Part shown: one piece after another, positions 1 through 41,488 of the stretch | Layout of the letters: every line of letters begins with the position of its first letter | How positions within the stretch are numbered: the stretch's first letter is position 1 | Source: a bacterium BMS3Bbin09 | GTDB taxonomy: Bacteria; Nitrospirota; Thermodesulfovibrionia; UBA6902 | DNA length: 41,488 nt | NCBI GenBank assembly: GCA_002897915.1 | Contig: BDTS01000087.1 | Coordinates: forward strand, 1-41,488 | Direction of reading: 5' to 3' | Program-made: the position numbers and the translations under genes | The notes under the pieces: model-generated | The model's database searches: none | Seen by the model: the letters and a program-made list of their open reading frames with translations, nothing else | Told to the model about the DNA's origin: nothing

Positions 1-231
1 GTAATGTCTGTTCTCTGTCTCGTACTCTACGTGCGCTGTCGCTATCGTTATCCCTCTGGCCTTTTCTTCAGGCGCGTTGTCGATCGAGTCAAATGCCCGA
101 AAGTCTGCTCCGCCCTTCATTGCCAGATATTTTGTGATCGCAGCTGTTAATGATGTCTTACCATGATCTACGTGACCAATTGTTCCTATGTTTGCATGCG
201 GTTTCGTTCTTTCAAATTTTGCTTTAGCCAT
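1..231 (-). CDS. tuf: Elongation factor Tu, N-terminal part (cut by window edge)
   Basis: EF-Tu is the GTPase that delivers aminoacyl-tRNA to the ribosome. The visible 77 codons begin [20 protein letters not shown] and contain the P-loop GHVDHGKT and the switch I region ending in [12 protein letters not shown], which is diagnostic. The start is fixed by a strong AGGAGG ribosome binding site just upstream (plus-strand 235-242). The rest of the gene lies outside the window. It follows four tRNA genes on the same strand, the common bacterial tRNA-tuf arrangement, so cotranscription with them is likely. Confidence 0.97.
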
Positions 232-275
232 TTTCGCCTCCTGTTTTGACTATACGTTAAAACTTTTCTATTCAA

Positions 276-348
276 AGCCCATGACCGGGATTGAACCGGT
301 GACCTCATCCTTACCAAGGATGTACTCTGCCAACTGAGCTACATGGGC
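276..348 (-). tRNA. tRNA-Thr (anticodon GGT)
   Basis: A 73-nt cloverleaf reads on the minus strand. The acceptor stem is GCCCATG/CATGGGC, the anticodon loop TTGGTAA gives anticodon GGT, and the T-loop is GGTTCAATCCC. The 3' CCA is not encoded, unlike the three neighbouring tRNAs. It is the last tRNA before tuf. Confidence 0.95.
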
Positions 349-356
349 AATCTCAA

Positions 357-422
357 CAAGCACTCAGCTGTAAGCGATCAGCTATAAACTTTTCATGCTT
401 ACTGCTAACAGCTTATAGCTAT
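357..422. repeat. AGCTGTAAGC/ATCAGCTAT-type degenerate repeat in a tRNA spacer
   Basis: The spacer between tRNA-Thr and tRNA-Gly is built from AGCTGTAAGC, GATCAGCTATAA and AACAGCTTATAGC words that are partly self-complementary. A similar tract fills 655-730. No gene is seen in either. Confidence 0.4.
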
Positions 423-435
423 TCTCTATCTTTAA

Positions 436-510
436 TGGAGCGGGAGACGGGGGTCGAACCCGCGACCCTCAGCTTGGAAGGCTGACGCTCTACCACTGAG
501 CTACTCCCGC
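436..510 (-). tRNA. tRNA-Gly (anticodon TCC)
   Basis: A cloverleaf on the minus strand has acceptor stem GCGGGAG/CTCCCGC, anticodon loop CTTCCAA (anticodon TCC) and T-arm GGGTTCGACCC. The 3' CCA is encoded at 436-438. Confidence 0.95.
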
Positions 511-562
511 GTATCCAGCTATCTATATCAGAACTCCACTTATTAACAACCATCAGCAGCGC

Positions 563-647
563 TGGTGGAGAGGGGAGGATTCGAACCTCCGAAGGCGTCG
601 CCGTCAGATTTACAGTCTGATCCCTTTGGCCACTCGGGAACCTCTCC
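563..647 (-). tRNA. tRNA-Tyr (anticodon GTA)
   Basis: An 85-nt class II tRNA on the minus strand has acceptor stem GGAGAGG/CCTCTCC, anticodon loop TGTAAAT (anticodon GTA), a long variable arm, T-arm GAGGTTCGAATCCTC and an encoded CCA. Confidence 0.95.
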
Positions 648-654
648 TTCAAAA

Positions 655-730
655 GCTTTCAGCCTTCAGCTCTCAGCACTTAGCTTAAAGATTTTTACTT
701 CTGTTATTAGCTGACAGCTAACTGCTATAT
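655..730. repeat. TCAGC/AGCT-rich degenerate repeat in a tRNA spacer
   Basis: The spacer contains TTCAGCCTTCAGCTCTCAGC and TTAGCTGACAGCTAACTGC, the same word family as in 357-422. No coding signal is seen. Confidence 0.35.
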
Positions 731-731
731 A

Positions 732-807
732 TGGAGCCGATGAGAGGAGTCGAACCCCCGACATGCTCATTACAAGTGAGCTGCTCTACCAACTGAGCTA
801 CATCGGC
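732..807 (-). tRNA. tRNA-Thr (anticodon TGT)
   Basis: A cloverleaf on the minus strand has acceptor stem GCCGATG/CATCGGC, anticodon loop CTTGTAA (anticodon TGT), T-arm GGGTTCGACTC and an encoded CCA. It is the first tRNA of the tRNA-tuf run. Confidence 0.95.
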
Positions 808-866
808 ACACGATAACTATCAATAATCACTGTAAATTAACGCAATTATCCTGTGACAGAATAGCT

Positions 867-896
867 ACTATAAAAGAAAAATACCAAATTAATCAA
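867..896 (-). promoter_or_regulatory. Candidate promoter of the tRNA-tuf run
   Basis: On the minus strand TTGATT and TATAGT are separated by 18 nt, about 60 nt upstream of the first tRNA. The rest of the 808-1040 gap shows no gene and no clear terminator for oppF. Confidence 0.45.
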
Positions 897-1040
897 CCAA
901 TAATCCTAACATTATTGCATTTCTTTTGCAATATCCTTGCCTGACCTCAAAATAATGTTAAAAATCAGGGGGATACCAATATGAAAAATATTGTGCAATA
1001 AGTGCCCCGCTTCTATACTTTTGCCAAATTTTCGCTTGTT

Positions 1041-2042
1041 TCAGGAAATTCCGATCGGTGCTTTTGGGTTGGACTTATCAACAAGGTGACATCGGACCAT
1101 ATGCCCTTGAGAAACATCTTTGGGTTCCGGCCACTCGATCCTGCAGATACCTTCAGCAACAGGACACCTTGTATGAAAACGGCATCCACGCGGCGGCTCG
1201 ATCGCTGAAGGGACATCTCCCTTGAGAATTATCGGCTTCCTTTTCGCCGCAAGATCAAGGGAAGGATTGGCTGAGAACAGTGCAACAGTATATGGATGAA
1301 GCGGATTGGAATAGAACTCCTCTGTATCCGCGATCTCAACGATCTCTCCGAGATACATTGTCGCGATCCTGTCCGAAACATGTTCGACCACCGAAAGGTC
1401 ATGGGTGATAAATAGGTACGAAAGGTTAAGTTCTTTTTTCAGCTTTGCAAGGAGGTTTAGTATCTGCGCCTGGATAGAGACATCAAGCGCCGATACCGGC
1501 TCGTCGCATATGATCAGCCTGGGATTGAGTGAGAGTGCCCGGGCAATGGCTATGCGCTGCCGTTGACCACCTGAGAACTCATGCGGGTACCGGTTGTAAT
1601 AACCGGCCGAAAGACCAACCTTTTCGAGAAGCTCCCCGACCATCTCTTTCTTTTTAGCGCCTGTTGCTATCTTATGGGCACCAATGCCCTCGGCGATTAT
1701 ATTACCGACAGTAAGCCTTGGGTTCAGCGAAGAATACGGGTCCTGGAAAATGATCTGCACATTTTTCCTGAATTGACGGAGCTTCTCTCCCTTCAGGCTG
1801 AATACATCATCACCGTTAAAGCTGACCTCTCCGCCAGTCGATTCAATAAGGCGCAGGATGACCCTGCTCGCAGTGGTCTTGCCGCAGCCGGATTCCCCGA
1901 CGAGCCCCAGTGTCTCTCCCTCTTTTATATCAAAAGAGATATTATCAACCGCCTTCACATGACCGATGACCTTTGAAAAGATCCCCTTTGTGATTGGGAA
2001 ATACTTTTTTAAATTCCTGACCTCTAAAAGGGTATTATTCAT
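1041..2042 (-). CDS. oppF: Peptide ABC transporter ATP-binding protein, OppF/DppF type
   Basis: One of the two cytoplasmic ATPases that drive peptide import through OppBC. Walker A GESGCGKT lies at residues 49-56, the ABC signature SGGQRQR near 158, Walker B LIICDEP near 177 and the switch histidine in FITHD. The C-terminal oligopeptide-transporter domain keeps the Cys pattern CRFHTRCP...C...CH. In relatives such cysteines can hold an iron-sulfur cluster; that is family knowledge and not shown here. The length of 333 aa is normal. The ATG overlaps the oppD stop by 4 bp (ATGA), indicating translational coupling as last gene of the operon. Confidence 0.93.
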   Translation of the reverse strand: MNNTLLEVRNLKKYFPITKGIFSKVIGHVKAVDNISFDIKEGETLGLVGESGCGKTTASRVILRLIESTGGEVSFNGDDVFSLKGEKLRQFRKNVQIIFQDPYSSLNPRLTVGNIIAEGIGAHKIATGAKKKEMVGELLEKVGLSAGYYNRYPHEFSGGQRQRIAIARALSLNPRLIICDEPVSALDVSIQAQILNLLAKLKKELNLSYLFITHDLSVVEHVSDRIATMYLGEIVEIADTEEFYSNPLHPYTVALFSANPSLDLAAKRKPIILKGDVPSAIEPPRGCRFHTRCPVAEGICRIEWPEPKDVSQGHMVRCHLVDKSNPKAPIGIS

Positions 2043-3076
2043 CGGCTAATATTTAAAAACGATCCCGTGTTCGTCTTTTCCTTCCATAAATGTTTATCTA
2101 TCTTCCCCCTGAAGTGACAGGCAGCTGTATGTCCCTCACCGATATTTTCGAGAAACGGTTCCTGTGACCTGCATATATCCTCCGCGAACACGCACCTCGG
2201 CCAGAACTTGCAGCCACGCGGAAAGGCGAGCGGGTCAGGCACATTGCCGGGTATCACATAGAGATCCCTCTTCCCCCTGCCGACAACAGGTATCGATGTG
2301 AAGAGCCCCAGGGTATACGGGTGGCCCGGGTTACTGAATATCTGCTCCACCGGTCCGTATTCGACTATCTTGGACGCGTACATGATCGCAACATGGCTGG
2401 CCATGCTTGCAACCACACCCAGGTCATGAGTCACGAGCAGGATCGACATACCTAACTCATCCTGCAAAGAACGCATAAGGTCGAGTATCTGCACCTGGAT
2501 CGTAACATCGAGCGCGGTTGTGGGTTCGTCTGCGATCAGGAGATCGGGAGAACATGAAAGGGCCATCGCGATTATCACCCTCTGCTTCATCCCCCCTGAC
2601 ATCTGGTGCGGATAATCATCTATACGTATCTCGGGAGAAGGTATGCCAACCTTTTTCAGAATACGGAGAGTAAGCTCCCTCGCCTCAGCAGAGGTCTTGT
2701 GCTGATGGAGCATGATCACTTCCTGTATCTGATCCCCGATAGTAAACACGGGATTAAGCGAGGTCATCGGCTCCTGGAATATCATGCTTATATCGTTCCC
2801 CCGAATGCCCTGCATATCTTTTTCGGAAAGTTCCAGAAGGTTCTTTCCTTTATATATGATCTCTCCACCCGCTATCCTGCCGGGAGGCGACTCTATCAGC
2901 CGCGGGATAGAGAGGCACGTAACGCTCTTGCCGCACCCCGACTCGCCGACCAGGCCGAGCGTGGTCCCCTTCTTTATCTCAAGATCCACCCCGTCAACAG
3001 ACTTCACCACCCCGGCGTCCGTATCGAAATAGACCTTTAGATCTTTTATTTTTAATATTGCTTCGCTGTTACTCAT
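2039..3076 (-). CDS. oppD: Peptide ABC transporter ATP-binding protein, OppD/DppD type
   Basis: The partner ATPase of OppF. It has Walker A GESGCGKS near residue 48, Q-loop [12 protein letters not shown], signature MSGGMKQR, Walker [15 protein letters not shown] and H-loop LVTHD, then the C-terminal Cys-containing oligopeptide domain (CKFWPRC). At 345 aa it is slightly long, with a C-terminal tail [16 protein letters not shown] of no recognised motif. Its start overlaps the oppC stop by one base and its stop overlaps oppF by four, so all three form one transcript. Confidence 0.93.
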
Positions 3077-4239
3077 TATCTTTTCCTTAACCTCGGATTA
3101 AGCGCGTCTCTCAGCCCTTCGCCAAAAAGGTTGAACGCCAGCACAACGACCAGGATCGAGAGCCCCGGTATATATGTGAGCCACGGCGCGTCAAAGAGAA
3201 ACCTCTTGCCGTCTGAAAGTATATTCCCCCAGGTCGCGTGCGGCGGCGGCACTCCAAACCCCAGAAAGCTCAGCCCAGCCTCGGTCAGTATCGCACCGGC
3301 TATTCCTATTGTGGCGGATACAAGTACCGGCGCAATCGCATTTGGGATCATATGCCGGAAGATAATGCTCATGTCCCTGATCCCCATGGCCCTTGCCGCT
3401 GACACAAAGTCCTGTTCGCGAAGCGAGAGAAATTCAGCCCTCACAAACCTCGTCGTACCCATCCAGCCAGTAAGTCCGATCACTATCATAATATTGTAAA
3501 TGCTGGCCGGGAGTATGGCCACAACAGTTAGTATAAGAAAGAAGCTCGGAAAGCAGAGCATTATATCGACAAACCTCATTATCAGGCTGTCCACCGAGAC
3601 TGTATCAAAAAAGAAGAACCGCATTGCCCCCGGATCGCCGCTGCCTTTTACAGATACAAAATAATAAACTATTGAAAAAGATACGAATAACGCAGATGCC
3701 GTCATGAAGTTGATCGCCATCTCCTTTTGGCCCGAAATAAGAAAGACCATGGATGTAAAGAACGCGGCCATCGCGAGTAGCTGCATAAAATTTATCCTGA
3801 CATTGCCGTAGTAGCCGGCCAGGCCGCCCATTATGATACCGATAAGGACCGCTATGCCGACTGCCACGAAACCTACGGTCAGCGAGACCCAGGCCCCCTG
3901 CATCATGCGCGCCAGAACGTCGCGGCCGAGATCATCGGTGCCGAGCAGATAGATGCCGGCAAACGGCCTGTCTTCCGGCTTTACCATTTCAGTATCTACC
4001 GGAGAAACAGGTGGTAAAAGTTTCTCGGAAAGCCTGACCTTTGCGGGGTCAAGCACCGGGTTGTCGCCAACAGTTAATACAAGCCCTGAGACAGCCACAA
4101 GAAAAAATACGGTAAAAATGACGAGCCCCCAGAGGGCGAGCCTGTTCTTATTGAAAATCCTCCATGCCTCGGTAAAGCGCGAGACCTCTTCGGCCATCCC
4201 GAGGTGAAGGTCTGTTGTGTCGTTATCGTTATTTATCAT
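3076..4239 (-). CDS. oppC: Peptide ABC transporter permease, OppC/DppC type, with internal membrane insertion
   Basis: An inner-membrane permease. It has an N-terminal membrane segment near residues 35-57, then the permease core with the EAA-like loop SAARAMG...RHMIPNAIAP and the typical C-terminus GEGLRDALNPR. The usual family length is about 280-310 aa; this protein has 387. The extra roughly 70 residues sit after GYYG and before IMRFVDIM. They contain two hydrophobic stretches (LAMAAFFTSMVFLI and FMTASALFVSFSIVYYFV) that look like an added transmembrane hairpin. No strong ribosome binding site precedes the start, which lies next to a palindromic repeat. Confidence 0.9.
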   Translation of the reverse strand: MINNDNDTTDLHLGMAEEVSRFTEAWRIFNKNRLALWGLVIFTVFFLVAVSGLVLTVGDNPVLDPAKVRLSEKLLPPVSPVDTEMVKPEDRPFAGIYLLGTDDLGRDVLARMMQGAWVSLTVGFVAVGIAVLIGIIMGGLAGYYGNVRINFMQLLAMAAFFTSMVFLISGQKEMAINFMTASALFVSFSIVYYFVSVKGSGDPGAMRFFFFDTVSVDSLIMRFVDIMLCFPSFFLILTVVAILPASIYNIMIVIGLTGWMGTTRFVRAEFLSLREQDFVSAARAMGIRDMSIIFRHMIPNAIAPVLVSATIGIAGAILTEAGLSFLGFGVPPPHATWGNILSDGKRFLFDAPWLTYIPGLSILVVVLAFNLFGEGLRDALNPRLRKR

Positions 4240-4252
4240 ATTTTAAGCTCAC

Positions 4253-4280
4253 GTAGGGGCACGGCATGCCGTGCCCTTAC
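4253..4280. repeat. GTAGGGGC palindrome, core CACGGCATGCCGTG
   Basis: GTAGGGGCACGGCATGCCGTGCCCTTAC, a near-perfect palindrome, lies in the 46-bp gap between oppB and oppC. The same core recurs at 23477, 25292 and 26832. Confidence 0.9.
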
Positions 4281-4285
4281 AGTTA

Positions 4286-5245
4286 TTACAATCTTATCCT
4301 CGGGTCCACGACCATATATAAAAGGTCCGAGATAAAGGTGCCGATCAGTACCAGCACTGCGGCCATAAAGTTAATCGTCAGGATTATCGGATAGTCGCGG
4401 GCAAGTATCGCCTCATAACCCATCCTCCCCATGCCGGGCCACGCGAATATGGATTCGATGATCACTGACCCGCCGATCAATCCCGGCAGGATGAGTCCGA
4501 ACATTGTCACGAACGGGAGCAATGCGTTGCGGAATCCGTGTTTGTAATAGACCTGGTCCTCTGACAGCCCCTTTGCGCGGGCAGTACGAATATAGTCCTG
4601 GTGAATGACCTCAAGCATCTGCGCCCGGACATACCTTGAGAGCAATGCGATGCCCCCGAGCGCACCGAGTATCGAAGGGATCACAAGGTGCCATACCCTG
4701 TCCATTATCTGATAGATGCTATCTGCTCCGGACATGCCGAAGGTCTGCATGCCGATCACCGATATATTGAATGTCTTTACCACAAATATAATGAGTATAT
4801 AAGCGAAAAAGAAGCTCGGTATCGAGATCAGCACATACGCGAAAAAGGTCGACGTTCGGTCAAAAACAGAACCCCGGTTGATTGCGGCATGTATCCCGAC
4901 AGGAAACGAGAGACACCATGTAATTAATGTACCGACTATAAAGAGCCATAAACTGTTCTTGAACCTCTCGTATATCTTTCCGAGTACGGGCTGGTTGTCC
5001 TTCCATGACTTCAACTGCCCGGTAAAGAGATTCTTATAATAAAGATAGTACTGCTCATGCAGCGGTTTATCGAGATTGAACTCCTGCCTGAAACGCTGAA
5101 GGTCCTCGACCGTAAATTTCGGGTTAAGCGGGTCTATCTGGCTCGGCTCTCCGGGTGCAAGATAGACGACCAGAAAAGATATGATCGATATAAAAAAGAG
5201 CGTTACCAGTTTTTGAAAGAAACTCCTTACTGTAAAAGAGAACAT
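4286..5245 (-). CDS. oppB: Peptide ABC transporter permease, OppB/DppB type
   Basis: An inner-membrane permease that pairs with OppC. It has a first membrane segment at residues 13-30, the long extracytoplasmic loop ending in PVLGKIYERFKNS, then five further hydrophobic segments with the EAA loop TARAKGLSEDQVYYKHGFRN. The track gives 342 aa, but the first 23 codons translate a duplicated piece of the oppA 3' end. The ATG at 5245 (MFSFTVRSFF), preceded by GGAG at suitable distance, is the better start and gives the normal 319 aa. Confidence 0.92.
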   Translation of the reverse strand: MFSFTVRSFFQKLVTLFFISIISFLVVYLAPGEPSQIDPLNPKFTVEDLQRFRQEFNLDKPLHEQYYLYYKNLFTGQLKSWKDNQPVLGKIYERFKNSLWLFIVGTLITWCLSFPVGIHAAINRGSVFDRTSTFFAYVLISIPSFFFAYILIIFVVKTFNISVIGMQTFGMSGADSIYQIMDRVWHLVIPSILGALGGIALLSRYVRAQMLEVIHQDYIRTARAKGLSEDQVYYKHGFRNALLPFVTMFGLILPGLIGGSVIIESIFAWPGMGRMGYEAILARDYPIILTINFMAAVLVLIGTFISDLLYMVVDPRIRL

Positions 5246-5252
5246 AGTCTGA

Positions 5253-5312
5253 TCACTCCATTTCGAACACGGGATTTTCCGCTCACTCCATCCCAAACAC
5301 GGGGTTTTCCGC
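5253..5312 (-). repeat. 30-bp tandem duplication carrying the oppA stop codon
   Basis: Two adjacent 30-bp units differ at four positions. Each encodes AENPVF(G/E)ME followed by TGA, so the end of oppA is present twice in the same frame. The second copy separates oppA from the oppB ribosome binding site. Confidence 0.9.
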
Positions 5313-7361
5313 AAGTTTTATCCATTTATTAAAGTAAAAGGAATAATTGCCTGTCCGTGTAGGGGTTATCTTCTTGATCTCCTCTTCACCTGTCGGCAGT
5401 ACCTCTTTTATCACTATCTTTTTGTCGAGTACAGCTGTCCACCTGGTAACATACAAAAATGTATAAGGCTGTTCATCGGCTATGATCCTGTGGAGCCTGT
5501 GGCAGTATTCCACCTGTTTGTCATGATCATACTCCTGCCTGATCTTTACGATCAGGTCATCCGCCTCATTATTCTTGAAACCGACAAAATTCAGCTGTTG
5601 AGGATTTGTCTGGCTCGAGTGCCATATCTGGTAGAGGTCAGGGTCTATCCCCATGGACCAGCCGAGTATAAGCGCATCGAAGTTGCCGGTGTTCACGTGC
5701 CTGCCAATGAACACGGACCATTCCACTATATCGGTCTTCACGTCGATCCCTATCTTCTTCCATGAGTCCTGGGCGATCGTGAGGATGCTCTTCCTGATGT
5801 CATTGCCGCCGTTCGTAATAAGTGTAAAGGCGAACCTCTTGCCGTCCTTTTCGAGCCAGCCTTCGCTATTCCGGACCCAGCCCACCTCTCTCAAAAGTTC
5901 GAGCGCGCCTTCAGGGTCATAGGGCATGGGCTGTATTCCCCTGTCGTAATAGTCGGTCTGTTTTACGAACGGCCCGGTGATCCTCTCGGCCTGGTCATAC
6001 ATGACATAGTGTATGATCTTGTCTGTATCGATCGCCATGCCGAGCGCCTGCCTGACCCTCTTGTCCTTAAAAAGGTCACGGCGCATATTGTAGCCTATAT
6101 ATGAATAACCAAAAGAAAGTCCGGAAAAGTTTTGATACGCGGGATCGTTCTTGAGACGCTCCACCTGGTGCGGCTGCACCCCGTAGCTGTCCACGGCCCC
6201 TCCGTAGAATTCCATCTCCTGTGTCAGGAGGTCAGGCACTATCCTGTATGTATAACTCCTATAGTTCGGCGCACCTTCCCAATACCCTTCATTCCTGTCG
6301 AGTAAAATGTACTGGTCAGACTTCCATTCCCTGAAGACAAAGGGCCCGGTACCCACAGGATGCCGGTTAAAGTCGCTGTCCCTCATACTGAATTTTTCAG
6401 GGTCCTCTCCTTTGGCTTCCGCTTCTCTCTTCATGGCTTCGGAATTCAGGAGGTGCTCGGGGAGCATACCCATTCCCCAGGTCCCGAAGGCCGGAAAATA
6501 GAGCCTCTTATAGACAACCTTCACCTTATACCTGTCGATAACTTCGAGGTACTTGACCGGTTCAAAATCAGAGGTGCGGGGGGATAGGTTCTTCGGGTCC
6601 ATGATCGCTTCGTATGTGAATTTCACGTCCCCTGCATCGAACTCTTGCCCGTCATGGAACTTTACTCCCTTCCTGAGGTCAAAGATGATGACCGGGTTGT
6701 TTTCTGTCGCGGGAAGGACCTGAGAAGCGATAGCGGATAACTTGTCCTCATGCCCTGCGGTAAGCATCTCAATATGATCAACGGGCCGGAAGGTCTTAAA
6801 GTACCCCTTGCCAAGCACTTTTTCCATTTTCAGGAAAAAATTCTGGTCCACTTCCTTGAGCGTTACCTTGAACCTGTGAGGGGCTTTGAACCTGACCTTT
6901 AAATTTATTGGATCGGGACCAGGCATCAGGATCTCTGTCTCGCCCTTTTGCGGGGGGATTATCTCAACATCCTTTATATTGCCTTTTTGCGCTAGGAGCA
7001 GTTTTCTTACTGCCTCTGGATCGGATATCTTTCTGCCCTTAATTGCCACTTTGGGATTGAGATAAAAATAGACCTCTTCATAGATCTTCCAGCCCGTGGC
7101 AAGGCGTCCGCGGAACTTCAGATCCTCGTCCCTGTCGATCAGGCCGTCAAATACCTGGTCCTCAATGGTACTGCTGGCACTGTCAGCGCTTAATATGGGA
7201 TTCAGTATTCTTGCATCGCCTATGGACGCGGTGATAAATTCCTCCAGGCGGAGGGGGTTGCCCTTGACCTGTTCGTCATAGGTCGGCACCCAGAAAAAGG
7301 ATTGTAAAAGCAGCGCAAAGATGATAACCGGAAGAAGTATTAATACTCTTTTTATCAGCAT
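5283..7361 (-). CDS. oppA: Peptide-type extracytoplasmic substrate-binding protein (SBP_bac_5), enlarged
   Basis: The solute receptor of the transporter. After a hydrophobic N-terminus (residues about 5-27, no lipobox cysteine) it starts as a family 5 binding protein (ARILNPILSADSASS...VFDGLI). It resumes with the hallmark LRKGVKFHDGQEFDAGDVKFTYEAI and continues to GWSMGIDPDLYQIWHS. Between ATGW and LRKG about 130 extra residues are inserted, giving 692 aa against the usual 500-550. The part KISDPEAVRKLLLAQKGNI...EIIPP has a lysine-rich, non-hydrophobic look. It is probably held in the membrane by its N-terminus. It is first gene of the operon; substrate could be peptides or another family 5 ligand. 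Confidence 0.88.
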   Translation of the reverse strand: MLIKRVLILLPVIIFALLLQSFFWVPTYDEQVKGNPLRLEEFITASIGDARILNPILSADSASSTIEDQVFDGLIDRDEDLKFRGRLATGWKIYEEVYFYLNPKVAIKGRKISDPEAVRKLLLAQKGNIKDVEIIPPQKGETEILMPGPDPINLKVRFKAPHRFKVTLKEVDQNFFLKMEKVLGKGYFKTFRPVDHIEMLTAGHEDKLSAIASQVLPATENNPVIIFDLRKGVKFHDGQEFDAGDVKFTYEAIMDPKNLSPRTSDFEPVKYLEVIDRYKVKVVYKRLYFPAFGTWGMGMLPEHLLNSEAMKREAEAKGEDPEKFSMRDSDFNRHPVGTGPFVFREWKSDQYILLDRNEGYWEGAPNYRSYTYRIVPDLLTQEMEFYGGAVDSYGVQPHQVERLKNDPAYQNFSGLSFGYSYIGYNMRRDLFKDKRVRQALGMAIDTDKIIHYVMYDQAERITGPFVKQTDYYDRGIQPMPYDPEGALELLREVGWVRNSEGWLEKDGKRFAFTLITNGGNDIRKSILTIAQDSWKKIGIDVKTDIVEWSVFIGRHVNTGNFDALILGWSMGIDPDLYQIWHSSQTNPQQLNFVGFKNNEADDLIVKIRQEYDHDKQVEYCHRLHRIIADEQPYTFLYVTRWTAVLDKKIVIKEVLPTGEEEIKKITPTRTGNYSFYFNKWIKLAENPVFGME

Positions 7362-7440
7362 CTGATCTCTCTAATTATATTAAGGTCAAGGCTTATTTGC
7401 CTAAAGCTTCGCACCTGCCTTACCGATAACTACTAGTGTC

Positions 7441-7602
7441 ATGTACAATTATATGGTATTAAATACATCAAAGGAAAATCTGCCAAAAGACTTTATGTCT
7501 TATTACAAGCGCAACAAGAACGACGAGCTTCTTTTTGTCTGCATCAATCATCCGAAACTTATTGAGTACCTTGAAGCGCATCTCGAAAAAAGCCTTAACT
7601 GA
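7441..7602 (+). CDS. Hypothetical 53-aa protein or gene remnant
   Basis: This ATG-to-TGA frame is too short for the track. It encodes MYNYMVLNTSKENLPKDF... and FVCINHPKLIEYLEAHLEK. The C-terminal half looks like ordinary coding sequence and recalls the end of a hydrolase/deacetylase-type domain, but I do not recognise it. No ribosome binding site is seen. It is convergent with bioA and overlaps its stop by 8 bp. Together with the gene-less stretch 7362-7440 it may be the tail of a decayed gene. Confidence 0.3.
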   Translation: MYNYMVLNTSKENLPKDFMSYYKRNKNDELLFVCINHPKLIEYLEAHLEKSLN

Positions 7603-9010
7603 TAACCAGCCTACCCTGCCTACCGCCTGCCTGCCGGTAGGCAGGGCAGGCAGGTCCAGTTACCGTCCCTATGGCCTCACCTGTTATACGGGTGAGGCTG
7701 TTTAATTCATGGGCCGAGATCGTAAGCGGCGGCATTAAGACAATGACATTCCCGAGCGGCCTTATGATGACCCCGTTCTTCAGCGCCTCGGCACAGACCC
7801 TTATGCCCATCTTATCCTCAAGCGGATAGGGCTCTTTTGTCTTTTTATCCCTGACCAGCTCTATTCCGACCATAAAGCCCTTCTGCCTCACATCCCCCAC
7901 ATGAGGATGCTCCGATATCTTCGCAAGCTCCCTCTCAAGTATCTTTATCCTCGGCCGCATCTTCCTGAGCGTCCCTTCCTTTTTAAAAAGGGAGATGTTC
8001 GCGATTGCGGCCGCACACGCGAGCTGGTTGCCCGTGTAAGTGTGTCCATGAAAAAAGCTCTTCAGGTCCTTGTATCTGCCCAGAAAGACCCTGTATATCT
8101 TTTCAGCCGTGACTGTCGCGGCAAGCGGCAAATATCCGCCGGTGATCCCTTTGGCAAGACAGAGGATGTCAGGGCTCACGCCTTCATGCTCGCAAGCGAA
8201 CATCTTCCCTGTTCTTCCTATTCCTGTCGCAACCTCGTCCGCGATCATCAGAACATTATATTTATTGCAGAGCCGCCTTACCCCTTTGAGATATCCGTCC
8301 GGGAAGACTATCATTCCGGCCGCACCCTGCACGAGCGGTTCGATCACAAGTCCCGCGGTCTCTTTGTGGTGCTTCTTAAGGACCTCTTCCATGCCCTTGA
8401 GGCAGGTGAGCCTGCAGGATGGATGTTTCTTGTTCAGTTCACAGCGGTAACAGTACGGGGAGGGTGCCTTGAACGATTTAAACAGGAGGGGTGAGAAGAG
8501 CTCATGGAACAGCTCTATCCCGCCCACGCTGACCGCGCCTATTGTATCGCCGTGGTAGGCATTGGTCAGTGAAATGAATTTTGTCTTTTCTTTATTGCCC
8601 TTGTGCTGCCAGTACTGGAAGGCCATCTTGAGACCTACCTCGACCGCGGTCGAGCCGCTGTCCGAATAAAAGACCTTCGTAAGTCCCCTGGGCGCGATCT
8701 TCACGATCATACCGGCCAGCTCCGCTGCGAGTGGGTGCGCAAGGCCGAGGAGGGTCGAGTGGGATATTTTGTCGACCTGCTCCTTTATAGCGTCATCTAT
8801 CTCCTTTTTCCCGTGTCCATGCACATTGACCCATATCGAGGATACCCCGTCAATATACCACCTGCCGTAGATGTCCTTGAGAAAGACCCCGCGGCCCCTG
8901 GTAATGATCAAAGGCGGCTCCTCAGCCCACTCCTTCATCTGGGTGAACGGGTGCCAGAGATGTTCCCTGTCCAGCTTTTCGATCCGTCTCTTTAACGCCT
9001 TGATATTCAT
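7595..9010 (-). CDS. bioA: Adenosylmethionine-8-amino-7-oxononanoate aminotransferase
   Basis: A PLP enzyme of biotin synthesis that converts KAPA to DAPA with SAM as amino donor. BioA hallmarks are DREHLWHPFTQMKEW at the N-terminus, the substrate-pocket region YIDGVSSIWVNVHGH, SGSTAVE, the PLP aspartate in LMIADEVATG, and the Schiff-base lysine in LCLAKGITGGYLPL. A Cys-bearing segment, YCYRCELNKKHPSC, lies mid-protein. The start at 9010 (MNIKALKRR) is preferred over the TTG at 9025, but neither has a clear ribosome binding site. The last ~15 residues (ACPAYRQAGGRQG) are a translated palindromic repeat. It stands alone, divergent from htrA. Confidence 0.93.
   Translation of the reverse strand: MNIKALKRRIEKLDREHLWHPFTQMKEWAEEPPLIITRGRGVFLKDIYGRWYIDGVSSIWVNVHGHGKKEIDDAIKEQVDKISHSTLLGLAHPLAAELAGMIVKIAPRGLTKVFYSDSGSTAVEVGLKMAFQYWQHKGNKEKTKFISLTNAYHGDTIGAVSVGGIELFHELFSPLLFKSFKAPSPYCYRCELNKKHPSCRLTCLKGMEEVLKKHHKETAGLVIEPLVQGAAGMIVFPDGYLKGVRRLCNKYNVLMIADEVATGIGRTGKMFACEHEGVSPDILCLAKGITGGYLPLAATVTAEKIYRVFLGRYKDLKSFFHGHTYTGNQLACAAAIANISLFKKEGTLRKMRPRIKILERELAKISEHPHVGDVRQKGFMVGIELVRDKKTKEPYPLEDKMGIRVCAEALKNGVIIRPLGNVIVLMPPLTISAHELNSLTRITGEAIGTVTGPACPAYRQAGGRQGRLVIS
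7610..7656. repeat. CCTGCCTACCGGCAGG-type repeat fused into the bioA 3' end
   Basis: CCTGCCTGCCGGTAGGCAGG with flanking CCTGCC copies forms a nested hairpin. It is translated as PACPAYRQAGGRQG at the BioA C-terminus. A second copy lies at 18015-18034. Confidence 0.8.
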
Positions 9011-9075
9011 AATTAATTTCCGCAATTAAAATTACCACCTCTTGCCTTAAATGTCAAAACAATATAGCTGAGTTG

Positions 9076-9104
9076 AATAGATATAATTGTAAATTATATC
9101 TATT
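9076..9104. promoter_or_regulatory. 13-bp perfect inverted repeat between bioA and htrA
   Basis: AATAGATATAATT, a GTA spacer, then AATTATATCTATT. It lies between the two divergent start codons, about 66 bp from bioA and 126 bp from htrA. It suits an operator bound by a dimeric regulator. It does not match the BirA operator pattern I know, so the regulator is unknown. Confidence 0.55.
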
Positions 9105-9230
9105 TTGTACGAAACTTATGCCTGTGGTATAAAAAACTTCACAAATTATTCACTGTTTTCTTATAGTATTATTTACGCGCGTTATTATTATTGGTTTACA
9201 AGGATATATACTGGAGGTATAATTTATTCA

Positions 9231-10706
9231 ATGCAAAAGAAAACTTTCCTTTTTTTTATAGTTATGGCCCTGATACTGGGCTACATAATTGGGGAACGCT
9301 CCGATCTTTTCTCAAAAAAATCCCCAATAGCTCCATACACCTACAACCTCCAGGTACCTGCCAACCCTTCCGGAGAGAACTCGGCCTTCTCAAACGTCGT
9401 CAAGGTCATAAGCCCACTTGTCGTAAACATCTCTACTACAAAAACAGTAATGAAAAAAGACGCGTCCCAGTTCTCGCACTTTTTTGACAACCCGCTCCAG
9501 GACTTTTTAGAGCCCTTTAACATGCCGAAGAAATGGAAAGAAGAGAGCCTCGGCTCCGGGGTGCTGGTGTCGCAAGACGGCTATATCATCACAAACAACC
9601 ATGTTGTCGAAAAATCGGATGAGATAAAAGTAACTTTATACGGTCAGCAGACATACACCGGCAAAATAATCGGCACAGACCCCAAAACAGACATTGCGGT
9701 CATAAAGATCTCCGCGGACAACCTCCCATCCATAAAATGGGGAAATTCCGACGGCCTCCAGGTAGGCGAGTTCGTACTCGCGTTCGGTAACCCCTTCAAC
9801 CTGGGACACACTGTCACAATGGGGATAGTCAGTGCACTCGGAAGAGCGAATGTTGGGATCGCGGACTACGAGGACTTTATACAGACCGACGCGGCCATAA
9901 ACCCGGGCAACTCGGGCGGCCCGCTCGTAAACATAAAGGGTGAGCTTGTCGGCATAAATACGGCGATCTTTTCGAGGACAGGCGGATACCAGGGCATCGG
10001 GTTCGCAGTCCCGAGCAATATGGCAAAGTCCGTTATGACACAGCTTATAAACGAAGGCAAGGTCACGCGCGGCTGGCTCGGAGTGACCATCCAGAACCTT
10101 ACCCCGGAGCTCTCCAGGGAGTTCGGCCTCAAAAAGACGACCGGGGCCCTTGTCACGGACATCTTTGACAACAGCCCGGCAGTCAAGGCTGGCCTAAAGA
10201 GGGGGGACGTGGTCATAGCGGTAGACGGTAAAACGATAAAGAACGTCGAAAACCTCAGGAACATGATCTCCCAGAGCAAGGTCGGAAAAAAGATAAAGGT
10301 CACTGTTCTCCGTAACAGCAAAAAACTTGTCTTTAAAGCCGTTATATCAGAGTTCCCGCAGAACCTCGCCAATACGATACCTGAAGATGAAACCGAGATC
10401 ATGCCGGAAGAGAAGAACGAACTCGCCGGTTTCAATGTTATGGATCTGTCAGGCGAGATAGCCAAACAACTCGGGCTCTCAAGGAACGAGCGCGGGGTCG
10501 TTATAATAAAGGTCGATCCCTATAGCCCCGCAGGGGACGCCGGGCTGAAAAAAGGAGACGTTATACAGGAGATCAACAAGAAAAAGATCATGAGCTTAAA
10601 CGATTTCAATAAGATAACCCCGCATATCAGAAAAGGGGATACCTTACTACTTTTTGTAAACAGGGGCGGTAACAAATTCTATGTTACCTTGAAAGTATAT
10701 TCTTAA
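9231..10706 (+). CDS. degP: HtrA/Deg-family serine protease with two PDZ domains
   Basis: An envelope quality-control protease. In the 491-aa form starting MQKKTFLFF, a hydrophobic segment at residues 5-21 anchors or exports it. The trypsin-like domain has the triad His124 (TNNHVV), Asp154 (KTDIAV) and Ser228 (GNSGGP), then PDZ1 (about 255-345) and PDZ2 (about 390-485). The track start at 9105 adds 42 residues without support. The ATG at 9231 follows GGAGG, though with a long 13-nt gap. Two PDZ domains favour DegP/DegQ over DegS. It is followed after 15 bp by the PIN-TRAM gene. Confidence 0.93.
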   Translation: MQKKTFLFFIVMALILGYIIGERSDLFSKKSPIAPYTYNLQVPANPSGENSAFSNVVKVISPLVVNISTTKTVMKKDASQFSHFFDNPLQDFLEPFNMPKKWKEESLGSGVLVSQDGYIITNNHVVEKSDEIKVTLYGQQTYTGKIIGTDPKTDIAVIKISADNLPSIKWGNSDGLQVGEFVLAFGNPFNLGHTVTMGIVSALGRANVGIADYEDFIQTDAAINPGNSGGPLVNIKGELVGINTAIFSRTGGYQGIGFAVPSNMAKSVMTQLINEGKVTRGWLGVTIQNLTPELSREFGLKKTTGALVTDIFDNSPAVKAGLKRGDVVIAVDGKTIKNVENLRNMISQSKVGKKIKVTVLRNSKKLVFKAVISEFPQNLANTIPEDETEIMPEEKNELAGFNVMDLSGEIAKQLGLSRNERGVVIIKVDPYSPAGDAGLKKGDVIQEINKKKIMSLNDFNKITPHIRKGDTLLLFVNRGGNKFYVTLKVYS

Positions 10707-10721
10707 TATAAAGGAGAACCC

Positions 10722-11726
10722 ATGTTATATCGAATTGTTATTTTTCTAATTTTTACGGCAGTTGGTTATCTCCTCGGGATAAAAGAAAGGCTGATATACC
10801 AAGGCATCATGTGGGGCGCGGGCATAGGCCTGATCGCATTGATCATCGATTACATCTTTTCGATAGTCGGTTTCGGCACGGTTATCGGCGGACTGCTCGG
10901 TCTCTCGGTCGGCCTCCTGTTTGCAAAGCTCATATACTTCCCGTTAATCTCCATCTTTACGAATATAGACGGTAAATATATGACCCTTGTCTTTAACGTG
11001 CTATTCGGCTACAGCGGTCTGCTTCTGGGCCTGAGGGTCGGCAAGGACTTTACCATCTCAAATCTGGCCAAGGCATTCAAAAGCAGGATAGAAGATGGAC
11101 ACGAAACAGTCATTGATACAAGCGTGATCATTGACGGCAGGATAGTGGAAGTCTGCGAAACCGGGTTCTTCGAAGGGAGCTTCATTATACCGCAGTTCAT
11201 ACTGCAGGAACTCCAGCATATCGCGGACTCAAGCGATTCGCTCAGGAGGGCACGCGGGAGAAGGGGGCTCGATATCCTTCACAAGATCCAGAAGATGAAT
11301 AATATAGATGTAAAGATAGTTGATGAGGATTTTCCAAAGATAAAAGAGGTCGACGCAAAACTGGTGGCACTCGCCAAGATGCTCGGCGCGAAGATAATCA
11401 CGAACGATTTTAATCTCAATAAAGTAGCTGAACTCCAGGGTGTGCCGGTACTCAACCTCAACGAACTCGCGAACGCACTCAAACCTGTTGTGCTGCCGGG
11501 CGAAAAGATGAATATTTTTATCGCCAAGGAAGGCAAAGAATCGAATCAGGGGGTAGGTTATCTCGATGACGGGACAATGGTGGTCGTGGACAATGCTAAA
11601 AAGACCATAAACCGTCAGGTAGATGTCATAGTCACAAGCGTACTGCAGACCACTGCGGGCAGAATGATATTCGCGAAGCTCAAAGACAACAGTGAAAGAG
11701 AAGAACTGAAGATGGCCCGCCATTAA
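10722..11726 (+). CDS. PIN-TRAM domain membrane protein (YacL-like)
   Basis: Four hydrophobic segments occupy roughly residues 1-110. They are followed by a PIN nuclease fold with acidic positions in VIDTSVIIDGR, ELQ, DAKLVALAK and ITNDFNLNKVA, then a C-terminal TRAM domain (GVGYLDDGTMVVVDNA...). The architecture and the position immediately before ispD and ispF match Bacillus YacL-YacM-YacN gene order. The function is not firmly known; RNA binding or cleavage at the membrane is a family inference. AAAGGAG precedes the ATG, and the stop abuts the ispD start. Confidence 0.9.
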   Translation: MLYRIVIFLIFTAVGYLLGIKERLIYQGIMWGAGIGLIALIIDYIFSIVGFGTVIGGLLGLSVGLLFAKLIYFPLISIFTNIDGKYMTLVFNVLFGYSGLLLGLRVGKDFTISNLAKAFKSRIEDGHETVIDTSVIIDGRIVEVCETGFFEGSFIIPQFILQELQHIADSSDSLRRARGRRGLDILHKIQKMNNIDVKIVDEDFPKIKEVDAKLVALAKMLGAKIITNDFNLNKVAELQGVPVLNLNELANALKPVVLPGEKMNIFIAKEGKESNQGVGYLDDGTMVVVDNAKKTINRQVDVIVTSVLQTTAGRMIFAKLKDNSEREELKMARH

Positions 11727-12440
11727 ATGAAAAAACGAATAGTAGCTATAGTCCCGGCAGCCGGTCTCGGCAAGAGGTTCAGCTCATCCGTAAGAAAAAC
11801 ATTTGCTACGCTGGACGGCATGCCCCTCCTGACCCACACACTGAAAAGACTGAATCGTGAACCGCTAATCACCGATATCATCCCGGTCCTCAGGGGCCAG
11901 GACACAAAGACCGGACTCGATATAGCCGAAGAGCACAAGCTCGATAAGGTACGCTGGATAGCAGCCGGCGGCCCGGAAAGGCAGGACTCCATATACAACG
12001 GCTTGAGGCTCCTCGAAGAGATGGGCGGGGGCGTTTCACCCGACACTCTCATTCTTGTCCATGACGGAGCAAGACCGGTGATCCCGAAAGGCACGATCCA
12101 CCGGCTCATAAGTGAAGTGGAAGGGATCGACGGAGCAGCGCCGGGTGTGCCTGCAAATGAGACGCTGAAGAGCGTGAACAAGGACGGCATCATCACCTCA
12201 ACGATAGACCGCGAAAATATCAGAGCGATCCAGACCCCTCAGATATTCCGGTTCAGTGTGCTCAAAAAGGCCTATGAAAAGGCATTCGCGGACGGTTTCT
12301 ACGGAACGGACGATGCCTCTCTCGTCGAAAGGATAGGGGGAAAGATAAAGATAATCCCCGGAAACCCTTTGAACATAAAGGTCACCACACCAGAGGACCT
12401 GCACCTGGTGGAATACATCATTGCCAACCAGGAGGTATAA
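11727..12440 (+). CDS. ispD: 2-C-methyl-D-erythritol 4-phosphate cytidylyltransferase
   Basis: The third step of the MEP isoprenoid pathway, attaching CTP to MEP. The nucleotide-binding N-terminus is PAAGLGKRFSSSVRKTF with Arg17 and Lys24. VHDGARPVI, the switch region and TDDASLVERIG are conserved. The usual PKQF is replaced by RKTF here. The length of 237 aa is normal. The ATG directly follows the previous stop and ispF follows by 6 bp, so it is an operon gene. Confidence 0.95.
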   Translation: MKKRIVAIVPAAGLGKRFSSSVRKTFATLDGMPLLTHTLKRLNREPLITDIIPVLRGQDTKTGLDIAEEHKLDKVRWIAAGGPERQDSIYNGLRLLEEMGGGVSPDTLILVHDGARPVIPKGTIHRLISEVEGIDGAAPGVPANETLKSVNKDGIITSTIDRENIRAIQTPQIFRFSVLKKAYEKAFADGFYGTDDASLVERIGGKIKIIPGNPLNIKVTTPEDLHLVEYIIANQEV

Positions 12441-12446
12441 TAGAAA

Positions 12447-12917
12447 ATGCGTATCGGATCCGGTTATGACTCACATAAGCTGGTAGAGGGCAGAAGGCTC
12501 ATTATAGGCGGGGTGGATATCCCGTTCGAAAAGGGGCTCCAAGGACACTCGGACGCGGACGTGCTCTGCCACGCTATAATAGACGCGGTCATGGGCGGAC
12601 TCGGACTCGGCGACATAGGAAAACATTTCCCGGATTCTGATAATAAATGGGAAGATGCCTCGAGCATAGACCTGCTTTCAAGGACCATGGAGATGGTGAA
12701 GGATAATGGTTTCGAGGTCACATGGATCGATTCAACCGTAATGGCCGAAAGACCGAAGCTCCTGCCGTTCATTGAAGAGATGAAGGAGAATATTTCAAAG
12801 GCCGGTATACCTTCCAGCCTCATCAATATAAAGGCAACAACAAACGAGGGTATGGGTTTTATCGGCCGCAGCGAAGGGATTGCCGCGCAGGCTGTATGTC
12901 TTTTGAGACCGGTATAA
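12447..12917 (+). CDS. ispF: 2-C-methyl-D-erythritol 2,4-cyclodiphosphate synthase
   Basis: The fifth MEP-pathway step, forming the cyclic diphosphate. Metal ligands Asp8 and His10 (YDSH) and His42 (DADVLCHA), the substrate loop DIGKHFPDSD and the signature KATTNEGMGFIGR are all present. At 156 aa it is full length. It forms the usual neighbour pair with ispD. Confidence 0.96.
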   Translation: MRIGSGYDSHKLVEGRRLIIGGVDIPFEKGLQGHSDADVLCHAIIDAVMGGLGLGDIGKHFPDSDNKWEDASSIDLLSRTMEMVKDNGFEVTWIDSTVMAERPKLLPFIEEMKENISKAGIPSSLINIKATTNEGMGFIGRSEGIAAQAVCLLRPV

Positions 12918-13016
12918 AGTCTGTCCATTTATGTATAATATTGAGCTTATTACTTCATACTTTATTCATGTTTTGTCAATAAGATAAGATAGAACAATTA
13001 ACAACGGAGACTTCAT

Positions 13017-13532
13017 ATGAAATATAAAGGACCTGTACTTTTAATATTAATAGCGATAGCGATAGCTACACTTTTCCTTATTCCGGAAACAAAGGTTTAT
13101 AAAGAGATAGCGTCGGTGGATCAGCCCGCGCCCGATTTTGAATACGCGGATTCAACAGGCAAGATATGGAAGCTTGCGGACCTGAAGGGTAAGGTCGTCC
13201 TTGTAAACTTCTGGGCAACATGGTGCGCCACCTGCAAGGCAGAGATGCCGCAAAAAGAGCTCCTATACAGGAAAATGGAGGGCAGGCCCTTTCAGATGCT
13301 CGGCATGCTCTTCAGGGACGACCCCGATAATCTGCCCGATTACTTCAAACAGAACAAGGTCAGTTTCCCGACACTCATAAGCCCGGACAACGATTCCGCG
13401 AAGAGGTTCGGTATCACCGGTGTGCCCGAGACCTTCATTATCGATAAGGACGGCGTTGTCAGAGAAAAGCTTGTCGGGCCGCAGGAATGGAACAGTGAAG
13501 AGAGTCTCGCGATCATAGAGAAGTACCTGTAG
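13017..13532 (+). CDS. TlpA/ResA-like membrane-anchored thiol-disulfide oxidoreductase
   Basis: A single N-terminal membrane segment (residues 5-22) is followed by an AhpC/TSA-Redoxin thioredoxin fold with active site WATWCATCK (Cys70, Cys73) and the cis-proline in TGVPETF. It acts outside the inner membrane, typically reducing disulfides during cytochrome or envelope protein maturation. GGAG precedes the ATG. The gene ends one base before the following 4Fe-4S protein gene, so the two are coupled. Confidence 0.9.
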   Translation: MKYKGPVLLILIAIAIATLFLIPETKVYKEIASVDQPAPDFEYADSTGKIWKLADLKGKVVLVNFWATWCATCKAEMPQKELLYRKMEGRPFQMLGMLFRDDPDNLPDYFKQNKVSFPTLISPDNDSAKRFGITGVPETFIIDKDGVVREKLVGPQEWNSEESLAIIEKYL

Positions 13533-13533
13533 C

Positions 13534-14190
13534 ATGTACGACAAACTTAAAGAGATAGCAAACGATCAAAGTATCCTGGCCTTCGGAGTTGCAGACACGG
13601 AAAACCTGAGGGAACATTATGACGGGCTCCCCATGGACCAGACCGAGGGCCTGAACAACGGCATATCGATCGGCATGGCTGTCTCTGGCGCTGTGCTCAA
13701 GGGCTGCATCATGGGCCCGACACGCCACTACCTTCACAACTACCGCATGACCAACTGGAACCTTGACATGACGGCTGCCAGGATCGCGGCCGTGATACAG
13801 GACGAGGGCTTTCGGGCGATGCCTATACCCGCGAGCCAGATAGTGGACTGGGAGGCGCAGACCGCGCATCTCTCGCACAAGATGATCGCGCTCCGCGCTG
13901 GTTTAGGGTGGATAGGGAGAAACAACCTCCTCGTACATCCGAAGTGGGGCTCAAAGATAAGGATCTCGACCATACTCACCGACATGCCGCTTAAAACTGA
14001 CACGCCTATTGAACGTGACTGCGGCTTCTGTAAAAAGTGCATTGATGTATGCCCGGTCAAGGCGATCAAGGACTCCCACAAAGATTGGAACAAAGCGGCC
14101 TGCCTTGTGAAGCTGAAGTACTACGCGCAGAACTATGGTGTAGGGCAATATATTTGCGGGTTGTGTCTGAAGGTTTGCGACTCGGTATAA
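13534..14190 (+). CDS. 4Fe-4S double-cluster protein related to epoxyqueuosine reductase family
   Basis: The C-terminal half has two cluster motifs, CGFCKKCIDVCP and a second set ending CGLCLKVC. The N-terminal half has the QueG-like segments RAGLGWIGRNNLLVHP and TDMPL. At 218 aa it is much shorter than true QueG (about 310-380) and lacks its cobalamin and HEAT parts. Queuosine synthesis is therefore not claimed; it is probably a redox protein of the COG1600 type. It is coupled to the TlpA gene. Confidence 0.8.
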   Translation: MYDKLKEIANDQSILAFGVADTENLREHYDGLPMDQTEGLNNGISIGMAVSGAVLKGCIMGPTRHYLHNYRMTNWNLDMTAARIAAVIQDEGFRAMPIPASQIVDWEAQTAHLSHKMIALRAGLGWIGRNNLLVHPKWGSKIRISTILTDMPLKTDTPIERDCGFCKKCIDVCPVKAIKDSHKDWNKAACLVKLKYYAQNYGVGQYICGLCLKVCDSV

Positions 14191-14196
14191 AAACCC

Positions 14197-15183
14197 TTAT
14201 TCTAAAGTTCCGAGTTCATCATGTCTTACCACTCTGTTTTTCCCCAGAGATTTTGCTTTATACATAGCCTCATCAGCTTCATCCAGTAATTTCTGTATTG
14301 ACATCCCTTTTTCATAACCTGTAATGCCAATGCTTAATGTATTGGAGATAGTTGCCGGCTTGGTATCTGTGTCTGAAGTAAATGAGAATGTTTTACATTC
14401 AAATGCGGCCCTTATTCTTTCTGCAACAATATATGAAATGGTTGCCTCGGTATCAGGAAGCACGATGACAAATTCTTCTCCTCCGAATCTAAATGCGCGG
14501 TCAGTTGGTCTGAGTTTTTCTTTCAGCATGGCTCCCAAAAAAGACAGGATCTCATCCCCTGCTAAATGGCCATAGGTGTCATTTATTACTTTAAAATTAT
14601 CAATATCCATCATTAAAATAGAAAACTTGTAATCATATCTTGCACAGCGTGAAATTTCATCTTCCAATGTTGAGAACAGATAGTTTCGATTATAAAGCTT
14701 GGTAAGCTTGTCGGTTATTACCAGTTCCTGTATCTGTCTGTTCTTATTGTCAAGATTTTCAAGAGCTGAAGATAATTCTTTGTTTAAATGGGTAATTTTA
14801 GCCATCTGCTCTTCGGCATGGTGGGTTTTTTTGCGTATCAGGTACAACAGGTTATTTACCCCTTCCCCGATCCTCTCAGCATTGGTCGGACAGGCTGCCT
14901 TGTAAACATCACACTGCATGCAGTTTTGATATTTATCAGCAAATTGCCCCTGAATATTTCCTCCACAATAAGTACCGGCAACTTGCCAGCAGCGCAATTC
15001 TTCTTTCTGGTTGTATATTGGGCAGTCATCTTTTTTGCACTCTTTCTTTTCCCAGCACACTATTAAGTTAGGATTTTCAAAAGTTACATTATCGTCTTTT
15101 ATGGCCCTGTCTAATAAGAAAACCATTTCATTGCTAAATTCTTCAATATCGACTGCAGACTTTTTCTTATTTTCGTTTGCCAT
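14197..15183 (-). CDS. Diguanylate cyclase with N-terminal two-CW Cys-rich domain
   Basis: The C-terminal GGDEF domain (about residues 160-320) has the active motif FRFGGEEF. The inhibitory RxxD site (RPTD) sits five residues upstream, so it should make c-di-GMP under product feedback. The N-terminal part carries eight or more cysteines in the two-CW pattern (CWEKKECKKDDCP, CWQVAGTYC, CMQCDVYKAACP), followed by a short coiled coil. The Cys domain probably senses metal or redox state (inference). There is no membrane segment. AAGGGA precedes the ATG. Confidence 0.9.
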   Translation of the reverse strand: MANENKKKSAVDIEEFSNEMVFLLDRAIKDDNVTFENPNLIVCWEKKECKKDDCPIYNQKEELRCWQVAGTYCGGNIQGQFADKYQNCMQCDVYKAACPTNAERIGEGVNNLLYLIRKKTHHAEEQMAKITHLNKELSSALENLDNKNRQIQELVITDKLTKLYNRNYLFSTLEDEISRCARYDYKFSILMMDIDNFKVINDTYGHLAGDEILSFLGAMLKEKLRPTDRAFRFGGEEFVIVLPDTEATISYIVAERIRAAFECKTFSFTSDTDTKPATISNTLSIGITGYEKGMSIQKLLDEADEAMYKAKSLGKNRVVRHDELGTLE

Positions 15184-15349
15184 GATATCCCTTTTTTTTG
15201 AAAAGCATTAACTAATTACTCGGCACATTTTCATTAATTCCTGAATTTTTATCGTAAAACAGATTTATTTCATTGTCAAATGCAATTAAATTTTAGGACT
15301 TATAATAAATTTCTCTACCGAGCAGGCCCCATCGCTCATATCTTTTTTC

Positions 15350-15379
15350 TTGCCGATTCGGCATGAATATATATATAAT
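15350..15379 (+). promoter_or_regulatory. Candidate promoter of the PH-domain gene
   Basis: TTGCCG and TATAAT are separated by 18 nt, about 41 bp before the ATG, in the 237-bp divergent gap. Confidence 0.45.
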
Positions 15380-15420
15380 TTTTCAGGACATGGCCGGAAA
15401 ACAACAAAAGTGAGGTCAAG

Positions 15421-17964
15421 ATGAGTACAGAAAGTTTAGCTGCAAAAGAATTAAGACCTGATAAAACAGGTTATTTCAAATACCGCTTGGGTGTTTATAT
15501 CCTTTCAACTATTTTCGTGTGCGTTTGTCTGATCATTGGGCTCGGATTTGCTAATGATTTTCTTGCCAAAAAAGCAGGTTTTTCGATCTCTGTCTGGTTT
15601 ATATTGGTACCTGCTGTTTTGTTTGCGATCTATAGCTTCCTGGTCATTCAGGCCAAATATTCGAAAACAAAATATACCCTTTACAAGGACCGCATAAATT
15701 TCCACGGCGGGAGCCTGTTCAGTGATTTTGAAAATGAGCTGAATTATAAAAATGTTACACGTGTGTCTTTGATCCTTCCTTATATGGAAAACTATTTTTG
15801 CAAGACAGGAAATGTACTCATCGAGAGTGCAGGGGCCACAGAGACAGAGATCGTTCTTAGCTCTGTATCCGATCCCAAAGCTTTATACAATGGGATACTG
15901 AATAACCTGAAGGAAAACGGTTTTCAGTTAAATATGAAAAAGCTTATTCAGGTGGAGCGGCCACATCCCCTGGCCGTCTTTTTACAAACAGGTCAATCTG
16001 TTTTATATGCGCTTTTTATCATTGCCTGGATTCTTGGGTCAAGTGATGAAAAAACCGGGAAATCTTTTATTCTCCCCTGGCTCCTGGCACATCCACCGGT
16101 CGCATTGCTATTGGGAGTAATTATCCTTATCGGCCTTACCATTTACGGGATTCTGATCTATTTTGAATTACAACGGAGGGTTTACCGGCTTTTTGATGAT
16201 GCTATTGAATATCATGAGGGATTTCTGACAAAGGTCACATCTATTATTCCTATGGAGAATCTGACGGATTCGACTGTGAAGCAGGGTTTTATAAGTAAGA
16301 TGTTCGGCCTGTACGATGTTAATTTAAGCTGCCAGGGCAGCAATCAGGCGATCTCTTTCCTGAACATTGCAAACGGCGAGTTGCTTTCAGAAAATCTTGA
16401 TAGGCATATTAAACTATTTAGTGCACGCACTAAAGAACAAGTTCCTGAGCAAACAGCAAATGAGCTTCACACTGCTTCCTCTCAGGCAATATCAGGGACA
16501 GCGCAACCGCAAACACCTGCCAGCGCAAAAAAGCTGATCGATTATGACCGGACATCCACCCTGGAATTAAAGATGGATGCCTTGAAAAGCTGGATTCCGA
16601 TCATCGTCCTTGTCCTTTTTTTCATTGTCAGTATTGTTTTTCTACCCAGAGCTGCGCAGATCATCGCTGCGTTCTGCAGTTTCATAGTTGTCTGTGTAAT
16701 GAGTGTTTTTATCATCATCCGAATATCCAAAACAATATATAAGATCAAGGGGTCTTCTGTTGAAAAGACTTTTTGTTTTCTGAGCCGTTCAACGACAGAG
16801 TTCACGTTTGAAAAAATAACGGCAGTCACATTTAAACAATCAATTCTTGATCAAATAGCAAAGACCCATGCGATCATCTTCTGGTCCATCGGGGCTAGCC
16901 AGCCGCTTATTCTGCAGAACGTGCGCATAACTGACAGCGATAAAAAAATGATAATGGCAAAGTGCGGGATACATGATAAAAAGAAAAACGAAGTACATCT
17001 CATAGCAGCGGATTTTTCTTTTGCATCGATGATATGCGCGAATCTCTTTTCCTATTCATTTTTGCTTACTCTTCTTGTTGTATCCGGGGCTGTCTTCCCG
17101 CAATTTATAATAGCTTCACTTGTTATCGTGCTTATACTTTTCGGGCTCTCCTTTGCCTTTTTGAACATGTATCACAAGCGATCCAATCTGCGGTTCCATG
17201 ATGATCACATTCAATTTACCCATGGCCTGGTCAGCCTTTATCATCAATGCGCCCTTTATGAGGATATCAAGGATATCACGACCGTGAAGTTTCCGATGAC
17301 AAATAAGGGCCTACTGCAATTTAACATTGCCGGAGAATCCCTGGCGCCTCGAGGTAATAAAAGCCTCAACAAACAACCGGGAGCAATGTTCCTGAATTTT
17401 GCGTTTAAGTTCAAGCATGCGGACAATATTGAACTTTTGGATGAGCTCATTGACTCAATTTTAATTATGGGCCTGTCTTCAGAAGCATCCGTTAAGGAAT
17501 TGATCCATAAACCTTCAGATCATAAATATACTGATCGAGTAACGGCGCGCTCATCTATCTTGAACCCTCTTATCAAAAGTGGATTTTATACAATATTTGC
17601 ATTGGCCTCGATATTAATTGTCCCTCAGTTCACTGTATTTCAATTCCCATTTTGGGCAAACACGATCATAATAAGCGTTTTACTATTGATCAATGTTATT
17701 GTCGCGATCCAGACAAATGTCCGGAGGTATTCAATTCAGGATAAACGTGTCCTGGCAAAGTCAGGTGTCATATACAAACAACAGATCACCGTCATCTTTG
17801 ATCGTATTGATTTTATTAATTCTCAACAGGGGGCATTAAATAAACTCTGCCGTAACGGCAATGTTACCGTCAATACCGCCGGATCAAGTAAGCCAGAAAT
17901 TATTGTAAGAGATATATCGAATTACCGTGAATTTTATGACGAATTGAAAAGGGTGTATAACTAA
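15421..17964 (+). CDS. Large multi-repeat bacterial PH (bPH2/YdbT-like) membrane protein
   Basis: 847 aa, built from recurring modules. Each has one or two hydrophobic segments followed by a beta-rich bPH2 domain of the form YTLYKDRINFHGG...FENELNYKNVTRVSL. Modules begin near residues 20, 195, 380, 540 and 700. The last (IQDKRVLAKSGVIYKQQITVIFDRIDFINSQQGALNKL) is the best bPH2 match. YdbT proteins usually carry three such domains, so five is large. A Gln/Thr-rich linker separates modules 2 and 3. Function is unknown; the family is membrane associated. GAGG precedes the ATG. Confidence 0.8.
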   Translation: MSTESLAAKELRPDKTGYFKYRLGVYILSTIFVCVCLIIGLGFANDFLAKKAGFSISVWFILVPAVLFAIYSFLVIQAKYSKTKYTLYKDRINFHGGSLFSDFENELNYKNVTRVSLILPYMENYFCKTGNVLIESAGATETEIVLSSVSDPKALYNGILNNLKENGFQLNMKKLIQVERPHPLAVFLQTGQSVLYALFIIAWILGSSDEKTGKSFILPWLLAHPPVALLLGVIILIGLTIYGILIYFELQRRVYRLFDDAIEYHEGFLTKVTSIIPMENLTDSTVKQGFISKMFGLYDVNLSCQGSNQAISFLNIANGELLSENLDRHIKLFSARTKEQVPEQTANELHTASSQAISGTAQPQTPASAKKLIDYDRTSTLELKMDALKSWIPIIVLVLFFIVSIVFLPRAAQIIAAFCSFIVVCVMSVFIIIRISKTIYKIKGSSVEKTFCFLSRSTTEFTFEKITAVTFKQSILDQIAKTHAIIFWSIGASQPLILQNVRITDSDKKMIMAKCGIHDKKKNEVHLIAADFSFASMICANLFSYSFLLTLLVVSGAVFPQFIIASLVIVLILFGLSFAFLNMYHKRSNLRFHDDHIQFTHGLVSLYHQCALYEDIKDITTVKFPMTNKGLLQFNIAGESLAPRGNKSLNKQPGAMFLNFAFKFKHADNIELLDELIDSILIMGLSSEASVKELIHKPSDHKYTDRVTARSSILNPLIKSGFYTIFALASILIVPQFTVFQFPFWANTIIISVLLLINVIVAIQTNVRRYSIQDKRVLAKSGVIYKQQITVIFDRIDFINSQQGALNKLCRNGNVTVNTAGSSKPEIIVRDISNYREFYDELKRVYN

Positions 17965-18005
17965 GGGCGTTGCACCCAAGGGGCACAGGCATGCAACACC
18001 CCTAC
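17962..18005. repeat. GTAGGGGTGTTGCA palindrome variant with internal filler
   Basis: The arms AAGGGCGTTGCA and TGCAACACCCCTAC pair around CCCAAGGGGCACAGGC. It begins at the stop codon of the PH-domain gene. Confidence 0.7.
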
Positions 18006-18007
18006 GA

Positions 18008-18049
18008 GGGCAGACCTGCCTACCGGCAGGCAGGCACACAGGTCTGCCC
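18008..18049. repeat. Palindrome GGGCAGACCTG...CAGGTCTGCCC split by a second repeat family
   Basis: The outer 11-bp arms are separated by CCTGCCTACCGGCAGGCAGG (18015-18034), the family also found in bioA. Confidence 0.75.
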
Positions 18050-18070
18050 ATACAATGTCGCATATCTTTT

Positions 18071-18099
18071 GTAAGGGCAGGTTTGAAACCTGCCCCTAC
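18071..18099. repeat. GTAGGGGC palindrome, core CAGGTTTGAAACCTG
   Basis: GTAAGGGCAGGTTTGAAACC followed by TGCCCCTAC, a near-perfect palindrome upstream of the toxin gene. Confidence 0.85.
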
Positions 18100-18175
18100 T
18101 TGCAAGGCTGTCAATCCTGACAGCTAATCATTCAAATACAGCAATGCTATAATTCACGGATCAAGCAAATACATA

Positions 18176-18213
18176 TTGACAATGCCTTTAAATTGACATA
18201 CTATAAATAGTAT
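18176..18213 (+). promoter_or_regulatory. Promoter and operator palindrome of the higBA-like operon
   Basis: TTGACA (18176) and TACTAT (18199) are 17 bp apart. The -10 lies inside ATACTAT-AA-ATAGTAT (18198-18213), a 7-bp inverted repeat suited to autorepression by the HTH antitoxin. Confidence 0.6.
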
Positions 18214-18227
18214 ATACACTATAAACT

Positions 18228-18509
18228 ATGTGGGAAATATATGAACATCGGAGGATAGCAAAACAACTTGGCACCTCACCGGTTGAGATCCTGAAGATCT
18301 ACGAAAAATGGAAGGATATTGTAAGCATATCGGGCCCGGCTGGATTAAGGTCAATCAAAGGGTTTCATGACGAGGCCCTTCGAGGCGAATGGAAAGGACA
18401 CAGGTCATCAAGACTGGGAATTAAACATCGTATACTTTATAAGGTCGTTAAAGAAGAGGTTCTTGTACAAGTTATAAACATTACTCCTCATGATTACAGG
18501 AGAAAGTAG
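18228..18509 (+). CDS. RelE/HigB-superfamily toxin
   Basis: This 93-aa basic protein has the RelE-fold pattern: an N-terminal helix pair, then IKGFHDEALRGEWKGHRSSRLGIKHRILYKV and a final strand VINITPHDY with conserved Arg, Tyr and His. Such toxins cleave mRNA at the ribosome (family knowledge). The toxin-first order and the one-base gap to the HTH antitoxin are typical of HigBA. A promoter with an operator palindrome lies directly upstream. Confidence 0.85.
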   Translation: MWEIYEHRRIAKQLGTSPVEILKIYEKWKDIVSISGPAGLRSIKGFHDEALRGEWKGHRSSRLGIKHRILYKVVKEEVLVQVINITPHDYRRK

Positions 18510-18510
18510 T

Positions 18511-18771
18511 ATGAAAGATTACAGCAAAGCAAAGAAGAACATAGATGTAACCGTCGGTGAATCGATTCGCATTATCAGGCAGTTGCAGGATATGAGTCAG
18601 AATCAACTGGCCGACGCCACCGGGATACCGCAGTCAACGATCTCCGCGATAGAGAACGACCGTGTTCAGCTCGGGGTTGAGCGTGCAAAGGTCCTTGCGA
18701 GGGCACTTAAGTGCCATCCTGCAGTTCTTGTCTTTCCAGGATGGGAAGTACAGCAGGAGCCAGCCGCGTAG
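18511..18771 (+). CDS. HTH (Xre) antitoxin, HigA-like
   Basis: This 86-aa protein has an HTH_3 domain (VGESIRIIRQLQDMSQNQLADATGIPQSTISAIENDR). The ATG at 18511, not the track start, is preceded by AGGAGA within the toxin 3' end. It should bind the toxin and repress the palindromic operator upstream. Its C-terminus is short (LVFPGWEVQQEPAA). Confidence 0.88.
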   Translation: MKDYSKAKKNIDVTVGESIRIIRQLQDMSQNQLADATGIPQSTISAIENDRVQLGVERAKVLARALKCHPAVLVFPGWEVQQEPAA

Positions 18772-18837
18772 TTTTGTCTTTCCCCTTGAAAAACAACGTC
18801 TTCACTGTTATCCTATTTTGAAAAACTACCCTTTTAA

Positions 18838-19488
18838 ATGAAAAATCAAGATCGATACAAAACATCCCACTTAAGCGAGGCACAATATGAACCCGGCTCC
18901 GGAAACAGGGTACTCAAGAATCTTCTCGGCATTAAACGCAAAAGAGAAATGGATCAGGCGGAAAGTGAGGCTTTAGAGCGAATAACTGATCTGCTGTTTA
19001 AAACTTATGCGAAAAATCAACGTTTCAAAGAAGCTGCTATTAAAAATATGCACAAAACCTGGTTGAAGGATATCTATGCCTGGGCTGGCGAATATCGAAA
19101 TGTAAATATCAGCAAGGATGATTTTCCGTTCGCTGCTTCTAAACAGGTACCGCAGTTGATGAATAAGTTTGATAAAGAGATCCTGGTTAAACATACTCCT
19201 TGCAACTTTAAAACTTTGAAGAGAGTTATTCAGGCACTGGCAATAGTTCATACAGAATTAGTGCTGATCCATCCATTTCGTGAAGGGAATGGAAGAATAA
19301 CCAGAGTGCTGGCAACACTTATGGCGACTCAGGCCGGATTACCGTTGCTGGACTTTAGTGCAATTCGAGGCAAAAAGAAAGAAGAATATTTCAGAGCTGT
19401 ACAGGCAGGAATGGACAAAGATTATAAGCCTATGGAAGCAGTATTTGACTTGATAATCAGTAAGACATTAAAAGATCAGGACCGCTGA
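18838..19488 (+). CDS. Fic-domain AMP transferase
   Basis: 216 aa with the intact Fic catalytic loop HPFREGNGRITR (His145) and the flap WAGEYRNVNISKDDFPFAA, so it should transfer AMP to a target protein. No inhibitory (S/T)xxxE(G/N) helix is seen within the protein; SEALER near residue 43 lacks the final Gly/Asn. This points to a class I enzyme needing a separate antitoxin. That partner appears to be the convergent small gene whose 3' end overlaps by 13 bp. The ribosome binding site is poor. Confidence 0.9.
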   Translation: MKNQDRYKTSHLSEAQYEPGSGNRVLKNLLGIKRKREMDQAESEALERITDLLFKTYAKNQRFKEAAIKNMHKTWLKDIYAWAGEYRNVNISKDDFPFAASKQVPQLMNKFDKEILVKHTPCNFKTLKRVIQALAIVHTELVLIHPFREGNGRITRVLATLMATQAGLPLLDFSAIRGKKKEEYFRAVQAGMDKDYKPMEAVFDLIISKTLKDQDR

Positions 19489-19679
19489 GATTTTTTAGAA
19501 GTCTTTTTTGACTTCTTGGTGAACAAGCAGTTAATCCCTTCGATCGCGCTGGAGGTTGATACATTAGTAATGAGCGCAGACTTATATTTCTTGCGGTCCT
19601 TCAAGTAAGGATTTGTTTCTATTAAAGGCTTCTTGGACATACTATATTTTACCATATTGAGTAATACCTTGTTTGCCAT
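19476..19679 (-). CDS. Small protein with Fic-inhibitory motif (putative Fic antitoxin)
   Basis: The 67-aa product contains MSKKPLIETNPYLKDRKKY followed by TNVSTSSAIEGI. SSAIEG fits the (S/T)xxxE(G/N) motif by which Fic antitoxins block ATP binding. The C-terminus is Lys/Ser-rich. ATG 19679 (MANKVLL) follows GGGGGA and is preferred over the track start four codons upstream. It runs opposite to fic, overlapping tail to tail, whereas known Fic antitoxins usually precede the toxin on the same strand. Confidence 0.7.
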   Translation of the reverse strand: MANKVLLNMVKYSMSKKPLIETNPYLKDRKKYKSALITNVSTSSAIEGINCLFTKKSKKTSKKSQRS

Positions 19680-19740
19680 ATTTTCCCCCATCGCCTATCG
19701 CCTTGTATCTTTAATCCGTTGGCTCTTTTGCTCTTATAAA

Positions 19741-19770
19741 CAATTTTATTGCCCGGCAGGGCTAAAATTG
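19741..19770. promoter_or_regulatory. Inverted repeat between the divergent antitoxin and OLD genes
   Basis: CAATTTTA...GCCC-GGCA-GGGC-TAAAATTG: 8 bp plus 4 bp of pairing with a two-base bulge. It lies between divergent genes and could be an operator; terminator use is less likely. Confidence 0.45.
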
Positions 19771-19891
19771 TTTACACTCTTTTCAAGGGACATGGTTGAA
19801 TAATCAAAACAACTCCACCTTTCATGCTATCTCCTGATTTTGACAAAAAAGCCGGGGAATATAGCATTTATAAAATCAAGGAAAACATCTT

Positions 19892-21712
19892 ATGAAATAC
19901 ACGTATTTTGAAATCAATAACTTCAAGGGTATTGAGAAGGTTAGAATTGATATAGATTCATCACCAAAAGGAGATGTGTATACTCTCGTTGGGCTAAATG
20001 AGAGTGGTAAGACTACAGTGCTTGAAGGTATCAATCTACTTACCTACCGTGAGGATCTTGACCCCCTCGATCTACCAGGATATGGAGAGCACGATATCCA
20101 TGACCTTATTCCAATCGCTAAGCGAGCAAATTTCAATGATAGCATAATGATTGAAGCTGGTTTCATGCCTACTGAAAGTGATGAGAAAATACTTGCACGC
20201 TTATTTAAAAAGAATGTCGGGGCCACACTAACTGAGCCGATTGGTGAATTCCATATAACTCAAGCATACAAATTTGAAAATTCAACGATGGTTGCGGGGC
20301 AGCCTAGCATCAAATGGAATATCAATCTTGTCGGAAAGCTAAAGAGACAAAGAATTCCAAAGAAAATCTCTAGTCCAAATTGGGCAGAGTGTATCCGGAT
20401 AATTAAAACTTTTTTGCCTTCGGTCGTTTACTTCCCTAATTTTTTATTTGAATTTCCTGACAAAATTTATCTTGAGAATCCACCAGATAACCCAGATAAG
20501 CACAATTTCTATTGTACAGTCTTACAAGATGTTTTAGATGCGATAGGAGATAACACAAATTTGCAGGATCATGTACTTTCAAGGGCAAAGAGCTCAAAGA
20601 CTTATGATAAACGAAGTTTAGAAAGCGGCCTTTTAAAGGTTGGTGCACACATAACCAAGACGGTATTTGAAAACTGGGATCGTATATTTAAAAGGCCTGC
20701 TGGAAAAAAAGAAATAATAGTAGATATAGAGCAAGATGCTCGAGGAGTTTACTACCTCCAGCTTCGTTTAAAAGATGGGAGCGACCTTTTTGCTATTAGT
20801 GAGAGGTCATTAGGATTCCGATGGTTTTTTACGTTCCTCTTGTTAACTCACTACAGAGGGTTTCGTAGTCTTGAACCAAGGAATGTCTTGTTTCTGATAG
20901 ATGAGCCTGCGTCAAACTTGCATCCCTCAGCTCAGACGCAGCTAATAGATAGCTTCACTAGACTACCTACCGGTTGTGGAATAATTTACACAACCCATAG
21001 CCATCATATGATCAAACCAGAATGGCTTGAGAATGCGTTTGTAGTCAAAAATGAGGGGCTTGACTATACGGATGCTGAGGATAACTATTCCGCAAAGGAA
21101 ACAAAAATAATACTGAGTAGATATAGGGAGTTTGCATCTAGACATCCAGAGCAATATACGTATTTTCAACCGATTCTAGATGTTTTAAATTACTGCCCAG
21201 GGCAATTAGAGAATGTTCCGGACGTTGTTATGCTCGAGGGTAAGAATGATTTTTATATCTTGAAATATATGTGTCAACAACAGAGAAGGGAGGAAGAGAT
21301 CAACCTAATGCCAGGTGGAGGGGCTGGCAGTCTTGATCAACCAATTCAACTCTATTTCGGGTGGGGGCGAAATTTTATTATACTACTCGATTCAGACGGT
21401 GAAGGTAAGACACAAAAAAATCGATATTTGGATAAATTTGGACTCGGCGCTCGTATATTCACTCTTGCAGATGCAGATGAGTCTTGGGGGAACAATGGTA
21501 TGGAGAGCCTATTTACAAAAGATGAGCAAATTAATATGCAAACTACGATTTATCCCGATTCTAGTAATTTCAACAAAACCCATTTTAACCGTGCTATACA
21601 AGAACTGTATCTTACAGATCGCGAAGTGGCGTTGTCAGAACAGACAAAGACTAAATTTGGCAACTTAATTGATAAATGTATTTCATGGTTAGATTTATCC
21701 ATAGATTACTAA
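19892..21712 (+). CDS. OLD-family ATPase with C-terminal TOPRIM nuclease domain
   Basis: 606 aa. The N-terminal ABC-type ATPase has Walker A GLNESGKT (residues 34-41), a degenerate signature ISERSLGFRWFF, Walker B VLFLIDEPASNLHP and H-loop TTHSHH. The C-terminal TOPRIM domain has the Glu in VVMLEGKND, the glycine turn PGGGAGS and the DxD pair in ILLDSDGEGK. This is the architecture of OLD/GajA-like anti-phage nucleases. No GajB-like UvrD helicase follows, so it resembles stand-alone class 1 OLD. Its DNA is visibly more AT-rich than the flanking genes, supporting recent transfer alongside the toxin genes. Confidence 0.88.
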   Translation: MKYTYFEINNFKGIEKVRIDIDSSPKGDVYTLVGLNESGKTTVLEGINLLTYREDLDPLDLPGYGEHDIHDLIPIAKRANFNDSIMIEAGFMPTESDEKILARLFKKNVGATLTEPIGEFHITQAYKFENSTMVAGQPSIKWNINLVGKLKRQRIPKKISSPNWAECIRIIKTFLPSVVYFPNFLFEFPDKIYLENPPDNPDKHNFYCTVLQDVLDAIGDNTNLQDHVLSRAKSSKTYDKRSLESGLLKVGAHITKTVFENWDRIFKRPAGKKEIIVDIEQDARGVYYLQLRLKDGSDLFAISERSLGFRWFFTFLLLTHYRGFRSLEPRNVLFLIDEPASNLHPSAQTQLIDSFTRLPTGCGIIYTTHSHHMIKPEWLENAFVVKNEGLDYTDAEDNYSAKETKIILSRYREFASRHPEQYTYFQPILDVLNYCPGQLENVPDVVMLEGKNDFYILKYMCQQQRREEEINLMPGGGAGSLDQPIQLYFGWGRNFIILLDSDGEGKTQKNRYLDKFGLGARIFTLADADESWGNNGMESLFTKDEQINMQTTIYPDSSNFNKTHFNRAIQELYLTDREVALSEQTKTKFGNLIDKCISWLDLSIDY

Positions 21713-21826
21713 CATGGTGACATCTAACAATTAAATGAATTTGTCCTTCCCCGCCTTGTCCCCACGTTTTAGATTTGCGAAGAAAATCTGCGGGGATTTC
21801 CCCCTTGAACCGGTATTATATATACC

Positions 21827-22582
21827 ATGAACTGCCCTAAATGCAATTTTGAACAAGAAGCCTCAAACACGGAATGCATAAAGTGCGGGATCGTGTTCGA
21901 AAAGTACAAACAACCTCAGGAAAGCGAAACCGTTGAAGCGGTTGCAGAAGTAAACACAGACAATATTATTGTTCTCAAAGAGCCGTCTGAAACCGGTTTT
22001 TTAAATCTCCTTCTATACACAAAAGAAAACATTGACCCGATCTACTTGGGCGGAAGGGCCGTCGCCTTCCTGATCATCTTTATCTGGGGATGGAAGTTCA
22101 TCTTCACGCCGATCAATCACCCTTACCTGCTCCAAACAAATATGCATTTAATAAACCTCCCGTTCCATGAGGCAGGCCATCTCGTTTTCAGGCCCTTCGG
22201 ACAATTCATTTCCTCTCTCGGCGGAAGTCTCGGGCAGATACTCATTCCCCTGATGTGTCTTGGGACCTTACTATTGAAAACACGGGACACCTTCGGGGCA
22301 TCAGTCACGTTATGGTGGACAGGACAGAACTTTATCGACCTTGCCCCGTACATCAATGACGCAAGGACACTTACAATGCCACTTCTCGGGGGCAACACCG
22401 GGCGCTTCTCCCCATACGGTTTTCATGACTGGGAGTTCATTCTTACTGAGTCGGGGCTTTTGCAACATGATCATTTTATCGCGGGACTATCTTTCACGAT
22501 CGGCTCGATATTGATAATACTCTCATTTGTATGGGGCGGGATTCTTTTATATAAGCAGTACCGGAATCTTGAGAAGAGTTAA
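21827..22582 (+). CDS. Zinc-ribbon membrane protein with HEAGH metalloprotease-like motif
   Basis: An N-terminal zinc ribbon (CPKC at 3-6, CIKC at 17-20) is followed by a polar linker and about four or five hydrophobic segments. HEAGH at residues 114-118 sits at a membrane edge, as in M50-type zinc proteases. A conserved-looking NFIDLAPYINDARTL may supply a third ligand. 251 aa. Substrate unknown, and proteolysis is inferred only from the motif. Confidence 0.7.
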   Translation: MNCPKCNFEQEASNTECIKCGIVFEKYKQPQESETVEAVAEVNTDNIIVLKEPSETGFLNLLLYTKENIDPIYLGGRAVAFLIIFIWGWKFIFTPINHPYLLQTNMHLINLPFHEAGHLVFRPFGQFISSLGGSLGQILIPLMCLGTLLLKTRDTFGASVTLWWTGQNFIDLAPYINDARTLTMPLLGGNTGRFSPYGFHDWEFILTESGLLQHDHFIAGLSFTIGSILIILSFVWGGILLYKQYRNLEKS

Positions 22583-22604
22583 GCATTACAAGAACAAGCT
22601 ATAC

Positions 22605-22685
22605 ATCCCCCTTAGGTTAAGGGGGAAAGAGGGGGTTACTACTATTGAATAACTCCCCTAACCCCTCTTAATCTAAGAGGGGAAT
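22605..22685. repeat. Inverted pair of CCCCCTTA...TAAGGGGG hairpin repeats
   Basis: Unit 1 (22605-22638) and unit 2 (22650-22685) are inverted copies with an internal hairpin each. They lie between convergent genes and could act as a bidirectional terminator. The same family is translated at 40900-40947. Confidence 0.8.
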
Positions 22686-22712
22686 CTTCCCCTGGCCCCT
22701 CACCCTTCTGTT

Positions 22713-23462
22713 CTATATATCCGGAAAATAAACCGCCTCTCCCTTTGTCCCGCCGTAAACCACGAAGATGCCATACTTGTAATAGCAATCCGCATCCCTG
22801 AAACCAGCGGCCCTTAACGCATCCAGTTGGTCTTCAAGTCTGTCGGGCTGGTTCTCTTCGCCATCCTTATATCTGGCGATAACATCGGCGGACGGTTCAT
22901 CGTATGCCTTAAGTTCGGCCCTCTTCTCAGTCATCCACTCTTCCCAGATCTTCATGTACCATCCGTCAAGTATATCTGTCGGCGGAAGCACGACATCTAT
23001 GTTGATAAAGTGCCCGTCCGGACGCAGTTGCGCGTTTATGGCCCTGAAGAATCTGGACTTCTCATCCATTGTCAGATGATGTATCGCCATTGAAGAGAGA
23101 ACAATATCATAATCCCGGACAGGCAGGCCGTCCTCTATGATCTCCTGAAAGGTCGCTTTGATATAATCCGCGTTCTCAAAACCCTTCAGCCTCTCTTTCG
23201 CCTTTTCAAGCATGTCGTCAGACGCATCAACCAGGGTGGCTGATATCGAGTTATCAACATCAAGGATATTACGCGTAACTATCCCGTCCCCACACCCGAG
23301 ATCCAGGACCCTGATATTCTTTTTCCCTGAAACGAAATGCCTGAAGAATGACCGCATGATCCCGAACATCCTCTGCCTCTCGACAATGTATATGTTCGCG
23401 TTGTCTCTGTACTGCTTTGCGAACTCCTGGTCCGCCCATCTTGTATTATTAAAGTCTGTCAT
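22713..23462 (-). CDS. Class I SAM-dependent methyltransferase
   Basis: 249 aa with motif I VLDLGCGDGIVT near residues 52-63, an acidic residue at the end of strand 2 (LVDASDDML), and motif IV DIVLSSMAIHHL. This is a Methyltransf_25-type small-molecule enzyme; substrate unknown. The track start at 23510 is wrong because its first 16 residues (IVRARHAVPL...) translate a palindromic repeat. The ATG at 23462 follows AAGGAGATAACC. Nearly the same leader precedes the next methyltransferase gene upstream, suggesting a coordinated pair. Confidence 0.9.
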   Translation of the reverse strand: MTDFNNTRWADQEFAKQYRDNANIYIVERQRMFGIMRSFFRHFVSGKKNIRVLDLGCGDGIVTRNILDVDNSISATLVDASDDMLEKAKERLKGFENADYIKATFQEIIEDGLPVRDYDIVLSSMAIHHLTMDEKSRFFRAINAQLRPDGHFINIDVVLPPTDILDGWYMKIWEEWMTEKRAELKAYDEPSADVIARYKDGEENQPDRLEDQLDALRAAGFRDADCYYKYGIFVVYGGTKGEAVYFPDI

Positions 23463-23476
23463 GGTTATCTCCTTCC

Positions 23477-23504
23477 GTAGGGGCACGGCATGCCGTGCCC
23501 TTAC
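23477..23504. repeat. GTAGGGGC palindrome, core CACGGCATGCCGTG
   Basis: It lies between the two methyltransferase genes, just upstream of a ribosome binding site, and is identical in core to 4253. Confidence 0.9.
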
Positions 23505-23506
23505 AA

Positions 23507-24199
23507 TCACACCTTTTTGATACGAAGCATATTATTGCCTCCGATCTGAAATTCGAACGGCACCCTGACTACTTCCGCCTCTATCCCTTTTCCGGATAAA
23601 AACTCCAGGATATCACCAAGGTGTTCATACGGTTTTGCATCAAGTCCCGAAAGGGGAAATATCCTCACCTCATTGGCGGAGACCCTTATAAGTTCCTCCA
23701 GACACTTCATATGAAAATCACGATCGAGCCTGTCACCGTAAAGAAAGAGGAAGTGCCCTGAAAGAACGAGCTCAAAGGCATTATCAGGGTAAGGCAGCTT
23801 CGGCAGCTCCGCCTCTCTGTATATGCCCGACTTTTTGTTGCGGACGAGGTCCTTTATAAAGCCCCCGAATGCCTTTTTCCTCAATCCCATTACATGTTCC
23901 TTGTCAGTGTAATAACCCCACTTGTACTGATGTGCGGCCTCATCGAACTTCTTGAAGACATGCCGGATATCCTCCTGCCCTTTCTTGAAAAGGTCAAAGG
24001 AATTTTGTCCGTACATAACATCACATGCCGAAACATCGAACCCCTTTTGCCGGGCCTCTGCCGTAAAAGAGGAGGATCCGGCGGCACAATCAAGGACAGG
24101 CCCCTTTGTGAGCAGCGTATCATCGAGATCAAAGATGTCCATGTATTCGGCATACGTCCTTCCTAAAAATACAATGCGGTCTATATCTAATTTATCCAT
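23507..24199 (-). CDS. SAM-dependent methyltransferase-like protein
   Basis: 230 aa. VLDCAAGSSSFTAEA (near residue 35) is an atypical motif I with a Rossmann pattern. VSACDVMYG gives the acidic residue after strand 2, and ELVLSGHFLFLYGDRLD is the motif IV region. The class I fold is convincing, the substrate unknown. AAGGAG precedes the ATG and sits directly downstream of a terminator-like hairpin. Expression may therefore depend on readthrough from the short leader frame upstream. Confidence 0.82.
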   Translation of the reverse strand: MDKLDIDRIVFLGRTYAEYMDIFDLDDTLLTKGPVLDCAAGSSSFTAEARQKGFDVSACDVMYGQNSFDLFKKGQEDIRHVFKKFDEAAHQYKWGYYTDKEHVMGLRKKAFGGFIKDLVRNKKSGIYREAELPKLPYPDNAFELVLSGHFLFLYGDRLDRDFHMKCLEELIRVSANEVRIFPLSGLDAKPYEHLGDILEFLSGKGIEAEVVRVPFEFQIGGNNMLRIKKV

Positions 24200-24213
24200 A
24201 ATGTTATCTCCTT

Positions 24214-24250
24214 AAAAAATAAAAAAGCCGCGGTTATTAGCCGCGGCTTT
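24214..24250 (-). terminator. Intrinsic terminator upstream of the methyltransferase pair
   Basis: On the minus strand AAGCCGCGG-CTAATAA-CCGCGGCTT is followed by TTTTTTATTTTTT. The T-tract ends at the ribosome binding site of the methyltransferase gene, so it can act as an attenuator. Confidence 0.8.
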
Positions 24251-24274
24251 CGGGTTTATTATGTTGATCCAATA

Positions 24275-24364
24275 TCAGCTAACAACACCCCCGTTCAGCC
24301 ACGGCTTGATAAGTCGTGCTGCGAAAGTAAGTGCGTCAATTAATATCAGATTCATTGTAGACAT
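24275..24364 (-). CDS. Possible 29-aa leader peptide or small protein
   Basis: ATG to TGA encodes MSTMNLILIDALTFAARL followed by IKPWLNGGVVS. The frame starts about where transcription from the upstream promoter should begin, so it may be leaderless; no ribosome binding site is seen. A terminator follows 25 bp after the stop. No runs of one amino-acid codon are present, so classical amino-acid attenuation is not indicated. Confidence 0.35.
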   Translation of the reverse strand: MSTMNLILIDALTFAARLIKPWLNGGVVS

Positions 24365-24369
24365 TTTCA

Positions 24370-24399
24370 ATACTAATTTAATTTAATTCCCATTGTCAA
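24370..24399 (-). promoter_or_regulatory. Candidate promoter inside the HD gene 3' end
   Basis: On the minus strand TTGACA and TAGTAT are 18 nt apart, spanning the HD-gene stop. The predicted start is at about the ATG of the 29-codon frame. Confidence 0.5.
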
Positions 24400-25180
24400 G
24401 ATTAAGCCTTTCTTTTATATATTCTCTCAACACATCCATTGCCGCCCTGATCTCATCCGTCTGCGGCAGCTTCTCGATCAATCGCTCGATATACCCTCTC
24501 TCCTGCAACAGCCTGATGGACTCATCAAAGTAAAGGTCGTAGATCCATGAGAGCTTCATCAGCTTGAAGTCATTCTCTGTCCTTATGTTCGAATAAGAGG
24601 CAACCTCTCTGTTGTAGAGGTTCTCGATCATGATCTTTGAGTATTCGGGAGTGTCCGGCATCCCGAAGGCGGTTGCGGACGCGCTCTCTTCAGGATGGCT
24701 TTCGTAATATTCGATGAAAACCCGGAAGATATCGACCTTGTCCGCGTCACGCACCATTTTAAGAAAAAAAATCGTGTCTTCGTCGAATATTGTCGGTATG
24801 GAGAATGCGCCGTGAAAATTCACGACCTTAAGTACAAGCTCCCTTTCACTTTCGGACAGGCGCTCAAGGACACCTTCTTTAATCAATGTCTTCTTGCCCA
24901 GAAGCCCGTGGCTGAGCGAGATAGCATCCCTGAAGGTCCTGTATTTGGCATACTGAGGGAACCTCCCGATATCATGGAAAAGCGCGACTGTCTCGGCAAG
25001 CCTCATTTGATCATCACTAAGTGACAATCCCTTTGCGATCAACAGGATGTTCTCTCTGACATTGCGCGTATGCTCTACCTTAAGCATTATATTTCTCTGG
25101 TCCTCTTCATTGGACGAATAAAAAAACTTCGTAAAATCGGAAAACCAGTTCCTGAAATATTTAAGGTCGTCTTCGGTCAT
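24383..25180 (-). CDS. HD-domain metal-dependent phosphohydrolase
   Basis: 265 aa with the HD set His37 (VEHTRNV), His69-Asp70 (LFHDIGRF), a further His in NFHG, and Asp in RDADKVDIFRV. It is expected to be a nucleotide or phosphate-ester hydrolase; substrate unknown. The TTG at 25198 used by the track and the ATG at 25180 both lack a ribosome binding site. The ATG is chosen. It follows the radical SAM gene on the same strand, separated by three palindromic repeats. Confidence 0.82.
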   Translation of the reverse strand: MTEDDLKYFRNWFSDFTKFFYSSNEEDQRNIMLKVEHTRNVRENILLIAKGLSLSDDQMRLAETVALFHDIGRFPQYAKYRTFRDAISLSHGLLGKKTLIKEGVLERLSESERELVLKVVNFHGAFSIPTIFDEDTIFFLKMVRDADKVDIFRVFIEYYESHPEESASATAFGMPDTPEYSKIMIENLYNREVASYSNIRTENDFKLMKLSWIYDLYFDESIRLLQERGYIERLIEKLPQTDEIRAAMDVLREYIKERLNLDNGN

Positions 25181-25202
25181 CTTATTAAAACGTTTCAAAC
25201 GT

Positions 25203-25230
25203 GTAGGGGCACCCCCCTGTGGGTGCCCTT
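25203..25230. repeat. GTAGGGGC palindrome, core CACCCCCCTGTGGGTG
   Basis: First of three palindromes in the 141-bp gap between the radical SAM and HD genes. Confidence 0.8.
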
Positions 25231-25252
25231 TTGAATTTTATCGTCTCTTATC

Positions 25253-25279
25253 AGGGCAGGCACGGGGGCCTGCCCCTAC
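25253..25279. repeat. GTAGGGGC palindrome, core CAGGCACGGGGGCCTG
   Basis: Middle palindrome of the gap. The right arm GCCCCTAC is intact and the left arm has lost its GTA. Confidence 0.75.
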
Positions 25280-25291
25280 GTTATGTCTTTT

Positions 25292-25319
25292 GTAAGGGCA
25301 CGGCATGCCGTGCCCCTAC
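25292..25319. repeat. GTAGGGGC palindrome, core CACGGCATGCCGTG
   Basis: Third palindrome of the gap, with the commonest core in the window. Confidence 0.9.
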
Positions 25320-25339
25320 ATTTTATTTGTCACCTGTCT

Positions 25340-26701
25340 TTAATATTTATACTCCATGACCATCTGATCGAGCGAATCATCGCGGAGGAGGTACTGAACA
25401 TTGTCCTCTGCTATCATTTTGAACGCATACTTGATCACTTCCTTGTACAAGTCACAGAATACGGCCTTTTTGTACATGTTACCGCGAGCATACATCTCTG
25501 CCGGGCAGGGCGATCCGCAGATGTGCCTGAAGTCACAGACATCGCACTCATCTATCTTCTCAACCATCCTCGACCTGATTTCCTTAAACGGCTTTGAGTT
25601 CATCGCCTTTTCAATAGAGGTCTTGAAGATGTTCCCCCCTGAGAATTCCTTGAAACCTATAAATTCACCGCAAGGCACCATTGCACCGTCCGCGGTAACT
25701 GTGAGGAATGTCCTTCCGCCTCCGCAAGGTGAGATGTCACACATCATACGGCGCGCGGTAGGCGATATGATCGCGAGCAGGACATTAGCGAAGTTGCCGA
25801 TCACGATCTGCTGTTTTGTCTTTTTTGTAAGCTCCATCGCCGTGTTAACTGCCTTGATAAGGTTCTCCGCGTACTCGGCGTCATCCGCCTTTATCTTGTC
25901 AGCGCGTTTCTGTGTAAGGCGCACCGGGTTCAGTAGCACCATCGGCACCTTCTTCTTATGAAGGAACCGAACGAGCTGCGAGAGCTTTGTCACGTTGAGC
26001 TTTGTGACCGTGCAGATCACGTTCAGGCCTTCATAACCCTCAAACCACTTCAGTGCCTGGATCGCCTTTTTGTAGTTGCCGCCGCCGGCCCTTGATACAC
26101 GTGAAAGATTGTTATCAGCCTCCGTCGCGGCATCAAGGGAGATGCCGATACCCACGCGGTATTTCTTGATGAACTCCACGTCCTCTTTTTCGAGGAGGAG
26201 TGAATTTGTCTGGATACCGAAACGCATCTTCTTGTGATACTTCTTTATCGACTTGAAGAGGAGATCCTTGACCATGAGCGGCTCCGCAGCGTGATAAACG
26301 ATAACAGGTTGCTTCTTCTTGTCCTTGAAATAGTCCTCGATCCTGCTAAGCGTCAGGTCGAGCTGTTCCCATGTCATCTGGGTGCCGTGTGTCCTGATCT
26401 TCGAGGGAATATAGCAGTACGGGCAGTTCGCGTTGCATCTGTCTGTGGGGTCAATATAAACACAGTTAAGCGGCTCGTTGAACCTGAAGTCATGCATCTC
26501 CTTGTCAAGATGCTTCAGCTCTTTTTTATAGAGATCGATCAGGTTCTGGGGGAGGCTAAAGTCTCCGTTGTTCCTCGGCAGCGCGCTCCAGAAAATATTT
26601 TCCGGATCAAGCGCCAGCTTCCAGTTCTCATCTATATCCGAAAACGAGAGGCCCCTCTCAACATTGGTCTCTGAACATCCGCATTTACTCTTCTTACTCA
26701 T
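25340..26701 (-). CDS. SPASM-domain radical SAM peptide-modifying enzyme (CbpB-like)
   Basis: 453 aa. The radical SAM cluster motif CNANCPYC (Cys89, 93, 96) follows DPTDR. The C-terminal SPASM domain carries several cysteines (CDISPCGGG, VPCGEF, CDVCDFRHICGSPCP, FCDLY). The N-terminus has a further CGC. SPASM enzymes install thioether, C-C or other links in ribosomal peptides. AAGGAGA precedes the ATG. A 46-codon peptide gene lies upstream on the same strand, after a strong hairpin, and the B12 genes precede that. I recall NCBI models called CbpA/CbpB for such a pair near cobalamin genes, but cannot check this. PqqE- or anSME-like roles fit less well. Confidence 0.85.
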   Translation of the reverse strand: MSKKSKCGCSETNVERGLSFSDIDENWKLALDPENIFWSALPRNNGDFSLPQNLIDLYKKELKHLDKEMHDFRFNEPLNCVYIDPTDRCNANCPYCYIPSKIRTHGTQMTWEQLDLTLSRIEDYFKDKKKQPVIVYHAAEPLMVKDLLFKSIKKYHKKMRFGIQTNSLLLEKEDVEFIKKYRVGIGISLDAATEADNNLSRVSRAGGGNYKKAIQALKWFEGYEGLNVICTVTKLNVTKLSQLVRFLHKKKVPMVLLNPVRLTQKRADKIKADDAEYAENLIKAVNTAMELTKKTKQQIVIGNFANVLLAIISPTARRMMCDISPCGGGRTFLTVTADGAMVPCGEFIGFKEFSGGNIFKTSIEKAMNSKPFKEIRSRMVEKIDECDVCDFRHICGSPCPAEMYARGNMYKKAVFCDLYKEVIKYAFKMIAEDNVQYLLRDDSLDQMVMEYKY

Positions 26702-26738
26702 TTAATGAATCTCCTTTTATATTGATTTTATATTTGTA

Positions 26739-26813
26739 GTCATTCCTGTGAAAACAGGAATCCATAATACTGCACATCAACAACTACTGGATTCCCGCTT
26801 TCGCGGGAATGAC
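26739..26813. repeat. Inverted pair of GTCATTCC...GGAATCCA hairpin repeats
   Basis: Unit 1 is at 26739-26764 and unit 2 (inverted, TGGATTCCCGC...GCGGGAATGAC) at 26788-26813. Each folds on itself and they pair with each other, like a small MITE. Confidence 0.8.
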
Positions 26814-26831
26814 ACATCGCAGCATGTTTAT

Positions 26832-26859
26832 GTAAGGGCACGGCATGCCGTGCCCCTAC
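26832..26859. repeat. GTAGGGGC palindrome, core CACGGCATGCCGTG
   Basis: It lies in the gap between the peptide gene and the radical SAM gene. Confidence 0.9.
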
Positions 26860-26895
26860 AAGTGAACATTACACATTGACACAATGTATGCTTAT

Positions 26896-26924
26896 GTAGA
26901 GGCGGGTTTGAAACCCGCCCCTGC
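26896..26924. repeat. GTAGGGGC palindrome, core GGGTTTGAAACCC
   Basis: GTAGAGGCGGGTTTGAAACC followed by CGCCCCTGC. It lies in the gap between the peptide gene and the radical SAM gene. Confidence 0.85.
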
Positions 26925-26940
26925 AATTTCTTTTAAAAGA

Positions 26941-26974
26941 GTGGGCAGACGGTTTCAAAAAACCGCCTGCCCAC
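26941..26974 (-). terminator. Strong hairpin after the peptide gene, probable attenuator
   Basis: On the minus strand GTGGGCAGGCGGTTT-TTTG-AAACCGTCTGCCCAC (15 bp with one G-U pair) is followed by TCTTTT. It starts 12 bp after the stop of the peptide gene. It would lower expression of the enzyme relative to the peptide, a usual RiPP operon layout. It resembles the palindrome family. Confidence 0.65.
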
Positions 26975-26985
26975 CGCTTCATTGA

Positions 26986-27126
26986 TTAAAGAGGCATTTT
27001 CTTTTTTGGCACATCACCGTACATTACAAAATGTGTCAAACCGTTCGCGGTCTTCGCACATTTCATGTGGTAGGAAATGGCTGTCTTTGTCTCTGCCTTC
27101 TTCTGGGTCTTCTTGGATTTTTTCAA
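26986..27126 (-). CDS. Putative RiPP precursor peptide (CbpA-like), 46 aa
   Basis: This frame is not in the ORF track because it starts with TTG. A strong AGGAGGG lies 7 nt upstream of that TTG. The product has a Lys-rich leader (KKSKKTQKKAETKT) and a compact tail AISYHMKCAKTANGLTHFVM followed by YGDVPKKKMPL. One Cys, two Tyr, two His and a Phe are possible modification sites. It lies directly upstream of the SPASM radical SAM gene, separated by a hairpin, and downstream of cobD. The peptide role is inferred from size, context and ribosome binding site. Confidence 0.72.
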   Translation of the reverse strand: MKKSKKTQKKAETKTAISYHMKCAKTANGLTHFVMYGDVPKKKMPL

Positions 27127-27153
27127 GAAATTACCCTCCTTTCAATGAAGTTT

Positions 27154-27170
27154 CCCCGCCAGCTGCGGGG
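27154..27170 (-). other. GC stem-loop between cobD and the peptide gene
   Basis: CCCCGC-CAGCT-GCGGGG lies just upstream of the peptide ribosome binding site. No T-tract follows on the minus strand, so it may stabilise or process the mRNA rather than terminate it. Confidence 0.45.
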
Positions 27171-27187
27171 TAAAGATTATTTATCTG

Positions 27188-28261
27188 TTATGCTCCAACT
27201 GCCGACAAAGCTCCAAGCAGAATTTCATTATCCTTACGGGATTTGACGGCCACCCGTATATAAGAATCGTCAAGGCCCCTGAAGTTTGAACAGTCCCTGA
27301 GGATAATTCCCTTCTCCTTCATACCCTCGCATATTTTCACGCTATTACCTGTCTTGATCAGATAAAAATTGATTGCGGAAGGGAAAAACTCTATTCCAAT
27401 ATCCCTCAGTCCGTTCTCGATAAACTCTTTTTCATTTTTGATGAGATCCATGGTCCTGGCCGCGTAATCAATGTCATCTATCGCAGCGATCGCCGCCTTC
27501 TGTGCCAGTGTGTTCATTGTCCAGGGCTCCTTGAATTCCTTGATCCTCTCGATGATATCCGGATGGAACACCCCGTATCCGGCCCTCAGCCCTGTTATCG
27601 CGTAGAACTTTGTCATGGACCTCAGGACAATAAGGTACGGATTGCCCTGAACATGCCCGATCACTGAATCAGCTGGGCAGAAATCGATAAATGCCTCGTC
27701 CAGAACAAGAAGACATTTCATTTCCCGCGCGGCTTCAGCTATCCTGAGCACTTCTTCTTTGGTTAAAAGATCACCGGTCGGATTATTCGGGTTGCAGAGA
27801 AACGCCATATCGCACCCCTGCATTACTTCAATAAATTCCCTCGCAATTATTTTGTAACTATCTTCTTTCTTGAGGGTCAATTCTTTTATCTCTCCGCTTT
27901 TTATCGCGTTTCCATACTCTGAGAACGCCGGAGCCGTTATGAGCACCTTGCCCGGCTTCAACGCAGCAGGAAGAAGATATATAAGTTCGGTACTCCCGTT
28001 CCCGCAGATTATCGAGTTGGGGTCGATATTGTGGTATTGCGCTATCACTTGCCTCAATTCAGACGCGTCCGGATCCGGATAATGGACGAGGTTGTCCAGT
28101 TCAGCCCTGATCGCCTCTTTTACCCTGTCCGAGATACCAAGCGGATTGATCGACGCGCTGAAATCAATAAGTTCAGATGCGGGTATCCCTGTCTCTTCCG
28201 AGATCCTGTATATGTTCCCACCATGTTCCGGTCTGTTTATTTCCATAGTCTCTACACTCAT
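27188..28261 (-). CDS. cobD: Threonine-phosphate decarboxylase CobD (PLP)
   Basis: It makes aminopropanol phosphate for the nucleotide loop of B12. 357 aa with fold-type I PLP features: HGGNIY near the N-terminus, CNPNNPTGDLLT, the Asp in LVLDEAFIDF and the Schiff-base lysine in RSMTKFYAITGLRAGY. The HisC-like fold alone would be ambiguous, but HGGN and the cbiB neighbour favour CobD. The ATG overlaps the cbiB stop by 4 bp. It is the last conventional B12 gene before the peptide gene. Confidence 0.93.
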   Translation of the reverse strand: MSVETMEINRPEHGGNIYRISEETGIPASELIDFSASINPLGISDRVKEAIRAELDNLVHYPDPDASELRQVIAQYHNIDPNSIICGNGSTELIYLLPAALKPGKVLITAPAFSEYGNAIKSGEIKELTLKKEDSYKIIAREFIEVMQGCDMAFLCNPNNPTGDLLTKEEVLRIAEAAREMKCLLVLDEAFIDFCPADSVIGHVQGNPYLIVLRSMTKFYAITGLRAGYGVFHPDIIERIKEFKEPWTMNTLAQKAAIAAIDDIDYAARTMDLIKNEKEFIENGLRDIGIEFFPSAINFYLIKTGNSVKICEGMKEKGIILRDCSNFRGLDDSYIRVAVKSRKDNEILLGALSAVGA

Positions 28262-29466
28262 ACCAATAAAATTGCCGCAAGAAGCCCGAGGAAAGAGGTC
28301 AGTTTAATGATGCCTACGGCTATGAGTGCCGCCTCCATATACGCCTCGGCACTCCCTGGCTTGAGACCCTCTTTCAGGATATTGTCTCCTATGTAAGGCT
28401 TTACACCCTCGACTCCTTCGTAAGTCGATGGCCCCCCGAGCCTTACCCCGAGGGCGCCCGCCATTGCTGCCTCGGGCACACCGGCATTCGGACTCGAGTG
28501 ATTCTTTCCATCTCTTATCATTATCGAATAAGCCCTCTTGGCACTTTCAAAGTCAGGGCCCTTTATCTTCCCTTCGATCCAGTTCAGAAAGCTTCCTACA
28601 TAGCGGCCCATCCTGTTGCGCATGCCTTCAAGCCATTCTGCGCCCCAGCTTACAGCGAACCTGCAGGAGTTAATACAATATACTGCCGCCACTATCAACG
28701 CGCCGGTGATCCTTGCCGGAATATAGTTGGCAATATCATCCAGCCTGGCTGCTGCCCAGCCAAAACTCCGATATTTATCATTCTTATATCCAATCATAGA
28801 ATCGAGAGTGTTAATTGCCTTGTATGTCATTGCGAGCGGCAGCCCCCCCAGAACAAAATAGAATAAGGGGGCGGTTATCCCGTCCGATGCGTTTTCCGAA
28901 AGTGTCTCTATAACAGCCTTCAGTATCCCGGCCTCCTGCAGGTTCTGCGTGTCCCTGCCAACGATCATAGAAAGCTTGTCCCTCGAGATATTGAGTTCGC
29001 CTCTTCCAAGTTCCCGTATCACGCCAAGCGCCGAACCAATGAGCCCGCGGGTCGCGAGTGTTGTCGAGACCAGGAAGACATAAATGCCGAACGAGATAAA
29101 TTCGGCTATCGGAGAAAAATCCAGGCTATCTAAGATCCTGTCCAGAATAAAAAATGAAATAAACGTGCCCGCAACCATAATAGCAACAAGCGCGGCCCCC
29201 GCGATCTTCTCCTGCACCCCTGTCGAAAGATCTTTCCCCTTGCGAAGGAAAGGCGGTACAATATCATTCAAGTTGACCCGGGGACGCGGCTTATCATCGC
29301 CTTTACTCTCTTCTTCTGCGCCTTCCCAATTGATCAGATTCCTGAGCCAGGTCTCAAGCTTCTCTATAAGCAGTCCCATTGCCTGGACCGGATGGGGCAT
29401 CCATCTCGGGTCGCCTGTGATCAGGTCAACTAAATATGCCAATGTAAGTGCCATGGTCTCTGTCAT
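28258..29466 (-). CDS. cbiB: Adenosylcobinamide-phosphate synthase CbiB, with insertions
   Basis: A membrane enzyme joining the aminopropanol (phosphate) arm to adenosylcobyric acid. Family marks are DLITGDPRWMPHPVQAMG, IVGRDTQNL, ETLSENASDGITAPLFY and HSSPNAGVPEAAMAGALGVRLGG. At 402 aa it is longer than the usual 300-325. One insert of about 45 residues near residue 45-90 includes IVPPFLRKGK, which looks like a translated hairpin repeat (29232-29252). A second, near residues 280-315, precedes SAKRAYSIM. GGAG precedes the ATG, which overlaps the cobQ stop. Confidence 0.92.
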   Translation of the reverse strand: MTETMALTLAYLVDLITGDPRWMPHPVQAMGLLIEKLETWLRNLINWEGAEEESKGDDKPRPRVNLNDIVPPFLRKGKDLSTGVQEKIAGAALVAIMVAGTFISFFILDRILDSLDFSPIAEFISFGIYVFLVSTTLATRGLIGSALGVIRELGRGELNISRDKLSMIVGRDTQNLQEAGILKAVIETLSENASDGITAPLFYFVLGGLPLAMTYKAINTLDSMIGYKNDKYRSFGWAAARLDDIANYIPARITGALIVAAVYCINSCRFAVSWGAEWLEGMRNRMGRYVGSFLNWIEGKIKGPDFESAKRAYSIMIRDGKNHSSPNAGVPEAAMAGALGVRLGGPSTYEGVEGVKPYIGDNILKEGLKPGSAEAYMEAALIAVGIIKLTSFLGLLAAILLV

Positions 29467-31043
29467 TTCATCTCCTCCGTCTTATTCATGCAGTACTCCA
29501 TTCCGACTTCTCTCAATATGAAACAGATGTCCAAACTCTTGCCAAGGATATCCGCCCACCGCTCTATCGCCTCCTCTTTCTTTGAGTGATAGTTGGTCGT
29601 CTCTTCCCTCGGGGGAAGGCCTTTTTTCATCCTCAGGGAATTTATAACAGCGGTCCTAAGGCCGTCATTATCGAATATACCATGGATATACGTCCCCCAG
29701 ACATTCTCTTTGACGGAACCGTCAGGGACAGGATCGTTCGAGCCGTTCAAACGTTTTATATTGAACAGCCCCACATCCCCGGTCGTATGCCCCATATGGA
29801 TCTCATATCCCTTGAGCTGGTTCCATTTACATGTTGATGTGCTTTGCACCGCCCCGAACCATTTCTGGCTGACAAGGTTGGCTGATAGCTGACAAGTGGT
29901 CTTTGTCCTGTCCATTGTTGTTACTGTATCGAGCAAATCCATTCCATCTATTTCCGCGTGTGAACTTTCAACATTATCAGGATCAACGATCTTTTGGCCG
30001 AGCATCTGATAGCCCCCGCATATGCCTGCTACCGATGTCCCGTTCTCAGCCGCTCTCCTTACAAGCTTATCGATCCCGTTCTCCCTCAAAAATAGAAGAT
30101 CGGTCACGGTATTCTTTGAACCCGGAACAATAATAAGATCCGCGCTCTTTATGTCCATCTCATCGAGGGAATATTTCAGTTCAACGTCCGGCTCATACAT
30201 GAACGAGTCAAAGTCCGTAAAGTTGGATATGTACCTCAGGCCGAGCACCACGATCTTCACCGGCTTGTGATACTCACCCTTGTGAGATTGCTTCCATCTC
30301 TCGGCAGGGATCGCGTCCTCTTCATCCAGTCCAAGATCCCCATGATAATAAAGCGTGCCTATCACGGGCTTGTCCGTCTTCTCCTCTATCATCCGGAGCC
30401 CGGGCCGGAGGATATTCATATCGCCCCTGAACTTGTTCACAATGAATGCCTTAATATAATCTGCGTCGGTCCTTCCGTCTTCGCGTACGCGGTCCCCCAG
30501 CAGGCCGACCGTCCCGTAAAAAGCGGCGAAGACGCCGCCCTTATCTATGTCGCCTACCAGTATCACAGGTGCGTCCGTATAACGGGCAACGCGCATGTTC
30601 ACAACTTCTTCATCCTGAAGATTGATCTCCGCGGGACTGCCCGCGCCTTCGATCACGATCAGGTCATAATCCTTTGCAAGCCTGTCGTACGCGGCCGTGA
30701 TCTCTTTCCAGACCCGGTCCTTGATCTCATAATATTCATGCGCCTTTAGAGTCGCATAGACGCTGCCGTTGAGTATCACCTGACAGCCTGCCTCGCCGGT
30801 TGCCTTCAACAGTACGGGATTCATATCGTTTACCGGCTCTATACCCGCGGCCTCTGCCTGGAAGGCCGTTGCCCTGCCGATCTCACCGCCCTCCTTTGTG
30901 ATAAAGGAATTGAGCGCCATGTTCTGGGACTTGAAGGGCGCGACCTTTATGCCCATGTTCCTGAATATCCTGCAGAGCCCGGCAACGATAACGCTTTTGC
31001 CCGCGCCTGATCCTGTTCCCTGTATCATGATTGCTTTAGCCAT
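29463..31043 (-). CDS. cobQ: Cobyric acid synthase (amidotransferase)
   Basis: Also called cbiP. It amidates four carboxylates of adenosylcobyrinate diamide using glutamine. The N-terminal dethiobiotin-synthase-like ATPase domain has P-loop GTGSGAGKS at residues 9-17. The C-terminal class I GATase domain has nucleophile Cys in VAGICGGYQMLG and His in TYIHGIFD. GYEIHMG is also diagnostic. The track start adds a repeat-derived MCCCTVALFLT; the ATG at 31043 (MAKAIMIQGTG) is right, giving 526 aa. Ribosome binding site weak. The segment CQLSANLVSQKWFGAVQSTS before GYEIHMG is longer than I expect and may be repeat-derived. Confidence 0.95.
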   Translation of the reverse strand: MAKAIMIQGTGSGAGKSVIVAGLCRIFRNMGIKVAPFKSQNMALNSFITKEGGEIGRATAFQAEAAGIEPVNDMNPVLLKATGEAGCQVILNGSVYATLKAHEYYEIKDRVWKEITAAYDRLAKDYDLIVIEGAGSPAEINLQDEEVVNMRVARYTDAPVILVGDIDKGGVFAAFYGTVGLLGDRVREDGRTDADYIKAFIVNKFRGDMNILRPGLRMIEEKTDKPVIGTLYYHGDLGLDEEDAIPAERWKQSHKGEYHKPVKIVVLGLRYISNFTDFDSFMYEPDVELKYSLDEMDIKSADLIIVPGSKNTVTDLLFLRENGIDKLVRRAAENGTSVAGICGGYQMLGQKIVDPDNVESSHAEIDGMDLLDTVTTMDRTKTTCQLSANLVSQKWFGAVQSTSTCKWNQLKGYEIHMGHTTGDVGLFNIKRLNGSNDPVPDGSVKENVWGTYIHGIFDNDGLRTAVINSLRMKKGLPPREETTNYHSKKEEAIERWADILGKSLDICFILREVGMEYCMNKTEEMK

Positions 31044-31054
31044 TGTTAAAAAAA

Positions 31055-31085
31055 GTGCAACAGTGCAACAGCACAATAGTGCAAA
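31055..31085. repeat. GTGCAACAG/GTGCAATAG short repeat tract
   Basis: AGTGCAACAGTGCAACAGCA and CAATAGTGCAA lie between cobC and cobQ. A related tract is inside cobC at 31545-31580. Confidence 0.6.
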
Positions 31086-31096
31086 AGTTAAAAGAC

Positions 31097-31711
31097 TTAA
31101 ACGACAAAATTAATTTGTTTAACTACAGGATAGTCCCACATCTCGATCACATTCAATGCGCCAAAGTCCTGTTCTATCCTGAAAATATTCTCAAGAGGTA
31201 TCCCGAGCATCTCACACAGGATGACCCTGGTCACCCCGCCGTGCGACACGACAGCGATATCCTCTCCCTCATGGTCCTCCATGATCTTATTGAATGCGGG
31301 CATCACTCTCTCCCGCAGATCAAGCGTGCTCTCGCCCTCCATGGGACTGAACCTAAGCGGATCACGCGCCCATGCACTAAAGGCATCGGGCCACTTATCG
31401 CTTATCTCATCAAAGGACATGCCCTCCCACTCCCCAAAGTTGCGTTCCTTCAGTTCATCGATAACAATCGGTTTGAGCCCGAAGGGCTCCGCGATAATCT
31501 CCGCGCTCTTGCTCGCCCTGCTGAGACCGGAACAGTACACAGCGCCTATTGCACTATTGCGCTTCTGCACTATTGCACTAAGAAAACTCGAGAGTTTTCT
31601 TATCTGTTCCACCCCGTTCGCGGATAGAGAAACATCAATGTGCCCGTTATAGCGGCGAGGGTCCGAGTCCTCGACCTCTCCATGTCTTATTAGATAAATT
31701 TTTGTGCCCAT
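31097..31711 (-). CDS. cobC: Alpha-ribazole phosphatase (histidine phosphatase family)
   Basis: It removes the phosphate from alpha-ribazole phosphate or adenosylcobalamin phosphate. LIRHGE at the N-terminus carries the catalytic His, ERNFGEWEG is the family middle motif and VVSHGGVTR holds the second His. 204 aa. Residues near 45-57 (SAIVQKRNSAIG) coincide with a GTGCAATAG repeat in the DNA and look like an in-frame expansion before the conserved GLSRASKSAEII. The start overlaps the cobS end by 22 bp. Confidence 0.9.
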   Translation of the reverse strand: MGTKIYLIRHGEVEDSDPRRYNGHIDVSLSANGVEQIRKLSSFLSAIVQKRNSAIGAVYCSGLSRASKSAEIIAEPFGLKPIVIDELKERNFGEWEGMSFDEISDKWPDAFSAWARDPLRFSPMEGESTLDLRERVMPAFNKIMEDHEGEDIAVVSHGGVTRVILCEMLGIPLENIFRIEQDFGALNVIEMWDYPVVKQINFVV

Positions 31712-32487
31712 ATTATTGTCACTATCAAAAATATTAAGACCGCGATCTCATTCATGGCCCCGAACGAATCACCTGTCATACCCCCGAAGAGCTTGTTGAA
31801 GAAGAGTACTGACAGGAAGCTGAACCCGTAAAGAACCGGCATCGCGAACATCAGATAAAAGATATAAAGCGGGAACTGCATAACGATCGTACAGACCAGC
31901 CCCGTAAGAATGACCGCTATTGCTGAAGCTATTAAAAGCTGCTTGCCTTCCGTATGCTCGATAAAGAGATTCCCGAGCCCGTCTTTCCGCGCGGACCTGC
32001 CGTGAAAGGCCGCTATCACCATTGCCCAGCGCGACAGTATCGGCATTGAGACAACGGTCGCATAATAGGCTGGAGCAGGCGCATGAAAGAACAGCGCGCT
32101 CAACATGGTAAACTTCAGCAAAAGCACCATTACTATGGATATCACACCCATCGGACCGACAGTGCTGTCCTTCATGATCAAGAGCTTTTTTTCGTAGTCA
32201 CCCCGTGATGCAACAGCGTCAAAGGTGTCTGAAAGTCCGTCAAGATGAAGACCGCCGTTCATTATCACCATGATGAGAACGAGCAGCGCACTCGTCAGCT
32301 CTGCTGGAAAATACTCCATAAAGACCGATGCAAAAAAGGCGAGCAGAACCCCCTCGCCTAATCCGACAAGGGGAAAGAAGGACGTTGTTCTCCCCATCTC
32401 TTCAGGAGAGACCTCGCCCGTGTCCTTAACAGGAACTATCGTCAGGAACTGGGATGCAAGTATCACCTTTTTCATTGTCTTTACCAT
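31690..32487 (-). CDS. cobS: Adenosylcobinamide-GDP ribazoletransferase (cobalamin synthase)
   Basis: A membrane enzyme that joins AdoCbi-GDP and alpha-ribazole (phosphate). It has multiple hydrophobic segments. Conserved motifs are NGGLHLDGLSDTFDA (metal-binding acidic residues), KDSTVGPMGV and GGMTGDSFGA. 265 aa, normal length. AAAGGA precedes the ATG, 5 bp after the cobT stop. Confidence 0.95.
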   Translation of the reverse strand: MVKTMKKVILASQFLTIVPVKDTGEVSPEEMGRTTSFFPLVGLGEGVLLAFFASVFMEYFPAELTSALLVLIMVIMNGGLHLDGLSDTFDAVASRGDYEKKLLIMKDSTVGPMGVISIVMVLLLKFTMLSALFFHAPAPAYYATVVSMPILSRWAMVIAAFHGRSARKDGLGNLFIEHTEGKQLLIASAIAVILTGLVCTIVMQFPLYIFYLMFAMPVLYGFSFLSVLFFNKLFGGMTGDSFGAMNEIAVLIFLIVTIIWAQKFI

Positions 32488-32492
32488 GACAA

Positions 32493-33554
32493 TTATCCTT
32501 TCTTACCGGCTACCTCGGCTTCCGCAAAGGTCGCCATCTCCTTGTAAATCTTGAGTCCTCCTTCAATGACGAGCATCGCAAGTGCGACCCCCGTGCCTTC
32601 ACCAAGTCTCATGTCGAGATCAAGTATCGGTCTCAGGCCAATCTTTTCGAGCAGTGCCTTATGTCCTATCTCCTGGGACCTGTGGGCCGCAAACATATAG
32701 TCCTTTGTCTTCGGTTCTATCATGTACGCTATCAATGCACCGGCAGTTGATATGAACCCGTCAATTACAACGGGGACCTTGTTCGCCGCCGCGCCGATGA
32801 TCAATCCGGCGATGGCCGCGATCTCCGCGCCTCCGATCTTTGAAAGCACATCAATCGGATCGGAAGCATCAGGAGTGTTGATCGATATAGAATCCTTGAT
32901 GACCTGGACCTTATTCTTCAACACATCGTCATTTATGCCGGTGCCCCTGCCAGTGATATCTTCGACTGATACACCTGTGAGCACGGCTGTTATTGCGCTT
33001 GATGGGGTTGTGTTCGCAATGCCCATCTCACCGGTGCCGAACATTTTATAACCTTTCCCGGCGTATTCATTCGCAAGCTCTATCCCGACATTAATGCACT
33101 TTTCGGCCTCTTCCCTTGTCATGGCAGGACCCTTACGCATGTTCTTTGTGCCGGATACAACCTTGCGGGAGACAAAGCCCTCTTTATCTAAACCGCCGAA
33201 GTCATAGTCCACCCCAATATCAACAGCAACGACCTCCGCGCCCGCGTGACGGGCGAGAACATTTATGCCCGCGCCTCCGTTAACAAAGTTCATGACCATC
33301 TGCGGGGTCACCTCTTTCGGGAACGCTGATACCCCTTCTTCAGCAACGCCATGGTCGCCCGCGAAAGTGAAAACAACTTTTTTATCGAGAGAGGGCATGT
33401 TCTCCTCTGTTATCGCGACAAGCTGTTTCGCGAACTCCTCGAGCCTGCCGAGGCTGCCCTGCGGCTTGGTAAGGCTGTCCAGCCTGTTCTGCGCCTCTTC
33501 AGCGAATTTACCGTTACTGTTTGTGATGCTGCTTGATGTTTTCTTATAATCCAT
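32493..33554 (-). CDS. cobT: Nicotinate-nucleotide:dimethylbenzimidazole phosphoribosyltransferase
   Basis: It activates the lower-ligand base as alpha-ribazole phosphate. [12 protein letters not shown] at the N-terminus, [30 protein letters not shown] and the catalytic Glu in [11 protein letters not shown] are all present. ATG 33554 (MDYKKTSS) is preceded by GGAGGATAGT. The track start 12 bp upstream would overlap that ribosome binding site. 353 aa is normal. Confidence 0.96.
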
Positions 33555-33575
33555 ACTATCCTCCATTTTAAAAAA

Positions 33576-33611
33576 CTGTTCAAACAGTTCGAACGTTCGA
33601 ACAGTTCAAAC
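33576..33611. repeat. GTTCRAACAGTTCRAAC self-complementary repeat
   Basis: CTGTTCAAACAGTTCGAACG and TTCGAACAGTTCAAAC form a palindromic tract filling the gap between cobT and cobU, directly upstream of the cobT leader. Confidence 0.7.
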
Positions 33612-33614
33612 GAT

Positions 33615-34133
33615 TTATTTGATTTTTAAAGGTATCCCGGCAACCACCAGATATACCTCCTCCGATATTCCCGCTATCCTCTGATTTAAATTGCCCGCAA
33701 GGTCCCTGAACTTTCTTGCCAGGTCGTTCTCGGGTACAATGCCCGTCCCGACCTCGTTCGAGACCATATAAACCGTTGAGAGGTCCTTTGATCTATCTAA
33801 TTCATCAATAAATTTATTGATCGCCCCTTCGGTATCTTTCATATGATGCATAATATTCGAAAGCCATAACGTCAGACAGTCAATAAGGACAACGCTGTAT
33901 TTATCCCCGGTCTCTGACAGTACCTTTGAAACATTCAGCGGCTCTTCATAGGTATCCCATTCATCGCCTCTTTCGGCCTTGTGCCTACTGATGCGTTCTT
34001 TCATCTCCCCGTCAAGTGCTTCAGCGGTCGCAATAAAGGCCTTTTTGCCTTTTACCCCGGATGCCTGGGTCAATGCGAACGAGCTCTTTCCGCTCTTTGC
34101 GCCGCCCAGGACAAAAATTATCTTTAGTGCCAT
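33615..34133 (-). CDS. cobU: Adenosylcobinamide kinase / guanylyltransferase
   Basis: A bifunctional enzyme that phosphorylates adenosylcobinamide and adds GMP. It has P-loop LGGAKSGKSSFA, the guanylylation region with His in SRHKAERGDEWDTYEEP, DCLTLWLSN and SNEVGTGIVPENDLARKFRD. 172 aa, full length. 13 bp from tonB. Confidence 0.96.
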   Translation of the reverse strand: MALKIIFVLGGAKSGKSSFALTQASGVKGKKAFIATAEALDGEMKERISRHKAERGDEWDTYEEPLNVSKVLSETGDKYSVVLIDCLTLWLSNIMHHMKDTEGAINKFIDELDRSKDLSTVYMVSNEVGTGIVPENDLARKFRDLAGNLNQRIAGISEEVYLVVAGIPLKIK

Positions 34134-34146
34134 TTCCCTTTCTCCT

Positions 34147-34875
34147 TTAGTTCCTCAGCCTGTATGTGAGCGGAAGCTCGATCCTGCTGGCAATGAGCGG
34201 AAACGGAGCCGCTTTTTTGACCACCTGCACGGTCGCGTTGTCGAGGATGCCGGAGCCGGAGCTTTTCAGTATCTTGATCCCGTAGGGAGTTCCGTCCGCC
34301 ATAACATTAAAACTCACATGCACCGTGCCTTCGATGCCCCTCTTTCTGGCAATGATCGGATATGTCTTCACCCTTTCTATGGCCATATATATCAACTCGA
34401 TGGTCCCGGGGAGGATCCCAGCCCCCTGTCCGGGCGGAGCAAACGCATGGCTGCCAGATGCAGGTTGATCATAAACAGCCTGTGCAACTACTATCTCTCC
34501 ACCATGATCAACGGCCTCTCCCGGTAAAGGGGTAACCCCGGCAGCTAGTTCTTCCCTCACAGGCTCCTTTGCCACAGGCTCAACTTCTTCAGTAATTACA
34601 TCTTCACTTAACGCTTTAGCTTTCTCAACAACATCATCCGCCCTGGTCATCTCCGGCTCAACACTGGCGATAACAGGCAGCTTCGCTTTTTCAACAACCC
34701 GAACACCAGCTGCCTTAACTGCCTGCGGTTCATCTGCCGCAAGGCTGATAAAGACAACCTCCGTCTCAGGCAGTTTCCCGCTGCCCCCAAACAATCTTGC
34801 GGAAAGCAAGAGGGCAGCAGAGAAAAAGCAGATATGCAGTACTATTGATACTGTTATTGTCTTTTTAAGCGTCAT
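34147..34875 (-). CDS. tonB: TonB-family energy-transducing protein
   Basis: N-terminal membrane anchor (TITVSIVLHICFFSAALLL), an acidic/Pro-containing periplasmic linker with PVAKEPVREE, and a C-terminal TonB domain (YPIIARKRGIEGTVHVSFNV ending LPLTYRLRN). It passes proton-motive energy to outer-membrane receptors. Its place directly after btuB suggests a receptor-dedicated TonB. No exbBD are in the window. GGAG precedes the ATG. Confidence 0.9.
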   Translation of the reverse strand: MTLKKTITVSIVLHICFFSAALLLSARLFGGSGKLPETEVVFISLAADEPQAVKAAGVRVVEKAKLPVIASVEPEMTRADDVVEKAKALSEDVITEEVEPVAKEPVREELAAGVTPLPGEAVDHGGEIVVAQAVYDQPASGSHAFAPPGQGAGILPGTIELIYMAIERVKTYPIIARKRGIEGTVHVSFNVMADGTPYGIKILKSSGSGILDNATVQVVKKAAPFPLIASRIELPLTYRLRN

Positions 34876-34899
34876 ACTTATAGCTTCTCCTGCTTACAG

Positions 34900-36735
34900 C
34901 TATATCGACAATTTAACTCCGGTAAATACCGAAGCTCCCGGGGTACCGTAACCACCCGCAACCTCATAGTGTTGGTTGAACAGGTTGTCCACACGTCCGA
35001 AAATCTTAAGGTTATTATTTAGTTTATAACTGCCGCTCAAGTCCACGAGTATGTATGAAGGCAGATTTCCAACGCTCACGGACTCATATACCTTGCTGAC
35101 ATATGTATAGCTTGCCATTACAGAGGCCGGGCCGTCGGAATAATCCAGTGTAACGTTCAGCTTGTCGAGCGGCCTCCTCTGGAGCCGGTGCCCGGTGGCC
35201 TTATCCTCGGAATCAGTATACGAATAAAACGAACTCGCGGTCAGGCTTTCGCTTATCTTAACAACAGCCCCTGCCTCGATCCCCCTGACGGTCGATTCCG
35301 CTATATTCTGCGGTACATACTGCCACGAGCCGGGCGGGGTCTCTATCCATTCTATCAGGTCTTTATAATCCTGATTAAAATAAGTAAGGGAGACCGTGGC
35401 CCTCTCCTTTACAATCTCCTTCTCAACCCCAACCTCCCAGGCATTGCTCTTCTCGGGCTTCAGGTCCGGATTGCCGCTGCTCCATGCGTCCTGGTAATAG
35501 AGCTCATTCAATGTCGGTGTCCTGAAGCCGGTACCGTAGCTGCCTTTAAGTTTAAGCCCGACGGTTTTGATGTTATAAACTCCACCGACCCTGTAAGTTG
35601 TCTTATGTCCGGATGCCTCATGGTCATCATATCTGAGGCCCGCGTTCAATACAAGATCATCATTCAAAAGCTTCAGTTTATTATTAATATAGAACGCATT
35701 GTTGTTTACCGTCCTCTCAAATACCCCGATGTTCTCGCCTTCCTCTTCTTCGTATTCAGCTCCAAGTGTAAGAGTATAACTCTCTGTCAGATATAGGTTA
35801 TGCTGCCAGTCAACCGTATCCAGGGCCGTGATTATGTCCGCATTATTCCAAAGGGTGTCAGGGTCGGTGTATTTCAGATAATCCTTGACCCTCGATATAG
35901 TGAGCACCTGCTCCCACTCATCGATAAGGTAAAGCTTTGCCTTTCCGGACATAACATAATGCCTCCCAGTCTGGACATAGTTCAGGTCGTCAGCGCCGAA
36001 TGCATCAAGCTCCGAGCGGTCACCTGAATACCTGCCCGAGAGTTCCAGCTCAAACTTCTCCGTCGGCCTGATCCCGATCCTAGCTGACACGAAATCGTTC
36101 TTATATCCGTCGGCCTCGGTGCCGGTCTTTGCGGCTGATATGCCGTCGGTCTCATAGTGACTGACTGTCACCCTGAAGTCCGCCTTGTCCGTACCGCCGG
36201 AAAAACTCACGGACGGGCTGAATGTTTTATTCGCCCCTTCTTCATAGTAGCCCTCTATCTTCAGAGGGCCTTTCCCTTTTTTGGTAATGATGTTAATGAC
36301 CCCAGCCATGGCATCTGATCCATAGATCGTGCTCTGCGCTCCCTTTACGATCTCGATCCTCTCAATATTGTCGGACATAATATTGGCAAAGTCGAAATCG
36401 CCGGTGGTCGTGCTCTTTACCTTTACCCCATCTATCATCACCAGTGTCTGTGCTGCGCTTCCACCCCTTAAAATAACGGTTGAGAGCTTGCCCGAACCAC
36501 CGTTCTGCACAACATTGATCTCGGGAACGTCCTTCAATACATCAATTATAAACTCTTTCCCCTCTGCCTCGATCTTTTCCTGCGGGATCACGAGCACACT
36601 GCTGGTCGTCTCCTCAACCGCTTCTTCAATCTTTGTTGCACTTACGATAACTTCTTTTACCTTAATGGGCTCATCTCCGGCAAATACCGTCGATGCACCG
36701 AAAACCAGAATTAATAATATCCATAATCTATACAT
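34900..36735 (-). CDS. btuB: TonB-dependent outer-membrane receptor, BtuB-like
   Basis: A signal peptide (residues 1-19, cut near FAGDEP), TonB box EVIVSATK, plug domain (about 40-150, VPEINVVQNGGSGKLSTVIL and GVINIITKKG), then a beta barrel to the aromatic-poor C-terminus SVFTGVKLSI. 611 aa matches BtuB. The riboswitch upstream and neighbours btuCDF and cobU make cobalamin/cobinamide the likely substrate. AAAGGAAA precedes the ATG. Confidence 0.92.
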   Translation of the reverse strand: MYRLWILLILVFGASTVFAGDEPIKVKEVIVSATKIEEAVEETTSSVLVIPQEKIEAEGKEFIIDVLKDVPEINVVQNGGSGKLSTVILRGGSAAQTLVMIDGVKVKSTTTGDFDFANIMSDNIERIEIVKGAQSTIYGSDAMAGVINIITKKGKGPLKIEGYYEEGANKTFSPSVSFSGGTDKADFRVTVSHYETDGISAAKTGTEADGYKNDFVSARIGIRPTEKFELELSGRYSGDRSELDAFGADDLNYVQTGRHYVMSGKAKLYLIDEWEQVLTISRVKDYLKYTDPDTLWNNADIITALDTVDWQHNLYLTESYTLTLGAEYEEEEGENIGVFERTVNNNAFYINNKLKLLNDDLVLNAGLRYDDHEASGHKTTYRVGGVYNIKTVGLKLKGSYGTGFRTPTLNELYYQDAWSSGNPDLKPEKSNAWEVGVEKEIVKERATVSLTYFNQDYKDLIEWIETPPGSWQYVPQNIAESTVRGIEAGAVVKISESLTASSFYSYTDSEDKATGHRLQRRPLDKLNVTLDYSDGPASVMASYTYVSKVYESVSVGNLPSYILVDLSGSYKLNNNLKIFGRVDNLFNQHYEVAGGYGTPGASVFTGVKLSI

Positions 36736-36780
36736 AAATTTATATTTCCTTTTCTATTTAATTAATTGTTTTTCAAATGT

Positions 36781-36808
36781 GTAGGGGCGTATCGCGATAC
36801 GCCCTTAC
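36781..36808. repeat. GTAGGGGC palindrome, core CGTATCGCGATACG
   Basis: GTAGGGGCGTATCGCGATAC followed by GCCCTTAC, between the riboswitch and btuB. Confidence 0.9.
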
Positions 36809-36846
36809 AGATGTTCTTTTGTTTCGAATTCGTTCCCGTCTCTGTC

Positions 36847-36867
36847 TCAACTCGTATCGTATCTCAT
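36847..36867 (-). other. Six-codon frame with strong ribosome binding site after the riboswitch
   Basis: AAGGAGG then ATG AGA TAC GAT ACG AGT TGA. It is the first start codon downstream of the riboswitch, 112 bp before the btuB ATG. It may be a leader peptide or the truncated start of a lost gene. Confidence 0.4.
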
Positions 36868-36902
36868 TAAAACCTCCTTCTCTCTCGAAAGGTTGCGATT
36901 TT

Positions 36903-37085
36903 CCGGGTATTCAGGGTCTCCTGACTCAGGGCCTCCTACTCGCCCGCCTTCCCGGCCTTTATGACCAGTGGCTTTTGTAGGGGCATATTGCCATATACCC
37001 TACAATGGGCTTTCGCTCCCATCACAGTTGCGGGACAGTTCCCGTTTTTCACGGGATTCCCCTTAAACATCCGGGTGCTGCATTT
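36903..37085 (-). promoter_or_regulatory. Cobalamin (AdoCbl) riboswitch
   Basis: On the minus strand the conserved elements occur in order: AAGGGGAATCCCGTGAAAAA, CGGGAACTGTCCCGCAACTG, GGGAGCGAAAGCCC, AGCCACTGG, GGCCGGGAAGGCGGGCGAGT and GAGTCAGGAGACC. The variable arm between GAAAGCCC and GCCACTGG is occupied by a mobile palindrome (36977-37003). The riboswitch begins 12 bp after the btuD stop and should repress btuB and downstream genes when B12 is plentiful. No clear intrinsic terminator follows; the ribosome binding site at 36873-36878 is the likely expression platform. Confidence 0.93.
36977..37003. repeat. GTAGGGGC palindrome inside the riboswitch
   Basis: GTAGGGGCATATTGCCATAT followed by ACCCTAC. 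It occupies the variable arm of the cobalamin riboswitch. Confidence 0.9.
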
Positions 37086-37096
37086 ATATGTTCTTG

Positions 37097-37861
37097 TTAG
37101 TACCTTATATATACGCCTCCTGCATCATCTCTTTTCAACTCAATATCAACATCAAACGCCTCGTTAAGCCGTTCTCTGGTCAGAACTGTTTCAGGCGGGC
37201 CGCTGCCGAGGATCCTGCCTTCCTTGATCATTATTATCCTGTCAAACTGAAAGGCAATATTTATATCATGCAGGGCCATAATAAGGGTCATGTCTCTCTT
37301 TTCCCTCAAGTCCTTCAACAGCCGTAGCAGCTCTATCTGGTATTTTATGTCCAGGTTCGCCAGCGGCTCGTCAAGAAGAACAAGCCCCGCCCCCTGGAGA
37401 AGCGTCATCGCTATATACACCCTCCTGCGCTCACCCCCGCTAAGGTTCGTTATGAGCGAGTCAGCGTAACTGGAAAGCCCGACCATCTCTATCGCGTCAT
37501 CAACCGTTAATTCGGGCAGGGTGTCATAAGGGTACATACCCATGCCAACGAATTCCCTTACTGTAAAAGGGATACTCATATCAAGTAACTGGGGAAGATA
37601 GCTCAGGAGCTTTGCCCTGTCCCTGTTGCTGTAATCATGAATTTCCTTTCCCCATAGATCGACCGTCCCCCTTGTGGGGCGAAGTATCCCGCTTGCCAGC
37701 TTGAGAAGGGTCGACTTGCCTGAACCGTTCGGACCGAGCAGGCCTATGAACTCCCTGTTATCAACAGCAAGAGATATGTCTTTGATAAAGGGCTTCTCCT
37801 TTTCATATGAAAAGTCTGCGCCTTTGATCTCGAGTATATGTTTCTCAGATGCTGAGTACAT
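37097..37861 (-). CDS. btuD: Cobalamin ABC transporter ATP-binding protein
   Basis: FepC/BtuD-type ATPase with Walker A GPNGSGKS, Q-loop YLPQ, signature LSGGERRR, Walker B LVLLDEPLANLD and H-loop ALHD. 254 aa. ATG 37861, with AAGGA upstream, is preferred to the GTG before it. It overlaps the btuC end by 17 bp. Together with BtuC and BtuF it imports corrinoid across the inner membrane. Confidence 0.92.
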   Translation of the reverse strand: MYSASEKHILEIKGADFSYEKEKPFIKDISLAVDNREFIGLLGPNGSGKSTLLKLASGILRPTRGTVDLWGKEIHDYSNRDRAKLLSYLPQLLDMSIPFTVREFVGMGMYPYDTLPELTVDDAIEMVGLSSYADSLITNLSGGERRRVYIAMTLLQGAGLVLLDEPLANLDIKYQIELLRLLKDLREKRDMTLIMALHDINIAFQFDRIIMIKEGRILGSGPPETVLTRERLNEAFDVDIELKRDDAGGVYIRY

Positions 37862-38807
37862 CACGTTTCCTTAGCAAATACAGAAAATATGGGGCGCCCA
37901 ATATGGCCGTAATTATCCCGGCCGGCAGCTCCATTGGTGATACGATCGACTTGCCTATCAGGTCGGCAATACAGAGCAGCATGCCTCCGCCAAGCGCTGA
38001 TGCCGGAATAAGCACCCTGCTGTCGGACCCCACCACAAAACGGCCTATGTGCGGGATCAGCAGGCCGATAAAACCTATCATGCCTCCGAGGGCAACGGAC
38101 GCGGCAGTCATAAGACTTACCGCTATAAAAAGAATGAACCGCTCTTTCCCCGGTGAAAACCCGAGGCTGTGCGCCAGATCATCACCCAGCATCAGGCTGT
38201 TCAGCGCCTTTGCCCGGGAAAAGGCAATGGCGAGCCCAACCGCTATAAATATGACCCCGTAAGGGATAATGGACCAGTCCGTTATCGAGAGGTCGCCGTA
38301 TATCCAGAGAATGGCGCGCTTTAGCCCCTCATTGCTCGATACACTCATAAGAAGCATCAGTAACGCTGAAAAAAGGAATCCGAGTCCGACACCCGCAAGG
38401 AGCAGCCGGTCCGGCCAGAAGCCTCCCCGCTTCCATCCCATAGCCCCAACAAAGATTCCCGTCACCATGGCGCCGGCAAAGGCTAATACGGGAATCGTAA
38501 ACACCCCGAAAATAGTGACCCCGAAAATAATGCCCGCAGCCGCGATCAGCGCGGCTCCGCTCGAGATCCCAAGAATATACGGATCAGCCAGGGGGTTCCT
38601 CAGCACGCCCTGAAGCACCGCTCCAGACGCACCGAGCGCCATTCCCATAAGGACCGAAACAACAACCCTCGGGAGCCTTATCGAAAGGAGTATCTGCCTA
38701 TCCATATCACTGAGCCCCATAGGGCTTATCCACTTCGGCCCGCAAAAGAGGGCAATGCTGAATACCGCCAACGCGCTCAATATTATTAAAAAGAATTTTA
38801 TTTTCAT
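37845..38807 (-). CDS. btuC: Cobalamin ABC transporter permease (FecCD family)
   Basis: 320 aa with about nine or ten membrane segments. FecCD marks include RLPRVVVSVLMGMALGASGAVLQ, NPLADPYILGISSGAAL, GMIGFIGLLIPHIGRFVVG and the C-terminal GELPAG-like MELPAGIITAILGAPYFL. Gene order btuF-btuC-btuD on one strand supports cobalamin over siderophore. No clear ribosome binding site. Confidence 0.93.
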   Translation of the reverse strand: MKIKFFLIILSALAVFSIALFCGPKWISPMGLSDMDRQILLSIRLPRVVVSVLMGMALGASGAVLQGVLRNPLADPYILGISSGAALIAAAGIIFGVTIFGVFTIPVLAFAGAMVTGIFVGAMGWKRGGFWPDRLLLAGVGLGFLFSALLMLLMSVSSNEGLKRAILWIYGDLSITDWSIIPYGVIFIAVGLAIAFSRAKALNSLMLGDDLAHSLGFSPGKERFILFIAVSLMTAASVALGGMIGFIGLLIPHIGRFVVGSDSRVLIPASALGGGMLLCIADLIGKSIVSPMELPAGIITAILGAPYFLYLLRKRDVLSI

Positions 38808-38813
38808 ATTCGT

Positions 38814-39674
38814 TTATTTCTTCAGGTACTGCGCAAGCTCTTCAAGTCCCGGGATGACCCTCGGCCCGAGCCTGTAGAGGTTCTCGCTCACAAAAAAGAC
38901 CTTCCCGTTCTTCACTGCGGGCAGATACGCGATCCTCTCCAAAAGCCCGCTCGACTTCTTCTGCATATCCATTCCCGTTGCCGCGCCTACAAAGATAATG
39001 TCCGGCGATCTGCGCACTATCTCCTCGATAGAGTATTTGGGATACTGGATCTTCGCGTCTTCCGCGATATTGGTCGCACCGAGCAGGGTTATTGCGTCAT
39101 GGATCGCTGTCCCCGGGCCCGCCACCATCAGGGGTTCCGGCCAAAGCATAAAGACCACTTTCAGGCCCTTGTCCTTCCTCGCGGCCTTATATTCACTAAG
39201 TGGTCCTTCTATGCTTGATGCAAGCCGGTCAAATCCCTCCTCTGAATCAAGGGCCTGTCCCATCTTCCTTATCCCCTCAGGCAGTTGATCTATCGTACGC
39301 GTCATAAAAACATAGGTCTTTATACCAAGGGAATGGAGCCTCGCCTCAAACTCCTTAGAGTTACCGTTGGTAGTCATAATGACTATGTCCGGTTTTAAGG
39401 AGAGTACCGCTTCGAGCGACGGGTTCGACATCCCGCCTATCTTTGTCCTGGCCTTAGCCTCTTCCGGGTAGTCGCAGTAGCTGGTCACACCTATAACCCT
39501 CTCTCCGAGGCCTGCTGCAAAAAGTATCTCGGTCATGCTCGGAGCAAGCGAGACGATCCGTCCAGGCGCTTCGGCGTGAGAAACAGTTGAGAGTTGCAGG
39601 TTAAGAGTTAAGAGTAAAAAGAACAGAACGATAAAACCCAGCCTGTTTTTTTTATTTAAAACTGTTTTCCTCAT
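38814..39674 (-). CDS. btuF: Periplasmic cobalamin-binding protein
   Basis: A signal peptide (residues about 12-35, ending SHA) followed by the Peripla_BP_2 domain: RIVSLAPSMTEILFAAGLGERVIGVTSYCDYP, LKPDIVIM, and GLEELAQYL at the end. 286 aa. Part of the signal peptide (LTLNLQLST) is encoded by a TTAACTCT-type simple repeat. It abuts the preceding gene with a 1-bp overlap. Confidence 0.92.
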   Translation of the reverse strand: MRKTVLNKKNRLGFIVLFFLLLTLNLQLSTVSHAEAPGRIVSLAPSMTEILFAAGLGERVIGVTSYCDYPEEAKARTKIGGMSNPSLEAVLSLKPDIVIMTTNGNSKEFEARLHSLGIKTYVFMTRTIDQLPEGIRKMGQALDSEEGFDRLASSIEGPLSEYKAARKDKGLKVVFMLWPEPLMVAGPGTAIHDAITLLGATNIAEDAKIQYPKYSIEEIVRRSPDIIFVGAATGMDMQKKSSGLLERIAYLPAVKNGKVFFVSENLYRLGPRVIPGLEELAQYLKK

Positions 39675-40969
39675 TAAGTTTCCTTCCCCAAGCTGATCAG
39701 TGAGAATAAAAGCGTGTCGACCTCATCAATAAGCGCCTTGAACATCCCTCCGTAACTTTTCGAATCAGAGAAGAGAACCAGCCTTATCGCCCTGATCTCA
39801 TCATCATCGCATCTCTCATAAGTGATATGTCCATCCTGCATGGCATGCCTCTCAAGGACAAGGAGCCGCTCCGCCTTTTCGATGAACGGAACCAGTAATT
39901 CTTTTATCTTCCCCAGTGCCGGTACATAAGACGCCGCGCCCGCTTCTCTGGATGCCATTAACTCTAATATTTCCTTCATCATTATATAGAGCGTGTTGTA
40001 TTCAAAACCCCTTACCCCTCGTCTCCATTGCAGGAGCATCGGGGTCCGCCAGAACCAGAGAAAGTTCCTTTCCCCGAGCGCGATCAGGTCCGAGCAGAGG
40101 TTTTGTAGGGGCAATTCATGAATTGCCCCTACGGGATCGTGAGAAAATGATTTCTTATTATAATTCTGTGCTTCGGCTTCCGCCCTCTCTCCCGCAAGAT
40201 ATTCCCATAAATTAACGAGCGCCTGCTCTCCGTTAAGGTCCCCGGGCGTATCAAAGTGAATAAGTGACAATATCACCTTTCCCTTTCCATACATGCCCTC
40301 AATTATCGACGGTTCTTTTACCAATCTTCCGGGATCAAGATTTATCCGGTATATATCTTCAAACTTCTTCCAGCCTCCGCAGTCCTCTGTATCTCCGACA
40401 TTCAGGTCCGAACTGAATGCATCGGGCAGGGCGCTGCCATATGTTGCGAGGACATTCACCCCGTTGTCCCCGACTATGAACTGCGACGGCCACCACGCAT
40501 GAAAAATTGGAACGGCCAAGCCTTTCCATATCGGATGTTCACTAATATTCAGTTCGATCCTGCCGCTGAAGCTCGGCACTCTTTCGCTCGTGGGTCTCCT
40601 CATGACATTGAGCAGCCCCATGCCGCCCTTTGCCCCGGTCGCAAGCCCGGCACCGCCGCAAAAGCCAAGATAACTGCCGCCACGAGAGACAAAATCCTGT
40701 ATTGCCCTGATCCCGGACTCACCAAGCTTCTTACCCTTATTCGACGCCCACCCTCCAGGCACAAAAAGCATCCTGTACCCGGCAAGTGCGCCGGACTGTG
40801 TCTCCTCGGCCGTGACAAGGTTGAACGGAAGCCCGAGTCCCTTCAGCGCCTTATGCGCCATAAGGCCCCAGAGGAACGATTCGTCCCAGAGGAAGGCGAC
40901 ACCCCCCCTTCGCCCCCCCTTATCAAGGGGGGGATAGGGGGGTAATTTAAATCTTATATTTTCTGTCAT
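39674..40969 (-). CDS. Class I GATase-like protein of unknown function (BPL_N-type)
   Basis: 431 aa. VAFLWDESFLWG opens a Rossmann-like GATase fold. LFVPGGWASNKG and the nucleophile elbow YLGFCGGAGLA (Cys104) match the biotin-protein-ligase N-terminal-like domain, and GKGKVILSLIHFDTPGD closes it. The ~170-residue C-terminal helical part is unrecognised. Two repeats are translated in frame: PPYPPLDKGGRRGG at residues 10-23 and DPVGAIHELPLQN near 278-290. It sits between cobJ and btuF, overlapping both neighbours, so a corrinoid role is likely but unproven. The start lies within the cobJ 3' end. Confidence 0.72.
   Translation of the reverse strand: MTENIRFKLPPYPPLDKGGRRGGVAFLWDESFLWGLMAHKALKGLGLPFNLVTAEETQSGALAGYRMLFVPGGWASNKGKKLGESGIRAIQDFVSRGGSYLGFCGGAGLATGAKGGMGLLNVMRRPTSERVPSFSGRIELNISEHPIWKGLAVPIFHAWWPSQFIVGDNGVNVLATYGSALPDAFSSDLNVGDTEDCGGWKKFEDIYRINLDPGRLVKEPSIIEGMYGKGKVILSLIHFDTPGDLNGEQALVNLWEYLAGERAEAEAQNYNKKSFSHDPVGAIHELPLQNLCSDLIALGERNFLWFWRTPMLLQWRRGVRGFEYNTLYIMMKEILELMASREAGAASYVPALGKIKELLVPFIEKAERLLVLERHAMQDGHITYERCDDDEIRAIRLVLFSDSKSYGGMFKALIDEVDTLLFSLISLGKET
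40105..40132. repeat. GTAGGGGC palindrome inside a coding sequence, core CAATTCATGAATTG
   Basis: GTAGGGGCAATTCATGAATT followed by GCCCCTAC, a perfect palindrome translated as VGAIHELPL in the GATase-like gene without breaking the frame. Confidence 0.92.
40900..40947. repeat. CCCCCTTA...AAGGGGG hairpin repeat at the start of the GATase-like gene
   Basis: The same family as 22605-22685. It is translated as PPYPPLDKGGRRGG right after the first nine codons and abuts the cobJ stop codon. Confidence 0.85.
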
Positions 40970-41488
40970 AGCCCCTCGGGGTCACCATCCGGCCGTTCCA
41001 CTGAAATGTCTGCGAGTTACCGATTATTACTGTGCTCAGCATATCAATCTCACAATCGAGCATATGCGCAAGGTCCGTTACCATCACTTTTTCATTCTCT
41101 CTTGTCGCTGCCTTCACTATTCCGACAGGTGTATCTCCGGATCTGTGCCTTAAGATAATTTCTTGCGCCTTGTTTATGTTCTCGGGCCTGCCCTTGCTTT
41201 TAGGGTTATAGATCACGATCACAAAATCCGCTGAGGCCGCTGCCTCAAGCCTCTTTGTGATAAGGTCCCACGGGGTCAGCAGGTCGCTCAGGCTTATTGA
41301 CGCGAAATCATGCATGAGCGGCGCGCCGAGCCGTGCGGCGCATGAACTGAGCGCCGGGATGCCAGGGACGATCTCTACCTCGATAGAGTTAACGGGCGTA
41401 CTGCCGTTCGCCCCTACATGTTGACTGCTTAATATTTCAAAAACAAGTCCTGCCATCGCGTATATCCCGGGATCACCGCTGCATATAA
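40947..41488 (-). CDS. cobJ: Precorrin-3B / cobalt-factor III C17-methyltransferase, C-terminal part
   Basis: Also called cbiH. It performs SAM-dependent ring contraction and C17 methylation in corrin synthesis. The frame runs to the window edge with ICSGDPGIYAMAG, the family motif. It continues with VEIVPGIPALSSCAARLGAPLMHDF and SDLLTPW, and ends GNSQTFQWNGRMVTPRGYDRKY. The 5' part lies outside. Residues before VEIVPG (HVGANGSTPVNS) are encoded by a GTAGGGGC palindrome and seem to be an insertion. Its presence shows that the corrin ring pathway extends beyond the window. Confidence 0.93.
   Translation of the reverse strand, partial: ICSGDPGIYAMAGLVFEILSSQHVGANGSTPVNSIEVEIVPGIPALSSCAARLGAPLMHDFASISLSDLLTPWDLITKRLEAAASADFVIVIYNPKSKGRPENINKAQEIILRHRSGDTPVGIVKAATRENEKVMVTDLAHMLDCEIDMLSTVIIGNSQTFQWNGRMVTPRGYDRKYKI
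41393..41417. repeat. GTAGGGGC palindrome inside cobJ
   Basis: On the minus strand GTAGGGGCGAACGGCAGTAC followed by GCCCG. It is translated in frame as VGANGSTPV. Confidence 0.75.

Follow-up and report, generated by a model that had tools for sequence, protein, structure and literature searches.

We analysed a window of 41,488 nt (contig BDTS01000087.1 of the Nitrospirota bacterium BMS3Bbin09) in which a short peptide gene, cbpA, adjoins a radical SAM enzyme gene, cbpB. All features of the pair lie on the minus strand. By frame and translation, cbpA (26986–27126, type II) has a TTG start and encodes a putative precursor peptide of 46 aa, MKKSKKTQKKAETKTAISYHMKCAKTANGLTHFVMYGDVPKKKMPL*, with an AGGAGGG ribosome binding site (27134–27140) 7 nt 5′ of the TTG. 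Directly 3′ of its stop codon is a 16-bp hairpin (26940–26975), terminator- or stabiliser-like and followed by TCTTTT. The next gene, cbpB (25340–26701; 453 aa, ATG start), encodes a radical SAM/SPASM peptide maturase (TIGR04163) and has its own AAGGAG ribosome binding site at 26711–26716. The initial annotation, made from sequence alone, had described a TTG-started, Lys-rich frame of 46 codons with an AGGAGGG site, then a hairpin, then a SPASM radical SAM gene with a good ribosome binding site, and the frame, the enzyme gene and both sites held as described.

The pair belongs to a same-strand run headed by a cobalamin riboswitch (36899–37112, minus strand; RF00174, 80.4 bits). From the riboswitch the order is a btuB-like receptor gene, a tonB-like gene, cobU, cobT, cobS, cobC and cobQ (29463–36735), cbiB for adenosylcobinamide-phosphate synthase (28258–29466), cobD for threonine-phosphate decarboxylase (27188–28261; TIGR01140, 339 bits, over cut-off), cbpA, cbpB and a gene for an HD-domain protein (24383–25198). 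cobD is directly upstream of cbpA at a distance of 61 nt. cobS and cobT were named from reading of the sequence and recurring position, without a separate scan. The HD-domain protein, encoded directly 3′ of cbpB, has family members in 16 other loci, where they are mostly found among cbi (cobalt-precorrin) methyltransferase genes, and it looks like an uncharacterised B12-linked HD phosphohydrolase.

Conservation of cbpA and its relation to the CbpA family

Using the enzyme as query across 85,462 species genomes, we recovered 59 related loci. A short frame with the same tail lies 5′ of the enzyme gene in 52 of the 54 loci that have at least 700 nt of upstream sequence, and 57 of 59 homologous cbpA loci, with start codons chosen by a simple rule, have a Shine-Dalgarno match of 4 nt or longer. 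The 30-residue tail can be aligned gap-free across 48 loci of the window's type, with a pN of 0.076, a mean pS of 0.82 (saturated) and a pN/pS of 0.09; C23, T26, N28, G29, L30, H32, F33, Y36, G37, D38 and L46 never vary. A peptide profile search of 296 genomes of the phylum gave matches in 25. CbpB is present in 23 of the 296, and CbpA is close by in all 23 (Fisher p 3e-32); in the two genomes with CbpA alone, the locus stops at or near a contig edge. The gene pair, selection on the peptide and co-inheritance with the enzyme are shown by these data, and we regard it as very likely that cbpA and cbpB form a precursor-enzyme pair.

No CbpA-type frame was found 5′ of the enzyme gene in two of the 54 loci, L017 and L050. 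The genome of L017 carries cbpA beside btuF at a separate locus (L107), with cbpB on another contig. L050, from Omnitrophota, has CbpB and no detectable CbpA in its 1.5 Mb assembly.

According to the initial annotation, its reading of a RiPP cassette would be refuted if the 46-codon frame proved unconserved, or free of purifying selection, beside homologous enzymes. Aligning the short frames upstream of such enzymes, as it had suggested, gave a near-invariant tail under strong purifying selection, and the refutation was not met. The layout expected of a RiPP, a variable leader and a conserved core beside a peptide-modifying enzyme, is present and is upheld by conservation, purifying selection and genome-wide co-occurrence; the modification itself is inferred.

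The leader of CbpA, about residues 1–16, is Lys-rich (mean K+R content 34%), and the near-invariant core, ISYHMKCAKTANGLTHFVMYGDVPKKKMPL, spans about residues 17–46. The peptide has a single conserved Cys, no repeated Cys motif and no hydrophobic segment of the signal type (maximal 11-residue hydropathy 1.14). One Cys, two Tyr and two His had been noted in the tail, which is correct for the window peptide and can be refined, as Cys23 and the second His (H32) alone among them never vary. Many relatives have Arg in place of the first His, and Tyr36 is confined to type II. After Met1, the residues invariant in all 24 aligned peptides are C23, G29, L30 and H32, and position 33 is F or Y. These four residues are conserved without exception across Nitrospirota, Nitrospinota, Omnitrophota, Planctomycetota and Bathyarchaeota. 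The conserved unit is C23-x5-G29-L30-[T/S]31-H32-[F/Y]33-[V/I]34-[M/L]35.

The initial annotation had put forward the names CbpA and CbpB, those of a pair found near cobalamin genes, and proposed an NCBIfam HMM search of both proteins. The enzyme matches CbpB over its cut-off, and the peptide remained unmatched, by NCBIfam and Pfam models alike. Against TIGR04164, the 25-residue CbpA model of NCBIfam (cut-off 35 bits), it gives no match even at an E-value of 10, whereas a type I planctomycete relative scores 47 bits, archaeal relatives 30–32 and one Omnitrophota peptide 14.5. Assignment by TIGR04164 score therefore failed, and homology was shown instead by profile comparison between the types that TIGR04164 detects and the window's type (E 4.6e-10, probability 96.7). 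Because of this comparison, the shared C, G, L and H at equal spacing, and the congruence of enzyme clades, the window peptide is a divergent but true CbpA homologue of a sequence type that we call type II, and these names hold even though TIGR04164 misses the peptide. In the enzyme tree there are three supported groups, each of which pairs with one peptide type (I, II or archaeal) without exception.

The window shares with NCBIfam CbpA/CbpB (TIGR04164 cobo_pep, TIGR04163 rSAM_cobopep) the two-gene layout, an enzyme over the CbpB cut-off, the B12 gene context and the C-x5-G-L-x-H-[F/Y] spacing of the peptide. Type II differs in its longer tail, with MYGDVPKKKMPL in place of LMDKK and the additional invariant residues T26, N28, Y36, G37 and D38, and its enzymes score about 490–520 bits against TIGR04163, compared with 670–710 for type I. 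Founding of the family pair is reported to go back to Haft and Basu 2011 (PMC3133131). In the open-access literature searched, we found no paper on CbpA/CbpB as a radical SAM pair and no functional one. The names are not new; what is added here is the large type II clade with its B12 operon and riboswitch setting. TIGR04164 detects type I well and fails on type II, the companion of most sampled CbpB in the phylum (19 of 23 CbpB genomes), and the public CbpA model in this way misses most members of its own family there.

Architecture of the enzyme CbpB

Against TIGR04163, CbpB scores 490.9 bits as a whole protein (2.9e-147), passing the equivalog cut-off of 375, and its domains are PF04055 and PF13186 (SPASM). 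C89, C93 and C96 make up the radical SAM motif CxxxCxxC. These three, and eight C-terminal Cys (C321, C326, C344, C386, C389, C395, C399 and C416), do not vary among 49 sequences, which represent at least five phyla. The protein fits CX3CX2C plus the SPASM motif CX9-15GX4C-CX2CX5CX3C-C, which is defined by seven Cys (PMC6231123), with the spacing C326-x12-G339-x4-C344, C386-x2-C389-x5-C395-x3-C399 and C416; C321 is one extra Cys upstream of that motif. A comparison of solved structures found the auxiliary clusters of anSME and SuiB to be fully ligated and Aux I of CteB to be open (PMC6231123). By analogy, the eight C-terminal Cys of CbpB are sufficient in number for full ligation of both auxiliary clusters, the state seen in anSME and SuiB.

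In sequence and in fold, the best matches of CbpB are the SCIFF maturase CteB and the anaerobic sulfatase maturase anSME, with which it shares the radical SAM plus SPASM architecture. Its AlphaFold2 model (pLDDT 85.9, pTM 0.87) is closest to CteB. CteB has an open Aux I and a full RRE, a leader-binding domain of three strands and three helices, whereas CbpB has the eight invariant C-terminal Cys and an N-terminal module that is modelled as three strands (19–42) and one long helix (52–74). This N-terminal region has no Pfam match, and the model predicts that it is not a full RRE; leader binding has not been shown. anSME differs in that its substrate is a protein and not a dedicated small precursor. 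The PapB-type ranthipeptide, DynA and YhhB maturases are among the next-best NCBIfam models, at 129, 128 and 111 bits, far under their cut-offs of 340–450, and CbpA differs in having a single conserved Cys and no repeated Cys motif.

Gene context across relatives and the hairpin after cbpA

Counting only B12 and cobalt gene families, we found such genes within reach in 52 of 60 cbpAB loci. The commonest order is cbiA-cbiXC-cbiM-cbiN-cbiQ-cbiO-cbpA-cbpB-cbiD-corrin methyltransferases, and most Nitrospirota relatives have cbpAB between the cobalt ECF transporter genes cbiM-cbiN-cbiQ-cbiO and cbiD. In L012 and L037 a cobalamin riboswitch heads the run, before the transporter. In Omnitrophota, cbpAB lies between cbiB and cbiA with a riboswitch upstream, and the type I loci L087, L089 and L092, from a planctomycete and other lineages, are near cob or btu genes. 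The archaeal loci and the type I loci L057, L058, L059, L061, L088 and L090 have no B12 gene nearby.

At the level of genomes, cbiC or cbiD is present in 20 of 25 that bear CbpA versus 112 of 271 others (p 2e-4). The remaining 5 of the 25 are without both, and CbiM was not found in 3 of the 20 CbpA genomes tested. Two of the genomes without cbiC and cbiD look like salvage genomes, L089 with CbiZ, BtuFCD, CobO and CobU, and L105 with BtuFCD, CobU, CobT, CobS and CobQ. Since these five genomes lack both genes, the role of CbpA is not tied to de novo ring making, and what unites the CbpA-bearing genomes is therefore the handling of corrinoids and cobalt, not merely synthesis of the ring. The same genomes, and L089 with its CbiZ, weaken the case for a role confined to cobalt insertion. 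The B12 and cobalt gene context and the riboswitches are shown, and a role for CbpA/CbpB in B12 or cobalt metabolism is likely. The initial annotation had suggested a link to corrinoid or metal handling, which gene context and riboswitches strongly support, with the refinement that the role is not bound to de novo ring synthesis. It had also noted that no protease or exporter is adjacent. This held in the window and across relatives, as no protease/peptidase or exporter family recurs beside cbpAB in 60 loci.

Some relatives carry further genes at these sites. At L101, which comes from a relative of the window's family, a CbiX-like gene encoding 128 aa (2862–3248) lies directly between cobD and cbpA, in a genome where cbiC, cbiD and cbiM went undetected. 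A PF13557 outer-membrane-type protein is encoded 5′ of cbiM in about 12 loci (e.g. L012 6155–6949). Its gene directly follows the cobalamin riboswitch in L012 and L037, raising the possibility of an outer-membrane cobalt route.

The hairpin between the peptide and enzyme genes, which the initial annotation had noted, is real by folding against shuffles (-31.1 kcal/mol, z -6.6, no shuffle equally stable). In 46 of 59 loci the 65 nt 3′ of the cbpA stop have z < -2, with a mean z of -4.6, compared with 22 of 67 control intergenes from the same loci (p 4e-7). This p-value is indicative, because both sets were scored against mononucleotide shuffles and the related loci lack independence. The position recurs after cbpA and the sequences are unrelated between loci, a pattern suggestive of selection for a hairpin by which the cbpA message is protected or terminated. 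A strict terminator model was rejected, and since only 10 of 59 loci show a stem plus T run, most of these hairpins are better termed stabilisers or attenuators. The hairpin would lead to more peptide than enzyme, although this expression ratio is inferred. A 33-nt interspersed palindromic repeat of the TGTAAGGGCACGGCATGCCGTGCCCCTACA type occurs in the window at 23473–23505, 25288–25320, 26828–26860 and 40101–40133, one copy being inside the cbpA-cbpB gap, and in relatives similar palindromes with other arms follow cbpA.

Proposed role of the peptide and alternatives

In our model, cbpA would encode the ribosomal precursor of a RiPP, and CbpB would recognise CbpA and oxidatively alter the C-terminal core of the peptide, probably by an intramolecular reaction. 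The reaction site, functional ligands or both would lie within the conserved unit C-x5-G-L-[T/S]-H-[F/Y]-[V/I]-[M/L]. No chemistry has been shown, and both the modification and its site are inferred. We slightly favour a carbon-carbon cross-link or an oxidation near H32-[F/Y]33 over a Cys thioether made by a sactisynthase reaction with Cys on an open cluster, because the eight Cys could fully ligate the auxiliary clusters. With such chemistry, C23 and H32 would remain available as ligands. The eight SPASM Cys argue only weakly against an open-cluster mechanism, and a thioether bond to Cys23 remains possible, given that CteB, the closest fold match, forms thioethers and that one invariant Cys allows one. 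It is also possible that the product is of the sactipeptide/ranthipeptide class, with a thioether linking Cys to a carbon of the backbone or of a side chain, which is compatible with one invariant Cys.

The pair would be expressed with B12 genes, often 3′ of cobalamin riboswitches, and modified CbpA would stay in the cytosol. An intracellular product is suggested because export and trimming genes and a signal segment are all absent, but its location is inferred. There the small peptide would act as carrier or chaperone, linking uptake (CbiMNQO, BtuFCD) to the late steps of corrinoid assembly, with Co2+ or a corrinoid as its cargo; this cargo is favoured because of the cobalt and corrinoid gene context, on which binding entirely rests. 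Taken as a whole chain, a RiPP that resides in the cytosol and carries cobalt or a corrinoid on its Cys/His tail is a reading that could as well prove wrong as right, with chemistry, binding and carrier role all inferred. Against it stand the absence of any demonstrated chemistry, expression or binding, the few ligands that one Cys and one His offer a monomer for tight metal binding, the salvage-looking L089 and L105, the CbiM-less genomes and the loci without nearby B12 genes. The bolder form, an intracellular RiPP acting as a cobalt/corrinoid chaperone of B12 metabolism and kept near letter-for-letter across several bacterial phyla, is one we would at present lean slightly against. Supply of cobalt to B12 is the task of the cobalt chaperone CobW, a GTPase serving CobNST (PMC7689651), and metal is handled by RiPP metallophores of the methanobactin type. 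Both are analogies only. Methanobactin is made by other enzymes and is exported.

Of the alternatives, the one that survives best is that the modified tail, in place or trimmed, serves a B12-pathway enzyme as a peptide-derived cofactor or redox group, like PQQ or mycofactocin. The near-invariant core, the lack of an export signal, the one dedicated SPASM enzyme and the widely separated hosts are in its favour, and it remains possible. However, no enzyme family accompanies cbpAB everywhere, neighbours vary by lineage, and no trimming enzyme is seen near cbpAB.

We find it unlikely that CbpA yields a secreted cobaltophore or corrinophore, a modified and trimmed peptide that is exported, captures cobalt or corrinoids outside and returns, as methanobactin does for copper, through the product of a neighbouring gene for a TonB-type receptor or outer-membrane protein. 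Several loci do have btuB-like receptors, a TonB protein or the riboswitch-linked PF13557 outer-membrane-type protein near cbpAB. However, no exporter or peptidase family recurs at the 60 cbpAB loci, CbpA has no hydrophobic signal segment, and its core is almost invariant between phyla. Secreted metallophores tend to diversify.

It is likewise improbable that CbpA regulates the B12 operon at the peptide or RNA level, with modification by CbpB sensing S-adenosylmethionine, cobalt or redox state. The Lys-rich leader, operon position and hairpin after the stop would suit a regulator, but the hairpins of different loci are unrelated in sequence, which leaves no conserved RNA switch, and several operons already have cobalamin riboswitches. 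That the 46-codon frame arose by chance, with the enzyme acting on some other substrate, is supported only by the lack of an NCBIfam or Pfam match to the window peptide and is all but excluded by purifying selection, recurrence in 52/54 loci, near-exact genome co-occurrence and clade congruence, and we rejected it on selection and co-occurrence.

Returning to the carrier model, in the anaerobic B12 pathway CbiK takes up cobalt unaided at its in vivo availability, whereas the late CobNST enzyme requires the chaperone CobW (reviewed in PMC7689651). Here a peptide that is near-invariant and probably modified is embedded among the cobalt uptake and corrinoid assembly genes of anaerobic-route lineages. 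Since the pair recurs in B12/cobalt clusters of numerous bacteria that have not been cultured, it points to a step in cobalt/B12 handling that relies on a peptide and has gone unrecognised. If CbpA does carry cobalt or corrinoids, this would be a peptide-based delivery of metal or cofactor and an intracellular job for a RiPP. The question is directly testable, because the system comprises only two small genes, the core is defined and null phenotypes would be clear.

Two other regions of the window deserve mention. Between btuF-like and cbiH genes, 39674–40969 (minus strand) encodes a protein of 431 aa that has a weak BPL_N (biotin-protein-ligase N-terminal) domain and no NCBIfam match. At 18838–21712 (plus strand), a Fic/DOC-domain gene precedes a large gene for an AAA ATPase (AAA_15); the two may represent a mobile or defence insertion.
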